Shown here: piece by piece, positions 1-64,000 of the stretch
Position numbering within the stretch: position 1 is the stretch's first letter
Layout: each line of letters starts with the position of its first letter
From: Acidihalobacter yilgarnensis
Lineage (GTDB): Bacteria > Pseudomonadota > Gammaproteobacteria > DSM-5130 > Acidihalobacteraceae
DNA length: 64,000 nt
Direction of reading: 5' to 3'
Assembly (NCBI RefSeq): GCF_001753245.1
Contig: NZ_CP017415.1
Span: 2,784,040 to 2,848,039, forward strand
Notes under the pieces: generated by a model
Told to the model about the DNA's origin: nothing
The model's database searches: none
The model's input: only the letters and a program-made list of their open reading frames with translations
Translations under genes and position numbers: made by a program

Positions 1-1
1 A

Positions 2-558
2 GAAAAAGGTGTGCTCACAGACCGGCTCCGAGAGCGGGAGATCATTCTTGACGACGGGTATGCTCCTGTCGAATTCGTCGAGGGGGCATGGTCAATCCGG
101 ACGGCACTTTCCGCAAAGCTGATTTGGTGCTCTATTCGCCGGAAATGACTGGTCCAAAATTCGCGCAACAGTCCTGCCTTCCCATTTCTGTGGGAGGCCA
201 CCTTGATGTCGATCGATATGGGCAAGCCAGGGAATTACATAATGTGTTTGCCGCAGGCGATTGCGCCAGTCATGAAGCCCCTCCGCCATGGGTGCCGCAT
301 CAGGCCCATATGGCACAGCTACGCGCCAAAGCGGCGGCACGAAACATGAAGGCCGTGCTAGCCGGAAAGAGCGCAACCAATCGCTATCGCCACGAACTTT
401 CGTGCATACTGGATATGGAGAATGACGCGTTATGGATGCACGTCTCTGAAGACGGCAAACCACCATTCTGGAATATTTTTCCTAGACGCTCAAAAATACT
501 GATTCGCGTTAAAGGGTCGTTCGAGTGGATATTTCTATATTATCTTCGGCATTTATAA
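2..558 (+). pseudogene. Sulfide:quinone-reductase-like flavoprotein, C-terminal part, frameshifted
   Basis: The gene enters from the left edge. The C-terminal part shows the FAD-contacting NVFAAGDCA motif, a VPHQAHMAQLRAKAAARN stretch and a C-terminal membrane-facing tail as in sulfide:quinone reductases and flavocytochrome c sulfide dehydrogenases, which pass electrons from sulfide to quinone or cytochrome. Upstream coding (TDRLREREIILDDGYAPVEF) lies in frame 2 and switches to frame 1 near position 86, so one base appears missing. Either the gene is broken or the base is a sequencing error; the ATG at 88 falls inside the domain and is unlikely to be a true start. Exact substrate cannot be assigned because the N-terminal part, with its catalytic cysteines, is outside the window. 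Confidence 0.6.
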
Positions 559-699
559 AAACCACTGAAATCTAAAATTTCAACAACCTGCTGTTAAATC
601 TGCGTATTTTTCGTTCATTCGCTCACCCGTTTCGCCGCCATCAGGACATCACCGTTCTAGGATCGACTTTTTCAACGGCGCGAGGGGTGCGCAATCGAG

Positions 700-1060
700 C
701 GATTGTCCATGCGCAAAATCCGAGATGTTTTGCGACGGCAGCTCAAGATGCAGCTATTTGTTCGCGCTGACCATGATACTTAAAGCCGACCGCTGCCTGA
801 CATTGACCGACACTCCATCAGCCCCGGCGTAGCTCTGCCGTTGCTGTGGGAAGATAGTATCCTGCGACCCCCTGGAGACTCTGCCGATACCGGGTAAGCT
901 TGATCTGGTTGCGCTAGGCCCATCGCGCCGACAAGCAGTGTTCGTCGACTACGCCGGGTAAACAGCCGAGATCATCGGCCCCTCCTCCCCCATCGATTCC
1001 GTCTCAAGCCGATACCATCCTCGACCGCCTCGTACACGACAGCTATCGTAGCTGATCTCC
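700..1060 (+). mobile_element. Decayed IS21-family istA/istB remnant
   Basis: No open gene is left here, but short stretches read as IS21 proteins: MRKIRDVLRRQLKMQL from 709 resembles the IstA N-terminus, VFVDYAG at 938-958 is the IstA catalytic-core motif, and DTILDRLVHDSYRS at 1011-1052 is the IstB C-terminus. They occur in the expected istA-istB order but far too close together, so most of the element has been deleted. The rest of 559-1142 shows nothing else recognisable. Confidence 0.5.
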
Positions 1061-1142
1061 GGTCCGCTTGATGCCCCAAGGACCTCAAATAAGGGAGCGT
1101 CTGGCTCATGGCCGCGAGGGTGGCGTGGCGCCACATGCGCAA

Positions 1143-1832
1143 TTACATACCATGCTTGATACCTGCACGTACCAGCCACCAGTTGACCGGATAAGAGGTC
1201 ATGAATCCGATTGTCATCCCGATCTGCATCATGAACCAGAACAACGGATTTGCTGCATCGAGACCTCCTGGGAACCAGGCCATCTGCACCAGTGCCATCC
1301 AACCGAAGAGCCCCACTTCAAAAGCGATGAGCGAGAAGGTGTCGGCCTTGAGTGCCTTGCTGAAGGCTCGCCAGCGGTTAGATTCCCCCATGGCTCGAAT
1401 CGGCAAATATTGAAACAGAATGCCGATTACGTAGGCTAGACTGAAATCGAAGAAGTACGATGTCAGCAATGTGGAGCCGAACAACGTCAGGCCACTCAAA
1501 TAAAGTCCTGTATCAGATACGATGTCACCAAGTGTACAGCCGCTTCCACAATGCGTCGTGGAGATGAAAACACCTTGCCAGAACGGTTTTTCCCCGCTGT
1601 GGTGATGTGTGCCAGCAGCGGCACTTGCCATTTTCGGTACACGTCCGAATTTGAGATAGGCCCACCAACCAAGTGGCCCCATGTAAAGGCCGGTAATCGG
1701 CCATGCGATCTCCATGATCTTCATCTGCTGCCGCCGCCCGTTAACAATGTCCACCACGATAACGATCGCTGATACTAGGCCGAAAGCCAGCGCGATCCAT
1801 GCCAGCCAAACCAAAGTACTTGGTTGTAACAT
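1143..1832 (-). CDS. DUF4396 integral membrane protein
   Basis: A 229-residue polytopic membrane protein of the DUF4396 family, recognised by the central HCGSGCTLGDIVSDTG motif and the C-terminal PVNWWLVRAGIKHGM. A His-rich stretch (GTHHHSGEKPFW) precedes the central motif. The start at 1832 is chosen because GGGGGAG lies four bases upstream; a longer frame begins at 1871. The biochemical role of the family is not established. Its position beside SHOCT, CopZ, CopA and CueR genes suggests a link with metal handling, which is inference from context. Membrane segments are evident around the N-terminal LVWLAWIALAFGLVSAIVIVV and in the C-terminal half. Confidence 0.8.
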   Translation of the reverse strand: MLQPSTLVWLAWIALAFGLVSAIVIVVDIVNGRRQQMKIMEIAWPITGLYMGPLGWWAYLKFGRVPKMASAAAGTHHHSGEKPFWQGVFISTTHCGSGCTLGDIVSDTGLYLSGLTLFGSTLLTSYFFDFSLAYVIGILFQYLPIRAMGESNRWRAFSKALKADTFSLIAFEVGLFGWMALVQMAWFPGGLDAANPLFWFMMQIGMTIGFMTSYPVNWWLVRAGIKHGM

Positions 1833-2213
1833 CGTCTCCCCCAAAAAATGATGCGTACTGTAGGGCCACACAACACAATCAGCGTATGACCAACGCCAAA
1901 CGTGTGTTCAGGCCATTGTGAATGGCCTCATCATGCCGTTATCTTCTTCTTGCTCGGAGGATACGGCAAAGTCGCGACATATAAGGATACTGGTGTTTGT
2001 GCGTTGGTGAGACGGCGCCCGACAACACGACAGCTTCAGCATGTCTCACATGCACGGGATCCTTCCAACCGCCGCGCCCATATGCACCTCTAACTGGCTG
2101 GATCCGTAGTGCGGGCGCCAAAGATTAAAGCAAGACTTGCGCGCGTAATCGACGCTTGCAACACGCACCGGCGAGTGGTATCCATTTGTTTGCTTATTTT
2201 CTTGCTACTCCGC
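1833..2213. other. Intergenic region with one short hairpin
   Basis: No convincing gene in either strand. A perfect 7-bp hairpin (GGCCATT, loop GTG, AATGGCC) lies at 1911-1927 but has no T-run on either side, so a terminator is not supported. The weak overlapping reading frames in both strands have no family resemblance. Confidence 0.4.
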
Positions 2214-2474
2214 TCAGTGCTCGAGATCGCGCCGCATGCGCTCGAAGGTTTCACGATCAATCTCGCCTTGCGCATATCGCTCGCGAAGCATATCCAGCGC
2301 CGGATCTCGGATCGGTTTGTCGAGCGGTAGTTGTTCTTGCCGCCCCCAGCCAGCGCGCGCCACAGTCACGATGACCCATACCACGACGATCAAAATCAGC
2401 AACATGCCCAGCAATCCCATGACCGGCATCCCCCACATCGCACCGAAAAATCCGTCAGATCCATAACCTGGCAT
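2214..2474 (-). CDS. Small SHOCT-domain membrane protein
   Basis: An 86-residue protein with one long hydrophobic segment (about residues 18-40, VMGLLGMLLILIVVVWVIVTV) followed by a C-terminal SHOCT domain ending LRERYAQGEIDRETFERMRRDL, the characteristic two-helix motif. Such proteins are common beside copper and other metal-efflux genes, but the SHOCT domain only implies oligomerisation, so function is unknown. The N-terminus is Met- and Gly-rich (MPGYGSDGFFGAMWGMPVMG). It lies in the same direction as the downstream part of the cop cluster. Confidence 0.85.
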   Translation of the reverse strand: MPGYGSDGFFGAMWGMPVMGLLGMLLILIVVVWVIVTVARAGWGRQEQLPLDKPIRDPALDMLRERYAQGEIDRETFERMRRDLEH

Positions 2475-2490
2475 ACTGACTCCCTCCCCT

Positions 2491-2746
2491 TTAAATCATT
2501 TTGGTTTTTGACAACAGAGCATCGAGCTCTGGCTTCTGATTGGCAAAGGTACCCCACAGCGCTTGCGTGCCAATTACCGTGATGGGCGCCACTCGCACGC
2601 CGTAATCCATCTTGGCTTCATCCGCAATACCGGGCATTGTGATATCGCGTTCTTCGAATTCGACACCACGTGCCTGTAGATAGCGCCGTACCGCGGCGCA
2701 ATCAGGGCAACCTGGGCTCGTTGTACAGGAATATGCGATCAGGCAT
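2491..2746 (-). pseudogene. Glutaredoxin-family protein, frameshifted near its start
   Basis: Reading from the ATG at 2746 gives MPDRIFLY, then the frame is lost; one frame over it continues as TSPGCPDCAAVRRYLQARG, with the CPDC redox motif, through VRVAPITVIG (the cis-Pro loop) to a stop at 2491. An extra A in TACAACGAG explains the shift. The joined product would be about 84 residues, the normal size of small glutaredoxin-like proteins placed next to copper chaperones. No good start codon exists in the downstream frame alone, so the gene is either broken or carries a one-base sequence error. Confidence 0.65.
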
Positions 2747-2766
2747 GATTGTCAGTGTGCAGGGCT

Positions 2767-2973
2767 TTAGCCCTGCACCTCCGCTTGATAACCCTCCTTT
2801 TCCACCGCCGCGATCAGCGGAGTCGCGTCAGTTTGACCATATACGATGGCCTTGCCTGGTTTCAATGTAACCTCGGCCTTGCTCACGCCGGGCACACCCT
2901 CCAGCGCCTGCGTCACCGCGCGTACGCAATGTTCGCAAGTCATACCGGTGATTGTCAGTTCAATATCATTCAT
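2767..2973 (-). CDS. copZ: Copper chaperone, single HMA domain (CopZ-like)
   Basis: A 68-residue heavy-metal-associated domain with GMTCEHC at residues 10-16, whose two cysteines would bind Cu(I). This is the usual full length for CopZ-type cytosolic chaperones that hand Cu(I) to a CopA ATPase, and copA lies about 470 bases upstream in the same strand. AGGAG stands upstream of the ATG. A small stem (CAGGGC, loop, GCCCTG) overlaps the stop codon at 2761-2776 and could dampen read-through into the glutaredoxin locus. Confidence 0.9.
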   Translation of the reverse strand: MNDIELTITGMTCEHCVRAVTQALEGVPGVSKAEVTLKPGKAIVYGQTDATPLIAAVEKEGYQAEVQG

Positions 2974-3036
2974 GTGTTAGCTACTCCTCTGTTGGCAATG
3001 AAGTGATTGTACGCACAAGGATCATGCGTGAATGTG

Positions 3037-3431
3037 CTAAGCGCGCAGCGTCTCGGCCACGCGCTTGAGTTTCACTCGAATCTCACTGCTGAGCTGGGTA
3101 ATTTGCGGCTTATCCACCATGCCCAGTACGGCGGCCGGATCCATGAATACAACACTCACGGAACGGCCGCTTTCTTCTCGCACCACTATATTGCAGGGCA
3201 ACAGGGCGCCGATGTCTGGCTCGGCCTCCAACGCCTGATGCGCATACTGAGGATTGCAAGTCCCGAGGATGACATAGGGCTTCCTGTCAATGCCCAGTTT
3301 GGTCTTCATTGTGGCCGCCACGCCAATCGTAGTCAGGGCACCAAAACCCTCGACCTTGAGCGCCCAGTACCCCGTTGAACGGTCATATTGAAATCGCCCA
3401 GACCCGGTGCGGTAAAAACATATTGACTCAT
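3037..3431 (-). pseudogene. DUF302 protein, frameshifted
   Basis: A start at 3431, preceded by AGGAG, reads MSQYVFTAPGLGDFNMTVQR and then leaves frame. The following frame reads ALKVEGFGALTTIGVAATMK, then YVILGTCNPQYAHQALEAEP and LLPCNIVVREESG, the diagnostic DUF302 core. One G appears to be missing in the GGGCGCTC stretch near 3365. The remaining frame (from a GTG at 3321) lacks the first strand and helix of the domain. DUF302 proteins often accompany copper-translocating ATPases; the function is unknown. Decay and sequencing error are both possible. Confidence 0.65.
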
Positions 3432-3447
3432 GCTTGATATCTCCTAT

Positions 3448-5964
3448 TCAGGGATGGGTAGGCTCAAGCTGATGGGTTGAAGAGCCGTTCGATGATACGG
3501 GTGCAACGAAGGCATTAAGTCTCTTGAGTCGCAGACTGTTGCCGAGCACGAAAATTGACGACAGCCCCATCGCCACGCCGGCCACCATCGGACTGAGATG
3601 CACGCCGACGGGTGCTGCCACGCCAGCTGCGATCGGAATTAGCAGAATATTGTAGAAAAAAGCCCAGAACAGGTTGCCTCGGATATTGCCCAATGTACAC
3701 CGCGCGGCATCTAGTGCCGTGATGACTTCACTCAACTGGCCACGCGTGAGTGTCACATCGGCTGCCTCAATGGCGATATCCGTTCCCGAGGCAAGTGCGA
3801 TGCCCACATCGGCCTGAGCCAGTGCTGGCGCATCGTTGATACCATCGCCCACGAAGGCTACGCGCTCGCCTTTGTCTTGCAGTTCGTTGACGACTCTGGC
3901 CTTGTCCTGCGGTAGCACCTCCGCATGGACTTCGTCGATACCCAGCGCCGACGCCACCGTTTGCGCCGTGCGCCGTGCGTCACCGGTCACCATGGCCACA
4001 TGCAACCCTCGCTTGCGCAGGGCTTGAATTACCGCGCGGGCCTCTGGTTTGATGCGATCCTCAATCGCCAACCAGCCAAGCAAGATTTCGTCGGCGCTCA
4101 CGAATATTACAGTACGTCCGGTGCCTTCCAGGTCTGCGGCCTTTTCGGTGAATACGTCCAGATCAACACCCTCTCGCTCCAAGAAACGACGTGCACCGAC
4201 TCGAATCACCCTCCCCTCGATGTATCCCTGGATGCCATGCCCGGCAACCGCACGAAAATTCTCGACCACCGGCAACGCCAGGCCACGCTCCTTTGCCGCA
4301 GTGGTAATCGCCCGGCCCAGAGGGTGTTCGGAGGCCATTTCCAGTGCCGCAGCCAAACGCAACACGCTCTCGACCTCCGGCCCGCCTTGTTCTGCCAACG
4401 AGGGAAGGCCCTGTGTCAACGTTCCGGTCTTGTCGAACAGAACGGTATCGACATGCGAGAGCGTTTCCAATGCCTCGCCCTTACGGAATAGCACACCGAG
4501 TTCCGCTGCTCGCCCTGTGCCGACCATGATGGCCGCAGGCGTGGCCAATCCCATCGCGCAGGGGCAGGCCACCACCAGTACAGCAACGGCCGCCACCAAC
4601 GCAACGCTGACGTTCCCGGCCACGACCAACCAAACGCCAAAGGTTACCAATGCGATGACCAGCACCATGGGTGTGAATATACGTATCACGCGGTCTGCCA
4701 GCCCTTGGATCGGCAGCTTACCGGTCTGTGCGCTTTCCACCAGCTTGACAATCTGTGCGAGCACCGTGTTACGCCCCACGGATGTTGCCGCTACCACCAG
4801 TCGACCGTCCAGATTGACCGTGCCACCGATCACTTCGTCACCCTCGCCTCTGGAAATCGGTAGTGGTTCGCCAGTGAGCATGGCTGCGTCTACATGCGCT
4901 TGGCCGTCGACCACACGGCCATCCACTGGAATGCGCTCGCCGGGCCGCACCACCAACCGATCACCCACCTGCAGCTGCGCTACCGGCACATCTTGTTCGA
5001 CTCCCGTCTCATCCAGCCGATGCGCGGTCTTCGATTGCAACCCGACGAGCTTGCGAATCGCCGCCGACGTACGTCCCTTGGCCAATTCCTCCAGATACTT
5101 ACCTGCCAGCACCGCGGCGATGACGACCGCTGCCGAGTCAAAATACACATGCCTCGCCTCGGGGGGGAACCACGCGGGCGCCAAGAGCACGAAAACACCA
5201 TAGGCCCAAGCGGCACCGGTTCCTGTAGCCACCAGGGAATTCATATCGGGCGATAGATGCCGATAGGCAATTAGGCCAGGCCGGAAAAAGCGGCGCCCAG
5301 GCCCGAACAGCACCACAGAGGCCAACAAGAGTTGCACCCATTCCCAAAAATGGGCGAATGGACTGATCGAAGCCAGTGCACGATCCCAGGCCGGGATAAA
5401 AGTCGCTCCCATGGACAACACCAAAATCACGACGGCCAACCCGATGGCCAGCATCAGGTCTTGCCCCATGGCACGCAACTTAATCCGGCGCTGATCCTGA
5501 TCGGTGGTGTTTCCCGAACCATCTTCGTCGATGGTGCTGGCCGCATAACCCGTATCCGCTACTGCTGCGATCAATTCCTCCAGCGAGATCATGCCCGGCA
5601 CGTAGCGCACATGCGCGCGCTCAGTGGCGAGATTCACCTCAGCCTCCAGCACGCCCGCCTGGCGCGCGAGTCCGCGTTCTACCCGGCCGACGCAAGAGGC
5701 GCAAGTCATACCTTCCACCGCAAGATCGATTTCTGCCAGCGTAGGGCTATAACCTGTCTCGCTGATGGTTTCCGCGATACGTGCCGCATCCACTTTCTCC
5801 GGGTCGAAACGCACTTCGGCGTGCTCAGTGGCCAAGTTGACCGTTGCGCTAGCCACGCCAGGTAATTTAGCCAATGCGCGCTCGACCCGCGCGCTGCATG
5901 AGGCACAGGTCATCCCTTCGATCCCGATATCCAATTCAGCCCACGATATTGCAGCGTTCATCAT
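3448..5964 (-). CDS. copA: Cu(I)-exporting P1B-type ATPase CopA
   Basis: An 838-residue inner-membrane ATPase that exports Cu(I) from the cytosol. Order of parts: two N-terminal HMA domains, each with GMTCASC (about residues 17-23 and 85-91), membrane segments, the actuator TGEPLP loop, the CPC metal-site helix ([14 protein letters not shown]), the phosphorylation motif DKTGTLTQG, the SEHPLG nucleotide-binding motif and the hinge [11 protein letters not shown]-terminal YN and MGLSS membrane motifs match Cu(I)-specific members. Its ATG overlaps the cueR stop as ATGA, so it is co-transcribed with and coupled to cueR. Length and all key residues are normal. Confidence 0.97.
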
Positions 5965-6371
5965 CCGTCCTCCTCAAGCAAGGCGCCCAGAATCGGGCAG
6001 TCGGCGGTCGACCCGCGGCCGGGACATTGCTCGGTCAGTACCTCAAGCCCATGTCTCATGCGTTGCAAATCGGTTATTTTGAGGTCGATTTCGCGAATTT
6101 TGTTCTGCGCAAGAACCTTGACCTCATGCATGTCAGACTCTGGATAAGCGTGTAGAGAAAGTAGCTGGGCGATCTCACCCAATGAAAACCCGAGTGCCTG
6201 GGCACGTCGTATGAAACGCAGGCGAGACGCGGCCATCTCGTCGTAAAGCCGGTAATTGGCCGCTGTACGACGACTCGGCTCAATCAAACCCCGACGTTCG
6301 TAGTAACGCAACGTTTCCGCCGTCAACCCTGCTCGCTCAGCCAAGGTGCCAATACTCATTTCGTCCGGCAT
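5961..6371 (-). CDS. cueR: Copper-responsive MerR-family activator CueR
   Basis: A 136-residue MerR regulator: N-terminal helix-turn-helix ([21 protein letters not shown]), dimerisation helix, and a C-terminal metal loop [12 protein letters not shown] with Cys116 and Cys125. In E. coli CueR two cysteines in CPGDDSADC bind Cu(I) linearly; the loop here is one residue longer. The gene is the first of a cueR-copA unit and its promoter (6411-6436) has the overlong MerR spacing, so it probably activates its own operon in response to Cu(I), Ag(I) or Au(I). A decayed copy of the same gene lies at 13953-14027. Confidence 0.92.
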
Positions 6372-6410
6372 GGAAATCCCCCGTTTTTATTTCTGTCACA
6401 GCAAGCCTAC

Positions 6411-6436
6411 ACCTTACAGTTAACTACAGAGTCAAG
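6411..6436 (-). promoter_or_regulatory. CueR-type operator/promoter for cueR-copA
   Basis: Reading leftward, a -35 box TTGACT (6430-6435) is followed by an interrupted dyad centred on AGTTAACT and ending AAGGT (6411). A TAGGCT-like -10 lies about 20 bases from the -35 box. This overlong spacer with a dyad inside it is the hallmark of MerR-family promoters. A close relative stands at 14064-14089. Confidence 0.75.
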
Positions 6437-6506
6437 CCTTCATAGAAAACGATTACAGCCATTCGACTTCATGGATTCGGGTAAACGAATGAAAGGGGCA
6501 AACAAA

Positions 6507-6540
6507 TGCCAAACCTTGAAGTCAATTGTAAGGTTTGGCA
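6507..6540. repeat. Perfect 11-bp inverted repeat, CueR-like dyad without a promoter
   Basis: TGCCAAACCTT and AAGGTTTGGCA face each other across 12 bases. The inner ACCTT...AAGGT spacing equals that of CueR operators, and the position matches the rightward CueR promoter of the duplicated locus at 14163-14194. Here, however, no TTGACC -35 or -10 box flanks it and no rightward gene follows. The remainder of 6437-6700 holds nothing recognisable. Confidence 0.55.
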
Positions 6541-6700
6541 TGGAACAGTCATCTCAATGATGCGAATTGAAATCGTTTCCCACACGACGCATTAGTAGCA
6601 GGGTATAAGTCACTTCAAATTGCAGACGAGTTTTGAGCCTCTTCAATTTTACAGTCTCGGCAAAATTAAGCTCACAGTTCCCTATCATTATCTGTCCGGT

Positions 6701-7039
6701 TTAAATCGACGCATAATAAACACAATAACCATGTGGGCTGATTGCCCCGCGCACAATTTGACAATGCCCATCTCTCATCATTTTCGGCCCCATGCTTTTC
6801 ATCATGTCCCCCATCATCCCTTGCCCAGCTGCGCCTCCGGGAGGAATAAAATGCTTACACATTCCGCACATTTCCCCCTTATGCGGACGATCTTGATAAC
6901 GTGCGGATATTTTAGTTATTTTTTGGTCTGATTTCGTTTCGGCTGCAGACCCAGAGAATGGATAAAAAGCAACAACAGAAATTACCGTAAGTGATTTTTT
7001 GATCCAAGCACGTCTAGAAATAAGCTTTGAACTTACCAT
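6701..7039 (-). CDS. High-potential iron-sulfur protein with Met-rich insertion, Tat-exported
   Basis: A 112-residue protein with a twin-arginine signal (SRRAWIKKSLTVISVVAF) and the four cysteines of a HiPIP [4Fe-4S] site: Cys58, Cys61, Cys93 and Cys106, with typical contexts RYQDRPHKGEMCGMC and ISPHGYCVYY. HiPIPs carry electrons in the periplasm. The Cys61-Cys93 interval is about 15 residues longer than usual because of a Met-rich loop (GQGMMGDMMKSMGPKMM), which resembles Cu(I)-binding methionine motifs. The start at 7039 is chosen for GGGAGA nine bases upstream; a longer frame reaches 7249. The location between copA and cusCBA suggests a role tied to copper stress. Confidence 0.75.
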   Translation of the reverse strand: MVSSKLISRRAWIKKSLTVISVVAFYPFSGSAAETKSDQKITKISARYQDRPHKGEMCGMCKHFIPPGGAAGQGMMGDMMKSMGPKMMRDGHCQIVRGAISPHGYCVYYASI

Positions 7040-7430
7040 GATGATTCTCCCTATCCCATATTGTTTTCGCACTGTATGGCCAACATACAACGCCATCAGA
7101 AGCAGGAAACGTAGTGAATTCAGCCAGGCGCACGAATGAAGCATTGAAAAATTCGCCAGGGCATAAATTATATTACTAACCAGCGAGGTGTCGATGCACA
7201 ACGTGTAGTATGACATGAGCCGTATATGACGCATATCTGACAACTCCAAAATAATCCGAGAAAATTAATTTAGGTTTTCATGGCATCTGTTCTCCGAGAA
7301 TCAGGATAAGCCGTAATAGTCACAACAGCGTCCAGAATAAATCGTCGACAATCTGACTAAATTCATGTGGAATGTTGATGTTCAGTACGCGAATTACTTC
7401 TTAATGAGAAGCATAGATCACAAGTGATCT
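7040..7430. other. Intergenic region with hairpins after cusA
   Basis: No gene is supported. A perfect hairpin AGATCAC-AA...GTGATCT lies at 7415-7430, immediately after the cusA stop on the minus strand, with a second small stem CTTCT...AAGAAG near 7397-7412. They could end the cus transcript, though there is no clear T-run. Confidence 0.35.
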
Positions 7431-10400
7431 CTAGGTATGCGAGGTATTCAATCGCAGACGCCTTTTTTGCCATAAGGCGTAAATGGCTGGGATCACTAAT
7501 AGGGCTAGTAGGGCCGCCGTCAACATGCCACCCACCATCGGTGCTGCGATCCGTTTCATGACGTCGGCGCCCGCACCAGTGCTGAACATGATGGGTAACA
7601 GTCCTCCCACCACCACGGTTAATGTCATCGCCATCGGTCGCAGCCGTAACAGCGTTCCCTCGACAATGGCATGCTTCACGTCATCCCATGTATTGAGCGC
7701 ACCTCTTTGTTCGCGACGCGCGATGGCTGTATTGAGATATAGCAGCATCACCACGCCAAATTCCGCAGCGACGCCCGCGGTGGCGATAAAACCTACGCCG
7801 ACCGCGACCGAGAGCTTGTATCCCAACCAATCGAGATACCAAACACCCCCTACCAAAGATAAAGGGAGGGTTAGTAGGATAATCGCGACTTCAACCATAT
7901 TTTTGAAATTAAAATATAGCAGGAGCGCGATCAGTCCGATTACCGCCGGGACAACGATTTTTAGACGCTGGATCGCCTGTTCCAACACCTGGTACTGCCC
8001 AACCCATTGCAAGGTATAACCCGGGGGGAGACGGATGTCTTTTGTCAAAATAGCTTTGGCTTTTGCCACATAGCCACCGATGCTAGTGCCAGGTTTGAGG
8101 TCAATATATACCCAAGAATTTAGCTGGCTATTATCGCTGGTCAGCATCGGTGGCCCGCTTTCGATACGCAAGTTAGCTACCTGAGCCAATGGAATCTGGG
8201 TGCCCTGAGGAGTGGATATCCTACTTTCCATCAAAGCAGCCAAGGATTGACGCAACTCGCGGGGATAACGCAGATTTACCGGGAATCGTTCCAGACCATT
8301 CACGGCAGTGGTGAGGGTTTTTCCACCGATAGCGGTTTCTACCAGCCTATTAACGTCTGCGACTGAAAGGCCATAGCGGGCCGCTGCGGTGCGATTAGTG
8401 TCTACCACAATATAACGCCCACCAGTGCTGCGCGCTGCATAGGCACTCTGGGTACCCGGCAATTTTTGCAATAGGGTCTGAATGTTTTGTCCCAGACGAC
8501 TAAGCGTTCCAAGATCGGCGCCTGTCACCTTGATGCCAAGTGGCGTTTGCAAGCCTGTAGTTAACATGTCCACCTGGCCCTTGATCGGCTGCGTCCATGA
8601 GTTTGACAAACCGGGGATGCGGAGTGCCTGATTGAGTGATTCAATCAATTTTTCAGTAGTCATCCCGGCGGGCCAACTTGCGCGGTCTGTTAGATTAACG
8701 ACGGTCATAAACATGGAGATCGGCGTAGGATCGGTCGCTGTTTGCGCGCGTCCAGCCTTGCCGAAAACGCTTTCAACTTCAGGAAATGTTTTGATGATGC
8801 GATCGGTCTGTTGCAGTATTGCGGCCGATTGGCCAATTGAGATAGACGGATCTTGTGAAACTGGCATATAGAGCAAGGTACCTTCATTTAATGGCGGCAT
8901 AAATTCTGAACCCAGATGTCTCCAAGGAAAATACAAACTTACAACCGCGATGAAGGCCAGTGAAATCACGATCCACGGGACACGCAATACGCCATGGATC
9001 AATGGGCGATAGAGCAATGTCAGCAGCCGATTCAAGGGATTCTGTCCTTCTGATCGGATACGACCACGGATAAACCATGCCATCAAAACAGGAACTAGTG
9101 TGATCGATAAAATGGCCGCAGCAGCCATGGAATAAGTCTTGGTGAAAGCCAATGGCCGAAATAACTTACCCTCCTCCCCACCGAGTGCAAAAACCGGAAG
9201 GAAAGACACCGCAATAATCAGTAGAGAGAAGAAGAGTGAAGGCCCAACCTCCGATGCAGCCAGTCGAGCGATCACCCAGGGATTTTCACCTGGTTTCCTC
9301 TCCATGTGCTTGTGCATGTTTTCAATCATCACAATGGCGGCATCGACCATGGCTCCGATAGCGATAGCGATGCCCCCCAGAGACATGATGTTGGCAGAGA
9401 TGCCTTGTGCCCACATGACCAAAAAGGCTGCGAGAATACCTAGTGGTAAAGCCACGATAGCTACTAATGCCGAACGGACACGCAACAAAAACAAGATGGA
9501 AACCAGCGCAACGACTAGTGATTCCTCGAGTAATTTTTCGGTCAAGGTGTGAACGGCGCGTTGAATAAGAGGGGCTTGACTGTAGGTCGTGACAATCTTG
9601 ACACCGGATGGCAAGGAAGATCGTATGTCCTCGATTTTTTTCTCGACCCGCCGGATCACGGCATCCGCATTGGCGCCCTGATTCATCATCACAATACCGC
9701 CCACCACCGCACCTTCACCGTTAAGATCGGCGGCGCCATTAGGTAGTTGTGGGCCGAGCTGGACGCGCGCAACCTCCTTAAGTGTGATCGGAATACCATC
9801 GCGCACACCGAGCGAGGCGTCTTCCAGATCCTTAAGTGAATGTATATACCCGGTGGTGCGCACCATGTAGCTCGCCTCACCCATGTCGATGACAGATCCA
9901 CTAGTTTCGCCATTGGCGGCTCTAATGGCCCGCTCGACCTGCGGTAGCGTGAGGTTATAGGCCAGCAGGGCTTGCGGATTCACTACGACCTGGTATTCCT
10001 TGACGAGGCCACCAACAGTGGCGACTTCCGCCACACCAGGGATACCTTGCAGCTGGTACTTGAGGAACCAGTTCTGCAGGGTGGTAAGCTGACTCAAATT
10101 TTGCGTATTACTTGGATCTTTGAGCGCATATTCGTAGACCCAGTCCACACCGGAGCTGTCTGGCCCCAGCGCAGGTGTGACACCCGGCGGCAGCTTGGAC
10201 TGTACTTGGTTAAGATATTGCAGTACTAAATTACGGGCCTGATAAATATTGGTACCGTCCTTGAACAGGACGTAGACGAAGGAATCGCCGAACATCGAGT
10301 AGCCACGAACTGCCCGCGCACCAGGCACCGATTGCAATGTGGTTTCCAGCGGATAAGTCACTTGATCTTGGACAATTTGTGGCGCCTGCCCGGGATAAGA

Positions 10401-10553
10401 AGTTTTGATGATGACCTGGGTAGGTGAGATATCCGGAACGGCTTCCAGCGGCGTATTTAACGCGGCCAAAATACCAGCGGCTAGTAGTATCAAGGCACCG
10501 ATAATGGTCAGGGAGGGATTGGCTAAGCACCATCCCATGAGTTTCTTAATCAT
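7431..10553 (-). CDS. cusA: RND heavy-metal efflux permease, CusA-type
   Basis: A 1040-residue inner-membrane proton-driven transporter of the HME-RND family, last gene of a cusCBA operon. The twelve-helix plan with two large periplasmic loops is visible. The helix-4 signature AIGAMVDAAIVMIENMHKHME is that of Cu/Ag (CusA) pumps rather than Zn/Co/Cd ones. It would take Cu(I)/Ag(I) through the CusB adaptor to the outer-membrane channel. It starts eight bases inside the end of cusB, indicating translational coupling. Length is normal. Confidence 0.93.
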   Translation of the reverse strand: MIKKLMGWCLANPSLTIIGALILLAAGILAALNTPLEAVPDISPTQVIIKTSYPGQAPQIVQDQVTYPLETTLQSVPGARAVRGYSMFGDSFVYVLFKDGTNIYQARNLVLQYLNQVQSKLPPGVTPALGPDSSGVDWVYEYALKDPSNTQNLSQLTTLQNWFLKYQLQGIPGVAEVATVGGLVKEYQVVVNPQALLAYNLTLPQVERAIRAANGETSGSVIDMGEASYMVRTTGYIHSLKDLEDASLGVRDGIPITLKEVARVQLGPQLPNGAADLNGEGAVVGGIVMMNQGANADAVIRRVEKKIEDIRSSLPSGVKIVTTYSQAPLIQRAVHTLTEKLLEESLVVALVSILFLLRVRSALVAIVALPLGILAAFLVMWAQGISANIMSLGGIAIAIGAMVDAAIVMIENMHKHMERKPGENPWVIARLAASEVGPSLFFSLLIIAVSFLPVFALGGEEGKLFRPLAFTKTYSMAAAAILSITLVPVLMAWFIRGRIRSEGQNPLNRLLTLLYRPLIHGVLRVPWIVISLAFIAVVSLYFPWRHLGSEFMPPLNEGTLLYMPVSQDPSISIGQSAAILQQTDRIIKTFPEVESVFGKAGRAQTATDPTPISMFMTVVNLTDRASWPAGMTTEKLIESLNQALRIPGLSNSWTQPIKGQVDMLTTGLQTPLGIKVTGADLGTLSRLGQNIQTLLQKLPGTQSAYAARSTGGRYIVVDTNRTAAARYGLSVADVNRLVETAIGGKTLTTAVNGLERFPVNLRYPRELRQSLAALMESRISTPQGTQIPLAQVANLRIESGPPMLTSDNSQLNSWVYIDLKPGTSIGGYVAKAKAILTKDIRLPPGYTLQWVGQYQVLEQAIQRLKIVVPAVIGLIALLLYFNFKNMVEVAIILLTLPLSLVGGVWYLDWLGYKLSVAVGVGFIATAGVAAEFGVVMLLYLNTAIARREQRGALNTWDDVKHAIVEGTLLRLRPMAMTLTVVVGGLLPIMFSTGAGADVMKRIAAPMVGGMLTAALLALLVIPAIYALWQKRRLRLNTSHT

Positions 10554-11919
10554 GAGTGGCTCCTGCTACCGTGTTGCCCATATTAGAAGGCGCATGCGAT
10601 GCTCTACCAGGTATTTTTATCGATGGTGCAAGTCCCGCATTGGAATCGATTTTGGAGGCGACGTTGCTACCCAGTAAACGGGCCTTTACTGACTGGAACT
10701 GCGATTCTGAATACAACATAAACTGCGCATTATCCACTACCCGATCACCTGTTTTTAGCCCCTTGAGAATGGCGACCCATCCATTCGCCTCCGGCCCCAG
10801 GGCAACCTCAACAGGAAGGTAATGGCCTTGAGCTTGAGCGAGCATGACGTAATCGCCCTCCTGTGTACGTATGACGGCGCTGCTGGGTATCGCCAGGTTG
10901 GATTTCGAATCCGCCAACACCGTTGCATTGGCATACATCCCCGGGCGCAGAAAACCCCTTGGATTGTCAAAACTCAAGCGTGCGGTCACCGTTCGTGTTC
11001 GTGGATCTAATGTCGGATAAAGGAAACCCAAGCGCCCACGCCAGTGCTGTCCCGGATAAGTTGGCAAGGCAAGTTGCACGGCATCACCGATATTGATCCA
11101 GGAGAGTTGATACGCATAGATCGCTACATTGATCCAAACGCGGTCGAGATTGGCAATTTCAAAAAGACTACTTCGAGAGGAAACATAGCCACCCTGTCGA
11201 ATATTCAATGCGGTGACGATCCCGCTCTCTGATGCTAAGACGGGCACATATTTCATGGGCTTTCCCGTTTTCTCCAGAGTTTTCATGGCGCCGCCAGGCA
11301 TACCTAGCAAATGTAATTTCTCAAGAGAACCTGCCAGCAGCCCCGATTCACGGGAATCGATACTCGCTTGTTGACGAGCGACCAGATATTCCTGCTGTGC
11401 ACTATAAAGTTCAGGTGAATATATTTTGGCCAAAATCTGGCCCTTAGCAACAGAATCTCCGACCGCACGGACATTTAAACGTTCCACCCAACCGGAGAAA
11501 CGAGGGGTAATACTGTAAATTCTATTTTGATCTACCGTAACAGTACCCACAGTTTGAATCGCCCGACCCATCAAACGTTTTTGCACTGTCACTAATCGGA
11601 CACCCATATTTTGTGTCTGGCGCGAATCGATACCAATGCCTTCCACCTCACTCGAAGATGTTCCAGAGGCATAAACGGGGATGTAATTCATGCCCATATT
11701 GTCTTTCATGGGACGGTCGGAATGAATTTTAGAATTCATGGGATTAGCCCAGTATAGTACCCGGCGCTTCGTTTCAAGCTCTGTAGATTCCGATAATTCC
11801 GGTTTCATTGCCGTGCGAATTGATGCCGTCTTCGTGTCTTGGAACCAATGAGCACCAAGGACACCAGCGAAAATTCCAAGCAGCAGCAAGACCATACCGA
11901 TAATGTTTTCAAATTTCAT
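10546..11919 (-). CDS. cusB: RND periplasmic adaptor, CusB-type, with metal-binding N-terminus
   Basis: A 457-residue membrane-fusion protein: one N-terminal membrane anchor (IIGMVLLLLGIFAGVLGAHWF), a degenerate heavy-metal-binding module (YWANPMNSKIHSD then NMGMNYIPVYA, matching the P-M-H-P and GM-L-PVY pattern of that domain), then the lipoyl, barrel and beta-barrel regions. Adaptors of this type bridge CusA and CusC and pass Cu(I) via methionines. Its start overlaps the cusC stop as ATGA and its end overlaps the cusA start, so cusC-B-A form one unit. Several methionines in the first 100 residues could be copper ligands. Confidence 0.9.
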   Translation of the reverse strand: MKFENIIGMVLLLLGIFAGVLGAHWFQDTKTASIRTAMKPELSESTELETKRRVLYWANPMNSKIHSDRPMKDNMGMNYIPVYASGTSSSEVEGIGIDSRQTQNMGVRLVTVQKRLMGRAIQTVGTVTVDQNRIYSITPRFSGWVERLNVRAVGDSVAKGQILAKIYSPELYSAQQEYLVARQQASIDSRESGLLAGSLEKLHLLGMPGGAMKTLEKTGKPMKYVPVLASESGIVTALNIRQGGYVSSRSSLFEIANLDRVWINVAIYAYQLSWINIGDAVQLALPTYPGQHWRGRLGFLYPTLDPRTRTVTARLSFDNPRGFLRPGMYANATVLADSKSNLAIPSSAVIRTQEGDYVMLAQAQGHYLPVEVALGPEANGWVAILKGLKTGDRVVDNAQFMLYSESQFQSVKARLLGSNVASKIDSNAGLAPSIKIPGRASHAPSNMGNTVAGATHD

Positions 11920-13229
11920 GGCTGTTCCTGAGATGATGTGGCGAGGTAGTCCAACTTGGCTTGTTCTATAAGTTGGTCTCGTCTGTACTGAAGAGTCTGT
12001 AATTCACTGGCAAGCACGGCTTGCTGCGCCTCCAATACAGCACTCATTGTATTATTCCCGCTGGTGTAAGCTGCCAATGTGGATTGGAATCCGGCACGTG
12101 CCAGCGGTAATATTTTTGTCTCCATACGCGCCAACTTCTCACTCAGGCTAGTATATTTCGCAGTGGCTGAACGAACTTGCTGCGACAAAGCCAATTGCTG
12201 GTTACGCTCATCGAATTTAGCCACCATCACTTGAGCATTGGCGCTGTCAACAGTCTGATTTATTCTATCTCCTGAGAAAATAGGCAGCGTCATCGATATA
12301 CCAACTGAAAAATAATCCGGGGACCCCGGAAAAAAGCTCTTACCATAAGAGGCGTCGATCGTTACTGTTGGGAGATAATTTTTCTTGGCGATCTGCAGAT
12401 TGAACTGAGCGGCTCTCACCTTGACTTGGGCTTCACGCAATATCGGTTGCGAAAACAAATGTTTCTCGATATTTTCATATGCGCTTGGCAGCTCTGGCCA
12501 TTTATGAACGATGATTGGCACTTGATCAATGCCAATATACTGCGCGATAGACGCTATATCTGTCGCCTCATCAGCAGCCAAAGCGCTTTCGTCATTACTC
12601 AAATTTTCCATGGCCAAACGGGCACGTAATACATCACTCTGCGGATACATACCAGAACGAAAAGCAGCCATTGCCGCGAGCACGCTCTCGTGTGCCAAAG
12701 TTTTCTGCCGACGTACGGTCTCTTGCGCATACTGAAGGTATACTGCGGAAACCCAAGCGCGTCGCAAGCCGAAGACGAGCTCCGCGTGCTTGGTCTCACG
12801 AGCATAACGCTGACCGAATGCTCTCGCTTGTATTCGATCGTCCATAAGACCTAGCTTCCCAAATGGCGGGAAGGTTTGCGCCACACCGAGGCGCAGCAGT
12901 GTCATCGGTTGCTGGCTGAGGGAAAAACTATCAGTAGGCACATTGACTGCTCTGAGAGACAGTTGCGGATCTGCCAACTGGCCTGCAGCTTTGGCTAGGT
13001 GCTGAAGCGCTAAAATACGCTGAGTGGCCATAGCAAGGCTCGGGTTGTCGCGTATTAACAGGACCTCGGCATTTTTAAGCGATAATGTGTCGGCGTTAGC
13101 CAGGGTCATATCAAACAATAAGCCGAGCCCAAGCAAACACTTGAAAAAAACCACAAGCAACCGGAAATTTCTAACACAGAATCCCAACCACCGGCGAAAT
13201 ATACGGGGGTACTGAATCATGAAAGACAT
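11916..13229 (-). CDS. cusC: Outer-membrane efflux channel, CusC/TolC family
   Basis: A 437-residue TolC-family protein with two long helical repeats (LAKAAGQLADPQLSLRAVNV and the parallel FNLQIAKKNYLPTVTIDASY region) and a signal sequence or anchor in the first 45 residues. It would form the outer-membrane exit duct for the CusBA pump. GAGGAAG stands six bases before the ATG at 13229. It is the first of the three overlapping cus genes. No lipobox cysteine is evident, unlike E. coli CusC. Confidence 0.88.
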   Translation of the reverse strand: MSFMIQYPRIFRRWLGFCVRNFRLLVVFFKCLLGLGLLFDMTLANADTLSLKNAEVLLIRDNPSLAMATQRILALQHLAKAAGQLADPQLSLRAVNVPTDSFSLSQQPMTLLRLGVAQTFPPFGKLGLMDDRIQARAFGQRYARETKHAELVFGLRRAWVSAVYLQYAQETVRRQKTLAHESVLAAMAAFRSGMYPQSDVLRARLAMENLSNDESALAADEATDIASIAQYIGIDQVPIIVHKWPELPSAYENIEKHLFSQPILREAQVKVRAAQFNLQIAKKNYLPTVTIDASYGKSFFPGSPDYFSVGISMTLPIFSGDRINQTVDSANAQVMVAKFDERNQQLALSQQVRSATAKYTSLSEKLARMETKILPLARAGFQSTLAAYTSGNNTMSAVLEAQQAVLASELQTLQYRRDQLIEQAKLDYLATSSQEQP

Positions 13230-13345
13230 TTTTCTTCCTCAATCGTCTGAACAGGTGCTGCGTGACAGCAGCATCGATCAATACGTGCACACGAAACTGT
13301 TACCCGATAAATCAGATCGGATTTCGTAGTGCTATGAGGGAAAAA

Positions 13346-13735
13346 TCAAATGAGCAGACGTAACGCCAGGAAAGGAGGCGAGGGAGGGCGCGTCACCTGA
13401 GCCTGTTGCGCCGATAACTTCCGGGGTACAGGCCTGGATCTCGATGTAAAAATTACGGATAAAACAGAAGTTAGCAGCGGCGTTTGTGCCACTTTTTGGA
13501 TATGCGAAGCTGCTGCAGCGCCCAAATTGGCGCACACGGACTGGCAGAAAATTCGCTGGAGCTGATCCTTCGGCACCCCGGTCAAAATATCGGATGAGTG
13601 AGTACCGTCCCACATTCCGGCATTGCAATAGGCCGGTAGCATATCCATCTGAGAAGCAGCAGCTTGCGCCCATGGCATCAATACCAGAGCGAAAAGAAGT
13701 ATCAATACTCGGTAACCCGGTTGAGTCGTGATCAC
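13346..13735 (-). CDS. Small secreted protein upstream of cusCBA
   Basis: A 129-residue protein starting at a GTG, with a clear signal peptide (VLILLFALVLMPWAQAAA) and three cysteines in the mature part (LPAYCNAG, RIFCQSVC). The layout, a short secreted protein with an aromatic signal region followed by spaced cysteines, resembles DUF2946-type proteins that often precede metal-efflux operons, but this assignment is tentative. It ends about 115 bases before cusC in the same direction and likely shares its promoter. Confidence 0.6.
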   Translation of the reverse strand: MITTQPGYRVLILLFALVLMPWAQAAASQMDMLPAYCNAGMWDGTHSSDILTGVPKDQLQRIFCQSVCANLGAAAASHIQKVAQTPLLTSVLSVIFTSRSRPVPRKLSAQQAQVTRPPSPPFLALRLLI

Positions 13736-13807
13736 AATCCCGCTTTATCCCGAAAGAGCTAGTTTTCTAAGCTCGTAAATTAGTGCCAGCCGTGCGTGTT
13801 CACCAAG

Positions 13808-13919
13808 TGTGAAAATTTTATAAAACTAGATCATTCTCTAAATTGGGTCAACTTCACATGGGCTTCTCTTCAGGGACGAGCTTCATGGAAACATGTGAAG
13901 GTAGACAAGCAAATGTGAA
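13808..13919. promoter_or_regulatory. Cluster of four TGTGAA boxes in the divergent control region
   Basis: TGTGAA occurs at 13808, 13894 and 13914 and as its complement TTCACA at 13853. Two of them form a wide inverted pair CTTCACAT...ATGTGAAG (13852-13900). They lie just upstream of the leftward cus operon, in an AT-rich stretch that can hold its promoter. A response-regulator or other activator site is plausible but not shown. Confidence 0.35.
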
Positions 13920-13952
13920 AATACATCAGGATAGCCCAACGTATTGCCACAT

Positions 13953-14027
13953 TTAAAGTAACCGCGATATCTCCGATGCCAGTCCCGCTCGTCCGACCAA
14001 GGTGCCTATGGTCATATCGTTCAGTAT
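13953..14027 (-). pseudogene. Decayed cueR copy, N-terminal fragment
   Basis: The minus strand reads LNDMTIGTLVGRAGLASEIS before a stop, aligning with [20 protein letters not shown] of the intact CueR at 5961-6371. The nucleotide context upstream also matches that of cueR, including its operator. The rest of the gene is gone, so the target promoters here would depend on the intact CueR in trans. Confidence 0.6.
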
Positions 14028-14063
14028 GGAAACCTCGACCTAATTCTGACGCGTCGACCATAC

Positions 14064-14089
14064 ACCTTATAGTTAGCTACAGAGTCAAG
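14064..14089 (-). promoter_or_regulatory. Second CueR-type operator, in front of the decayed cueR
   Basis: ACCTTATAGTTAGCTACAGAGTCAAG is nearly identical to the operator of the intact cueR at 6411-6436, with the leftward -35 TTGACT preserved. It now faces only a gene fragment. Confidence 0.6.
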
Positions 14090-14162
14090 TCTTTATGAGA
14101 GATTTTTTCATATTCGATTTCACCGATTTTGAGCAAACGAATGAAGATGTCAAGCAAATGCC

Positions 14163-14194
14163 TTGACCTTATAGTGTGGTTCAAGGTTTAGTAT
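14163..14194 (+). promoter_or_regulatory. CueR-type promoter for the multicopper-oxidase operon
   Basis: TTGACC (14163-14168) overlaps the left arm of the dyad ACCTT...AAGGT, and TAGTAT (14189-14194) follows after a 20-base spacer. E. coli copA has the same layout (TTGACCTT, dyad, AAGGTT, -10). It reads into the small secreted protein at 14259 and the oxidase at 14775. Confidence 0.7.
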
Positions 14195-14258
14195 CGGGCA
14201 GTAAATCGTGGTATGAGTTGAAATCGCTCCCTCACCGTAGGCAAAGCAGCACGTAATC

Positions 14259-14609
14259 ATGTCATTTAGACGTCTACATCGTTGCGCACTCATCGTGATC
14301 GTTTTGATCATGGCGGTGAACCCTCTGCGTGCAGCTTTGGCGATGGGTATCAATAACGGTACGCCTGATACTGACCTTAGCCGACAGTTCATAAGTATTG
14401 TCGTCACAACACCTACACAGCACGCGCAGCATCAACTACCCGGCTGGGGATGCTGCACCGGTCATGCGGCGTCTTGCGCTGCGGTAGTTACGACTCACAT
14501 CGCCCCGTTTATCCCTTCGGCCGGGCACATCTCTCATTCAGTAACACCTTCGGTACAAAACCGCGCCTCCCCTCCCCTCACAAAGCCCCCGCGAATCCTC
14601 ATAGCCTGA
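14259..14609 (+). CDS. Small secreted Cys/His protein at head of copper operon
   Basis: A 116-residue protein with an N-terminal signal (CALIVIVLIMAVNPLRAALA) and potential metal ligands clustered as CCTGHAASC followed by HIAPF and GHISHS. No family was recognised. It is the first frame after the CueR-type promoter, and such short Cys/His-rich leader proteins often stand at the head of copper operons, so periplasmic copper binding is a reasonable guess. The start codon lacks a strong ribosome-binding site. Confidence 0.55.
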   Translation: MSFRRLHRCALIVIVLIMAVNPLRAALAMGINNGTPDTDLSRQFISIVVTTPTQHAQHQLPGWGCCTGHAASCAAVVTTHIAPFIPSAGHISHSVTPSVQNRASPPLTKPPRILIA

Positions 14610-14774
14610 GTCATTGCCTGCGAAGATCCCCTTCGCACATGCAAAACATGCGTAGCAACACGGCGTGATTGGCGCCAAGTCGTCGCGCACGCTATCTGAC
14701 CCGAATATTGGTTACTTCCCGGTTTGCCTGAATCTTGATTAAGGCAGGCAGGTGGTTGTACGAGGATTTTTCGA

Positions 14775-16094
14775 ATGGACCGTAGAAATTTCATCAAATC
14801 CGGCGCAGCTGGATTGGCGATGGGTGCCTTGGGCACAAAAACTGCCGAGGCCACAAGCACAGCACAGACATCTTCGCCAACGACAAACATCCCTGTCTCG
14901 GGCACACCCAATGGCATCCCCATACCCGGCGGCTCATTCACCCCTCAACCCGGGAAACGTCTGGATGGCGGCCCTGGCTACAATGATCCTCGCAATATGT
15001 TCGACGGCGCAATGCGCATGGGAAGCGACATTTCTCCACGCTATACATACGAAAATATCCCTGAAGAATCCGAAGTCGAATTCAAGATTTTCCACATCGA
15101 TGTTGTGTTGACGGAACATGAATTGGTCGATGGCGTGAAAATGCACGCTTTAGCCTTCAATGGGCAGGTGCCTGGTCCAGAAATCCGCGTCCAGGAAAAT
15201 GACTGGGTCAAGGTGATTTTCACCAACAAAACAGGCCTGATGCACACCATCCACTGGCATGGTTTGTTTTCGCCATATGAAATGGATGGCGTCCCATACA
15301 CGACACAACCGCCACTGATGCCCGGCCAACAATTCGTATACAAGTTTCGTGCGGCGCCTTACGGCACTCACTTCTATCACTGTCATTTTTCGACTCCATT
15401 GCATCAAGCGCAGGGCATGCATGGCGCCTTTATCGTTGAGGCGAAGGGCGACGACCCAATCCGCAAGCAGTTCCCGTACACCCGGGATTACACCATGGTG
15501 CTCGAGGCCTTTGCACTTGATTACGCGAGGCAAGGTTTTAATGCAATGCTGGAACGTATGAAAGAAAAAATGCGTTTGATGAAACTGCATAAGCTCACTA
15601 AAGACACGCTGGCGGTTTTCCGAAACTATAGGGATCTTAAAAAACACATCAAAGAAGGGTATATCCCACCCTATAGTCAAAATAGAAACCAAAGCGGCCC
15701 TGTACTACCCAACTGGAATTACTTTGGCATTAACGGCAAAAGTTATCCTGCCACCGAACCTCTATTGATCAAGCCAGGAGAATGGATTCGCATTAGGCTT
15801 ATCAACGGCGGATTTTTAGAGCATTACATGCATCTGCACGGGCATGATTTCTATCAGGTCGCCAATGATGGTGCACCTCTTCCTGAACCTATTCGAGGCA
15901 ATACGATTGCCGTCAAACCCGGAAAAACAGCAGATATTGTCGTTTACGGCAACAACCCCGGCGTTTGGACCTTTCATGACCATGATACGACGCGTGTAAC
16001 CAATAACGGGGTTTATCCAGGAGGAATGCTCACGGTTCTCGAATATGAAGGTTTCGTAGGAGGTTACGGCCCTCTTACGGCCATTGACGAATAA
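14775..16094 (+). CDS. Two-domain multicopper oxidase with type-1 copper in domain 1, Tat-exported
   Basis: A 439-residue periplasmic oxidase, probably converting Cu(I) to Cu(II). It opens with a Tat signal (MDRRNFIKSGAAGLAMGALG). The first cupredoxin domain carries HTIHWHG (His157, His160, His162) and YHCHFSTPLHQAQGM, giving a full type-1 set His157, Cys203, His210, Met215. The second carries HLHGH (353-357) and HDH (401-403) with Asp instead of Cys, so it has no type-1 site but completes the eight histidines of the trinuclear centre. This differs from three-domain CueO/CopA oxidases. GAGG lies nine bases before the start; 14 bases separate it from the porin gene. Confidence 0.88.
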   Translation: MDRRNFIKSGAAGLAMGALGTKTAEATSTAQTSSPTTNIPVSGTPNGIPIPGGSFTPQPGKRLDGGPGYNDPRNMFDGAMRMGSDISPRYTYENIPEESEVEFKIFHIDVVLTEHELVDGVKMHALAFNGQVPGPEIRVQENDWVKVIFTNKTGLMHTIHWHGLFSPYEMDGVPYTTQPPLMPGQQFVYKFRAAPYGTHFYHCHFSTPLHQAQGMHGAFIVEAKGDDPIRKQFPYTRDYTMVLEAFALDYARQGFNAMLERMKEKMRLMKLHKLTKDTLAVFRNYRDLKKHIKEGYIPPYSQNRNQSGPVLPNWNYFGINGKSYPATEPLLIKPGEWIRIRLINGGFLEHYMHLHGHDFYQVANDGAPLPEPIRGNTIAVKPGKTADIVVYGNNPGVWTFHDHDTTRVTNNGVYPGGMLTVLEYEGFVGGYGPLTAIDE

Positions 16095-16108
16095 GGGAGA
16101 TAAAAATC

Positions 16109-17362
16109 ATGCAATTCACACGTTACAAATCCAACCATACTCGATGGGTAATCGCGGCACTATCCACACTGGTACTGATCCATAGCACCATCGCTTCTGC
16201 AGCTGGTGGGTTTATGCGCTCAGTCGGCAATTCGTCAGTCACCCCGCGCATATCCATTATGGGCAGGGGCATCGCCACCTTCGATGGCATGCTTGGAAAG
16301 CAAGCGATTGGCGGTGCCAGAAACAACAGCATGATCAATTACTCGGATTCTTTTTTGGATGCACAGTTCGACAGTCGTCTCTACTCTGGCATCCATGGGG
16401 GCATGTTGCTTGGATTACGCTTTCCTGATGCGGGCTCTGGGATAGGTCCTGTGTTCTACCATCAGATGAATGTTTTCCTGGAAGCCCAGCACTGGGGACT
16501 GCGTATCGGACGCACCTCACTACCGAACTATCTCATCGCGTTCCCAACACTGCGGGACAGCGATTTGATTGATTACACACAAGTTCCCAACGCAATGATC
16601 AACAATCCTGCTTCTGAATACGCCCAGTATGGCGATGTATTCAAGGGAAGTTATTACTGGATGAGCAGCCGGTTACGCCTGTCTGGGTTTGCCGCACATC
16701 AATTTGAATCCAATACGTCTGGACAACTACTTGATCGTTTCTCTCTCAACAGCGGCGGCACGCAGATCAATTACGAATTGACGCCGGGAGCACGCTACTC
16801 AAGTTGGCTTCGGCAATTGGGTGCGGAAATTTATTATCAGGACGTACGTAATATACCCGGAAAACAACGCCAATATAGCTACATACTTGGTGGCGTCATC
16901 AACCTTGATCGTGACCCAGTTGATCACTGGGAGTTGCGTTTCCAGGCAATCGACAATCAAGGTGCAGGCATACGATCCGTTTCTACGGTGCAAGCGCAGG
17001 CGCAGGCGCGTTCACAAGCCTATGTCTTTTCAGTACGACATGTGCACTCCCCTTATCTCGTGCCACGCCTGCAGATGGCGCTCACGGTCGCCTATCAACG
17101 GTTTGACGGAGTCGATGCCAGCCGTTACAGCATCGTGCCTAATGTCACTTACCGATTGGGCGCCAACACCAATCTGATCGCGCAATATGCCTTCCTACAT
17201 AACCAAGGCACATTACAAAAGTCGCTCAACGGGCCATATGCAGGCCTCAAAAACAATAGCACGGTGACTCTGGGTCTTGCCTATGACTTCGGTATCACGT
17301 CTAACGATTATTTCGGCAATCGCACAAGCTTACTCAATACCGAACATGGGTATCTGCCTTAA
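16109..17362 (+). CDS. Outer-membrane porin-like beta-barrel protein
   Basis: A 417-residue protein with a cleavable signal (WVIAALSTLVLIHSTIASAA) and alternating hydrophobic and aromatic strands typical of an outer-membrane barrel, ending in a long run of short strands (TNLIAQYAFLHNQG, VTLGLAYDFG). No precise family was recognised; CopB-like or OprD-like roles in copper passage are possible. GGGAG precedes the start and the gene follows the oxidase by 14 bases, so it is part of the CueR-driven operon. Confidence 0.65.
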   Translation: MQFTRYKSNHTRWVIAALSTLVLIHSTIASAAGGFMRSVGNSSVTPRISIMGRGIATFDGMLGKQAIGGARNNSMINYSDSFLDAQFDSRLYSGIHGGMLLGLRFPDAGSGIGPVFYHQMNVFLEAQHWGLRIGRTSLPNYLIAFPTLRDSDLIDYTQVPNAMINNPASEYAQYGDVFKGSYYWMSSRLRLSGFAAHQFESNTSGQLLDRFSLNSGGTQINYELTPGARYSSWLRQLGAEIYYQDVRNIPGKQRQYSYILGGVINLDRDPVDHWELRFQAIDNQGAGIRSVSTVQAQAQARSQAYVFSVRHVHSPYLVPRLQMALTVAYQRFDGVDASRYSIVPNVTYRLGANTNLIAQYAFLHNQGTLQKSLNGPYAGLKNNSTVTLGLAYDFGITSNDYFGNRTSLLNTEHGYLP

Positions 17363-17376
17363 ATAAAGTATATCGA

Positions 17377-17406
17377 AGGGTTCTGGAGGAATTCCTTCAG
17401 AACCCT
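17377..17406. other. Intercistronic stem-loop
   Basis: AGGGTTCTG and CAGAACCCT form a perfect 9-bp stem around a loop containing the palindrome GGAATTCC. There is no T-run, so it more likely modulates mRNA stability between the porin and the next gene than ends transcription. Confidence 0.5.
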
Positions 17407-17437
17407 ATCGCTATCAGTCGACCAGCAGAGGAATCTT

Positions 17438-18421
17438 ATGTTTAACCGAACTCAAATATTGTTTCGTTGGCTGGGCTTTAATCATCATCCAGCCAGACAC
17501 TTGCCATCAATCGTCACTCCAACGCAATCAAAATTGTTTGCCTATTTGCGCATGACCTTAGGTGTGATCTGGCTTTATAACACCTGGACTGCCTCGTCGG
17601 GACCCAACAAACTTTCTGTGGCGTATTTTCTGGGAGAGCCGATGTCATCTTGGCAGGTTCATCTTGTCGGAAATGGGATTGTCTTGCTGGATCTCTATAT
17701 CGCGCTGGTTTTGTTATCGGGTAAGGGCATGCGATCGGCCCTGTGGATCAGCATTGTGTATCTATTGGGCATGTGGATCGGCGTCGAACATCTGGGCGAT
17801 TTCGATCCAGCGACAGGCGCAACCGATGCAGGCATTGCCCCGCCATACCTCATCGCGGCGATCCTCACCTATACCACATGGCGCATCAGTCAACCGATAT
17901 CGTCATCCACGGCACATACCAATCGTGATCACACGCTGCTATGGGCGCATGCCGCCAGGTACATTTTCGGTTTTTTATGGGCGTGGGATGCATTGTTTAA
18001 GTGGCATCCATATTTTCTCAGTCATTTCTTGAGCTATCTCATCGAGGCCCAAAAAAATATGCCTGGGTGGGAGGGTATATATGTTCAAACCTGGATCGAC
18101 ATCATCAAAAGCACAAGCCCATTGGCCTTTGGTTTTCTCGCAGCCATCACAGAAGCAGTTATTGCTTGGAGTTTGTTATCCGGTAAATTTCTGCGCTATT
18201 CCATGCCGGTAGGTATCGCTTTTTCATTCATGGTTTGGTCAACCGCCGAAGGCTTTGGTGGTCCTTACAGCAATGGTGAGACTGGCATGCCGGGAAACAT
18301 GTTCGGAAATGCCGTCATGTACATCTTCATTTTCATACAACTCATGGTGCTGTATCGCTGGCCAAGACATGGAGGAGTAGAAGAGCTGGAAAACTCGTTC
18401 TCTGAAAACAAAGTCTTATAA
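17438..18421 (+). CDS. Polytopic membrane protein, DoxX-like in character
   Basis: A 327-residue inner-membrane protein with about eight hydrophobic segments in two blocks (LFAYLRMTLGVIWLYNTW... and YIFGFLWAWDALFKW...). The segment LGDFDPATGATDAGIAPPYL and the later EGFGGPYSNGETGMPGNMFG recall DoxX/DoxD-type quinone-linked membrane proteins, but similarity is weak and I do not assign a reaction. GAGGAAT precedes the ATG by a suitable distance. It lies in the copper operon after the porin. Confidence 0.6.
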   Translation: MFNRTQILFRWLGFNHHPARHLPSIVTPTQSKLFAYLRMTLGVIWLYNTWTASSGPNKLSVAYFLGEPMSSWQVHLVGNGIVLLDLYIALVLLSGKGMRSALWISIVYLLGMWIGVEHLGDFDPATGATDAGIAPPYLIAAILTYTTWRISQPISSSTAHTNRDHTLLWAHAARYIFGFLWAWDALFKWHPYFLSHFLSYLIEAQKNMPGWEGIYVQTWIDIIKSTSPLAFGFLAAITEAVIAWSLLSGKFLRYSMPVGIAFSFMVWSTAEGFGGPYSNGETGMPGNMFGNAVMYIFIFIQLMVLYRWPRHGGVEELENSFSENKVL

Positions 18422-18466
18422 AGCATCTCGCTTCCGCTCAAGCCATTCACTAATGGAGTCACAATC

Positions 18467-18850
18467 ATGTCTGTGAAAACGATAACAACCTTGCTGATCA
18501 CTGTCGTGCTTTCAGGTTGCGCCAGCACAAGCGCCCTTTATAGCGGTATTCACCAGGCCTACTCTCCAACTCATTCGGTTAGTATTTTGCAAAATCCACC
18601 CAAACGGCCCTACAAGATTATTGCAGAGCTGGAAACTAGGGGGATACCGGGAATGTCATATAAAACCATGCTTAACAACATGAAAACTGAAGCCAAATCA
18701 ATTGGTGCCAACGCCATCATCTCTATAAAGGAAATCTACCTAATGTCCGACAAAACCATCTATCGCATGCCGCATCGATCAGAGGCGGTTGTCCGTCCGC
18801 CTGTGCGCACGCCAGCGCTGACAGGTACAGCAATTCGCTATTTGAAGTAA
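18467..18850 (+). CDS. Lipoprotein of unknown function, last gene of the copper operon
   Basis: A 127-residue lipoprotein with the lipobox LSGC (residues 15-18). The mature part contains SIGANAIISIKEIYL, a pattern seen in small YbjQ-like and related surface proteins, and ends in a Pro-rich tail. GGAG stands upstream of the ATG. A long inverted repeat follows directly, so this is the end of the unit starting at the CueR-type promoter. Confidence 0.65.
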   Translation: MSVKTITTLLITVVLSGCASTSALYSGIHQAYSPTHSVSILQNPPKRPYKIIAELETRGIPGMSYKTMLNNMKTEAKSIGANAIISIKEIYLMSDKTIYRMPHRSEAVVRPPVRTPALTGTAIRYLK

Positions 18851-18856
18851 CCAAAT

Positions 18857-18905
18857 GTCTCAAGCAGGAGCGTCGCAATTCATACTCGCCTCTCCTGCTT
18901 GAGAC
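18857..18905 (+). terminator. Large inverted repeat, likely end of copper operon
   Basis: GTCTCAAGCAGGAG (18857-18870) pairs perfectly with CTCCTGCTTGAGAC (18892-18905) across 21 bases. No T-run follows, so termination efficiency is uncertain. Confidence 0.5.
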
Positions 18906-18970
18906 CCCTATTCAGCAAGCAATCACACCGAGTCAAAGAAACCGATAATACTCAGCTTGGGAGTCATCAC

Positions 18971-19168
18971 GTGATCGTCACGATAATTTCTAGTCGGCGC
19001 TTTAATCAATATGCCGGGAAGGCCAAGAAGGCCGCCAATGATGGCCCTGTATTCATCACAGTACACGGGGAACCAACTCACGTATTATTAAATATACATG
19101 AATATAAAAAACTCCTTGACTATCCAGAACATAAACCAAATTGGGTCTTCGTGGAAACGTGTGGGTGA
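18971..19168 (+). pseudogene. Phd/YefM-type antitoxin, interrupted by ISL3
   Basis: From a GTG at 18971, preceded by GGGAG, the frame reads IISSRRFNQYAGKAKKAAND then GPVFITVHGEPTHVLLNIHEY, the N-terminal DNA-binding half of Phd/YefM antitoxins. Host coding ends at 19142, where an ISL3 element inserted; the last nine codons come from the IS. Beyond the IS, ILEKLIAFHAKY at 20530 onward looks like the original C-terminus but lies one frame off, so the gene may have been damaged even before insertion. No toxin partner is visible. Confidence 0.6.
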
Positions 19169-20523
19169 TTTCGCGGCGTGATCGCGGCGTGACCCAAGCA
19201 GCGCAAGGCTTTGCAGCTTTCAACGCGACCCTGAAATCTGGCACGCTGTAGCCATGGCTACTTCCACGAAGCGTCCCCAGCGTCTGCTCGACGCCTATCG
19301 GTTCCGCGGCTTTCGTCCACTGGCGACGGTCAAGGGTGTGTTTGGTGATCCCAAGGCACGGGTGGTCACGCTCGTTCGGCGGGGAAAAAAACAGTCTGCG
19401 GGTGCTGTGGCCGCACGCAGTCGGGTTGGTATGATCGCAAGCTCCGAAAGATCCGCGATCTGTCCTGCGGTGACACGCGAATATGGTTGGCGTTCGAGGT
19501 GCGCCGGGTCGACTGCCGGACGTGCGGCAAGGTGAAGAGCGAGCAGCTCGACTTTCTGGCTGACAACCCGTTCTACACGAAGCGGTTTGCGCGGCACATC
19601 GGTCGCCGCTGTCGGCAGTCGTGCGTGCGCGATGTCGCCAAGGAGTTCAAGCTCGACTGGCACACGGTCAAGTCGCTGGACAAGCAGTACATGACCGAGC
19701 AGATCAAGCGCGCCGGGATGCCCGGTCCAAAGGCGATTGGCATCGATGAAATCTCGATTCGCAAGGGGCACACCTACCGCATCGTGGTCAGCGATCTGAT
19801 CCGCAAACGACCGATCTGGTTTGGCGGTGAAGACCGCTCCGAAGCGAGCATGGCGATGTTCTACGAAGCGCTTGGCCCAAGGAAATCCGCCGGTATACGG
19901 CTGGCGGTCATGGACATGTGGAAGCCGTTCCGCAAGGCCGCTCAGGCCCATGCACCGCAGGCGGCGATCCTGTTCGACAAGTTCCACATCATGGCGCACT
20001 TGGGCAACGCGCTCGATGCGGTGCGCAAGGCCGAGTACGCCCGCCTGAGCGGCAAGGATCGTCGCTACATCAAGGGACAGAAATACACCTTGCTGTCGCA
20101 CCGCGAGAACCTCAGCGTGGACGGCAAGGCGGCGCTCAAGCAACTGCTGGCGGCCAACAAGCGGCTCAACACCGCCTACCTGCTGAAGGAAAGCTTCGGC
20201 CAGTTGTGGGACTACCAGCGTGAAGGCTGGGCGCGGCGCTTCTTCGACAATTGGCGCAAATCACTACGCTGGCAGCGGCTCAAGCCGTTCGAGAAATTCG
20301 CCGGACTGATCGAGCGCCACTGGGACGGCATCGCCGCCCACTGCCGTGCCGAGAACAAAGTCCCGCTCGGCTTCGTTGAAGGACTCAACAACAAAATCCG
20401 TGTCATCCAACGCCGCGCTTACGGACTGCGCGACGAGGAATATTTACGACTGAAAGTGCTCACCTGCATGCTTCCGGCGCTATGAAATCGGGCGAAATCA
20501 CCCACACGACTTCACGAAGAGCC
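19143..20523 (+). mobile_element. Complete ISL3-family insertion sequence
   Basis: 1381 bp with imperfect terminal inverted repeats beginning GGGTCTTCGTG on the left and GGCTCTTCGTG (read inward) on the right; the inner part GTGTGGGTGATTTCGC is identical at both ends. The 8-bp target duplication ACCAAATT is intact at 19135-19142 and 20524-20531, as expected for ISL3. It splits an antitoxin gene. Confidence 0.92.
19254..20485 (+). CDS. ISL3 transposase, probably made by programmed -1 frameshifting
   Basis: The first frame (from 19254) encodes MATSTKRPQRLLDAYRFRGF through VVTLVRRGKK; the rest of the ISL3 transposase, including the zinc-binding VCGCCGRTQSGWYDRK and VDCRTCGKV and the DDE domain (IGIDEISIRKGH onward), lies one base back. 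The switch falls exactly at GGA AAA AAA (A AAA AAA in the frame, 19385-19391). Four bases later a bulged stem CTGC-GG-GTGC / GCAC-GCAG spans 19396-19420, the layout of a -1 slippery site with stimulator. The joined protein is about 410 residues, normal for the family. A homopolymer sequencing error is the alternative. Confidence 0.75.
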
Positions 20524-20650
20524 ACCAAATTCTTGAGAAGCTTATAGCTTTCCATGCCAAATACACATCAACAACCAGCATGAAATAAATGACAAATTTA
20601 ATGATGAAATGAATTTCACAAAAAAGTCAATTTCCCTTCTCGGTTCCTTA

Positions 20651-21830
20651 GGGCAGCGCTGAATAAGTCGTCACAATCAATCAACCCTCAAGGTTGATCA
20701 GTTTTGCCCCTGATCAGACGTCTAGATCCCGGTTTTTTGCTCTCGGTTTTCACCCTTCTCGCGCCTTGAGGCACGTTGTGGGCCCTCAACGCGCTATCAG
20801 GTGGGTACTCGGGTCCGTGATAGGTACAGGTTAGCTAACCCGAGGACCACGAAGCTGCGGTTGGCATTCTTGTCCAAACCCCGGTAGCGCACTTTGCTGA
20901 ACCCCCACAGCCGTTTCACCACCGCAAAGACGTGCTCGACTCGGGCGCGGATCCGCGATTTGTTGCGGTTACGCAAACGTTCGGCCTCGGCAATTTCACC
21001 ACGCTTGCTGATGCGTCGATTGGTAAAGTCCTTCGCCCGAGGGGCATGCGCCCGAATCAGCGCTTTTTGACTGGCGTAGGCACTATCGCCATAGACTCGA
21101 CGCTCCTCGCCGTGCAGCAGGTCCGCGAGCAGGTGTTTGTCGTGCACGTTGGCGGCGGTGACCGCCGCGCTGTGCACCACGCCGGTACGATTGTCCACAC
21201 CGATGTGTAGCTTCATACCGAAATACCACTGTTGGCCCTTGCGGGTCTGATGCATGTCGGGATCGCGTGTCTTGTGGGCATTCTTGGTCGAGCTCGGCGC
21301 ACCGATGATCGTGGCGTCGACGATCGTTCCAGTACCGACCTTCAGGCCCCGATCCTGCAGGGTCTGATTGACCTGTGCGAACAACGTCGCACCCAGGTCG
21401 TGCTGCTCCGATAGACGACGAAACTTCAGCAGGGTCGTTCCGTCCGGGACCCGCTCGCGGCCCAGATCAATGCCCACGAATCGCCTCAGCGACGTGCTGT
21501 CCAGCAGCGCTTCTTCACACGCCTCGTCAGCCAGGTTGAACCCGTGCTGCACGAAGTACATCCGCAGCATCCGTTCCAGCCCCACCGGTGGACGACCCTT
21601 CCCTGCCTTCGGGTAGTGGGGCTCGATCACCGCACACGACGCGGACCACGGCACGAGTTCCTCCATCGTCGATAGAAACACATCACGACGCGTCGCCCGC
21701 CGATAGACCTCGAATCCTTCGCCTGAGTCCGCTGCCATCGCCAGTGTCTGCTGTTTCATCGTTACGATCCCAATTGGTTGTCAGAGCAACTCAATTTTCG
21801 CAGAGGTAAGAGACTTTTTCAGCGTTGCCC
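20651..21830 (-). mobile_element. IS5-family insertion sequence, copy 1
   Basis: About 1180 bp between imperfect inverted ends GGGCAGCGCTGAATAAGTC and GGGCAACGCTGAAAAAGTC. Flanks are CTTA on the left and TAAT on the right, so no clean target duplication is visible. A truncated second copy lies at 36125-36853. Confidence 0.88.
20797..21759 (-). CDS. IS5-family transposase
   Basis: A 320-residue DDE transposase with the N-terminal dimer domain (MLRMYFVQHGFNLADEACEE) and catalytic motifs TIVDATIIGAPSSTKN (first Asp), VYGDSAYASQ (second Asp) and RARVEHVFAVVKRLWGF (Glu). Length and ends fit an intact, possibly active, IS5 enzyme. Confidence 0.92.
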   Translation of the reverse strand: MKQQTLAMAADSGEGFEVYRRATRRDVFLSTMEELVPWSASCAVIEPHYPKAGKGRPPVGLERMLRMYFVQHGFNLADEACEEALLDSTSLRRFVGIDLGRERVPDGTTLLKFRRLSEQHDLGATLFAQVNQTLQDRGLKVGTGTIVDATIIGAPSSTKNAHKTRDPDMHQTRKGQQWYFGMKLHIGVDNRTGVVHSAAVTAANVHDKHLLADLLHGEERRVYGDSAYASQKALIRAHAPRAKDFTNRRISKRGEIAEAERLRNRNKSRIRARVEHVFAVVKRLWGFSKVRYRGLDKNANRSFVVLGLANLYLSRTRVPT

Positions 21831-21905
21831 TAATTCGACCGGAAAGTGCCTAGAGAAACGATAGCGATTCAATCCTTGGTTGACCCGTTCCTGTAGATAT
21901 TTTAT

Positions 21906-21919
21906 CATTTGCATAAATG
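21906..21919. promoter_or_regulatory. Candidate CadC/SmtB-type operator
   Basis: CATTT-GCAT-AAATG in an AT-rich stretch immediately before the CadC-like gene, the position and base composition expected for an ArsR/SmtB self-repression site. Confidence 0.4.
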
Positions 21920-21935
21920 TCTAAGTGATGCGCCC

Positions 21936-22319
21936 ATGAAACCAGCAGGTAAATCTCCCATCGGTCCAATGTGCAACGTGACCTGCTTCGAACAGGAGAA
22001 GGTTGCTCGCGTGAAAGCAGGACTTGTGGCTGAGCAAAAATTACTGCCTCAATTGGCCGAATTTTATAAGTTGCTCGGCAACACAACGCGGCTGAAGATA
22101 CTTTTTGCGTTAACCCAAGGTGAGCTGTGCGTTTGTGATGTCGCTCACGTTCTGGAACTTACAGTGGCGGCGACATCTCACCAGCTTAAGCTCTTGCGCG
22201 ACCAAGGTTGGCTCTCCATGCGTAACGATGGAAAGATGGTTTATTACCGGGCGAACAGTGGCGGGTTGCTCAAGGCACTTCAGGATGATTTGAAGATACT
22301 GGAAACACGATGGAGGTAA
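21936..22319 (+). CDS. CadC-like ArsR/SmtB repressor
   Basis: A 127-residue winged-helix repressor. Metal site as in CadC: Cys13 and Cys17 in CNVTCFEQEKV, and Cys65 and Cys67 in GELCVCDVAHVL. CadC releases DNA when Cd(II), Pb(II) or Zn(II) binds these cysteines. The recognition helix region reads ELTVAATSHQLKLLRDQGW. The start at the ATG 21936 keeps the N-terminal cysteines; a TTG at 21909 would lengthen it. It precedes and probably controls the RND efflux genes that follow in the same direction. Confidence 0.88.
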   Translation: MKPAGKSPIGPMCNVTCFEQEKVARVKAGLVAEQKLLPQLAEFYKLLGNTTRLKILFALTQGELCVCDVAHVLELTVAATSHQLKLLRDQGWLSMRNDGKMVYYRANSGGLLKALQDDLKILETRWR

Positions 22320-22356
22320 TAGATTTTTCGGCTGCAACGTTTAGACAATATCGATA

Positions 22357-23748
22357 ATGAGAACATATATATACGGTATGGCATGTGTCTTGCTCCTATC
22401 TGGCTGCGCCACGTTTCATGCGCACCCACTCACTGCGGGGACGAGTGCTGCGACCCTGCAACAACGTTCGTTGCAGTCCTCTGACCTGAGAGATTACCTT
22501 GCTCGGCACGATATCAATGTCACGCGTTGGCCCTTGCAGCAATGGTCTGTAGCCTCGCTTGTGCTAGTGGCGCGCTACTATGATCCGAACCTCGCAATCG
22601 CACGCGATCACTGGTTCAAAGCCATTGCCGCCGAACGAACAGCGGCTACTTACCCGAATCCGTCCGTCAGTCTCACGCCCCTGTACACAACAAATGCGCC
22701 GGTCAACATATCCCCCTGGACTGTGGATATCGGCGCCGCTTTGAGGCTGATTACAGCCGGTAAGCACGGCGACCGTATCGCTGTGGCGCGAGCACACGTC
22801 GAAGCTGCACGCTACACCTTTATGCAGGCGGAATGGACCACTGATGCTCAAGTGAAGAATGCCTGGCTTGACCTCGTGACAGCGCGCCGCCGTCAGCTCC
22901 TGCTCGAGGCCCGAGTGGAAGATACTCGTGCACTTTTTGACGCTGACACTGCGGCTGTGAACGCCGGCCAGAGCCCTCCGTTCGACGCGTTTGCCACAAA
23001 ACGGCTATGGAACAAGGCAATGAATGCGGTGGTCACTGGCCGCGCCGCAACAGCACGCGCGCAACAAGCTCTGGCTAATGCCATCGGTATTCCCGATGGC
23101 CGGCTGGCTAAGATCCGCATCAGTGCCACTGACAGAATATCGAGACCCAGGAGCCTACCGCCGGAGAGCCAATTACAAACTTTCGTATTGACTCAGCGCG
23201 CTGATGTGCGGGCAGATGTACTCCGTTATGCGGCAAGTCAGTTCCGGTTGAAGCTCGCGATCGCTCAGCAATACCCTAGTATCACCGTTGGACCTGGCTA
23301 TCGGTGGGATCAGGGTGCTCATCGTTGGTCGCTTGGGTTCTCACTGATATTGCCCGTATTCAACCAGAACCAAGGGCCTATCGCCGAAGCACGCGCGCAA
23401 CGGACGCTGAGAGCGGACCAGCTACGCGCCCTCCAGCTGGAGTTGATCAGCCAGCTAAAAAATGCAGTCACCACATACCGTACCGCGCAGCGAATGCTGG
23501 AGTTGGCGCTACAGCGTTTGCGGGATGACCAGAAGCAGGTGCGAGACGACCATACTGCGCTGACCCACGGTCAGATTGCTCGCACTACTTGGCTGCGAGC
23601 TCGCATAGCATTAGTGCAGGGCGAACTCGATGTTATCGATGCACACGCGCAACTGTTACATGCACGCCTGCGTATCGCCACCCTGATCGAACACCCGCTG
23701 GGGTCGGACGCGGCGCCGAATTCCAAGCGGCTTCACGCGATGTCGTGA
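22357..23748 (+). CDS. Outer-membrane efflux lipoprotein, CzcC/TolC family
   Basis: A 463-residue TolC-family protein with lipobox LSGC (residues 14-17) and the two-repeat helical plan (AERTAATYPNPSVSLTPLYT; AIAQQYPSITVGPGYRWDQG followed by LGFSLILPVFNQNQG). It would be the outer-membrane channel of the RND system encoded just downstream. It starts 38 bases after the CadC-like gene with little ribosome-binding sequence, suggesting translation depends on an upstream ribosome or it is poorly expressed. Confidence 0.85.
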   Translation: MRTYIYGMACVLLLSGCATFHAHPLTAGTSAATLQQRSLQSSDLRDYLARHDINVTRWPLQQWSVASLVLVARYYDPNLAIARDHWFKAIAAERTAATYPNPSVSLTPLYTTNAPVNISPWTVDIGAALRLITAGKHGDRIAVARAHVEAARYTFMQAEWTTDAQVKNAWLDLVTARRRQLLLEARVEDTRALFDADTAAVNAGQSPPFDAFATKRLWNKAMNAVVTGRAATARAQQALANAIGIPDGRLAKIRISATDRISRPRSLPPESQLQTFVLTQRADVRADVLRYAASQFRLKLAIAQQYPSITVGPGYRWDQGAHRWSLGFSLILPVFNQNQGPIAEARAQRTLRADQLRALQLELISQLKNAVTTYRTAQRMLELALQRLRDDQKQVRDDHTALTHGQIARTTWLRARIALVQGELDVIDAHAQLLHARLRIATLIEHPLGSDAAPNSKRLHAMS

Positions 23749-23787
23749 TCCTGTCGGTTCCCTAGCGCAACAACGTGAGCACTTTCC

Positions 23788-24777
23788 ATGATGCGGACCT
23801 TTTACTCAGTTCTGTTCATTGCTGTACTGATACTGCCGCTGCCGGTCTATGCCACTCTTCAGGGTGGGGCATCGCTGTCGGTGGTAGTGACGCCACGGAT
23901 GTCCCGGACCATAAGCTTGCGCACCGAGAAATTGCGCCGACAGTCTTGGCGACCATCGTGGACCGCTTACGGCCGCGTGATCTCAGGGGCGAGCCTGATA
24001 GCCACTGCGCGCACTGTAATCGACGCACGACAGACCCTTGTGGCGATGCGTGTTACTACTGCGGCCGCCGATGCAGAGTACCGGCGTTTGCGGGGGTTGT
24101 ATGCTCTGCATGCAAATGTCGCGTATCACCAAGTGCAAAGCGCGGAAGCACGTTGGCAAGCCGATCATGCTGCACTGCAGAAGGCAAAGATGGGTCTCAT
24201 GGTGGTGCGCGCATCTGCGAGTGCCGAGTGGGGATCGGTGATCAGCAATTGGCTAACCCCGGGCTCGCGACACCTGAGGCAGTTAGCTGCAGGTGAGGCA
24301 CGTCTTATACGACTTACACTGCCAGGGCGCACGCGGATCACTTCACCTAAAAATAGCATTACTCTCGTCACGATTGATGGAGCCAGAATCCCGGCTACCT
24401 GGATTTCCGTTGCTCCGACCTTAGGGCAGGGGTTACAGGGAATTGCGTTTTACGCCTGGACGATTCAGGTCAAAGACCGACTTGCCTATGGCACCGGCGT
24501 GGTCGGTCTCATTCCTCATGGACCAAAGATGGATGGCGTTATCGTGCCGCGGACAGCTGTGATCTGGTCCGGTTCTTCGGCCTGGATATTCATGCGCAGC
24601 GATACAAATACATATCGGCGCGAGCCTATATCGACACGTTACCCGACCCGAGATGGCTGGTTCGAACCCAATACCCCTGGTCCAGGCGACGTTATTGTTA
24701 CCAAGGGAGCACAAACGCTGTTTTCCATCCAACAACAGCAGGGCGAGTCGTCGTCGCCACCTGGCGACGACGACTGA
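23788..24777 (+). CDS. RND periplasmic adaptor-like protein
   Basis: A 329-residue secreted protein (signal FYSVLFIAVLILPLPVYA) between the channel and pump genes. It has a short helical hairpin (RRLRGLYALHANVAYHQVQS) and a beta-barrel part (LPGRTRITSPKNSITLVTID; GVIVPRTAVIW) as in membrane-fusion proteins, but overall divergence is high and the lipoyl halves are hard to see. Position makes a CzcB-type role most likely. It ends 14 bases before the permease. Confidence 0.7.
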   Translation: MMRTFYSVLFIAVLILPLPVYATLQGGASLSVVVTPRMSRTISLRTEKLRRQSWRPSWTAYGRVISGASLIATARTVIDARQTLVAMRVTTAAADAEYRRLRGLYALHANVAYHQVQSAEARWQADHAALQKAKMGLMVVRASASAEWGSVISNWLTPGSRHLRQLAAGEARLIRLTLPGRTRITSPKNSITLVTIDGARIPATWISVAPTLGQGLQGIAFYAWTIQVKDRLAYGTGVVGLIPHGPKMDGVIVPRTAVIWSGSSAWIFMRSDTNTYRREPISTRYPTRDGWFEPNTPGPGDVIVTKGAQTLFSIQQQQGESSSPPGDDD

Positions 24778-24791
24778 GGGGACGCTAAACG

Positions 24792-27700
24792 ATGCTGAAG
24801 CAGTTGGTTACATGGTCTCTGCATCATCGCGGGGTGGCAATCACGTTAGCTGCAATATTGGCGATCTATGGTGGTTTCAAGCTTACACATGCGCAATACA
24901 GCGTCTTCCCTGAGTTCGCGCCACCCCAAGTGGTTATTCAAACGCAGGCACCGGGGTTCTCCCCCCGTCAGGTCGAGAAGTTGGTTACCACGCCGATCGA
25001 AAATGTGATCAATGGGGTGATCGGTATCGCCTCGATGCGCTCGGTTTCCACCGCCGGCATCTCAGTCATCAAAGTAACCTTCGGCCAGAACACGAACGTT
25101 TATCTTGACCGACAGTTCATTGCCGAACGGCTAGCTAATGTGGCCAGCCAACTCCCATCAGGGGCCGAGACGCCCACAATGACACCGTTGACCTCGTCGA
25201 CGGGGAAGGTGCTGATATTCGGGCTCACTTCCAAGACACGATCATTGATGGACGTGCATACCGTCGCCCAGTGGACGGTGAGACGCCGGCTCCTGGCCAT
25301 CAAGGGTGTGTCCGATGCAGTGGTCTTCGGTGGCCAAGTGCGCCAGTTACAGGTCCAACTCCATCCTGTCGCTTTAGAGCATTACGGGCTGTCAATCGCC
25401 CAGATCGCACATGCCACCAGCTTGGCCACCGGAATTCGCGCCGCGGGTTTCATTGATACACCCAACCAACGTATCCAGATACAGGCCGAAGGCCAAGCCA
25501 CAACCCCCGCCCGCTTAGCGACGGCAATCGTTGCCATGCGGCACGGCGTTCCAGTCACACTGGGTGACGTAGCGACGGTCACATATGCCCCGGCACCTCC
25601 GGTAGGAGCTGCCTCGATTGACGGTCACCCCGGTGTGCAAATTCTTGTCTGGGCACAATACGGCACTAACACGCTGGTGGTGACACGACGCGTGGACGCG
25701 GCCTTACACGCCCTCGAACCTGTGCTCGCTAAACAGCACATAAAGCTCTGGCCGGATCTTTTCAGGCCCGCAAGCTTCGTACATCGAGCCGTCGGCAATC
25801 TCGGAAGTGCGCTGACCATCGGTGGTGTGCTGGTGGCAATCATGTTGTTTCTATTCCTCTTTAACTGGCGGACCGCACTCATCTCTCTGGCCGCCATTCC
25901 TTTGTCGTTACTGACCGCAACTCTGCTTCTGCAGATGTTCGGTTACACCCTCAATACGATGACGTTGGGCGGATTGGCAATAGCAATCGGTCTGTTGGTC
26001 GACGACGCGGTAATCACGGTGGAGAACATCTACCGCAGGTTGAGCGAAAATAATGCTCAGAGTGCACCACGTAGCACGTTGCGAGTCATTCGTGATGCAA
26101 CTCTGGAGGTTCGTAGCGCCGTGGTCTATGCGACCCTGGCCATCGCCATGGTGTTCGTGCCAGTGATGACATTGCCTGGAGTTGCCGGCCGTTTGTTTGC
26201 GCCGTTGGGGTATGCCTACGTGCTGGCCACATTGGCTTCATTGCTCGTAGCGTTGACTGTAACACCGGTGCTGTGCATGTTTTGGTTAGCCCGCGGGTCT
26301 ATCCCCAGCCGCGAACCGCCCCTCATACGTTGGATCAAGCCAGGTTACCGCTATGTGCTTTTGCGGATAGATCGCCATTATCGGTGGGTCTTCGCGGCAG
26401 TGTTACTCATGGTTCTGCTGGGCGCTAGTGCTTTGCCTTTTTTCGGTGCCCGCTTTATCCCACAGCTCAAGGAAGGTCACTACATCATCCATATGGTCAT
26501 GACGGCGGGCACATCGCTTGAGCAGTCCCTACGTATGGGCAAGATCGTGTCCGCTCACCTTGAAGCATTACCATTCGTAGAGTCTGTGACACAACACGTG
26601 GGACGGGCGCCGGAATCTCACGATGTCCTAGGCACCAATACCAGCGAGTTCGACGTTGCTCTCAAGCCGATGGGAGGTCCAGCAACCGTAACAGCACGAC
26701 AAACCATACAGAATGTGGTCGACGCCATCCCCGGTGCTACTTTCGCGGTTAAGACGTTCCTGTCTGCCCGCATCCAAGAGACTATTTCCGGCCAGAGAGC
26801 ACCGGTGGTGGTACATGTGTTTGGCTTGAAGCTGAACCAACTTGGCCCCATGGCACGTCAAGTCGCGGCTATTTTACGCACGATTCCGGGAGCCACAGGC
26901 GTGCAAATGCAGTCGCAACCGAATAGCCCCTCGCTTGTAATCCGTCTGGAGCCAAGCGCATTGGCACGCTGGGGACTGTACCCTGTGGACGTGCTGGACA
27001 CGTTGCACACGGCCTACGGCGGTGATGTCGTTGGGCAGATCTATACCGGGGATCGTATCTTCGATGTCACAGTGAGCCTGCCATCCTCTCAGCGACGAGA
27101 TCCATCGATTATCGGGAATCTACTGCTACGCGCCAGCGATGGTGTGACGGTGCCACTTCGTGATGTGGCGATGATCTATGCCACGCGCGGACCAAAGGCA
27201 ATCCTTCACGAAGGCGGTCGACGCGTAATTACGGTTACCTCTGGTGTGACCGGGCGTGACAACGCTTCTTTCGTTAGGGCCGCAAAGGCCGCGCTCGATA
27301 GTAAGCTCGAGCTACCCCACGGGGCTTACTTGGAGTTCGCAGGAAGCGCGCAGGAGCAAAAACGAGCAACCACTCGATTGCTCCTCACGTCCCTCATCGC
27401 AGCTGTTTTCATCGTGCTGCTGCTGTCCTTGGTGCTGACCAGCATGCGCAACCTTGCCCTGATCCTCGCCAATATCCCATTCGCCTTGATTGGCGGAGTT
27501 CTAGGCATATTTGTCGTATTTGGGGGCACCCTATCGATGGGAGGCATGGTGGGCTTTGTTACCTTGTTTGGTATCACGCTGCGCAATGGGATGATGATGA
27601 TTGCTCACTATGAACATCTGGTATATGTAGAGGGGGAAGGCTGGAACAAAGCGTTGGCCATACGGGGGGCACAGGAACGGCTCGCCCCAATTTTGATGAC

Positions 27701-27881
27701 CACTTTAGTGACAGCGTTCGGCCTGTTGCCGTTAGCTGTGGGCCGCCAGGCTCCAGGTAATGCAATTGATGGTCCCATGGCAATCGTCATCTTGAGCGGA
27801 TTAATGACATCTGCGGTATTGAATCTGCTGGTGCTGCCCAGCATGGTACTGCGCTTCGGACGATTTAAGACCACTGGGTGA
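24792..27881 (+). CDS. RND heavy-metal efflux permease, CzcA-like
   Basis: A 1029-residue pump of the HME-RND family, inner membrane. The helix-4 signature is AIGLLVDDAVITVENIYRRL, which differs from that of CusA here (AIGAMVDAAIVMIEN) and from classical CzcA (DFG..VDGA), so its substrate cannot be named from sequence; the CadC-like regulator suggests Cd, Zn or Pb. GAGGGG lies ten bases before the ATG. With the two genes upstream it forms a complete tripartite efflux system. Confidence 0.88.
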   Translation: MLKQLVTWSLHHRGVAITLAAILAIYGGFKLTHAQYSVFPEFAPPQVVIQTQAPGFSPRQVEKLVTTPIENVINGVIGIASMRSVSTAGISVIKVTFGQNTNVYLDRQFIAERLANVASQLPSGAETPTMTPLTSSTGKVLIFGLTSKTRSLMDVHTVAQWTVRRRLLAIKGVSDAVVFGGQVRQLQVQLHPVALEHYGLSIAQIAHATSLATGIRAAGFIDTPNQRIQIQAEGQATTPARLATAIVAMRHGVPVTLGDVATVTYAPAPPVGAASIDGHPGVQILVWAQYGTNTLVVTRRVDAALHALEPVLAKQHIKLWPDLFRPASFVHRAVGNLGSALTIGGVLVAIMLFLFLFNWRTALISLAAIPLSLLTATLLLQMFGYTLNTMTLGGLAIAIGLLVDDAVITVENIYRRLSENNAQSAPRSTLRVIRDATLEVRSAVVYATLAIAMVFVPVMTLPGVAGRLFAPLGYAYVLATLASLLVALTVTPVLCMFWLARGSIPSREPPLIRWIKPGYRYVLLRIDRHYRWVFAAVLLMVLLGASALPFFGARFIPQLKEGHYIIHMVMTAGTSLEQSLRMGKIVSAHLEALPFVESVTQHVGRAPESHDVLGTNTSEFDVALKPMGGPATVTARQTIQNVVDAIPGATFAVKTFLSARIQETISGQRAPVVVHVFGLKLNQLGPMARQVAAILRTIPGATGVQMQSQPNSPSLVIRLEPSALARWGLYPVDVLDTLHTAYGGDVVGQIYTGDRIFDVTVSLPSSQRRDPSIIGNLLLRASDGVTVPLRDVAMIYATRGPKAILHEGGRRVITVTSGVTGRDNASFVRAAKAALDSKLELPHGAYLEFAGSAQEQKRATTRLLLTSLIAAVFIVLLLSLVLTSMRNLALILANIPFALIGGVLGIFVVFGGTLSMGGMVGFVTLFGITLRNGMMMIAHYEHLVYVEGEGWNKALAIRGAQERLAPILMTTLVTAFGLLPLAVGRQAPGNAIDGPMAIVILSGLMTSAVLNLLVLPSMVLRFGRFKTTG

Positions 27882-28356
27882 CGACTGAAAGAATGAGTTG
27901 GCGCGGCCAAACACGTGCATGGTGAGCTTCATGTGTCGATGGATCGTCGACATCGCAGGTAGTGGCGCACCACAAGGTTCGTGGCGCATTGTCCTTCGGA
28001 TCTAAGTGCTAATGCAGCACACACGACGATTTCATAAGTAATACTGATATCCACCATTTTTTTACTCCCAATTTATGCATTGAGTCAGCCAACACCAAGT
28101 TGGCTCTTGGTATAGCGACAGCGAGTACAAAACGAGGGACTTTGTTGAATTATCTTTCGTGGCCATCGCTTTGGCCGCGATGAATCAGTTCTGAGAGGGG
28201 TAGCAAGGTATCGGCCAACAACTCAGCCTGGCGAGTGATGGTGAGGGCATGACTACGGTCGATCATGGTTCGCACTCAGCAATCCCGTTTGGGTGAGTGC
28301 GCGTTTTAAAAAATCATTATCCAATCACAGCTGGGGGGCATTTTATCCAAACAGGC
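27882..28356. other. Gene-poor region with an IS3 orfB-like scrap
   Basis: The minus strand at 28150-28266 reads MIDRSHALTITRQAELLADT, resembling the N-terminus of IS3 OrfB proteins, then stops. A 42-codon minus frame at 27929-28057 has a good ribosome-binding site (GGGAG seven bases ahead) but no known relatives. Nothing else is supported. Confidence 0.35.
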
Positions 28357-28433
28357 CTAATGTCTGGGTGCCATCATGATAATGGTCATCCCCATGAGGG
28401 CGACAAGACTGCCGATGACATCCCATCCCCCCG
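28357..28433 (-). pseudogene. YnfA-family protein, C-terminal fragment
   Basis: Reads GGWDVIGSLVALMGMTIIMM followed by APRH and a stop, the last helix of the YnfA family of small four-helix membrane proteins. The N-terminal part lies beyond the IS3 element at 29959-30273; the element evidently split the gene. Confidence 0.6.
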
Positions 28434-28558
28434 TGCCAATGTGACCTGAGACAACTACCTCATCGCTATTACTGAAGGTAGGCTCCCCTCATGGACACCC
28501 CAGCATCAATGATTTCCCCCACGTCTTCCACGGCCACGGCGCATATACATCCACCGAA

Positions 28559-28912
28559 GTGCCGGGCAAGGCGACGCGCCGGCGGTTCACGCTCGGCTAC
28601 AAACGCAAGATCGTCGCGTTGGCCGCCGGACTGCCCGACGGTGAGCTCGGCGCGATGCTGCGCCGTGAAGGGCTGTACTCCTCGCACCTGACTCATTGGC
28701 GTCACCAAGTCGCGACGCTGGACGCGCAGACGCCGGAGCCGCAACGCGGACGTAAGCCCGATCCCACGCGCCCGGAGAAGCTTCGAATCAACCAGCTTGA
28801 ACGTGACCTGGCACGTGCACAAAAGCGGTTGGTACAAGCGGAAGCGATCATCGACGCCCAAAAAAAACTGTGTGCGCTGCTGGGGTTGCCAAGCAGCGAG
28901 GAGCAGCCATGA
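28559..28912 (+). CDS. IS3-family OrfA
   Basis: A 117-residue helix-turn-helix protein from a GTG start (PGKATRRRFTLGYKRKIVAL, then LGAMLRREGLYSSHLTHWRH) with a C-terminal heptad-rich segment ending SEEQP. It provides end recognition for the transposase. Its stop overlaps the orfB start as ATGA. Confidence 0.85.
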   Translation: MPGKATRRRFTLGYKRKIVALAAGLPDGELGAMLRREGLYSSHLTHWRHQVATLDAQTPEPQRGRKPDPTRPEKLRINQLERDLARAQKRLVQAEAIIDAQKKLCALLGLPSSEEQP

Positions 28913-29925
28913 GCGCGTTACCAGCGTTGTCGGCCATGGTCGGCGTGGCGCGGACGTGTGCCGGCCTGGGCCTGTCGCGGGCGATGCTGTACCGCCGGCG
29001 CCAGCCCAAGGCGTCGACGAGGGTTACTCGCACGCCGCCGCTGAAGCTCGATGCCGCCGAGCAAACGGCGGTGCTCGGCGAGCTGATGAGTCCACGCTTC
29101 GTCGACCGCGCACCCCAACAGATCTATGCCGTCTTGCTCGATGAGGGGCGCTACCTGTGCTCGGTGCGTACCATGTACCGCTTGCTAGTGGCGCGGAAGG
29201 CGGTACGTGAGCGGCGCGAGCAGCGCGTGCATCCGGTGTACGCCCGCCCCGAGCTGCTGGCCGAGGCGCCGAACCAGTTGTGGTCGTGGGACATCACCAA
29301 GCTCAAGACGACGGTGAAGTGGACGTACGTGTATCTCTACGTCGTGCTCGACGTGTACAGCCGCTACGTCGTCGGCTGGCTGCTGAGCACACGCGAGTCG
29401 GCCGCGCTGGCGCGCGAGCTGGTTGAGCAGACCGCCTTGCGTGAGGCGGTGCCCAAGGATCAACTCACGTTGCATGCCGATCGCGGCGCGCCGATGCGAT
29501 CCAAGACGCTGGCCGAGCTGCTCGTCGATCTCGGCATCGAGGCCAGCTTTTCCCGGCCCCAGCAAAGCAACGACAACCCGTACAGCGAGAGCCTGTTCAA
29601 GACCACCAAATACGCCCCGGACTTTCCCGCCTGCTTTGCCGGCATCGATCATGCCCGCGACGTCATCACTCCGTTCTTCGAGCACTACAACCACCATCAT
29701 CGCCACACGGGCATCGGCCTGATGACACCTGCCGCCGTCCATCACGGCCACGCACCGCGCATCACCGCCGAGCGTGCAATGATTCTGGCCGCCGCCTTTG
29801 ATCGCCACCCGCACCGCTTCAAGGGCCGCGTACCCCAACCACCGCGCGTGCCCGACAAGGTTTACATCAACCCACCCCGCGAGAACCCTGTATCCAGCTC
29901 AGCACCCGTCACCGAAACTCACTAA
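28909..29925 (+). CDS. IS3-family OrfB transposase
   Basis: A 338-residue integrase-core protein with the DDE residues in [19 protein letters not shown] and [11 protein letters not shown]. The start at 28909 overlaps the orfA stop by four bases, indicating coupled translation instead of the usual frameshift fusion; a longer frame begins at 28870. Confidence 0.88.
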
Positions 29926-29958
29926 ATTCAAACCCGCAGTTGTCTCAAAGCATTGACA

Positions 29959-30273
29959 CATTCCGCATAGACCTGGCCGTATCCCTTCGACGACCCATAG
30001 CCAGCCGATTGCGACGGCAATGTACACACCGCCATACGCGGCGTAGGTACGCCCAGCCGCCGTAGGATGAAGGGTCAACAGCCAAGCGAATGCAGCGAGC
30101 GAGGCGGCCGCCGGCAACAGCAGCCAAAGCGGTTTGCTCTGCTTGATCACAAGCCAGGGCAGATAACAGCCGACGATCTCGGCGACGGCCGTGACGGCAA
30201 ACAACAGGACGACACGCAGCAGAGCCAGGGCAGGGCCAAAGACGGAGGTTCCACCACTTTCTGCTGGGGACAC
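29959..30273 (-). pseudogene. YnfA-family protein, N-terminal part, cut by IS3
   Basis: From a GTG at 30273, directly after the rhodanese stop, the frame reads [40 protein letters not shown] and [20 protein letters not shown], three of the four YnfA helices, then VVEGIRP where the IS begins. The last helix is at 28357-28433. YnfA proteins are of unclear transport function. A third fragment occurs at 33100. Confidence 0.75.
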
Positions 30274-30275
30274 TA

Positions 30276-30605
30276 TCAGGCCTCCTCCAGTGCATGCCCG
30301 TTGTCCGCCCAGTCGCGCTTTCCCTCGACGTAATGAAAGACGTTCGTATAACCCAGCGACTCCAGCCGCTCGGCCGCCAAACCAGCACGTTGGCAGACCG
30401 CGCTCGCGCAATAGACCACGATCCTCTTCTCACGGTCCGGAACTTCCCGCGGCGCCCGCGTCAGGATTTCATCCGATACGATGTTGATGGCGCTAGGCAA
30501 ATGGCCCTCTTCGAAGGCCGAACGCGGCAACGTATCGATCAGGACAAAATCCTGAGTATTATTGACGAGTTCAGCGAGTTCATCGCACGATATCTTCCTA
30601 GCCAT
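30276..30605 (-). CDS. Single-domain rhodanese
   Basis: A 109-residue rhodanese: CH2A-like segment ([20 protein letters not shown]) and active loop [11 protein letters not shown] with the catalytic Cys. Such enzymes move sulfane sulfur; they are often found near arsenic and thiosulfate genes. The start at 30605 is set by GGAGG five bases ahead; a longer frame begins at 30626. The ynfA remnant begins two bases after its stop, so they were one operon. Confidence 0.85.
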
Positions 30606-30633
30606 AACAACCTCCATAACATGCATTTAGGTA

Positions 30634-31137
30634 TTATTCAGCAGAACGGCGACCCTCCCGGAAGAAGGCTTTGCTCAAGCCCCAGAGGAATAACGCGAAC
30701 AGGGCATGATTGACCAGAAGGCCGATTGCGATGCGCGGGCCGACTGCCATGCCAAAGAACCCCCAACCGACGAACGGCACGAAAACGAGGAGAGCGAAAA
30801 TCCACAACCCAGCGGCCAAGAGCACCACGCTGGAGAAAGCCAGCTTGGGCCTGAAAAACACAATGAATACGACAGACCAGAAGGTGACATAGGCCAGATG
30901 GAACGCGATGCCAACAGGGACCGGGAGATGCCGGCCAAAGAGCGTGTCGGCAAAGAGCAGGCCCAACGGCGCGGGCATCGGTGAAACGCCGATTTTCAGG
31001 GTTGATATGAGGATGGCAGCCAGGGCGATCCCGTTGATCAGACCAACGGCAATCGCTTTTCCCCAATCCTTGGGGGACATCGTGCGCAGTGATTCCAGGT
31101 TTACCTCAATTTTTACCGCGGTGAGTGGCTCTGACAT
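30634..31137 (-). CDS. Unrecognised membrane protein, five or so helices
   Basis: A 167-residue polytopic protein with hydrophobic stretches AIAVGLINGIALAAILI, FHLAYVTFWSVVFIVFF, VVLLAAGLWIFALLVFV and IGLLVNHALFALFLWGL. No family is recognised. The start at 31137 is preferred because the longer frame from 31260 would run into the arsR coding region. It lies between arsR and rhodanese in the same direction and may be co-transcribed with both. Confidence 0.6.
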   Translation of the reverse strand: MSEPLTAVKIEVNLESLRTMSPKDWGKAIAVGLINGIALAAILISTLKIGVSPMPAPLGLLFADTLFGRHLPVPVGIAFHLAYVTFWSVVFIVFFRPKLAFSSVVLLAAGLWIFALLVFVPFVGWGFFGMAVGPRIAIGLLVNHALFALFLWGLSKAFFREGRRSAE

Positions 31138-31186
31138 GAGACCTGCGAGTCTGTCGGTTCCGAAGAGCCGGCGAGGTTGCCCCCAA

Positions 31187-31537
31187 TCAGTCCTCGGTAG
31201 CTTGACTGGCTTTTTCCGAGGTGGGACAGCGTTCGCCACACTTGTCCTGGGAATCCGCACAGCAGGCCCCGGTCAGTACTTGAGTCATATCCAGCAGGGT
31301 GTCGAACTGGGCGCTGTACAAGATGAACTGTCCCTCGCGTTGACTCTTGATCAACCCCGCATGCGTCAACTTCTGCAAATGAAACGTCATGGCATTAGCG
31401 GCTAGACCGCAGGACTCACCCAGTTTCCCCGCTGCAATGCCATCAGGCCCGGCCTGCACCAATAACCGAATTATCTTCAGTCGGGCTGGATGGCCGAGCG
31501 CTGCGAGCTTCTGAGAAATGTGCGCATCTTCATTCAT
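31187..31537 (-). CDS. arsR: ArsR-family repressor with C-terminal Cys cluster
   Basis: A 116-residue winged-helix regulator (LAALGHPARLKIIRLL; ANAMTFHLQKLTHAGLI). Metal-binding cysteines are not in the classical recognition-helix position but at the C-terminus: Cys92, Cys93, Cys100, Cys104 in ACCADSQDKCGERC. The Acidithiobacillus ferrooxidans ArsR senses As(III) through a comparable C-terminal CC-x5-C site, so arsenite is the likely signal. The start is the ATG at 31537; a longer frame reaches 31603. It would control the leftward membrane protein and rhodanese genes. Confidence 0.85.
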   Translation of the reverse strand: MNEDAHISQKLAALGHPARLKIIRLLVQAGPDGIAAGKLGESCGLAANAMTFHLQKLTHAGLIKSQREGQFILYSAQFDTLLDMTQVLTGACCADSQDKCGERCPTSEKASQATED

Positions 31538-31594
31538 GCGCGCGATAGTACAGCAGTAGTTGAAATAATGAAAATTATCTTTTGGCCAGCCAAA

Positions 31595-31674
31595 TACACA
31601 CAATATTCCGGTTTAAAAGTCGAGAGACATCGTCTCAGCATCATCTTAAATCAACACGATCTTCCGGATACCCG
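31595..31674. repeat. 80-bp repeat, copy A
   Basis: Matches 41701-41780: the outer parts ATACACACAATATTCCGGTT and CAACACGATCTTCCGGATAC are identical while the middle differs, yet each middle can form a 5-bp hairpin (GAGAC...GTCTC here). It lies just upstream of arsR. Confidence 0.6.
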
Positions 31675-31807
31675 AACTTTTTACTTGACTCTAATCAGCA
31701 CTTCATAGGCTAGTCTTCATAAAGTAGCGTTTGCTTCGATGTACGCCGCGAGTTCGAGCGCCAGCATATTCGATAGATTGATACACAACATTTATAGGAG
31801 AGCCATC

Positions 31808-32197
31808 ATGATGAAACGTTCGCTTTGCACGCTTGGATTGATTGGAGCGTTAGCACTGGCGCCGGCTGCCTTCGTCGCCGACGCCGCTGATCAGGGGTCG
31901 ATGCCGATGTCAGGTACGAAAGGCATGGGTGGCATGGGTGGCATGGGTGGCATGGGTGGCATGGGTGGCATGGGCGGTATGCAAGGTATGCAAGGTATGC
32001 AAGGTATGCAAGGTATGGGCTGCCCGATGATGCGCATGATGGCCGGTGGCATGATGGGCAAGTCTGGCATCAATAGCATCGCCATCCCGCAATTGCCGCC
32101 CGGCAATGCAAAGCTACAACTGGAAATGCAGGGCGAGATCATGAAGCGGGTCGGCGAAATTATTCAGCGCTATGCGGCAAAGGTTGCAACGCGTTAG
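31808..32197 (+). CDS. Secreted Met/Gly-repeat protein
   Basis: A 129-residue exported protein (signal LCTLGLIGALALAPAAFVADA) whose core is a tandem run of GGM units followed by QGM units and then GCPMMRMMAGGMMGK. Such regularly spaced methionines bind Cu(I) or Ag(I) in periplasmic proteins. The C-terminal part (QLEMQGEIMKRVGEIIQRYA) is helical. AGGAG lies before the ATG at 31808. The repeats come from 9-bp DNA units, so the number can vary by slippage. No homologue was recognised. Confidence 0.75.
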   Translation: MMKRSLCTLGLIGALALAPAAFVADAADQGSMPMSGTKGMGGMGGMGGMGGMGGMGGMQGMQGMQGMQGMGCPMMRMMAGGMMGKSGINSIAIPQLPPGNAKLQLEMQGEIMKRVGEIIQRYAAKVATR

Positions 32198-32242
32198 CAG
32201 GCCGGTTGCTGTCGATAATCCATTACGACAAGCGCAGTACCG

Positions 32243-32268
32243 GCACCGGCGGTTGTATTCGCCGGTGC
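32243..32268 (+). terminator. Stem-loop after the Met/Gly-repeat gene
   Basis: GCACCGGCG and CGCCGGTGC form a perfect 9-bp stem with an 8-base loop, 45 bases past the stop. No T-run follows. The rest of 32269-32574 shows no gene. Confidence 0.45.
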
Positions 32269-32574
32269 TCGGCATGCCAGCCTTTACGCAACGGTGAACT
32301 ACTGTGTGAGCGCATCGAGTAGCCACGTCCTACGCTTTATAGCAACTCCCTTCACTCTCATCAGCCTATTTTTCAAGAGACATCTGCCACATCCGTTTGT
32401 AAAGGACGTTCAGCCTGCCTATTTTGATCAGCCGACTGATGACTCGGTGCCTGTTGTCAGTACGCCTGCACTCTGTCGATCAGAGCAAACGATTGCCGTC
32501 ACGTAGCGGTTTGGTAGTTACTCATAAGTCAGTAGATTAGGGAATAACTGGCGTCGACTTCAGTCCAATTGGGT

Positions 32575-33099
32575 ATGAAGATCGATGGCCGGCCGTTGAC
32601 TCGCGAGACGCTGGAAGCGATGCGCTTCATGGCGCTGGATCGGATGGATGAGGGCGAATCCCCGGCAGCGGCCTCGGCGTCGTTCGGGATGCACCGGACT
32701 TGGGCGTACAAGGTACGGCTGAAGGCGCGCGGGCGCGGCCAAGGCAAGCGGGTCCTGCAGTTGCGGCGGCACCCGAGCGGTGCCGGAAGTTGACCGATGC
32801 CCAAGGACGGCAAGTGTTCCGGTGGGTCAACGGCAAGAACCCGTGGCAGTATAGTTTCGACTTCGGTTTGTGGACACGCCAGATCGTGGGCGAGTTGATC
32901 ACGCAACGGCTCGGCGTGATGCTGGGCTTGGCCTCGGTGGGTGCGCTCCTGGCGCGGGTCAGGCTGACACCGCAGAAGCCGCTGCAGCGGGCCTACCAAC
33001 TAGACCCCGAAGCGATTGCCCGCTGGCAGCAGGGAGACCTACCCCGCCATCGCCCGCCAAGCCAAGCGCGACGGGACTTACATCTACTTCTGATACGCC
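32575..33099 (+). mobile_element. IS630-family transposase remnant
   Basis: Starts MKIDGRPLTRETLEAMRFMA with a helix-turn-helix (SASFGMHRTWAYKVRLKARG), shifts frame near 32770, continues KLTDAQGRQVFRWVNGKNPW and VGALLARVRLTPQKPLQRAY, shifts again near 33035, and stops at [18 protein letters not shown]. The catalytic half is missing. It abuts a ynfA fragment. Confidence 0.7.
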
Positions 33100-33225
33100 G
33101 CCGCTGGCAACAGGAGCCAGAGCGGTTTGCCCTGCTTAATCACAAGCCAGGGCAGATAACAGCGACGATCTCGGCGACGGCCGTGACGGCGAACAAAAGC
33201 ACAATACGTAGCAAATTGAGTGTAT
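33100..33225 (-). pseudogene. Second ynfA-like fragment, N-terminal, frameshifted
   Basis: Reads [18 protein letters not shown] in one frame and, after one missing G, the [10 protein letters not shown]-type continuation in the next. It is nearly identical in sequence to the ynfA piece at 29959-30273 ([20 protein letters not shown]) and is cut by the IS630 remnant. Confidence 0.6.
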
Positions 33226-33354
33226 TGGCGAGCAGCGGCAGGTCGCTTTCAGGCGTAGGCATGGGCGACTCCCCAACTGCGACCGAATACGCGGAAAACC
33301 ATCCGATGGATTGAACCCAGATGACCCATAGCACGCTCTGCGAGCGGCATTGCC

Positions 33355-34541
33355 TCAAGCAACCGGCTGCGCTGGATTCAGGCCGAGCAAGCGGCGGCGC
33401 AGCGGGCGTAACGCCACGGCCGCGAGCAGGAAGGCGCAGCTCAGATTTGCCCAGTCTGGCAGCAGCTCGGCGCTGGCTTGAATCTGGACCGTGACATCGA
33501 TATTAAGGGCATGCACTAGGGCATCGGTCAACAGCCCGAATCCGATAGCGCAGGCGCTGATGCCGCCGACGTAGATCAACACGAAGCGCCAACCGAGTGC
33601 CTTGCGCAAGGCGCCTACCGTGCCCAGATTGGTTGCCGGCCCTGCCAGCAGGAATACCAGCACTGCGCCGGGCGAGACCCCGGCCAGCAGCATGGCGGTG
33701 GCGATCGGCGTGGATTCAGTCGCGCAGACGTAGAAAGGCACACCGACCAACAGCATCAGCAGCATTGCCATCCAGCCACTGCCGTAAGCACCCAGCGCAG
33801 CCGGCGGCACCAGTGTCATGGTCAAACCCGCCAACGCAAGGCCGAGCGCCATCCATAGGCTGAACTCATCCAGTAGGTCGGTGACCGCATAGCGAATCCC
33901 CGCCATGCTGCGCCACCCGAGCGAACCCGTGTTCGTATTCAAAGCGGGTGCGGTCGATTCGTAGCCGCAGGACGAATCGTTGCAGTCCGCTTGTGCAATC
34001 CTCGCCGGCTTGACACTTCAGTACTGCACGCACTCGAACACGTTTGTGATCCGCAGGCGTCGATTCCGACCCGATCTGGGGCAGAACCCGGCACCCGCCT
34101 TGCCTCCGGTTCGGCCAGACTGCCCAGCAGGCCAGTCACGATGGCGCTCAGGATGGCGCTGATCGGACGAACGATGGCCATGAACGGCCCCAACAGCGCG
34201 AACGAAATGGCCACCGAATCTACGCCTGTCTCCGGGGTGGCGATCAGAAATGACAGGGTCGAGCCTCGCGAAGCCCCGGCACGGCGCAAACCCAGCGCGA
34301 CCGGTATCACCCCGCAAGAACACAGCGGCAGTGGCGCGCCGATCAGCGCGGCTTTGGTCACCGGCCACAAACCGCGACCGCCCAACCAGCGCCCCAGCCG
34401 ATCTTGCGGTACCCATGCCTTGATCAGGCCAGCGCAGATCAACCCGACTATCACCCAGGGTGCGGCCTCCAGGTACAGCGTCCAGGTGTTGACGGTCCAC
34501 TGTGCGAAGGTGTGAATCGTGGCGTCAATCAGGTTCATCAT
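33355..34541 (-). pseudogene. SO_0444/ArsP-like metal efflux permease, split by a frameshift
   Basis: The N-terminal half (34541 to 33939) contains ALIGAPLPLCSCGVIPVALG and LSFLIATPETGVDSVAISFA, signatures of SO_0444-type Cu/Zn permeases related to ArsP. A Cys-rich linker (DACGSQTCSSACSTE) then leaves frame; the other frame supplies ARIAQADCNDSSCGYES and the C-terminal half (MAGIRYAVTDLLDEFSLWMA; VPFYVCATESTPIATAML). One frame change near 34015 would restore a protein of about 390 residues, the family norm. The apparent second start is only a TTG. The ATG at 34541 overlaps the regulator gene by 17 bases. Confidence 0.75.
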
Positions 34542-34926
34542 CGGCCCCACACACTTCACGCACTGCCGCATTCAGGGCGGGCAACGGCGACGCATCATTC
34601 CAGCGGTAATAGGCCATCTTGCCCGCGCTGCGCATGCGCAGCCAGCCCTGGCCGCGCAGAATACGCAGTTGCTGTGAAGTCGCCGCCACGCTCAGACCAA
34701 GCAGGTAGGCCAGATCGCAGACGCACAACTCCGCTTCGCGCAAAGCGCGCAGGATCATCAAACGCTTGGGATTGCCCAGCATCTTGAACAATTCGGCGCT
34801 TGACGCCAGCTGTTCCGCCTCGCCCGCCAGAGCAGCCTGAACCCGGGTCACGGTGCGCGGATGAAAGCATTCCAGGGCGCAGACGTCCGCTTCAGTTTCA
34901 GTAGGGGTATGGGGTTTCTGTTCCAT
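34525..34926 (-). CDS. CadC-like ArsR/SmtB repressor, second copy
   Basis: A 133-residue repressor with Cys16 and Cys20 in CALECFHPRTV and Cys68 and Cys70 in AELCVCDLAYLL, the same four-Cys set as the CadC-like protein at 21936 but only moderately similar elsewhere. Recognition region GLSVAATSQQLRILRGQGWL. The frame from 35100 is rejected because it would add an unrelated Cys/Pro-rich leader. It overlaps and probably controls the following permease. ATATT-TTCG-AATAT at 34925-34938 covers its start and may be its operator. Confidence 0.85.
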   Translation of the reverse strand: MEQKPHTPTETEADVCALECFHPRTVTRVQAALAGEAEQLASSAELFKMLGNPKRLMILRALREAELCVCDLAYLLGLSVAATSQQLRILRGQGWLRMRSAGKMAYYRWNDASPLPALNAAVREVCGADDEPD

Positions 34927-35184
34927 ATTTTCGAATATAATTGAATGAGTATGGGCACGCAAGCATGAACCGGACACGTAAAGCACCGGATGGCATACAG
35001 TAGGCAGCGCAGTAGGCAGCGGCTCGCATGGAGGGATCGGGCACTTGGGGCATCCATGATTGCATGATGGATCAAACACGATGAAAGCAATCGGCTCCAA
35101 GCACTACCTGCGCTTGGACGCATGGCTCATGCCCCTCGTCTTGTCGCCAGCGGGCTGGCCATAGCTGCACCCCACCCGCGCCGC

Positions 35185-35565
35185 GCAATTACCTGAGCGA
35201 CGCGTTTGACCCTTATTTGCGGAGGCACGCGAACAACCCGGTGGATTGGTATCCTTGGGGGCCGGTGGCGCTCGAAAAGGCTCGATTGGGAAAACAAGCC
35301 GAGCTTTCTATTCATCGGCTATCCGGTCTGTTACTGGTGCCATGTGGCCGACCGCGAGTTGTTTTCCGATCCAGCTCTATCACCAGCTTGATGAATCGCT
35401 GATTCGTGAACATCCTGGTCGACCGACCGTGAGCAGCGTCCGGACATCGATCGCGTCCATCAACTCGCCACTATGGTCATGAACGGAAAGGGCGACTGGT
35501 CCTGCAATGTTTTCCTCTCTCCGAAGTTGCAACCGTGTTGCGCCGGCATCTATTTCTCGCCTCAT
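35185..35565 (+). pseudogene. DUF255 thioredoxin-like protein, N-terminal remnant
   Basis: Three frames carry consecutive pieces of the YyaL/DUF255 family: [20 protein letters not shown], then [20 protein letters not shown] with the WCHV redox motif, then EQRPDIDRVHQLATMVMNGK and GDWSCNVFLSPKLQP. At least three frameshifts and the missing C-terminal two thirds show it is dead. The following 35566-35790 has no recognisable gene. Confidence 0.65.
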
Positions 35566-35790
35566 AGCAGCACGTTCGGTCAGTCCGGATTTCTCCGGGT
35601 GCCATGCCACATCCATCAACTACGTTCTGATTTACTGATAATCCTGAGGTGTGTCTTAAGGTCAACCAATCATGGACCTCATCCTGTCTCAAGCAGCGGC
35701 CATTTGGTGTGACGAATCTCCTGCATGGGGACCCGGTATTCAGTCTGGAAGTGGTCCACCTGGAGTGTCACATGGTCGATATCAAAATGC

Positions 35791-36117
35791 TCAGGGTCGA
35801 CGCACCGCATGGCACTCTCCGAGGCAAGGCTTGTCGCCGGATACGAGGACGTGCGCGGATAGGGCAGTAAAGCCAGACGTTACCTCCCAGACATGCAGGC
35901 CATGCACCTCGAAGACGCCCGGATCTGCAGCCAGTGTGTGACCGATTACATCCGGGTCCATACCCTTGGGGGCGGCTTCGAGAAAGACGCGCCCCGATTC
36001 TCTGAGCAAACTTACCCCCGCGCAGCATCAAGGCCGCCACCACTAAGGCAGCGAGAGCACCGAAACGGTAGAAATGCGTCCAGTAGATCAGTGCGCCGGC
36101 AATCGCGGTGACATGAA
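35791..36117 (-). pseudogene. Cation diffusion facilitator, C-terminal remnant
   Basis: One frame reads LRESGRVFLEAAPKGMDPDV then FEVHGLHVWEVTSGFTALSA, the cytosolic domain of CzcD-like CDF transporters. The adjoining frame upstream reads HVTAIAGALIYWTHFYRFGA, the last membrane helices. The N-terminal half is replaced by the IS5 copy at 36125. CDF proteins export Zn, Cd or Co. Confidence 0.65.
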
Positions 36118-36124
36118 GGCATAC

Positions 36125-36853
36125 AGTAGGTCCGCGAGCAGGTGTTTGTCATGCACGTTGGCGGCGGTGACCGCCGCGCTGTGCACCACGCCGGTACGAT
36201 TGTCCACACCGATGTGTAGCTTCATACCGAAATACCACTGTTGGCCCTTGCGGGTCTGATGCATGTCGGGATCACGTGTCTTGTGGGCATTCTTGGTCGA
36301 GCTCGGCGCACCGATGATCGTGGCGTCGACGATCGTTCCAGTACCGACCTTCAGGCCCCGATCCTGCAGGGTCTGATTGACCTGTGCGAACAACGTCGCA
36401 CCCAGGTCGTGCTGCTCCAACAGGCGACGAAACTTCAGCAGGGTCGTTCCGTCCGGGACCCGCTCGCGGCCCAGATCAATGCCCACGAATCGCCGCAGCG
36501 ACGTGCTGTCCAGCAGCGCTCCTTCACACGCCTCGTCAGCCAGGTTGAACCCGTGCTGCACGAAGTACATCCGCAGCATCCGTTCCAGCCCCACCGGTGG
36601 ACGACCCTTCCCTGCCTTCGGGTAGTGGGGCTCGATCACCGCACACGACGCGGACCACGGCACGAGTTCCTCCATCGTCGATAGAAACACATCACGAGAA
36701 ACACATCACGACGCGTCGCCCGCCGATAGACCTCGAATCCTTCGCCTGAGTCCGCTGCCATCGCCAGTGTCTGCTGTTTCATCGTTACGATCCCAATTGG
36801 TTGTCAGAGCAATTCAATTTTCGCAGAGGGAAGAGACTTTTTCAGCGTTGCCC
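36125..36853 (-). mobile_element. IS5-family element, copy 2, truncated and mutated
   Basis: Nearly identical to copy 1 (20651-21830) but lacking its left part, including the second Asp and the Glu of the transposase. A 14-bp tandem duplication (AGAAACACATCACG twice, 36684-36711) breaks the frame near the start. The intact right end GGGCAACGCTGAAAAAGTC is at 36835-36853. It interrupts the CDF gene. Confidence 0.88.
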
Positions 36854-37017
36854 TAGATCAATCCGTGCGAAAATGCTCCGCTGGCTGCTACGTGCACCAG
36901 GCCGCCAATCTTACAAAAGACTCTAGTGTCTGATCGCGAGCACGATAACGATAACGATAACGATCATCCTCGTTAGACTACGAGGCTGTCGATGATGGAT
37001 TCGTCAGCCACATCGAA

Positions 37018-37407
37018 TTATTCGGCCACAATTTCTCCATACCACATATTTTCCGAACAGTGATAAACGTATTTTCCCGGCTTGGGAGCGTGTATCAAGA
37101 TTCTTTTCGTATCTCCGACCGGCACACGGACGGAGACCGTTTCCCCCTGCGGACCTAGATGCGGGAACACGGTTACGAGACCACAGCCGCCGATGTTGTC
37201 GGTGAGTTCGAGTGCGACGGTCTTACCTGCAGGAATGTGGAGAACCGAAGGTGAGTAGGGATAAGATGACCAGGCTTTTCCTTCTATCAGCTTAAAAACC
37301 GGCGTCGCATCAGACGGGGCGGATGCTGCCGCTATAGTTGGCAAAAACAATACCGCAAGTAGTGATGTGACTGCTGGCGCGAGACGGATGAGTACTGAGT
37401 TATGCAT
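37018..37407 (-). CDS. Periplasmic cupredoxin-like protein
   Basis: A 129-residue secreted protein (signal IRLAPAVTSLLAVLFLPTIAAA) with a cupredoxin fold: VLHIPAGKTVALELTDNIGG, CGLVTVFPHLG and PGKYVYHCSENMWYGEIVAE. Candidate ligands are Cys75, His83, His116, Cys117 and Met121. Domains of this GC...HC..M type are found fused to or beside CcdA/SafE-like proteins and copper ATPases. GGGGGAAG precedes the ATG at 37407. It is the last gene of the MerR-controlled operon that begins at 40985. Confidence 0.75.
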   Translation of the reverse strand: MHNSVLIRLAPAVTSLLAVLFLPTIAAASAPSDATPVFKLIEGKAWSSYPYSPSVLHIPAGKTVALELTDNIGGCGLVTVFPHLGPQGETVSVRVPVGDTKRILIHAPKPGKYVYHCSENMWYGEIVAE

Positions 37408-37424
37408 GATTTCTTCCCCCTTCC

Positions 37425-38291
37425 TTAAATCCCCGATATAACCCCGAAATTCAACAAAAAATAGTAAAATAAGTATCCACTGGTCAATAGAAACAGAACG
37501 CCGGTAGCCGGCTGCAAATAGAGACCGATATGTCGTCGCACGGCCAACACGGCGGGCTGACCCAGTGCAAGCATAAGGAGCATCAGTCCTGCCATGGCAG
37601 TTCCATAGAGCAGCACGGCCAAGGCAGCAAGCCAATAAACACCTGCGGCTAGCGGTAGCATGATGACCCCCAAAAAAACAGGCAAGGTGCACGTATGCGC
37701 GGCCGCTCCGTAGGCCACACCAAAACCCAGAAGATCACGTCGCCGTCCCTGCGCAGCACCCGCCAGCAGCCGATCATAATAGCGCCGTCCCGGTAAAAAA
37801 CGCGCTGCACCACTCAATGCGGCGGCCCCCCCGATCAACAGCGCAAAGCCCAAGATTGCGAAAAGCATGCCGACTACAGGAATCAAGTAGATCAGGAACC
37901 GATAGATTGCGGGGCCAATCACGCCGACCAGCACGGCGGCGACGCTGTAAAAACCGATGATACCTAATGCGATTAGTAATGACGCCTTGAACAGGCTGCG
38001 GTCATGTTGTTTCATGTCAACAGACATTGAAGCCCTATTGCCCACGAAATACATAAGGAAGGATGGTGTAATCACGAGACTACAAGGCGAAAAAAATGAG
38101 GCGGCACCACCAAGAACCCCAATGGCCAGGATCAGCGGAGCGGGCACGACCGGTGTTCCCTGGGCTTTAAACAATAGCCAACCAACCGTGTGATAAACCC
38201 ATTCCCCCGCAAAGAACAGAAGGGTCAGTGCAATCAATGTGATGCCGATACGCACCGCATCGTTATCAAGACGAAAGCGGATTGTTTTCAT
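37425..38291 (-). CDS. CcdA/SafE-like membrane protein
   Basis: A 288-residue protein with about seven helices. Cys70 in [20 protein letters not shown] and Cys201 in [16 protein letters not shown] sit where CcdA/DsbD membrane domains keep their redox pair, so electron transfer across the membrane to a periplasmic thiol or to the neighbouring cupredoxin is plausible. The start at 38291 overlaps the ATPase stop by four bases (ATGA); the longer frame from 38435 lies inside the ATPase gene. Confidence 0.75.
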
Positions 38292-40759
38292 CTTGGAGTA
38301 CTCATGGCATCTTGCGATAGTGCAGCAGATTTCGTGCCGACACTGCCGACGGCTGAAAAAAATATGGCGGGTTTGCCCCATAAGGAGTGTACGAAAATCG
38401 CGGTAACACTCACTGCCATTGCCGTCATGGCCCACACGGGGTTCACGAGCCCTGTCGCCGCCGCAGGTATGCCAAGGCCATTGAATGCGAATGCCAGCAA
38501 AACGTTACGGACCATACGCGCATAACTCCGACGACTGATCTGCCAGGCGATCAGAATTGATGAGAGCCGGTTGTTGAGAACGACGATATCGGCCGATTCG
38601 ATCGCGATATCCGTGCCGGACCCCATGGCAACTCCCGTGTCGGCTTGCATCAGCGCAGGCGCATCATTGATGCCGTCGCCTACCATGGCGACGTGGGCAC
38701 CGGACGCCTGAAATTGCCGGATGCGCTCGGCCTTCTCCTGAGGCAGGACACGCCCATAGACTTCTTCTATGCCCAATTGCTTAGCAACCGCTTCCGCTGT
38801 ATGCGGGTGATCCCCCGTCAACATCACAGCGCGGATGCCATTGCGATTCAGTACCTGTATCGTCTCGCGGGCATCTTCGCGCAAGGCATCACCCAATAGT
38901 ATCCAGCCTTGGAAAAGACCCGCAGCCGCTACGCCAACGGCCGTATGCCCCATCGCTTGCGCGCTCTTGATGGCTTTATCATCAGGAATGGCGATCTGCT
39001 GCGTTCGCAGCCATTCGGCATTACCAATCTGGACCTGAGTATCACCGAGCTTGGCTGTTATGCCCAAGCCAGCTATCGCCTGGAAATCCGATACCTCGCC
39101 CAAATCGACCCCGCGCTCCAGTGCCTCATTCACGATCGCGTGCCCAAGCGGATGCTCCGAGCCCATCTCGACCGATGCCGCCAGGCTCAGTATATGCATC
39201 TCGTCCACTCCTGAGGCTGGCATGAGCTTGGCTACCTGCGGACGCCCGACGGTAAGCGTGCCGGTCTTGTCGAACACTACGAGCGTTGTCTGGCGGAACG
39301 CTTGGAAAGACTCGCCCGTACGCATCAGCACGCCAGCCTCTGCTGCATCGGCAGCCCCGCGTACGATCGACAAAGGTGCCGAAATCCCGACCGCACAGGG
39401 ATAACCCATGACCAGTACGGAAAGCGCGGCGAAGACCGCTCGCTCCACATCCGGTGTGCCACTCATCAGCCAGGTTGCCAGCAGCCACCCTAGTAGGGCC
39501 AGCAAGGCAAGGGTCAGAACAAGCGGCGTGTAAATGCGTAGGGTACGGTCCACCAGATGCAGCAGACCTGGCTTTAGTGCGCGCGATTCCTCGACGCTGC
39601 GGACTACTTGAGCCAGAAAACTGTCGTCACCCACTGCGTACACTTCGACGAGCAGCATGCCTGACCCGTTGATGGCACCGCCGACGACACTTGCCCCGGC
39701 CGTTTTCTCAACAGGAAGAGGCTCGCCGGTCAACAGCGATTCATCCACCGAAGAATGCCCCTCCAGCACCCGGCCATCGGCGCCGATCCTTTCACCGGGG
39801 CGCACACGAATTTGATCACCGATCGCAAGCGTCTCCACCGGCACGGTTTCTTCGTGTCCATTTTTCCCCACTCGCCTCGCCGTACGCGGCGTCAAATCGA
39901 GCAGTTTTCGCACCGTTTGGGAGCTGCGCGTCTTCACGATCAATGAAAGCCACTCGGAGAAGCGATGATAGGTCAGCACCATCACCGAGACCCCGAAAAA
40001 AGCCGCCGTAGGGTAATGGGGCAGCCGTAGAACAAAACCGAGGGCCCCGCCGATCATGCCCGCTACAGCGCCGATTTCGACCAATACATGCTGATTGAGA
40101 ATGCCTCGCCGCAGGGACTGCCAGGCAATCTTCAAAAAATTGCCGCCAGGGCCTAAAAACACGCCTAGCGCCAAGGCCGCAGTCAACGGTGCCGCCCAGG
40201 TCTGTAATAGGCCATCCAACTTCAATGCGTAGATGAGCAAGCCGAGAAGCGCTAGTGCGGCCGTCCCGGAGAGCGCGCGCATCCATCCGCGCGGCTTGAG
40301 CAGCGTCCAGGAGAAGAGAAGCAGGGTGGCATAGACGACCCCGGAAAGGACGAGTTGCCAGCCCTGTGACGGCGCTATCAAAGCCACGGCGATCAGGCTG
40401 GCGGAAAGCGTCAGCAGGAATCGGGCACCTTCATTGGCGAGACGGCGTTCCTGCACTTCGAACGGCTCGACCCGCCTCGGATCCTGTAGTTCGTAGCCGA
40501 TATCGCTAAGCGTTCCCATCAAGACAGCCGGATCCGTCAGTACCGGATCGTATTCGACCAAGGCCTGTTCGTGAGTCAGGCTCACGGCGACTTTCTTTAC
40601 ACCTGGCAGTTTGCCAAGTGATTGCTCGATCGTTCCCGTGCAAAGCGAACAGTGCAGACCGCCGATATGGGCGCTGACGCGACGTAGTGGCGGTGTTTGC
40701 GTGGGCTCGTCTCGCCAAGGGTGCCAGTCTGATGAAGGATCAAGTGCGATGTTCGTCAT
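38288..40759 (-). CDS. P1B-type ATPase with YPC in place of CPC
   Basis: An 823-residue heavy-metal ATPase with one N-terminal HMA-like domain (GLHCSLC, Cys37 and Cys40), [15 protein letters not shown] (Asp497), SEHPLG and [10 protein letters not shown] all intact. The membrane metal site reads [12 protein letters not shown]: Tyr453-Pro-Cys455, instead of the CPC of Cu(I) pumps or the SPC, TPC or APC of other classes. Transport specificity is therefore uncertain. It overlaps the HMA gene before it by 20 bases and the CcdA-like gene after it by four, so the four genes form one unit. Confidence 0.88.
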
Positions 40760-40985
40760 GACGCCGCCCCTCCAATGTCGTCTTTGCCGTAAATCCAGCG
40801 TCGGTCACCAATGCCACCAGCTTCTCCGGCGATGTCGCATCGGGATCGATGATCAATCGAGCTTGACCATCCTGATAGGAAACCTTAACCGCGCTGACGC
40901 CGGAAACCCTCTTTAACATCTGTTCAAGCCTCAGCGCACAGCCATTACAGTGCATGCTACCGATTTGTAGTTCGAACGACTGCAT
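40740..40985 (-). CDS. Small HMA-domain metallochaperone
   Basis: An 81-residue heavy-metal-associated domain with [18 protein letters not shown] and a 12-residue basic tail overlapping the ATPase start. It likely delivers metal to the adjacent YPC ATPase. It is the first gene after the MerR-type promoter at 41019-41049. Confidence 0.85.
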
Positions 40986-41018
40986 GTCGAATACCTCTTT
41001 ATCCGAGTCTCTTGGCGA

Positions 41019-41049
41019 CTTATAACTCTTGGAGTTAACTCCAAGTCAA
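41019..41049 (-). promoter_or_regulatory. MerR-type operator/promoter for the HMA-ATPase operon
   Basis: Leftward -35 TTGACT (41044-41049) and -10 TATAAG (41019-41024) are separated by exactly 19 bases that contain the perfect 18-bp palindrome CTTGGAGTTAACTCCAAG (41028-41045). This is the classical distorted MerR promoter, placed between the divergent merR-like gene and the operon. Confidence 0.85.
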
Positions 41050-41199
41050 GGCTTTGTGGCATGATGTTTCGCGGCCTGACAGACTCATCTGGCAAACGCG
41101 CTAGATCTCGCACTGGTGAAGACATCACCTGTTATCTCACGTCATTGGCGATTCTAGAGGTGAAGCTGAGTCGCCCTCGGTTTGCCGAAGGAGGTATGG

Positions 41200-41604
41200 A
41201 TGAAAATCGGAGAGGCCTCGAGGCGCTCGGGATTCAGTGCCGAGACACTTCGTTACTACGACAAAATCGGGTTGTTGGATGCTGTTGGGCGCGATGCCGC
41301 AGGGCGACGTGACTACGATGGTCACGATATCGAACAGCTTATGTTTATCCGCCGAGCCAAAAGCGCCGGCTTTAGCCTAGATGACATCCGTGTTCTGTTG
41401 CGGTTGCGCTCAGCACCCAACGAAGCGCGTCGACAGGTCCTGGGGTTGACTCAGGCAAAGCTTGCAGAGATAGAGCACAAGATATCCAGTCTGTCCGCAT
41501 TCAAAGAAGAACTCACACGCCTTAGCCATTTGTGTTGCTCAGATGGAGGCGACTCGTGCCCTATTTTAAGTCAACTTTCTGATACAGAGCACTCACACGC
41601 CTGA
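41200..41604 (+). CDS. MerR-family metal-responsive activator
   Basis: A 134-residue regulator (MKIGEASRRSGFSAETLRYY) with C-terminal CCSDGGDSCPI (Cys112, Cys113, Cys120), the metal-loop position of CueR, CadR and PbrR types. The start is fixed by AAGGAGG five bases before the ATG at 41200. Divergent from the HMA-ATPase-CcdA-cupredoxin operon whose promoter it should activate; inducer unknown, with Cu, Ag, Pb or Cd all possible. Confidence 0.88.
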   Translation: MKIGEASRRSGFSAETLRYYDKIGLLDAVGRDAAGRRDYDGHDIEQLMFIRRAKSAGFSLDDIRVLLRLRSAPNEARRQVLGLTQAKLAEIEHKISSLSAFKEELTRLSHLCCSDGGDSCPILSQLSDTEHSHA

Positions 41605-41700
41605 TCATACTCTGGGTGAATTGTTATAAATCGTGTAGCTGAAATCCGCTCAATCAAGCATCAAACCCTATTGATGCCGGGTGTGGCAGTGTTGACACAC

Positions 41701-41780
41701 ATACACACAATATTCCGGTTTAGGCGCCAAGATGCGCCATCTCAACTCCATCTCAAATCAACACGATCTTCCGGATACCC
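41701..41780. repeat. 80-bp repeat, copy B
   Basis: Pairs with 31595-31674; the middle forms GGCGC...GCGCC instead of GAGAC...GTCTC. It directly adjoins, and may have recombined with, the 3-prime end of the IS630 transposase gene. Confidence 0.6.
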
Positions 41781-42686
41781 TTTTAAATCCGCATTGAGCC
41801 GCTCCTCCGGGTTCAGTTCAGGACTGTAGCTGGGCAGGTAAAACAACTCGATCTTGTCTGTGCGATCAGCAACCCAGGCCTTAACCACCTCGCTGTGGTG
41901 TACCCGCAGATTGTCGAGAATCAAAAACACTTTGCGTCCCGCGTCTTTGATCAAAGCACCCAAAAATTCGATGAGCCTGTCCGCATTGAACGCCTCATCA
42001 ATAATCATCCAGCGCGTCTTGCCCTGGTTGGTCACGGTGGCGATCATCGACAGTTTCTGGCGCGTGCCGCCCACCGCAAAAGTCACCGGTGTTTTTCCAG
42101 CCGGTGCGTAGCTGCGACCACGTACATCGGTGTTCACCACCGCCGTCTCGTCGCCCCAATGAATCTCGGCACCCTCAGTCTTGGCGCGTTTCTCGATGGC
42201 GGGGTATTCCTCTTCCAGCCAGTTCTGAACTGCCTCCGGACGTTGCTCGTAAGCCTTCTTGATCGGCTTTTGCGGGGTGAATCCCCAGCGCTTGAGGTAA
42301 TTGCCAACACCCCGTACGGATAGCTTGATGCCGCATTCGCGCTCGACCAGTTGCATGACCGCAGCCCGGCTCCACAAGGCGAACACCATCTTTAACTGTT
42401 CCGGGCGCTTCTCGCAGATCAGGCGCTGCAGGTGTGTTTCCTGTTCTGCCGTGAGCGTGCGGGATTCTCCTTCGCGACGCCCTCGTCGTGCAGGAGCCAG
42501 TGCGCTGATGCCTTTGTCTTCGCTCGCGCGGTAGCGCTTGACGATGTTGCAGACCGCAACGTAGCTCAAACCAATCTCTTCGCTGATCTGAACTCGATTG
42601 CGCCCGCGTTTCCATGCCCGGATAACCTGCTTGCGCAGTTCGTATTGCGCCGCCGGATCCAGTTTTCTTGCGTCTTGTTTGTCCAT
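41742..42686 (-). pseudogene. IS630-family transposase, C-terminus replaced
   Basis: A 314-residue frame with helix-turn-helix N-terminus (QISEEIGLSYVAVCNIVKRY) and the DDE residues in EIHWGDETAV, FLILDNLRVHH and YSPELNPEERLNADLK. After NADLK the sequence enters repeat copy B (GYPEDRVDLRWS), so the usual last 35-40 residues are lost. It is unlikely to be active. Confidence 0.8.
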
Positions 42687-42764
42687 GCAAAATTCGACAT
42701 GACAATTACTTGATAGTTCGTATTATTTGCGTGCCGAATCTATAGGGGTTAGGCCAAGAACGGT

Positions 42765-42866
42765 ATGTCGAATGAATATAGAATAGCTGTGGGTAGTAAA
42801 GATGGCATTCGTTCTACAGTGTGGAAAATGCGAATCCAAAAAAGCGATAGCCAGACAGTCAAATGA
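42765..42866 (+). pseudogene. Short N-terminal fragment of an unknown protein
   Basis: Reads MSNEYRIAVGSKDGIRSTVW then KMRIQKSDSQTVK and stops; the opening resembles a class of hypothetical proteins starting in the same way, but I cannot name it. The surrounding 42687-43093 holds no other gene. Confidence 0.3.
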
Positions 42867-43093
42867 GGTGGCCTGGCAGACCGCTCTTGGCCGAAAGCGC
42901 CAGTTGAGCCCAGACTCCAAAAGCAACCACTCGCATCATACCGCCGTACTGTTCAATCTTCTGCTTGGCCGTCAGCTGGTACGACTACCAAGGCGGCGGC
43001 ATAATCTCATCAGGCTGTCGGATGTCGGTCCCTCCAGGCCGATGATCGTACCGACCGATCCCACCCACTACCGGGCATCCGCCTACCGGGTCC

Positions 43094-44272
43094 ATGTCCA
43101 GACGGATCATGCACATCGATCTCGACGCCTTTTTCGCGGCGGTCGAGCAACGCGATCATCCGGAGTGGCGGGGCCGTCCCCTGGTGGTCGGCGCAGCACC
43201 CGGCCAGCGCGGCGTGGTGGCGACCTGTTCCTACGAGGCCCGGCGTTATGGCGTCCACTCGGCCATGCCGATTTCGGAGGCCGCACGCCGGTTGCCGGCC
43301 GACACGGTCTTCGTGCGTCCGCGCATGACGCATTATGCCGCCGTCTCGCAGCGCATCATGGCGGCACTCAACACGATTTCGCCCGTGGTTGAACCGGTCT
43401 CGATCGACGAGGCCTACCTGGACGTGTCCGGTCTCGAACGCCTGGTAGGTCCACCTGAGATGATCGGTCAACGCGCCAAGCAGGTAATCGCCGATGCCGT
43501 GGGCCTGACCGCCTCGGTGGGTATCGGCCCGAACCGTCTGATCGCGAAGCTGGCCTCGGAGTACCGCAAGCCTGACGGGCTGATGGTGGTGCCCCCGGCA
43601 CGGGTACAGACCTTTCTCGATCCGATGCCGCTGACCGCGCTCCGCGGCATCGGCGGCAAGGCCGCCTCGGTGCTGCATGACCTCGGACTCCGCACCGTCA
43701 AAGACGTGCGCCTGGCCGATGCCACGCAGCTGATTCAGCATCTCGGTGCGCGCGCCGCCCGGCGCTTCCAGGATCAGGCTTGTGGCACCGCCTCCGATGC
43801 CCTGCACACCGACACAGTGCGCAAGTCCATCTCCAAGGAGACCACCTTCGCGGAGGACATCACCGATCCGGTGATCCTGCGCGACACTCTGCTGTGGGCG
43901 GCACAGGAGATCGGTCATACCGCCCGTCAGGCGGGCCTGAAGGGCTCCACGGTGACCCTCAAGCTGCGCTTTCGGGGATTCAAGACCCATACCCGGCAAC
44001 GCACACTCCCCGTGCCCACGGCCGACGACGACGTGCTCTACCGTCATGCCTGGGCGCTTTACCAGGCAGGGGACTGGGCGGCACGTCCAGTCCGGCTGAT
44101 CGGCCTCGGCCTCGCCGGCTGGGATGCCACAGTGCCCGCCCAGACCGATCTGTTCGCCGAGGCTGAGCCTGCGCCCGCAACAGGTCGAGAGCCGCTCTAC
44201 GCGACGCTCGACCGCATCAGCGATCGGTTCGGTCGTGGCGCCGTGCATTGGGGGGTGCGACGTAAACCGTAG
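43094..44272 (+). CDS. dinB: DNA polymerase IV (Y-family, DinB)
   Basis: A 392-residue translesion polymerase. N-terminal IMHIDLDAFFAAVEQRD and SIDEAYLDVSGLE carry the catalytic acidic residues; the helix-hairpin-helix thumb (ALRGIGGKAASVLHDLGLRT) and the little-finger domain follow. QTDLF near the C-terminus is a sliding-clamp-binding motif. Length is slightly above the usual 350-360 because of the tail after that motif. No LexA-type box was found upstream. It sits alone between an IS630 remnant and the mobile element. Confidence 0.95.
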   Translation: MSRRIMHIDLDAFFAAVEQRDHPEWRGRPLVVGAAPGQRGVVATCSYEARRYGVHSAMPISEAARRLPADTVFVRPRMTHYAAVSQRIMAALNTISPVVEPVSIDEAYLDVSGLERLVGPPEMIGQRAKQVIADAVGLTASVGIGPNRLIAKLASEYRKPDGLMVVPPARVQTFLDPMPLTALRGIGGKAASVLHDLGLRTVKDVRLADATQLIQHLGARAARRFQDQACGTASDALHTDTVRKSISKETTFAEDITDPVILRDTLLWAAQEIGHTARQAGLKGSTVTLKLRFRGFKTHTRQRTLPVPTADDDVLYRHAWALYQAGDWAARPVRLIGLGLAGWDATVPAQTDLFAEAEPAPATGREPLYATLDRISDRFGRGAVHWGVRRKP

Positions 44273-44633
44273 CGACGTGGAGGCGAGGGTATAAACCCTG
44301 ACGGCTGGCTGATTCACGCGAAACGCAGATTCAATCGGGTGCGCTGGTCGCGACGACGTCGTTGGCGCACTCGCTTCTGAATTCAGCCGCCTCCTCTGGT
44401 GAGGCGCACGCATGCGCAGCCAAGTCGCGGATAGAGCCGTATTTTCGGACAGTCATGTACACGCTTTTGGTTCGGTGCCGGCGATAGGAGTCATACCCGG
44501 CGTGGCGGTTGCTTTCTGGTTCTCGCTGCAGAGGGCGACCCTGATGCCGGGGTACCTGCTTGACGACAGCGGGTAAGCATTTATCGTGTCCTCGTACAGG
44601 GTTTATACTCATCACCAAGCACAGGAGGTCATC
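44273..44633. other. Region with one doubtful leftward frame
   Basis: A minus-strand frame at 44331-44612 (about 93 codons, containing SVYMTVRKYGSIRDLAAHAC) has no recognised family and no ribosome-binding site. TATACT at 44605-44610 could be a -10 box for the small gene at 44634. Confidence 0.25.
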
Positions 44634-44762
44634 ATGTCCACACCCATCCTCGTAGGTCTTATCGTGATCGGCGGCACCTACTCAATGTTGGGCTTCATTT
44701 TTTTCATGAAGCACCTTGAGAATAAAGAACGCCAGCGCGAGCGCGAGCATCCCTCGCACTAG
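44634..44762 (+). CDS. 42-residue single-pass membrane protein
   Basis: ATG at 44634 with a strong AGGAGG seven bases ahead. The product has one hydrophobic helix (ILVGLIVIGGTYSMLGFIFF) and a highly charged tail (HLENKERQREREHPSH). No family is known to me. The good translation signal and TATACT upstream favour a real gene; size keeps it out of routine annotation. Confidence 0.6.
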   Translation: MSTPILVGLIVIGGTYSMLGFIFFMKHLENKERQREREHPSH

Positions 44763-44833
44763 ATCGCGCACGCCTCCAGCCTCCCGCAGAACCGTGCGTG
44801 ACGTTCGCGCGTCATACGGCTCGCCGTTACCAA

Positions 44834-45531
44834 CTACTTGAGCTTGCACGTCAAGGCCACGCGCTCGGCCAGTGCGCGGTCTAGTACGTAGAGGGTCCCC
44901 TCCGGCAGCCAGGGGTCGGTCCGCCACTCGGCAGCGCCACCGTTGGCGAGCTTGAGCCTCGCGCCAAAGTGATTGACTGGCTTGTGGTCGCGGATCGCGC
45001 GCTCGCGGTCAACGATCAAGCACACGGTCGGCGACTGGACTCGCCCTGCGGAGAGGCGACGCCGACCGCCGAGGAGACCACGCTCGACAGCGTGTAGCCA
45101 ACGAGACGATCGAGGGCACGCCGGCCTTCTTGCGCGCGCACCAAGTGCATGTCGATCTGCGCAGCCGCGTGATGGCGGCGCGGACAGCACTCCTCGTGAC
45201 TTCGTGGTAGGTGACGCGCGGGCACCGAGACTCGGAGAGCTTGAGAGTTTCCTTGAGGTGCCACGCAATGGCCTTGCCCTCGCAACCCGGATCGGTCGCC
45301 AAGATGACGTTGTCCGCGCACTGGATGATTTTGCGCAGCCGAGAGAGCACGTCCTTGCCGCGCTCGGTGACCTCATCCTCAAAAGCGAAGACGAGTGGTG
45401 CAACGCCCATGCTGTTGCACGGCAGATCGCGCACGTGCTCGACACTCGCGGTGACGAGGTCGTGGTGGCCGTGGCTTGCGCTTTGCCGGGGACTCGACGA
45501 TGACGACGGTCTTGCTTGCTCATGCAGGCTT
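44834..45531 (-). pseudogene. Type IA topoisomerase, multiply frameshifted and truncated
   Basis: Pieces in different frames give TVVIVESPAK, HDLVTASVEHVRDLPCNSMG, ATDPGCEGKAIAWHLKETLK, RRALDRLVGYTLSS and LSAGRVQSPTVCLIVDRERA, the ordered landmarks of the topoisomerase IA Toprim and core domains. The Toprim DREGE motif is GCEGK, so catalysis would be lost even without the frameshifts, and the active-site tyrosine region is missing. It may be a relic of the mobile element's own DNA-processing set. Confidence 0.7.
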
Positions 45532-46844
45532 CTTAGTGAATCGCTTCGCCGGCTCGCGCCCCACGCGACAATGAACTGATCTCTATGCCGTGGCGCAAGA
45601 AGGCGCAGAGCACAGCGTTCGGGTGTCGTGCCCTGCGGCGCTTGAGTTCAAGGACCAGTGGGTTGATGTGCTGTTCGTCACGTTTCTCTTGAGGAGCGCC
45701 CGCGTTGCTTGTCGCTCTCGGCAACGAGAACAACGGAGGGGTGGCGCTGTGGCGACGACGCGTAATGGCGTGGCAAATAAATTCCTTTGGCACCAACGTC
45801 GGATATGCGAGGACCCCCGGTGCGCAACCAACATCGGGACGAGACGCCGAGACCAACTCCGCGCCGGTGGAAAACATCTAAAAACGCGCCGCAACGAAAC
45901 GCGCTACCGACTGATTCATATTTAAGTTCGGCAGGAATGGGTGATCGTTCGAAAATCGCGCCTTCGACCAAGGTCTGAGTGGGGCTGAATTTAGGCGACA
46001 ACACGGTCGCTAGAGGACACAAAGCTTCGCGATCCGGGCGAGAATCGGTGTGAGAATCGGCGTGAGATTGCGCCCGGATGAGAGGGTGGGCACAGCACAC
46101 CAGGCGGTCGGCTCAGGCCTCCGCGAGGGGCGGGAAGCGACGAGCCTGCGCGTCGATATCGGGCCGGAGGTGAGGCGAAAAGGTGTGAAGAGACCACAGC
46201 CCGCGGCTTCGACTTTGACCTGGCGGTGGGCTGGGCTATTGCGCCGTCACGAGGCTTCGGCAGCGGCCAGCGGTGATGGCTGAGCGCTCAGCCAACGCAA
46301 GGATCGGGGTTCTCCCAACGGCACAAAGCGGCGTGGCCGGGCCGGGATTGGCGGTGTTGGCGTGCGGTGGTGCCGGGTATCACGGGCGCCGAAGTCCGAG
46401 TCAAAAGCGCCTCCCTGCCCGTTCGCTTTTCGCTCACGGGAAGGGATGCCTGGGCTACGAGGTGGCGCGGTGCCGTTCCATTATCCAGCCGTTTTTCGCC
46501 CGCGCCCCGCACTGGCATCGCGTATTGGGGCGCGCTTTCTTGAAAAAAATCGCGGTGTATTCGCGGTGGGTTGGCAGCCAAAGACTGACTTTGTCGACTC
46601 GAAAAATTAACGAGCCTCTGTGTGCTTTGCCTTCGCGAGGCGCTGAGGTCGGCGTTATTCGCGCTGCTGCATTCCACCCGCAGCGCCAAAGCGCAGCCCC
46701 ACCGCCACGCCCGGCATCCACACAAGGCGCGAGCCTGATAGTAAGCGCCAACTCGCCGCAAGGCGGGTGGGCCAAGGCTTCGCGCGAAGGGCTTAGCGCC
46801 AGCACAAGGCGTCGCGGTGTTGCTGAGATTGGTCGAGTCAAGCG
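45532..46844. other. 1.3-kb GC-rich stretch without recognisable genes
   Basis: Several overlapping frames exist in both strands (the longest 46273-46848 plus strand) but none shows a family, consistent codon pattern or ribosome-binding site. The only slightly better one is a minus frame ending at 45533 (PLVLELKRRRARHPNAVLCA near its end), just upstream of the topoisomerase remnant. The stretch may be decayed DNA or the left border zone of the mobile element. Confidence 0.4.
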
Positions 46845-47288
46845 CTAGCCTTCTTCGGACTGATCGGCGGCTCGGATCAGGGCCCGACGCATGATGCCGA
46901 TCCCTTTTGCCAGCTCGCTACGGACCTTGAAAAGACGCTGAGCTTCCTCGACAAGCCTTCTGGTTTCTGCGGCACCTGCCGCAAAATCCCCGGTCGAGTG
47001 AAGCCTGCGAAGGGGTGCCTGAATAGGGTGGGCCCGAAAGAGATTGGCCTTCACGGTGCGGTGCGCCCACCAGATCGACCACTTCAGATGTGGGCAGGTC
47101 AGGCATCCCCGCCCACAGGCATAAAGCCCAAGCGTGACGCTGCCAACCTTGACCGGCTGCGTCTCGCGCAAGCGCAAGCGGACCTCCTCAAGACGCTGGT
47201 TAATCTGGTTGATAACGTTCGCCGAGAACAGTGCGATCTCATGCGCGCTGGCGCGCGGTGGCGGGGCCTGGAATATTATTTTTGACAT
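46845..47288 (-). CDS. Unknown mobile-element protein with Cys motif
   Basis: A 147-residue protein, largely helical and basic (NQINQRLEEVRLRLRETQPV; RRLVEEAQRLFKVRSELAKG), with a compact Cys/His motif CGRGCLTCPHLKW that could bind zinc. No family was recognised. It lies 38 bases after the DNA polymerase gene in the same strand, which suggests a role in the element's replication. Confidence 0.55.
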   Translation of the reverse strand: MSKIIFQAPPPRASAHEIALFSANVINQINQRLEEVRLRLRETQPVKVGSVTLGLYACGRGCLTCPHLKWSIWWAHRTVKANLFRAHPIQAPLRRLHSTGDFAAGAAETRRLVEEAQRLFKVRSELAKGIGIMRRALIRAADQSEEG

Positions 47289-47326
47289 GGCATTATCCTC
47301 TGTTCATGGGCGTACACACGACCGCC

Positions 47327-50050
47327 TCAGTCCTTCATCCAAACGTCGTCGACCACGATGCTCGCGTCCATCGGTATGCCGTAATTACCCAGCATGAGCC
47401 TGCCCTCGTCGGTCATAAGGGCGCGGATTCGGTCTTTGTCTACCTCAGCTGTTTCTGCATCGACCTCGAACACCAGCTCGTCATGGACCTGGTTGATCGC
47501 CGCCGCGTAAAGGTCGGGGGTCTCGCGCTCGAGCCGGTCGAGGACGCGCATCAGCAAGTCCGCGCCAGAGCCCTGATCCGGGTAATTGAGGCTTGAGTTG
47601 AGGCCGGCGGCGACCACCGGGCGACCCATCAGCGTGGTGTCGGCACAGATCGGGGCGTGTTTGGCCTTGCCGTGTTTGGGGTCGTAAATCCGCACGCTCC
47701 CGTGCAGGCCGAAGCGTCCGCCCAGTCCATCTGGGTTATAGCGATGCTCGCTGCGCAGGTGGGTCGAGGCCGACAGCAAGCGGATCTCCGGGTAGGCGTT
47801 CAGCCATAGATCGATGTCGGTCTGTGCCTCTTCCTCGCTCATATGCACATCGAACACCTTGGCCGCGTGACGGCGGAATGAGACGGCAGCCATGCCGTAG
47901 AGCAAGGACAGATTGGAGACCTTGCCGCGCTTGCGCGCGTCGCCGATCTCCTCTTTGAGTTCGTCCATGCGCGCCTTGAGCGCGGGGCCGGAAAGGCCCG
48001 CGACCTCGGCCTCTGGATCCCAGCCGAGCATGCGCAGACCGGTGTAAGTGTGAACGTCCATGCCAATGCAGAACGCGTTACGCAGCGCCGAGTAACCGGC
48101 AAATCGGCGGTGGTCAACGCCCTGTAGATTTGCCAGCGCCGTCGCCGTATCGACGTCCGGCGCCAGACGATTGAGCCAGGTGCGGAGCGCGAGAGCGAAG
48201 ACCGCCACGCGCTCCGTTTGCCGGGCGGTATCGAAGCGTGACCAGTCGCGATTGGCGTAGGCCTGGTCGGCGGACTCGCGGGCTTCGGTGATCGCATCAG
48301 TCGTCGCCGAAGGCGCGAGCGCGACCGCTTCCCGGAAGTCCGGCAGGTGCTGGCCATAGGTTTTATGCGCGTAGTCCTCATCATTGAGCGCGCGAACGAT
48401 CCGGCGCTGTTCGCGGATGGCGAGTGCTGCGCCCACGCGCACATCGATGGCGGAGTAATCGCAGGAGATGATCTTCTTGCCCTTGCCGGCACGCACCAAG
48501 GCGCGGAAGGCCGCGACGCTGGGCGCGTTCTGCAGGTTGGGCTCTGAGGAGGACAAGCGCACGGTGGCGGTGACCGGCGCGTACAGGCTGTGGACCCGGC
48601 TGTCGTCGGCGCGGTCCGCAAAACCCAGTAGCGCCAGCGCCATCCCGGCCCGCTTGGTCGCGTGATTAATCCTGGCCAACGCATGGAACAACGGTGCCGC
48701 TGGACTGTGGGTGATGCCCAGCCCGCGCAGGTCTTTCTCGCCCACTTTGGGCGCGTCGGACTTCGGCGTACGCTCGACGGTGATGCCGTAGTCGAGCAGC
48801 GCTTTGGCCAGCGCGTTCTTGAGCGCTGCGCTGGTGCCGGTTCCGATATCAGCGAGTCCCTCGCGGTAAGGCGCGATTCCCGGTGCGAGTGCGATCAGCG
48901 TATCGGTCTGCTGATGCGCCTCCTGCGCGCACTGCGCGACGTACTGCGCAACGCCCTCACGCGACAACGGCATGCCCCGTAGGTGCAGGTCGGCCAGCTG
49001 CAGCGGCGCGCGCTCATAGAGCGCCGCGAAGCGCTCCAGATACGCCGGCAGGGATTGCTTCCAAGCATCATAAGCAGCCAGGAGATCGGTGCTGACCGAG
49101 GTGCCGACCAGCACCATCACCAGCTTGTGTAGATCCACAACGTCGCCCAGCGCGTAGTCGTAATGGGCGCGCGACAGCGGCGCCGGGTCGGTCCAGTGAC
49201 GCGGCTTCTGGTAGGTCTTGTCCATGTGCTCATTGATGCCATGGACGTGGCAGAGCGCCGCCAGGCCCCATCCGACCGATTGACCGACTTCATCGAGAAT
49301 GCGTGGGTCCTTGGCGATCCGCGCGCGCAGCAGTACGGGCGATTCGGGGGCGATCAGGCGGGCGAACAGCAGCGTGTCCAGCACCCGCTCAGGGCGCGTA
49401 TCCGGTGCCAGCGGCATCAGCCAGCCCAGATCGAAGGTCGCGTTATGCCCGACGAACACGCCCCGCAGTGCCGCTCGCGCAAGCTGTGCGCGTTGTGCCG
49501 CAGTGAGTGTGTCGAGGTCCCAGCCCGCCGTGACAATCTGGCCCTCGGCATTGGGCCAGACCGCCGTCAGGACGCGTACACGCAAGGTATTATCGCTGCC
49601 GGCCGTGAGCACCTTTTTGGTCAGCTTGACCGGTTTTGAGGCCTGCGTCAGTCCGGTGGTCTCGGTGTCCATGACCTGCCACGGGGCGCCTGCCAAGGAT
49701 TCGATCAGCGCGCTGTCGTTAGCGTCAGCCCAGCCGCTCGCCGCCAATTCTGCAGGGTCTACGCTGACCGTGGACGGCGCGCCTGGCGCTGGCATTTCGG
49801 TGCTCGTAGCCTCGGTCTCTGGCTCAGTGGAGTCCTCAGTCAGCCCGAGCTGCTCCACGAGCCCGATTAGCTCAGGGGTCAGCTCGGTTGAGGCAAGCAG
49901 CTTCGCTAGGCTGGAATCGCCCAGGCTGTGGAGCGGCGGCGCTGACTGGTCGCCGCCGCGGAAAGCCGCAGCGCTCAACGAGGTGGTCGCCACCGCCATG
50001 CAGACAGCGAGGCTGGTGGGGTCGGTCAATGTGGGTTCGCGTGATGACAT
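47327..50050 (-). CDS. Family-A DNA polymerase with 3-5 exonuclease domain, mobile-element type
   Basis: A 907-residue DNA polymerase. After an acidic linker of about 120 residues comes the exonuclease: MDTETTGL (Asp128, Glu130), GHNATFDLGW and YDYALGDVVDL. The polymerase part has LSSSEPNLQNAP, motif A CDYSAIDVR (Asp531), motif B RKRGKVSNLSLLYGM (Lys710) and motif C VHDELVF. Motifs A and B are about 180 residues apart, against about 50 in E. coli Pol I, so some 125 residues are inserted. There is no 5-nuclease domain. Its start lies 16 bases after the shared ACACCTAGTCC element. It probably copies the element itself. Confidence 0.9.
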   Translation of the reverse strand: MSSREPTLTDPTSLAVCMAVATTSLSAAAFRGGDQSAPPLHSLGDSSLAKLLASTELTPELIGLVEQLGLTEDSTEPETEATSTEMPAPGAPSTVSVDPAELAASGWADANDSALIESLAGAPWQVMDTETTGLTQASKPVKLTKKVLTAGSDNTLRVRVLTAVWPNAEGQIVTAGWDLDTLTAAQRAQLARAALRGVFVGHNATFDLGWLMPLAPDTRPERVLDTLLFARLIAPESPVLLRARIAKDPRILDEVGQSVGWGLAALCHVHGINEHMDKTYQKPRHWTDPAPLSRAHYDYALGDVVDLHKLVMVLVGTSVSTDLLAAYDAWKQSLPAYLERFAALYERAPLQLADLHLRGMPLSREGVAQYVAQCAQEAHQQTDTLIALAPGIAPYREGLADIGTGTSAALKNALAKALLDYGITVERTPKSDAPKVGEKDLRGLGITHSPAAPLFHALARINHATKRAGMALALLGFADRADDSRVHSLYAPVTATVRLSSSEPNLQNAPSVAAFRALVRAGKGKKIISCDYSAIDVRVGAALAIREQRRIVRALNDEDYAHKTYGQHLPDFREAVALAPSATTDAITEARESADQAYANRDWSRFDTARQTERVAVFALALRTWLNRLAPDVDTATALANLQGVDHRRFAGYSALRNAFCIGMDVHTYTGLRMLGWDPEAEVAGLSGPALKARMDELKEEIGDARKRGKVSNLSLLYGMAAVSFRRHAAKVFDVHMSEEEAQTDIDLWLNAYPEIRLLSASTHLRSEHRYNPDGLGGRFGLHGSVRIYDPKHGKAKHAPICADTTLMGRPVVAAGLNSSLNYPDQGSGADLLMRVLDRLERETPDLYAAAINQVHDELVFEVDAETAEVDKDRIRALMTDEGRLMLGNYGIPMDASIVVDDVWMKD

Positions 50051-50053
50051 GAT

Positions 50054-50079
50054 GAGGACTAGGTGTCGTCAGAATTTAA
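50054..50079 (-). promoter_or_regulatory. Shared element E2, before the DNA polymerase
   Basis: AAATTCTGACG followed by ACACCTAGTCCTC, four bases from the polymerase ATG. It overlaps the last codons of the primase-like gene. Confidence 0.65.
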
Positions 50080-51058
50080 GCGCGAACGAGGTGCAGGGAG
50101 TACGCGTTCGTAAGGCGGTGGGGTCGCGATCCATCAGGTAGATGACTTCTTGTACGTCGGGCGGTATGACCTGACTCTTGAGTCCGCCGCCGACCTGGAT
50201 GGCGCGCACCCTGGGTGGCCCAGCCTCCGGGCGAGCTCGGGCAAACAGCTCGGCGCCCGCGAGCGCGGTCTCGACGCCCTCGGCCACGATCAAGGTGGCC
50301 GCATGCTCGGCGCCCAACTCGATGTAGGCGCCAGCGATCCCAATCTGTTTGTCGAGTGGCGCGGTGCCCTTCTTGCCAGGCGCATCCTCTGGCGCGCGTC
50401 CGTAGTGCTCAGACAGCGGAATGTAGTGGTAAGTGATGGGCCGTCCGTCCGGAGCACGCACCAACGCCAACACTTGCGGCGGTTTGGTCTTGAATCGCCC
50501 CTTAGCCGGCATCGTCGCGATCCCGCGCAAGGCCGCCGGGAGTCTGCCGACGGCAAGGCCACGTGAGATGAGATATCGCGTGGGCGCTTCGTTGTGATCA
50601 GCCTGTAGCCAGCGTCCAACCTGTACGGCAGAGGCGGGACACGCCAGCGGCGGCAGGTCGGCCTCAAGGGCGTACTCGTCTGCCCAGGCCACTGATTGTG
50701 CCAGCGCCGCCTCAGCGGCTAATCCGTGGCCGTCCGGCAGGTCCTGCAGGATGCCCGCGACGAGATCGATGCCGTTGGCGGCGCGCACGTGCGCGCAGGA
50801 ATTGCAGATGCCGCCGCCGGTGAAGTCGGCGTCCGGGAAGAACCGGAAGGCCTCGCCGGAGGCTCCGCCGTGGGCGGGGCATGCCTGCGGCTCGCCTGGG
50901 AAAAAGCTCACTTCGAGACGCTTCGTCTCGTTCAGCCAGGTAAAAAAGCCGGACCAGTGGCCCAGCAAACGGACCTTGGCGATTTCGGCGGGCGACGGCG
51001 CACGGAGGGGCTTCTTCGTGGGGCGGGCCGGAGGCTGTGGGTAGGCTTGATCGGTCAT
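50069..51058 (-). CDS. Primase-like Toprim protein, truncated after DxD
   Basis: A 329-residue protein with an N-terminal zinc-finger-like set (CPAHGG and GGICNSCAH), a middle domain (EAPTRYLISRGLAVGRLPAA) and a Toprim fold (TLIVAEGVETALAGAELFAR; VIYLMDRDPT). These match primases of phage and plasmid replication modules. The chain ends 17 residues after DRD, where Toprim domains normally continue with another helix and strand, so the C-terminus, including any helicase, is lost or was never present. The polymerase gene follows at once and both likely act together. Confidence 0.8.
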   Translation of the reverse strand: MTDQAYPQPPARPTKKPLRAPSPAEIAKVRLLGHWSGFFTWLNETKRLEVSFFPGEPQACPAHGGASGEAFRFFPDADFTGGGICNSCAHVRAANGIDLVAGILQDLPDGHGLAAEAALAQSVAWADEYALEADLPPLACPASAVQVGRWLQADHNEAPTRYLISRGLAVGRLPAALRGIATMPAKGRFKTKPPQVLALVRAPDGRPITYHYIPLSEHYGRAPEDAPGKKGTAPLDKQIGIAGAYIELGAEHAATLIVAEGVETALAGAELFARARPEAGPPRVRAIQVGGGLKSQVIPPDVQEVIYLMDRDPTALRTRTPCTSFALKF

Positions 51059-51066
51059 GCGATGTT

Positions 51067-51115
51067 CCTCGATTAGGGTGTCTATACCAGCAATAGGCTG
51101 GGTCGAAAATTAGAA
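51067..51115 (-). promoter_or_regulatory. Shared element E1, split form, before the primase gene
   Basis: TTCTAATTTTCGAC and GACACCCTAATCG are present but separated by about 20 bases that hold a small hairpin (CAGC...GCTG). It is the most divergent copy. Confidence 0.45.
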
Positions 51116-51270
51116 CGAAAAATAAATCGAAAAAAAAATCCGCAACTGCAATCTCGGCAGTGCGGTGGGGCAGAACGACACCCGATCAAGCGAACTAGGT
51201 GCGCGCGAAAATTGAGGCGGCGCCGGAGTCACAAGCAAAACGGAGCCCGCAGGCTCCGTCGTGGAATGAA

Positions 51271-51546
51271 TTACTTCAGTAGGCCCTGCTCACGCATGAT
51301 GAGGGCGATCTCGGCGTGGGCGGCGATCGTTTGGTCGTCGATATCGCCAGATTCGCTCGCCAGCGCAGCATTGGCTACGCGTGCGTGCTCGTCGGGGCCT
51401 AGCATCGCGAAAAACTCCTCAGCCCAGAAGGCAACCGTTTTGTCACTGACGTCAGCAATGCGTAAGACGTTCTGCTTGAGTACGGCAAGGACGTCCTCCT
51501 CGGTGATCCCAAAGGCTGAGCTTGTCGATAGCGCTAGTGCATTCAT
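51271..51546 (-). CDS. Small protein sharing a domain with the neighbouring 51653 gene
   Basis: A 91-residue acidic protein. Its ITEEDVLAVLKQN...AEEFFAMLGPDEHARVANAA...IALIMREQGLL pattern recurs at the C-terminus of the next protein upstream (LTKADVDAVLHQY...AETFFESLGPVEHARLETAA...LAIFMRERDLL), so the two are paralogous in this domain. Function unknown. AGGAA stands before the ATG at 51546 and shared element E3 lies 45 bases ahead. Confidence 0.65.
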   Translation of the reverse strand: MNALALSTSSAFGITEEDVLAVLKQNVLRIADVSDKTVAFWAEEFFAMLGPDEHARVANAALASESGDIDDQTIAAHAEIALIMREQGLLK

Positions 51547-51589
51547 CTGCGGCATTCCTATGGTTGACCGGCAAAAGGCCGGGCTCGTG

Positions 51590-51615
51590 AAGGACTAGGG
51601 GGAGCGAGGAATTGG
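51590..51615 (-). promoter_or_regulatory. Shared element E3
   Basis: CCAATTCCTCGCTCCCCCTA followed by GTCCTT; the CCTAGTCC core is kept while ACA is replaced by CCC. A hairpin CCGGC-CTTTT-GCCGG follows before the gene. Confidence 0.55.
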
Positions 51616-51652
51616 GGAGGCGAGCGGGTCTGGCCTGGGATCTACCCGCGGC

Positions 51653-52759
51653 TCACACCAGCAGGTCCCGCTCACGCATGAAGATGGCGAGCTGAGCCTG
51701 GAGGGCGAATCGCGCAGCCGTCTCCAGGCGTGCGTGCTCAACAGGTCCTAGCGACTCGAAGAAGGTCTCAGCCCTCGCCGCCAGCGTGCGAAGGTTGGGC
51801 GTGACCAGGCGCGAAGCGTACTGATGCAGGACGGCGTCGACGTCAGCCTTCGTGAGCTTGATGGTCACAGGCGCCAGGCCCCTGGCGGCTGGCAGCGCTT
51901 TCGGGCGCTGGCGCTTGAGTATTCTCGTGGGGGTTAGGGACTCAGGACGGGCGGATGAGCCGCCGAGGGATGCGGCCAGAAGGGCTTGGCGCTTCGCGTC
52001 AGCCATCGGCGCCTTCGGAAGTTCGGGCTTCGCGCCGTTCTTTGGCCCGCCACCCAGGAATGGCCGTCTGGCCGGGCTCGTGTCCGCCGGGTTCTCGGTG
52101 CGCGATAGCAGGAGCCCGAGGGAGTCGACGAATCGGCTAGCCTTGGGCTTAACGGCATCCGGCGGCGCGTACAGAGGCGGAATGGGTGCCAAGAGCGCTG
52201 CGCTCAGCCCTTCGCTGCGTAGCGTCTCGTCTGAAAGACCGCTCACTGCCTGGCGAAGAATCGAGAGTAATTCCGTGGCTTGCGCAGGTGGTGGCAAGGC
52301 GGTTTCGCTCTGCTCCGCGGGCTTCGCTGCGGGGCGCTGTTCCAGTAGCGCGGCGGTCAGAGCCTCCGAGGATAGTGCTGACAACGCTTTTGCGGCCTTC
52401 ACCGACGCTTGAAGGGCGGGGATCTCGCTTGATTCCGAGGAACCCTCACTCGACGATGAGTCTCCGAAGTCGACGGGCTGTCCGTTCAGTCGATCGACCG
52501 CAAGCGCCTCAGCGATACGGATTCCGCCTCGCGTCACAATCTGGCTCCCGCGCCAGCCATCGAAGGTGATCGTGCGCAACTCACCGCTCGGAAGCTTGAC
52601 CCGCAGCCGATCGCCGGTCTTCAAGAGCCCCTTCGCGTTGAGCGTGGCTTGCTTGATCTGCGCCCGGGCCAGCGCCCGCTCGAGCTTTTGCTGCATCTTG
52701 CGCGCCGCTTGCTGAGCCTCTCGTATCCCTTGCATCCATCGTCTCCAAGCTGGGTCCAT
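51653..52759 (-). CDS. Unknown element protein, disordered middle, conserved C-terminal domain
   Basis: About 368 residues from the ATG at 52759. The N-terminus is helical and basic (QAARKMQQKLERALARAQIK), followed by a beta-rich stretch (DRLRVKLPSGELRTITFDGW), a long Ser/Ala/Pro-rich middle and a C-terminal domain shared with the 51271-51546 protein. The longer frame to 52855 is rejected because it would run through shared element E4. No known family. Context suggests replication or partition near the origin-like repeats that adjoin its 5-prime end. Confidence 0.6.
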   Translation of the reverse strand: MDPAWRRWMQGIREAQQAARKMQQKLERALARAQIKQATLNAKGLLKTGDRLRVKLPSGELRTITFDGWRGSQIVTRGGIRIAEALAVDRLNGQPVDFGDSSSSEGSSESSEIPALQASVKAAKALSALSSEALTAALLEQRPAAKPAEQSETALPPPAQATELLSILRQAVSGLSDETLRSEGLSAALLAPIPPLYAPPDAVKPKASRFVDSLGLLLSRTENPADTSPARRPFLGGGPKNGAKPELPKAPMADAKRQALLAASLGGSSARPESLTPTRILKRQRPKALPAARGLAPVTIKLTKADVDAVLHQYASRLVTPNLRTLAARAETFFESLGPVEHARLETAARFALQAQLAIFMRERDLLV

Positions 52760-52790
52760 TGGCCGGGCGCCGATCTTGCGCCTGATGGTG

Positions 52791-52816
52791 GGGACTAGGT
52801 GTCGGCCAAAATTAGA
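52791..52816 (-). promoter_or_regulatory. Shared element E4
   Basis: CTCTAATTTTGGCCG followed by ACACCTAGTCCCC, a near-consensus copy, 32 bases before the ATG at 52759. Confidence 0.65.
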
Positions 52817-52859
52817 GGGCGCGGGGCCGGATGCGCTCGCCGTGACGCCTGCCATACCG

Positions 52860-53470
52860 CCACGTAGGCCATTCCCCCAGCCGATATCAATGACTTAGCG
52901 AGGCAAGACGGGGCGGCCCTAGCCACTGAACCACCTCCTAAAAGCCTTAATCGCACCCCGGGCTAGCGGAAGCCGGAGGCCACTCCCCCAGCCGATATCA
53001 ATGACTTAGCTTTTTCCGGTGACGCCGTTTTTTCGCGGTTGCGATTAAGCGCGACAATAGAAAATGACTTAATCGCGGGTCTTAATCGCACTTTCTGGAC
53101 CCCATTCCCCTAGCCGATATCAATGACTTAGGTGCTTTACCAAGAGGCACTGCGATTATAAAACGCTAAATACCTATACCTTACGCATATACGTACGTGC
53201 GCCTGTGTGCATGTATGCGTGTATGTGTGCGCATGCATGTGTGTGTATGCGTGTAAGGCAGACGATTCTTTAGTCGCATTGTCGCAAGCCACCCTCGTGG
53301 CCCCCCGTAAGTCATTGATATCGGCTGGGGGAATGGGGTGTGGCGCGCTGCGACTAAAGGGCGCGACGAAGGCATTTTCTATTGTCGCGCTTAGTCGCAC
53401 CCCGCGCTCCTGGCTTCGGTCAGCGCCCTCGCGGCATCGCTAAGTCATTGATATTCGCTGGGGAACGGGG
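52860..53470. repeat. Origin-like repeat region with five 28-bp repeats
   Basis: Repeats with the core GCCGATATCAATGACTTAG lie at 52871-52898, 52982-53009 and 53104-53131 (direct) and at 53307-53334 and 53440-53467 (inverted; the last less perfect). Between them, 9-mers GCGAYTAAG or CTTARTCGC occur about eight times (e.g. 53041, 53069, 53081, 53390), and a 20-base stretch CGCGACAATAGAAAATG is repeated inverted at 53370-53389. No gene is supported. Such arrays serve as iterons of a replication origin or as a partition or transfer site; the adjacent polymerase and primase favour an origin. Confidence 0.7.
53182..53254. other. Long alternating purine-pyrimidine tract
   Basis: Two runs, ACGCATATACGTACGTGCGC and a following stretch of about 50 bases, alternate purine and pyrimidine almost without a break. 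Such DNA readily forms Z-DNA or unwinds. It lies at the centre of the origin-like repeats, between the direct and the inverted copies. Confidence 0.75.
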
Positions 53471-53676
53471 GTTTAGGCCCACCCGTCGCCAGCGCCAAGC
53501 GGTCCTTCTCAGTCATCGCCACCGCCGAGCCCATGGAAAACACCCCCCCTAGGGGGGGTGGTGAATCCGAAACCGAGCGAGAGCCGCCTTTAGCGACCCT
53601 CCGGCCGAGAAGCTCGCCTCTCGCGCCACACCCTCCCTTCCAGGGAAGGGAGATCCAGAATCCTCGCCGCCACCGC

Positions 53677-53703
53677 TCCAATTTTCGCCGACACCTAGTC
53701 CTC
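53677..53703 (+). promoter_or_regulatory. Shared element E5
   Basis: CTCCAATTTTCGCCG followed by ACACCTAGTCCTC, 57 bases before the ATG at 53760. It is close to the consensus and on the plus strand. Confidence 0.65.
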
Positions 53704-53759
53704 GCAAGCACCCGGCATTGCGCCGCGGCACCAATCAGCGAATCAGCGAGGAGAGCGGC

Positions 53760-54248
53760 ATGGCGACACCCAGCGACACAGATCAGCAAACCCGCGAGGA
53801 TAGCGCGTCGCGCCTCCCGCCGACGGCGGAGAAGGACCCTCTCGGCATAGATCAGCATGCGCCTGGCGCCAAGCTCGACGCCGGCAAGTCGCGCCCCGAG
53901 CTCGCGCTCAGCGGCTTTGTCTTGGCCCTTCGCAGCGTAGCGTCTCGCGTCGCCACCGGACGCCCAGACGAATTGCTGGCCTGCATCGAGGCCGAGCGCG
54001 CCGCCGTCACGGCCGGGAGCGCCTCTCGCCAGACCGCTGCCCTCGCGAACACCGCAGCGCTGATCTTGCACACGCTCACGGGTACTCGCTGCAACCCGCT
54101 ACGCTCACTCGGCCCCTTGGGCCTGCCCTACACCCTGCGGCGCTCGGGGAAGTCGCCAAGGTCGCCACCTATGGCGCGGAGAAGCACACTCCCAATGGCT
54201 GTGTGCGGGTGCCTGCTGGCGTTCAGCGCTACACCGACGCGATGTAAT
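53760..54248 (+). pseudogene. dATP/dGTP diphosphohydrolase-like (DUF5664) protein, broken
   Basis: From the ATG at 53760 (GAGGAGA ahead) one frame gives GAKLDAGKSRPELALSGFVL, the family N-terminus. Further on another frame gives ALGEVAKVATYGAEKHTPNG and VPAGVQRYTDAM before a stop, the next conserved block. The two are separated by about 200 unrelated bases and the C-terminus is missing. Phages and mobile elements use such enzymes to adjust nucleotide pools. The uninterrupted but meaningless frame extends to 54293. Confidence 0.55.
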
Positions 54249-54396
54249 GCACAATTAAAAGGTTTTTTATGGAATCTCGCGCGCGATTTATGATATTTGT
54301 CCCGCACGCTCCCCTGCTGTCCGCTGCGTACACTCGGCCACGCACATTCAATCGCTCAAAACTCGGCGACAACAGACCGAGGGTGAAAATTCAGTC

Positions 54397-54630
54397 TTAA
54401 GAAAAACCGATGGATACGATGCATCGTGGACACAATCGCTTCACAAGCGAAAGCATCAGCGCACGCCCAATCTCTTCCAACCGAAGCATGTGCAGAAAAA
54501 GCGGGGAGGCGTCGAGCCGCCCCCTCGCATGAATAGGCTCTAGGTCCTTGAAAGCCGTCTCGGTGATCCCGTTCAGCCCGATGCTGAAAATCTCGACTTC
54601 GCTTCGCCGAAACTCGGCCGCATCAGCCAA
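54397..54630 (-). CDS. Doubtful small protein
   Basis: A 77-codon frame (MADAAEFRRSEVEIFSIGLN; LFLHMLRLEEIGRALMLSLV) in the same direction as the gene before it. It has ordinary composition but no ribosome-binding site and no known family. The surrounding 54294-54661 has nothing else. Confidence 0.3.
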   Translation of the reverse strand: MADAAEFRRSEVEIFSIGLNGITETAFKDLEPIHARGRLDASPLFLHMLRLEEIGRALMLSLVKRLCPRCIVSIGFS

Positions 54631-54661
54631 GCCGGCATCGACAGGTGCTGCAGCGAGATGA

Positions 54662-54859
54662 TCAGGCAGCCTTGAGCAAATACAGGGCGTAGCCCTCCAA
54701 GATCAAAAACGCCAAACCGGACCACACGATCGTGGGCCAATCTGAATGCGTCATACCCTGGTAGACGAAGTAACAGCCTCCGAGCAGGGCGATCACGCTG
54801 ACGGTGTTCGCTAGATGCTGGCTTTGTTCCTTGTTCAATCGCACGCTCATCTCCTCCAT
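54662..54859 (-). CDS. Small two-helix membrane protein
   Basis: About 65 residues with two hydrophobic helices (TVSVIALLGGCYFVYQGM and TIVWSGLAFLILEGYALYLL) after a charged N-terminus (SVRLNKEQSQHLANT). No family recognised. The shared element E6 and a small hairpin (CCGC...GCGG) lie just upstream, so it belongs to the element's common regulon. The start may be the ATG at 54859 or 54850. Confidence 0.55.
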   Translation of the reverse strand: MEEMSVRLNKEQSQHLANTVSVIALLGGCYFVYQGMTHSDWPTIVWSGLAFLILEGYALYLLKAA

Positions 54860-54885
54860 CCACCGCGAAAATGCGGGGCTCACCG

Positions 54886-54913
54886 AGGACTAGGTGTCAG
54901 GCTAAATTAGAGC
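54886..54913 (-). promoter_or_regulatory. Shared element E6
   Basis: CTCTAATTTAGCCTG followed by ACACCTAGTCCTC, directed at the small membrane-protein gene. Confidence 0.65.
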
Positions 54914-55901
54914 GCCCTCCTTTTCGTTCGCCAGAGGCCCTCTTGGCGAATAAAAACCGTGGATCGTCATCGCAGGCAGGCTCAATCGGAGAATTCGCGC
55001 TACTGCGTCACAAGCGTCGCCGGACTGGCCGGAGGCCGTACGCAGGCCAACACCAGGGCGCACTCACACGGACCGCGCGGGCGTAGCGGCCAGGAGTACC
55101 GATGTCATGCCAGGCTTGCCGGTGGCCTCTGTGCAGGGCAACTTCGCCCGCCAGCATGGGCGGAGGGCGGCTTGGCTATGGATGATGTACAGCGCCGCTG
55201 TACAGACTGCATCCGCGGGTCGGTGAGTCTCTTCGTCACCCGGCGATGATGCTGCCACGCCGCGGCCTCACCCACAGGCACAGGCCGCAAGGAAGAGGCT
55301 CCCACTCGGCCAGCAGAACAGGTCGCGCAAGCGAGCCCTGGTGGCGTTCAAGCGTAGTAGGCGTATTGAAGCGGGATCCGGCTCAAACGCCGAAATACGC
55401 CCCACTATTACCGGCATAAACAGCAAGTTACAAACCATCACTGCAGTAAGGCGTTTAAGCGTTCAATGGATTAAGTCTTTATTTCTTAGATGTTGTGTAA
55501 TCCTCAATCGCCTCCGGACCAGCTGTCTGCGCGCGTGGTAGGCCTGGCGAAAGGTTGCCTGGGATCAACGCTCAAACGCACAGCGCTCTGATCGTCCATA
55601 AGCCATTGGTTAGCATTGTTTTTTTGTCTGCGTTTGATGCTTCGTGCTGGTGCTACGCGAATCAAAAGCGTCAACGCGCCGCCTCGTCTGTCCTGGTCCG
55701 GCTCGAATGGCGCGAGCGCTTGCGAAATCATCACGTGGGCCGTCCATCCGGCGCCGGGGCTAAACGCGAGCACGTCAGCTGACCTGTCGGTATCGCATTG
55801 CGCCGCCAGCCCCTGGTCGCCACAATGGAAAAGTTGACCACCGGGTATGCAATTTCAGACTACCCGACAATCGCACCCTTCATTAAGCGCAGGTTGCTTC
55901 C
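54914..55901. other. Gene-poor kilobase with a perfect 19-bp palindrome
   Basis: No frame shows a known family. The best candidate is a minus frame from 55731 to 55504 (MISQALAPFEPDQDRRGGAL), without a clear ribosome-binding site. A perfect palindrome TGTACAGCGCCGCTGTACA at 55186-55204 looks like a dimeric regulator site. The stretch could be decayed or hold cis-acting sites. Confidence 0.4.
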
Positions 55902-55928
55902 TCTAATTTTCAGTTCCCCCTAGTACGC
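55902..55928 (+). promoter_or_regulatory. Shared element E7
   Basis: CTCTAATTTTCAGTT followed by CCCCCTAGTACGC; divergent in the second half but with the CCTAGT core at the same spacing. Confidence 0.55.
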
Positions 55929-55989
55929 ATGAGGTCAATCCTCAAGCGCCTACAGCATGAGCGCGTATCCATGCTGAACGAAGAGGAAT

Positions 55990-56244
55990 ATGAAGATGGA
56001 GTTACACGAAGTGCGAAGCCTGTTGTCCGACCCTGTCATTTTGCGTGCCCACTACCCCCTAGTCTCGTTCAGACGCAAAGCGGAGCCGATTCAGATTTCG
56101 CCGACCTGGCCCGTCGAAAGCCTAAATCTCGTGGTCATGGGAGAGGTGCTCGAGGCGTACGTAAAAGATAGTGGAGAACTGATTATCCGTACGATACACG
56201 GCTATCTGCGCTTCCATTGGCCCAGAAAAAGCGCTTGTCATTAA
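55990..56244 (+). CDS. Small unknown protein of the element
   Basis: An 84-residue protein (MKMELHEVRSLLSDPVILRA; LNLVVMGEVLEAYVKDSGEL; IIRTIHGYLRFHWPRK), compact and mixed alpha/beta. No family recognised. AGAGGA lies shortly before the ATG at 55990, element E7 is upstream and a good terminator follows, so it forms its own transcription unit. Confidence 0.55.
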   Translation: MKMELHEVRSLLSDPVILRAHYPLVSFRRKAEPIQISPTWPVESLNLVVMGEVLEAYVKDSGELIIRTIHGYLRFHWPRKSACH

Positions 56245-56254
56245 CACCTTCGCG

Positions 56255-56283
56255 GCCTGGGACTTAACCCCCAGGCTGTTTTT
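56255..56283 (+). terminator. Rho-independent terminator
   Basis: GCCTGGG (56255-56261) pairs with CCCAGGC (56270-56276), followed by TGTTTTT. It ends the unit of the 55990 gene. Confidence 0.8.
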
Positions 56284-56361
56284 ATTGAACAAACTTATTC
56301 GAGGGATGAACCTCGGATTGCGGGCCGAATTGGCCACTTATTTCAAAGTCGACGGCCAAGC

Positions 56362-56952
56362 CTAGCGCGCTTTCGATTTGGCCCTTGTGGGGGGCTTCTT
56401 GACGGGCGGGTCACTCTTGCGTTTCGCCTGTGCCAAATCGGACCCCGCGACGGATTTTTGCGCCTTGGCGGTCTTTGAACGCTTTAGCGCCTTCCCAGCG
56501 AGACTTGCGTCTTTCTTGCTTGTGGTCATTGAGGCGCCCTCATTACGAGATCGGCTGTTCGGCGAGGGCGTCAACTCCTTCGCCGCTGCGAACGCCAGGA
56601 ATGCGGAGCGGCTCAAGTGCCGCGCCTTCGCGGTTGCATCGATGCTGTGCAGTAGCGTCTCGGGCAGACTGATGTTCAGTCGCACGGACCTTGCCGGACG
56701 AAGGTGGCTTGGATCGATCTCTACCAGCATCCAATAGCCATCCCGATATCGGTCGTCTTGACCCATATCCTCCGGATCGGAGGGTGGCGGAATCAGAATG
56801 TCCTCACCCTCGAAATACAACTCGACTGCCTCCTGCGCCAGACGCGGCAGGTCATTCAGCTCGTCGGCCGCAGTAAAACAGCCAGGAAAGTCAGGGAACG
56901 ATGCGCTGTATGCGCTTTCGGCATCTTTGTGAACGTACAACGGAAACAGCAT
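56362..56952 (-). CDS. HicB-like protein with basic C-terminal tail
   Basis: A 196-residue protein. The N-terminal 75 residues match HicB-type antitoxin folds (MLFPLYVHKDAESAYSASFP, then DFPGCFTAADELNDLPRLAQ), followed by a ribbon-helix-helix segment (SVRLNISLPETLLHSIDATA) and a long Lys/Ala-rich tail (about residues 145-196) unlike usual antitoxins. No HicA toxin gene is adjacent, so it may be an orphan regulator. GGAGG eight bases ahead fixes the start at 56952. Confidence 0.75.
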   Translation of the reverse strand: MLFPLYVHKDAESAYSASFPDFPGCFTAADELNDLPRLAQEAVELYFEGEDILIPPPSDPEDMGQDDRYRDGYWMLVEIDPSHLRPARSVRLNISLPETLLHSIDATAKARHLSRSAFLAFAAAKELTPSPNSRSRNEGASMTTSKKDASLAGKALKRSKTAKAQKSVAGSDLAQAKRKSDPPVKKPPTRAKSKAR

Positions 56953-56982
56953 TACTTGAACCTCCAGGGCCATCCCGCCCTG

Positions 56983-57010
56983 CTCTAATTCTCGTTAACA
57001 CCTAGTCCTA
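56983..57010 (+). promoter_or_regulatory. Shared element E8, before the TraG-like gene
   Basis: CTCTAATTCTCGTTA followed by ACACCTAGTCCTA, three bases from the ATG at 57013. No ribosome-binding sequence fits between, so the leader must be very short or the element itself takes part in translation. Confidence 0.65.
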
Positions 57011-57012
57011 TT

Positions 57013-60000
57013 ATGAAACCACATCGCAGCCAATCCTCGATCCTCACGCGTTTGACCTATCTATGCGCCCTGCTCGCCCTGGTGTCGCCGCTCTCGGCCT
57101 TCGCCGGAACCGCGAACCCGGCCGGCGCCACGGCCTGGACCGTCTACGCCTTTGCCAACGGCAACACGATCTACAACATCCTGCAGGCGGCCACTGGCCT
57201 GGTGAGTTCCAGCGCTTACTGGGCACTCCTCGGCTTCCTGGTGACTGTCGGTATCATTGGACTCTCCATCGCGGCGGCGCACCGCTCCGCGAGCGCTGGC
57301 AAGATTGTGGGCACCTTCATCGCCATCGTGGCGCTGACCAACATCGGGCTCAAGACCACGGCCACCGTCTATATCACCGACACCGTGACGGGCTACAGCA
57401 ATACGCTGAGCAACGTGCCGCTGCTGATCGCGTTGCCGGAGGCCATCGCCTCGACCGCGGGCTACTCGATCACCAAGACACTGGAGCAGTTCTTCACCAT
57501 CCCGGGCGACTTGACGGTCTCTGGCGGCGGCTTCAACCTCGCCAATTCTCTCGTCCAGGCCTCCACCGAGGTGCAGGTGACCGACCCGAACGTGCGCGCA
57601 ACGCTTGCGGCCTTTACGCAGAACTGCATCGTGCCCTCGATCGTCTCCGGCCGGATCTCGCCTTACGCGATGATCAAATCATCGGATCTGTGGGGCACGT
57701 CGGGTCCGCTGTCTCTGGTCGACGGCTCCCCCTTGACCCCGGTCTACACCGATACGCAGCCCGCCGGCGCGATGGTCCCTTGCGGACCCAGCGGTGTGGG
57801 CGGCAACACCCCGACCGCAACCAACACCACGCCTGCGGTCAGCGGGCAGGACGCCTTTGATTACCTGCGCAGCTTCTTCGCTGCCGCCGCTCCGGGCTGG
57901 CTGGCCGACTCCGCCTCGACCTACGGCAACACCAGCGCCTACTCGTGGCTCTCTGGATCCATGGCGAGTGCACAGAGCTTCTTGTTTGGCGGCGCACTGA
58001 CCAGCGGCTCCGGCCAATCGATCGAGCAGGCGGCCGCGATCAACGCCTTGCGGCCGGCCCTGAACGCGGCCGAGATCGCGTCCGGCAACTCCGCCGCCGT
58101 GACCGCCATGGCGATTAGCCAGGCCAAGCAGTCGCAGGTCTCCTCCTGGGGCACCGCCGCCGTTATCTTCCGTGACATGTCCGGCTATCTCTATTCCGTG
58201 CTGCAGGCCTTCCTGATCGCGATGACACCGCTGATCATCGCCGCTGCCTTCATCCCTGGCGCCGGCAAGCGCCTGCTGATCAGTTACACGCAGGTCATCA
58301 TCTGGCTGGCGCTGTGGGAGCCGACCCTGGCGCTGGTCAACTTCATCATTGACTCCTACAGCCAGGGGCAGATGGGCGGCGTACTGGGCAGCTCCGGCGG
58401 CTACTCCATGGCCAACATGGGCGCCGTCACGCAAATGACCAGCCACCTGGTCCTCGCCGGCGGGTTCCTCGCCAGCATGGTGCCGCTGATCACCTGGGGC
58501 CTGGTCAAGGGCGGCATCGCCTTCACCGAGTTCCTTGCGGGCGGCATGGGCGCAGCCCTGGCCTCTCAGGCGGGATCCGCAGCCGCCACCGGCAATCTCT
58601 CGCTGGGCAACAAGAGCTTCAACAACACCTCCATCGACCAGGAAATGGAGCTGTACAAGCTCTCAGCGGGTAGTGGCGGCGCGATGGTGGGTCTGCCCGG
58701 CCCGGGCTCGAGCGAGACCTATACTGCCTCGGGCATTCAGGCGAACGTGGATGGCTCTGCGATTTCGCAACAGCTCGCGGCCAGCCGGAGCGCGATTGAG
58801 GCTCAGACCGCCGCGGTCACGCAGAGCTCAGTCGTAACCGCAAAGAGCGCGGCGAGCGCCGCCGAGTCAGCGCAAACCAGCGCCAGTGAGTCGGCAGCCA
58901 ACGCGCTTGGCGAAGCGGGTCAGGGCGGACACACGATTACTGCCGGTGAGGCGGCAAGTTATCAGACGCAAGCCAACCACGCCGTGTCCACGCTGGCCTC
59001 GAATCTGATCAAGGCGGGGGCGTCCGCAGATCAGGTCAAGAAAAACATAGCGGAGGCAGGCGTTAGCATGACCGGTGCCGGCGTCGCGAAGATGTTGCAG
59101 GGGTTGGTTGAGAAGGGTCAGATCACCGAAGATGCGGCGGACGCCGGCGCGATAGACCTGGCGAAACGGGGAGGGAAAGAGGGGGTCAAGGCTGCCGAAG
59201 CCGGCGGCGCCGAGGCGATGAGCTTTATCGAAAAGAGCGGGAAATTCGTCAAGGTCAGCGGTAAGGTCGTCGGCGGCGTCCTGGGGGCGGCGCTGAGCGC
59301 CATGGACACAAAGACCGGAGGTACACTGCAATCGTCGACGGATGCCAAAGCCAGCACGAGCACGGACCATACGCAGAGTAATAAGGTAGAAAACGGCGAG
59401 ACTGAGGCTGAGTCCCTTGGGCACAACGCCAAGGTCGAGGCCGCGATGTCGCAGTTCAATTCGTCAATGGCATCGGCCACGAAGGGGTTGGGTCACAACA
59501 TCTCCGAGACCTACCAGAAGGCAGCGGACCTCTCGAAACTCGCCTCACGTGGCTATAGCGTGGCGCACAGCGCGCAGCTGACCAGTAATGCAACGGCAAG
59601 CCTCACGGTGCCGGTGGGCTTTGACAGCAGTGGCGCGGCACTCCGAACCGTAGATGGCGCGCTGACCATGCAAGAGAACAAGACGAAGCATCTCTCATCG
59701 ATGCTGGGGTCTCTCCAGGAGCAAGTGCAGCATACGATCGCGGGGGATGGCAGCAAGATCGCTGCGCCCACCGCCCCAGGCCTGACGCAAGCCCAGATGC
59801 AGAGCGCGCAGCAGGAAAGCCAGCATGCGCGCACGGTGCTCGCGAGCCCGAAGTATCAGCAAGCGCTCAGCAAGGCAGAAGCAGAGTTCTCCGGCAAGCC
59901 TGGCTCCACGGAGTTCGATCAGGAGCGCGCGGCCTTCAAGAGTCAGTATCTGGCCAAGACCAAGACCGCGACGGATGCCGCTGGCACGATATCGGCGACA

Positions 60001-60891
60001 GCGCAGACTAAACTCAATGCCGAAAAGGGCAAGGTGACCACCGAGACGGCGAGCCAGAATAAAGCCATTGCCAAGCAGGAGGCACAGACGGGCGCCGCGC
60101 TCAATTCGGCGAACCCCTTCTCCCCGATGACGGTCGGGGAGCAATACGGCAGCACCGCCGCAAAGGAGGCTCATAACCTGATCGCCACGATCGGCGAAGG
60201 GGGCGTGGCCTCCCTCGCTACCGTGGCTTCGAACTGGGCGGGAGGCGACCTTAAAGACCTTGCAAAAATCAAGGTGCCCGGCGCTGAGGGCATGACCATT
60301 GGCGCGATTGCGGCAAAGATGGGGACCAGTGTCAATGGCTTGCTCAAAACTACGGCGCAAACGGTGGCTAACGCTTCGCGCAATCTCGCCGAGGACACTC
60401 GGTCCGGTGTGGCGGAGTTGCTGGATGCGGGCGGCGGCGCTGACCTGCTAGCGGATGGCGGGATGGCCGCCCTGGGGCTCGCCACGGCAGCGCTCGCGGA
60501 GGTGGGTGGAGCAGGCTATGTCGGCTATCAGGCGGGCACAGTGCTTGACCGGTGGACAGGGGCTTCCAGCAAGGTCGCGGACTGGGCGGAGGATCTTGCC
60601 GGGTCAGGCGCTGCGGATCCTCAAGCCACCGCGCCTACATCACGGGCAGCACCCTCGACCGGGATGGTGAATCGAGGGGTAGCCGCTGATCAGGCAGCCT
60701 ACGGAGAGCCAGGCGGAACTGACCACGCGCCACTATCGATGCCCACGCTAACCGGTAGCCCTTCCGTGCCCGCGCCGCCGACTCCCTCGATTGGGCCAGC
60801 CCCCAATCCTGAAACGGGCGGGCCGACACCTGGGGAACTTGGCGCCGAAGGCACAGACGGTCCAGACATCCCGCGAGACTCCAGCTCGTAG
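57013..60891 (+). CDS. TraG-N-like mating-pair stabilisation protein
   Basis: A 1292-residue membrane protein with a signal peptide (LTYLCALLALVSPLSAFA), helices at about 68-90 (YWALLGFLVTVGIIGLSIAA), 97-113, 397-417 (LQAFLIAMTPLIIAAAFIPG), 425-445 and 480-515, typical of the TraG N-terminal domain of F-like conjugation systems. From about residue 540 a long Ala/Ser/Gln-rich helical tail extends to a Pro-rich end. TraG acts in mating-pair stabilisation and entry exclusion. No other type IV secretion genes are in the window. Element E8 lies directly before the start. Confidence 0.8.
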   Translation: MKPHRSQSSILTRLTYLCALLALVSPLSAFAGTANPAGATAWTVYAFANGNTIYNILQAATGLVSSSAYWALLGFLVTVGIIGLSIAAAHRSASAGKIVGTFIAIVALTNIGLKTTATVYITDTVTGYSNTLSNVPLLIALPEAIASTAGYSITKTLEQFFTIPGDLTVSGGGFNLANSLVQASTEVQVTDPNVRATLAAFTQNCIVPSIVSGRISPYAMIKSSDLWGTSGPLSLVDGSPLTPVYTDTQPAGAMVPCGPSGVGGNTPTATNTTPAVSGQDAFDYLRSFFAAAAPGWLADSASTYGNTSAYSWLSGSMASAQSFLFGGALTSGSGQSIEQAAAINALRPALNAAEIASGNSAAVTAMAISQAKQSQVSSWGTAAVIFRDMSGYLYSVLQAFLIAMTPLIIAAAFIPGAGKRLLISYTQVIIWLALWEPTLALVNFIIDSYSQGQMGGVLGSSGGYSMANMGAVTQMTSHLVLAGGFLASMVPLITWGLVKGGIAFTEFLAGGMGAALASQAGSAAATGNLSLGNKSFNNTSIDQEMELYKLSAGSGGAMVGLPGPGSSETYTASGIQANVDGSAISQQLAASRSAIEAQTAAVTQSSVVTAKSAASAAESAQTSASESAANALGEAGQGGHTITAGEAASYQTQANHAVSTLASNLIKAGASADQVKKNIAEAGVSMTGAGVAKMLQGLVEKGQITEDAADAGAIDLAKRGGKEGVKAAEAGGAEAMSFIEKSGKFVKVSGKVVGGVLGAALSAMDTKTGGTLQSSTDAKASTSTDHTQSNKVENGETEAESLGHNAKVEAAMSQFNSSMASATKGLGHNISETYQKAADLSKLASRGYSVAHSAQLTSNATASLTVPVGFDSSGAALRTVDGALTMQENKTKHLSSMLGSLQEQVQHTIAGDGSKIAAPTAPGLTQAQMQSAQQESQHARTVLASPKYQQALSKAEAEFSGKPGSTEFDQERAAFKSQYLAKTKTATDAAGTISATAQTKLNAEKGKVTTETASQNKAIAKQEAQTGAALNSANPFSPMTVGEQYGSTAAKEAHNLIATIGEGGVASLATVASNWAGGDLKDLAKIKVPGAEGMTIGAIAAKMGTSVNGLLKTTAQTVANASRNLAEDTRSGVAELLDAGGGADLLADGGMAALGLATAALAEVGGAGYVGYQAGTVLDRWTGASSKVADWAEDLAGSGAADPQATAPTSRAAPSTGMVNRGVAADQAAYGEPGGTDHAPLSMPTLTGSPSVPAPPTPSIGPAPNPETGGPTPGELGAEGTDGPDIPRDSSS

Positions 60892-60924
60892 GGGGTGCGC
60901 CATAAGCAAAAATCTTGCCCACCA

Positions 60925-61070
60925 CCCTCAACGGCGGTAGGCTCAACTTAGGGAGGCCGTGCGTCGCGCGGTAGAGATGAGGTACGAGAGCACCAACGTA
61001 GAGACTTGCATAGCGAGATGCATAGCCATGGCAACACACAAGAACAGCATACCAACCGAACCTGACGTCA
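60925..61070. repeat. Long direct repeat, copy 1
   Basis: Shares with 62262-62410 the CCCTCAACGGCGG block and, 45-51 bases later, an almost identical stretch of about 60 bases beginning GGTAGAGATGAGGTACGAGA and ending GCATAGC, then a looser match to GAACCTGA. It covers the possible start codons of the 60977 gene. Confidence 0.7.
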
Positions 61071-62140
61071 CGGTTCGTCCGATCTGGCCCACCCCCGCCG
61101 TCAAGGCAAAGGCCGCGCCCCTGCGCCTCAAGGCGATGGAAGCCCGCGATCGACTCAACGCCGAATTGTACCGCCGCGCGCCAGGCAGATCTCCGCACGC
61201 ACACGGTTTTCGTGTACGCCAGGAGCGTCGTCTACGCGATCTGCTGGTGGCGAAGCTGGGCGTCGAGCGAGCCGCGAACCGCGAGGACTACAAGCCCGAG
61301 GGCTGGTCGTACTCGCCCTTCCTCCCGCTCGATGTCGGTCCCGAGTTCTCTACGCGCACGCTGGTGGCAATGGCGCGCCCAGCCCTGATTGCGCACGCCG
61401 AGCAGATCAGCGATCCACACGATCCGCTGGGCGGCACGATGGTTGAGGATCTCGATTTTCTGGTGGTCTACGGCGAAGACCCCTCCCCGCCACTCGACCG
61501 CCTGCCGGAGGCGCTGTCGCGCCTGCGACGCGTGATGTGCGGGCTGCGCAGGGCGCCAGGCGGCGCCAATGCCAAGTCGCTCGATGCCGTGATGCGTGGC
61601 AGCAAAACCTGGATCGCGACCGAGACACTGCGGCCGCCGACCCGAAAGCGGGCGATTAGGCGTCCGTTTCTAGTCCTGGCGTGGCTGTTTTTCGTGGCGC
61701 CCGAGGCGGGCATTGCCACCATGCTCGTGCGCCGCATGCTGGAGGGCACCCTGCCGGTCAATGCACACGACGTCCTCGGAGCTTTGGCGTGGGGGCTGGG
61801 CGCTTCCGCTATTCCGCTGTGGACGCTACTGGCGTCGAGGCAAGCGCGGAAGCGCCGTGCGGCGCTCATCAAGGAGGCGCGAGACCAGCACTTTCAGGTT
61901 CACGCGCAGGACGAGCCCATGCGCGCGGATTACGTGCGCATGGCGCCCGTGGTTCAGGCGATCAGGCCTTGGCGCGATCTGGCTCGGGCGGAATACCGCA
62001 GCTATCACGCAAGGCTGCAGCGGTACCAAGGGCATCAGGCGAAAGCCCGGGCCGAAGAAAGTCGGCTAGAGGCTGAAAAGGATGCGGCGCGGCATTACAG
62101 TCCTGCCGACCTGCTTTGCACGATTAATACCGGCGACTAA
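60977..62140 (+). CDS. Unknown two-helix membrane protein after the TraG-like gene
   Basis: About 387 residues, with a charged N-terminal domain (RLKAMEARDRLNAELYRRAP; GWSYSPFLPLDVGPEFSTRT) and two central membrane helices (PFLVLAWLFFVAPEAGIATM and VLGALAWGLGASAIPLWTLL), then a basic helical tail. No family recognised; position suggests conjugation. Starts at 60977 or 61028 are both possible. The DNA around these starts is repeated at 62262-62410. Confidence 0.6.
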   Translation: MRYESTNVETCIARCIAMATHKNSIPTEPDVTVRPIWPTPAVKAKAAPLRLKAMEARDRLNAELYRRAPGRSPHAHGFRVRQERRLRDLLVAKLGVERAANREDYKPEGWSYSPFLPLDVGPEFSTRTLVAMARPALIAHAEQISDPHDPLGGTMVEDLDFLVVYGEDPSPPLDRLPEALSRLRRVMCGLRRAPGGANAKSLDAVMRGSKTWIATETLRPPTRKRAIRRPFLVLAWLFFVAPEAGIATMLVRRMLEGTLPVNAHDVLGALAWGLGASAIPLWTLLASRQARKRRAALIKEARDQHFQVHAQDEPMRADYVRMAPVVQAIRPWRDLARAEYRSYHARLQRYQGHQAKARAEESRLEAEKDAARHYSPADLLCTINTGD

Positions 62141-62141
62141 G

Positions 62142-62231
62142 CCGCCTCATCCGCCTCATCCGCCTCATCCGCCTCATCCGCCTCATCCGCCTCATCCGCC
62201 TCATCCGCCTCATCCGCCTCATCCGCCTCAT
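62142..62231. repeat. Ten perfect tandem copies of a 9-bp unit
   Basis: CCGCCTCAT repeated ten times without error directly after the stop codon at 62138-62140, followed by two CCGCCCCAC variants. Slippage-prone; no coding role is supported. Confidence 0.9.
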
Positions 62232-62261
62232 CCGCCCCACCCGCCCCACCCGCGCCTACCG

Positions 62262-62410
62262 CCCTCAACGGCGGCAGGCGCAAATCAGCGCGAACAAAGC
62301 CGTGCTTTGCAAGGTAGAGATGAGGTACGAGAGCACCAACGTAAAGACTTGCATAGCGAGAGGCATAGCTATGGGCAACACACAAGGACAACAACCAAGC
62401 CGCACCTGAC
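62262..62410. repeat. Long direct repeat, copy 2
   Basis: Partner of 60925-61070. Here the matching start codon leads only to a dozen codons before a stop, so this copy is a duplicated leader without its gene, or both are copies of a non-coding element. Confidence 0.65.
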
Positions 62411-62456
62411 ACCACGGCTCGACCCATAATGGAATTTGGCGTGAGGATGGGCCTCC

Positions 62457-62705
62457 ATGAGAAATTGGCTCTGCGCAGCTTTAGTGCCCGCGCTGCTGGT
62501 TGTTGGCGCTGCTTTCAGCGCCCTCCGCGGCACTCGCTGAATGCGCTGACATCGCGCGCCTGGAAAAGCAGGCCGGGAGCAGGGGCCCTGTAGCTGAAAC
62601 GCTCTAGCCAAAGCTTAGGACTTTGCCAGTGCCGTGCGCGTAGATCGCGCAAAGGCTGACTATTGGTACCTCAAGGCGGCCGAGCAGATTAGCAGTACGA
62701 GATTG
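62457..62705 (+). pseudogene. Secreted Sel1-repeat protein remnant
   Basis: MRNWLCAALVPALLVVGAAF begins a signal peptide, then the frame shifts by one near 62520 to SAALAECADIARLEKQAGSR. Later ADYWYLKAAEQ appears, a Sel1-repeat core, again in another frame. The gene is broken several times. Confidence 0.45.
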
Positions 62706-62764
62706 CGGAAAAAACCGGTGCTCAGGACCCTTCGCCGTACTTGCGGAACAGCTGTGCGCAGCGC

Positions 62765-62790
62765 TTGAAATTTCCGCGACACCTAGTCGA
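62765..62790 (+). promoter_or_regulatory. Shared element E9, before the integrase unit
   Basis: TGAAATTTCCGCG followed by ACACCTAGTCGAT, 30 bases before the DUF4224 start. Confidence 0.6.
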
Positions 62791-62820
62791 TATATCAAGT
62801 GCTATCGATAAAGGACAACG

Positions 62821-63015
62821 ATGTTTCTGACGCCCGACGAACTGCTCGAACTCACAGATTTTAAAACGAGCCGCAAACAGCTCGAGTGGCTGCGCGCGAA
62901 CGGCTACCCCTTCGCGATCGGCGGCCACGGGCGCCCGAAAGTTTTGCGCGACGTTATGCTCGCCCGGTGCGGCTCGCAAGCGGCTACCCAACGCCCGAGA
63001 GTAAGGCTACCATGA
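62821..63015 (+). CDS. DUF4224 protein
   Basis: A 64-residue protein (MFLTPDELLELTDFKTSRKQ, then LEWLRANGYPFAIGGHGRPK), the full DUF4224 domain, which commonly precedes tyrosine recombinases of phages and islands and may act as excision or integrase cofactor. Its stop overlaps the integrase start by four bases (ATGA). Confidence 0.85.
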   Translation: MFLTPDELLELTDFKTSRKQLEWLRANGYPFAIGGHGRPKVLRDVMLARCGSQAATQRPRVRLP

Positions 63016-63989
63016 GCCTCATGCGCCCCCGTAAAACAGACCGCCACCTTCCCGCATGCATGTATCTCAAGCATGGCGCGTACTGGCTCGTTAAACGCGG
63101 CAAGTGGACGGCTCTTGGAAAGGCTTATGGATCCGCGCTAACTGAGTACGCCCGACTCACGAAGCCCTCCACGGGCGGCATGCCGAACCTGATTGAGCGC
63201 GCCCTCCCGTTCATTCTCAAGGACAAGAGCGCGAGCACGCGCAAGCAATACGAACAGGCTGCTCGGGTGCTGGCCGACGCGTTACAGGAGTTCAACGCCG
63301 ATCAAGTCACGCAGGCCGACATTGCAGACATCAAGAGAGCATACGCAGACCGACCGAACATGGGAAATCGCATCCTGTCGGTGCTGCGCCTGATCTTTCA
63401 TCACGCCGTCGAGTGGGGCGAGATTCCCAACAATCCTGCAATCGGCATGAGGCGATACGTCGAGGCGAAGCGCGATCGGTATCTGTCGGACCAAGAATAT
63501 GCAGCCATCTGGGCTGCGGGAAGCGATTCACTGCGCGCCATCATGGATGTGGCCTACCTGACCGGTCAACGGATTATGGACGTGCTCAGGCTTCGCTTGT
63601 CGGATATCACCGATGGGGGCATCGAAATCAGGCAGGGTAAGCCCGGGCAACGCATGCTTGTCGAGATGACGCCGGGGCTGCGCGATGCGATCGAAGCAGC
63701 GAAGACGCTCATCCGGCCGGCGCGGGCCATGACGCTATTCTGCACGATGCGCGGGGCACGGCCCTACGCCTACCGGACGGTGCGGGATATGTATGCGTCG
63801 GCCTCCGAGAAGGCTGGCGTGGCGAACACGACACTCCATGATTTGAGGGCCAAGGCGCTGACCGACATCGATCGCGAAGGTGGCGATGCACAGGCTCTGG
63901 GCGGACATTCTTCGGCTGCAATGACGAAGCGCTACCTTCGGGTTTTGAAGACGGTCAAAGCCACACCGCCGACGGCAATCAAGCGCTAA
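63012..63989 (+). CDS. int: Tyrosine recombinase (phage-type integrase)
   Basis: A 325-residue integrase. N-terminal arm- and core-binding region (TRKQYEQAARVLADALQEFN), then catalytic residues: Arg in LTGQRIMDVLRL, Lys in RQGKPGQ, His and Arg in TTLHDLRAKAL, His in GGHSSAAM and the nucleophile Tyr in TKRYLR. It would insert and excise the element. The start at 63012 is coupled to DUF4224; the longer frame from 62886 lies inside that gene. Integrases usually sit next to one end of their element, so an attachment site is expected just beyond the window. Confidence 0.93.
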   Translation: MSLMRPRKTDRHLPACMYLKHGAYWLVKRGKWTALGKAYGSALTEYARLTKPSTGGMPNLIERALPFILKDKSASTRKQYEQAARVLADALQEFNADQVTQADIADIKRAYADRPNMGNRILSVLRLIFHHAVEWGEIPNNPAIGMRRYVEAKRDRYLSDQEYAAIWAAGSDSLRAIMDVAYLTGQRIMDVLRLRLSDITDGGIEIRQGKPGQRMLVEMTPGLRDAIEAAKTLIRPARAMTLFCTMRGARPYAYRTVRDMYASASEKAGVANTTLHDLRAKALTDIDREGGDAQALGGHSSAAMTKRYLRVLKTVKATPPTAIKR

Positions 63990-64000
63990 GTATTAGACAG

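Follow-up and report, generated by a model that had tools for sequence, protein, structure and literature searches.

A short oriented motif ahead of the replication, transfer and integration genes of an Acidihalobacter mobile island: a candidate core promoter

What might switch on the replication, transfer and integration genes of a mobile element together is the question raised by an island of Acidihalobacter yilgarnensis, in which one motif lies upstream of nearly all such genes. The island spans 71.9 kb and is inserted inside mutS: copies of a 21-bp repeat within this gene lie 71,877 bp apart, mutS is uninterrupted in genomes G001 and G002, and the locus has the features of an integrative element, i.e., an integrase, att repeats at both ends and an empty site in relatives. 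In the window (the whole stretch of DNA analysed, 64,000 nucleotides, whose numbering is used below), it encodes a family-A DNA polymerase (47327..50050, minus strand), a Zn-ribbon primase (PF08273; 50069..51058, minus), a protein with a TraG N-terminal domain that has relatives on conjugative plasmids (57013..60891, plus), a DUF4224 protein matching excisionase families (62821..63015, plus) and a tyrosine integrase (63012..63989, plus; searched as 63015-63989, from codon 2). Five CCCCAGCCGATATCAATGACTTAG-like repeats, three one way and two opposite (52863..53472), form a candidate replication origin. Among the genes searched, few of them in the left 45 kb, traG is the only transfer gene. Given that the island backbone is partly broken, with topB present in pieces, the regulon may be dead.

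The original prediction listed nine copies of the motif, eight of them gapless and aimed at the next gene, and these eight are borne out. They align as CTCTAATTTT-N6-CACCTAGT (ca. 24 letters, delimited as 27-mers for coordinates and matrix scoring), and each is oriented into the following gene. On the minus strand they precede the polymerase gene (50055..50081), a 91-94 aa gene (51591..51617), a 368 aa gene (52791..52817) and a 73 aa gene (54886..54912), and on the plus strand an 84 aa gene (55901..55927; likely start 55990), traG (56983..57009) and the excisionase-integrase pair (62764..62790). The eighth (53676..53702, plus) is divergent from the 52791 copy, the two standing at opposite edges of a repeat-rich intergenic region. 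Leave-one-out matrix scores were 20.9-37.7, against a maximum of 16.7 on both strands of 10 random sequences matched in dinucleotide composition and in length (104 kb). Seven of the eight are fully intergenic in a region that is 78% coding by the gene list made in this analysis, and the polymerase copy overlaps the primase end by 13 bases. The ninth, a split copy at 51067, is doubtful, as the left half reaches just 11.4 and the right half base-pairs elsewhere in its own leader; it is superseded by a weaker copy ahead of the primase gene (51191..51217, minus; 17.1 bits held out, 22.6 bits with the 12-site matrix), just downstream of a terminator-like site (51260-51239). The motif is palindromic only at AATT and CTAG. 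In the eight-site alignment no upstream column from -73 to -20 exceeds 0.55 bits, so the motif block is the sole shared element there; single columns at -74, +21, +22, +38 and +59 did pass this cut and are regarded as chance.

The motif is rare in the host genome (3.57 Mb). A stricter pattern found five places, all within the island (control 0), and a relaxed one (up to three mismatches), which does not catch the copies at 62764 and 51191, found eight, seven of them in the island, compared with three for the reversed-pattern control; an equal density of matches elsewhere in the genome, which would speak against the original prediction, was thus not seen. The one exception, at 1,729,266, lies ahead of a gene with plasmid relatives, and a second species carries a near-identical version of this locus. 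This copy was a chance find and the sole use made of a loose pattern, which gave 154 + 156 matches against 266 + 256 in its control, the window's own copies, though matching, not being among the matches listed. Rfam searches of the 1.729-Mb locus as it occurs in G001, and of 46.8-64 kb of the window, returned nothing. Ten plasmids bear relatives of the 1.729-Mb gene, and the seven of them scanned had no copy (maximum 8.0). The strict pattern matched once across 368 other genomes (control 4). In other genomes the relaxed pattern matched once each in G001, G159 and G362 (reversed control 8), the G362 match scoring 10.7 bits.

By itself the single G159 match is at the chance level of this search (three genomes versus eight in the control), and it stands out owing to two further copies on the same contig. 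This contig (13.4 kb, 70% GC) comes from a bacterium of another family and carries a gene for a family-A DNA polymerase homologous to that of the island (44% identity). With a matrix derived only from island sites, the three motif copies of the contig reach 27.0-32.5, against at most 14.4 in 7 Mb of random sequence, and the next best place on the contig has 4.5; 234 kb of further G159 DNA reach at most 8.0 with the 12-site matrix. The bases following CTAGT differ from those of the island. No copy stands directly ahead of the G159 polymerase and primase genes, the nearest being 410 bases before the primase. Compared with 44-64 kb of the window, the polymerase is the only convincing protein shared with this contig, whose 311 aa protein had no plasmid match, and no candidate for a factor reading the motif emerged from this comparison. 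A 38-residue match (E 1e-4) also links two unassigned reading frames of the two stretches. The earlier statement that no copies occur outside 50-63 kb is therefore correct for the window and 20 kb on each side of it, but not beyond, given the copies at 1,729,266, in the second species and in G159.

Further relatives of the island or its motif were scarce. No plasmid gave a close DNA match to 46.8-64 kb, 50.0-57.3 kb gave one distant plasmid match, at hicB, and none to phages, and for 38 bases surrounding one copy the plasmids yielded just three matches, at E 5. Five long plasmid stretches with relatives of the polymerase, primase or TraG had no copy above 8.2 bits. The polymerase search of genome contigs found one remote relative (23%) without a motif copy, and across 56 genomes nothing besides the own gene exceeded 36.6 bits, matches that we read as host polymerases. 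Primase relatives occurred in two of 368 other genomes, both weak, and three surrounding stretches had no copy (maximum 7.8). Four pattern scans of viral contigs hit 1, 11, 14 and 3 contigs with one exact match apiece. Of ten inspected, six lay inside open frames of at least 220 codons and four did not, one of the latter (17.9 bits) shortly ahead of an ATG; two more of these four belong to nine contigs sharing one identical copy (16.5-16.7 bits). Two contigs of the three-contig scan share one 29-bit stretch, which lies antisense to a phage gene and is followed by no gene on the motif strand, and the third scores 23.4 bits. We read these viral matches as chance, chiefly since no contig has a second copy; polymerase searches of viral contigs gave only remote matches and primase searches none.

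Does the motif accompany an ordinary host promoter? It had been said not to resemble a sigma-70 promoter, and the counts agree: 17.2 kb hold one sigma-70-type match, inside the integrase gene, against 3.5 +/- 1.8 in shuffles, and the best sigma-70 scores around ten sites are within the random range, save one (9.3 versus a random 95% point of 8.1). The -35 and -10 hexamers of a sigma-70 promoter, ca. 17 bases apart, were not found with the motif. From the end of the 27-mer, distances to the start codon amount to 2-4 bases in the polymerase gene, traG and the 73 aa gene (if its GTG start is correct) and to 30-62 bases for the remaining five genes, and offsets counted after the C of CTAG form two groups, 10-12 and at least 38, although in at least three cases (the 73, 84 and 91-94 aa genes) they hinge on which start codon is chosen. 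In the 84 aa unit, an ATG nine bases past CTAG begins a different frame. A structure predicted for the product of the 91 aa gene had low confidence (mean pLDDT 51) and was left aside. The polymerase start codon lies 12 bases past the C of CTAG, and for traG the ATG 11 bases past it is very probably the start, because an in-frame TAA within the motif shuts the frame and Shine-Dalgarno pairing is absent at this start.

With moderate confidence, and judging from sequence, we take the motif to be the core promoter of a regulon of mobile elements that carry a family-A DNA polymerase. The lack of sigma-70 boxes, the lack of upstream conservation and the traG and polymerase starts 11-12 bases past the C of CTAG speak for a core promoter and against an upstream activator site. 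An initiation factor, supplied by the element or by a related element in the same cell, would make joint contact with CTCTAATTTT and CACCTAGT, the two conserved blocks on either side of the six-base gap, and recruit RNA polymerase, and we infer that transcription would begin within CTAGT or a few bases past it. Genes with a start codon 10-12 bases past the C of CTAG would then give leaderless or nearly leaderless mRNAs, and the remaining genes leaders of ca. 30-130 bases, most of them containing a Shine-Dalgarno site. A single factor of this kind could switch replication, transfer and excision-integration jointly while ignoring host promoters. The original idea of a private promoter for a replication, transfer and integration regulon is supported in part, by the shared oriented motif before such units, its rarity and near absence in the remaining genome, its conservation in G159 and the lack of sigma-70 features, but "private to this element" was too narrow, as more than one element carries the motif. 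A far-reaching form of the core-promoter reading, unlikely in so specific a shape, is that a mobile-element group in unrelated Gammaproteobacteria has its own transcription system, in which a novel initiation factor or RNA polymerase, encoded by the element, would recognise CTCTAATTTT-N6-CACCTAGT, without any sigma-70 boxes, as the whole promoter and start leaderless polymerase and transfer mRNAs.

The most serious competitor, though a doubtful one, is an operator, i.e., an element-wide repressor or activator binding the motif and thereby controlling overlapping ordinary host promoters. KorA of IncP plasmids is a model for such a global operator-binding regulator. A regulon-wide operator predicts the same distribution and conservation, the HicB-like RHH protein and small genes encoded in the island region are possible regulators, and TAATTT of the first block keeps the A required by a -10 box in all 13 motif sites known altogether. 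However, -35 or -10 boxes have no common place, the near lack of palindromy does not favour an operator, and the fixed orientation relative to the gene is unnecessary for one.

We regard it as improbable that a single-subunit, T7-like RNA polymerase of phage type, supplied in trans or lost from the island, uses the motif as its promoter. T7-type promoters are similarly short and self-contained, with an AT block and then a CAC-TA block at the start, and the motif is broadly like the two T7 promoters compared; the island also has a family-A polymerase and a primase whose PF08273 Zn-ribbon is that of primase-helicases. Yet the middle bases of T7-type promoters are read for specificity, whereas here the middle six vary freely inside one element, and on the motif matrix no place in the stretch with both T7 promoters scores more than 15 bits. 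We rejected the possibility that the host genome itself encodes a T7-type RNA polymerase, as a PF00940 search had no match there but scored phage T7 at E 9.9e-110.

There is an equally small chance that the element works at the RNA level, the CTAGTCC half in the mRNA pairing with the gene's own ribosome-binding site. In seven leader genes the own pairing averages -7.9 kcal/mol versus -6.3 when swapped, 2.9% of 5040 permutations being as good, but this is a single post-hoc test; folding is strong in the primase leader (z -3.9) but does not pass z -1.5 in four of the seven. Such pairing leaves the AT-rich first block unexplained, the polymerase and traG copies have a complete CACCTAGTCCT half without a ribosome-binding site to pair, and the post-CTAGT bases differ in G159. 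That the motif has no regulatory role and arose by duplication or as a recombination site of gene cassettes is very unlikely and was rejected, largely on the G159 copies: the 52791 and 53676 copies, which sit in related leaders, do lie within a larger imperfect inverted repeat, but the flanks have no run of conserved columns in the eight-site alignment and the motif is kept between elements with polymerases only 44% identical.

Private regulons let mobile elements activate replication, transfer and excision together, unread by host promoters. The closest known parallels include SetCD of SXT/R391 and AcaCD of IncA/C plasmids, where an activator related to FlhCD binds a motif immediately upstream of the -35 box; the SetCD motif serves several transfer, excision and integration genes, once back to back for divergent promoters, and also occurs in a mobilised island (PMC4344509). 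The likeness is one element-specific motif ahead of several transfer, excision and integration genes, and the difference is that here the motif abuts start codons, ending 3-4 bases short of those of the polymerase gene and traG, and no -35/-10 boxes were found. A SetCD-like control, suggested by FlhDC-like genes on two related plasmids, was dismissed, as PF05280 (the FlhC family) has no match in this genome while the E. coli control was positive; this sets the island apart from SetCD/AcaCD systems and from SGI1-type islands. The transfer-competence regulon of ICEclc (BisDC) has a 27-bp motif that occurs in 8 of 9 co-expressed promoters and nowhere else on the element at a significant level, and one mapped start lies 152 bp away (PMC9286271). 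In the same way, our motif precedes several core units and is confined to the element bar one copy ahead of a plasmid-type gene, but the 152 bp there contrast with a few bases to the start codon here. In content, the island also resembles SGI1-type mobilisable islands, which have a traG of their own: it combines an integrase, an excisionase and replication genes with a TraG-type gene, the only transfer gene among those searched, although here the backbone is partly broken. Because the motif is kept in two elements with a shared polymerase, the factor can be searched for, since a complete element of this kind should encode it, and a truly new initiation factor would also provide an orthogonal promoter system. 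In the best-mapped case compared, SetCD, the activator site is described as lying upstream of a host promoter, unlike here, where the motif looks like the promoter itself, free of sigma-70 features and kept in two elements of different families.

The signal that precedes the replication, transfer, and integration genes of the mobile island in mutS consists of two blocks, CTCTAATTTT and CACCTAGT, with six variable bases between them. Upon direct inspection of 48.5-64 kb and a scan of the whole window with the consensus of the original prediction, eight of the nine copies listed there aligned free of gaps, the exception being the split copy at 51067, which proved weak. Over all 13 accepted sites (eight in the island plus a weaker one, one elsewhere in the same genome, and three in G159, a genome of another family), no variation occurs at three positions of block 1 (AA-T) or in the C-N-CCTA-N-T pattern of block 2. 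In a leave-one-out evaluation of the eight-copy matrix, held-out copies scored 20.9-37.7; the next-best scores in 104 kb (window plus flanks) were 17.1, i.e., an extra copy at 51191, and then 11.4, and ten random sequences with matched dinucleotide composition peaked at 16.7. All nine island copies, that at 51191 included, aim at the following gene, and eight of them do not overlap any gene, in a region of which 78% is coding (our own gene list).

The strict pattern (up to three mismatches) has five matches in the complete genome, all of them in the island (none for the reversed control). The relaxed pattern (eight matches; control, three) adds to seven island matches one at 1,729,266, at a threshold that misses the copies at 62764 and 51191. 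Within the island, the copies occupy the right-hand 14 kb, alongside the polymerase, primase, TraG, and integrase units. A scan of 368 further genomes of the class gave one match for the strict pattern (control, four) and, for the relaxed pattern, one in each of three genomes (control, eight), which is chance level judged by number alone; these three include a second species of the genus and G159.

The G159 contig (L144; 13,364 bases, 70% GC) carries copies at 1582, 7772, and 9054, to which the island-only eight-copy matrix gives 32.5, 28.6, and 27.0, with 4.5 for the fourth place on the contig and a maximum of 14.4 in 7 Mb of random sequence of its dinucleotide make-up. Elsewhere in G159, the best score over 234 kb was 8.0 (12-site matrix). 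The family-A DNA polymerase of this contig shares 44% identity with that of the island (47327..50050, minus strand) across 828 residues, a closer match than the best plasmid relative of the latter (35%), and it is the sole convincing shared protein when the reading frames of 44-64 kb are compared with the contig; the two primases gave no significant match. Conservation of the motif where nearly all else has changed, seen on this one contig, is the best argument for its being functional. For two of the three copies, a protein gene follows at 40-43 bases from the C of CTAG; behind the third, a 24-codon frame follows after 10 bases and the primase after 410. In front of an anaerobic ribonucleotide reductase gene, the same contig has a cobalamin riboswitch (9625-9864), an indication that host DNA starts at this point.

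The gene behind the copy at 1,729,266 starts 12 bases past the first C of its CTAC; ten plasmids, sized 4 to 70 kb, carry relatives. The gene lies in a segment of ca. 2,258 bases (1727822-1730077) that is 98.5% identical in the second species (G001, C1 93113-95367), and given that MutS is only 82% identical there, these identities indicate that the segment has probably moved recently. The shared 2.26 kb, for which an Rfam search in G001 was without match, comprises the plasmid-type gene behind the motif and ca. 1 kb that seems to be non-coding; it is perhaps a small mobile unit.

At the primase (50069..51058, minus strand), the right half of the split copy sits in an arm of a long leader fold (z -3.9; inverted repeat), and a better copy lies at 51191-51217, directly after a terminator-like site (51260-51239) that would end the preceding unit. 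The 140-base leader (51058-51198, minus strand) contains a stem and, after it, nine consecutive T, so attenuation may additionally control the primase; a second fold (z -3.9) covers the ribosome-binding site.

The motif is most simply read as a core promoter, since its orientation is fixed and since, in some units, it has to sit no more than a dozen bases from the start codon. The start codon of traG (57013..60891, plus strand) is 11 bases past the C of CTAG, a TAA inside the motif closes the frame, and no ribosome-binding site was found ahead of the start; a later TTG start is possible and would cut into a signal-peptide-like stretch (by eye). The polymerase start (at 12, and reached by the codon bias) and that of the 1.729-Mb gene are placed similarly. 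Starts of the remaining units are at 38 or more, with three exceptions: a GTG at 10 (alternative ATG at 43), an ATG at 9 in an 84 aa unit, which opens another frame, and the 24-codon frame in G159. The main rival explanation is an operator overlapping a host promoter. In the eight-site alignment, no column from -73 to -20 is conserved, sigma-70 promoters are scarce in the region (one vs 3.5 expected, and that one inside the integrase gene), and sigma-70 scores around ten copies are in the random range with one exception, in agreement with the predicted lack of sigma-70 resemblance. In seven leaders (start codons 51058, 51546, 52759, 53760, 54850, 55990, and 62821), the bases from CTAG on pair better with their own gene's ribosome-binding region than with those of the other genes; 2.9% of permutations of own vs swapped leaders were as good, a post-hoc and weak result.

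Concerning the factor that would recognize such a core promoter, neither an activator of the FlhC type, like those of SetCD and AcaCD, nor a T7-like RNA polymerase was found in the genome (E. coli and T7 controls positive). Unassigned candidates within the element are the HicB-like protein, the excisionase, a 91 aa protein (51271-51546, minus strand), and its paralogue (43% identity), the C-terminus of a 368 aa protein (51653-51919, minus strand); the latter two gave no convincing family match. The HicB-like antitoxin gene (56362-56973) is divergent from traG, and no hicA partner was noticed by eye. The factor gene may also have been lost, as topB is broken (pieces in two frames, 44834-45523) and transposase and metal-resistance genes were recognized by eye in the island's left part. 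The gene at 53760-54293 also seems to run on in another frame (by eye).

In two relatives of the genus, no interruption separates mutS (here at 64.06 kb) from the gene whose end lies at -8.0 kb in the present genome, and 21-bp att repeats (CCGATGATGCAGCAGTACCTG) stand at -7811 (attL) and 64066 (attR), which delimits an island of 71,877 bp. It is inserted among the initial codons of mutS and provides this gene with a new start (MSILEDKTATYTHTPMMQQYL...). A mismatch-repair switch upon excision is conceivable. Within the island, 52863-53472 is a candidate replication origin: a 24-bp repeat, in three copies of one orientation and two of the opposite one, surrounds a TG-rich stretch, imperfect inverted arms of 54 and 60 bp are also present, and divergent motif copies mark the two edges. 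Noted by eye were two similar stretches of ca. 120 bases (60920-61060 and 62260-62400), both containing a hairpin of the CCRCCCTCAACGGCGG type, and, near 62140-62240, a series of CCGCCTCAT units.

SpyCIM1 in mutL of streptococci is similar in kind to this island in mutS. The idea of an element-private regulon is already known: SetCD motifs adjoin -35 boxes, just upstream (PMC4344509), and in ICEclc, eight of nine co-regulated promoters share a 27-bp motif (PMC9286271). In searches of open-licence literature, nothing matching our motif was found. Its apparent novelty lies in the sequence itself, in the occurrence without host promoter boxes, in the short distance to the start codon, and in the conservation between two elements of different families.
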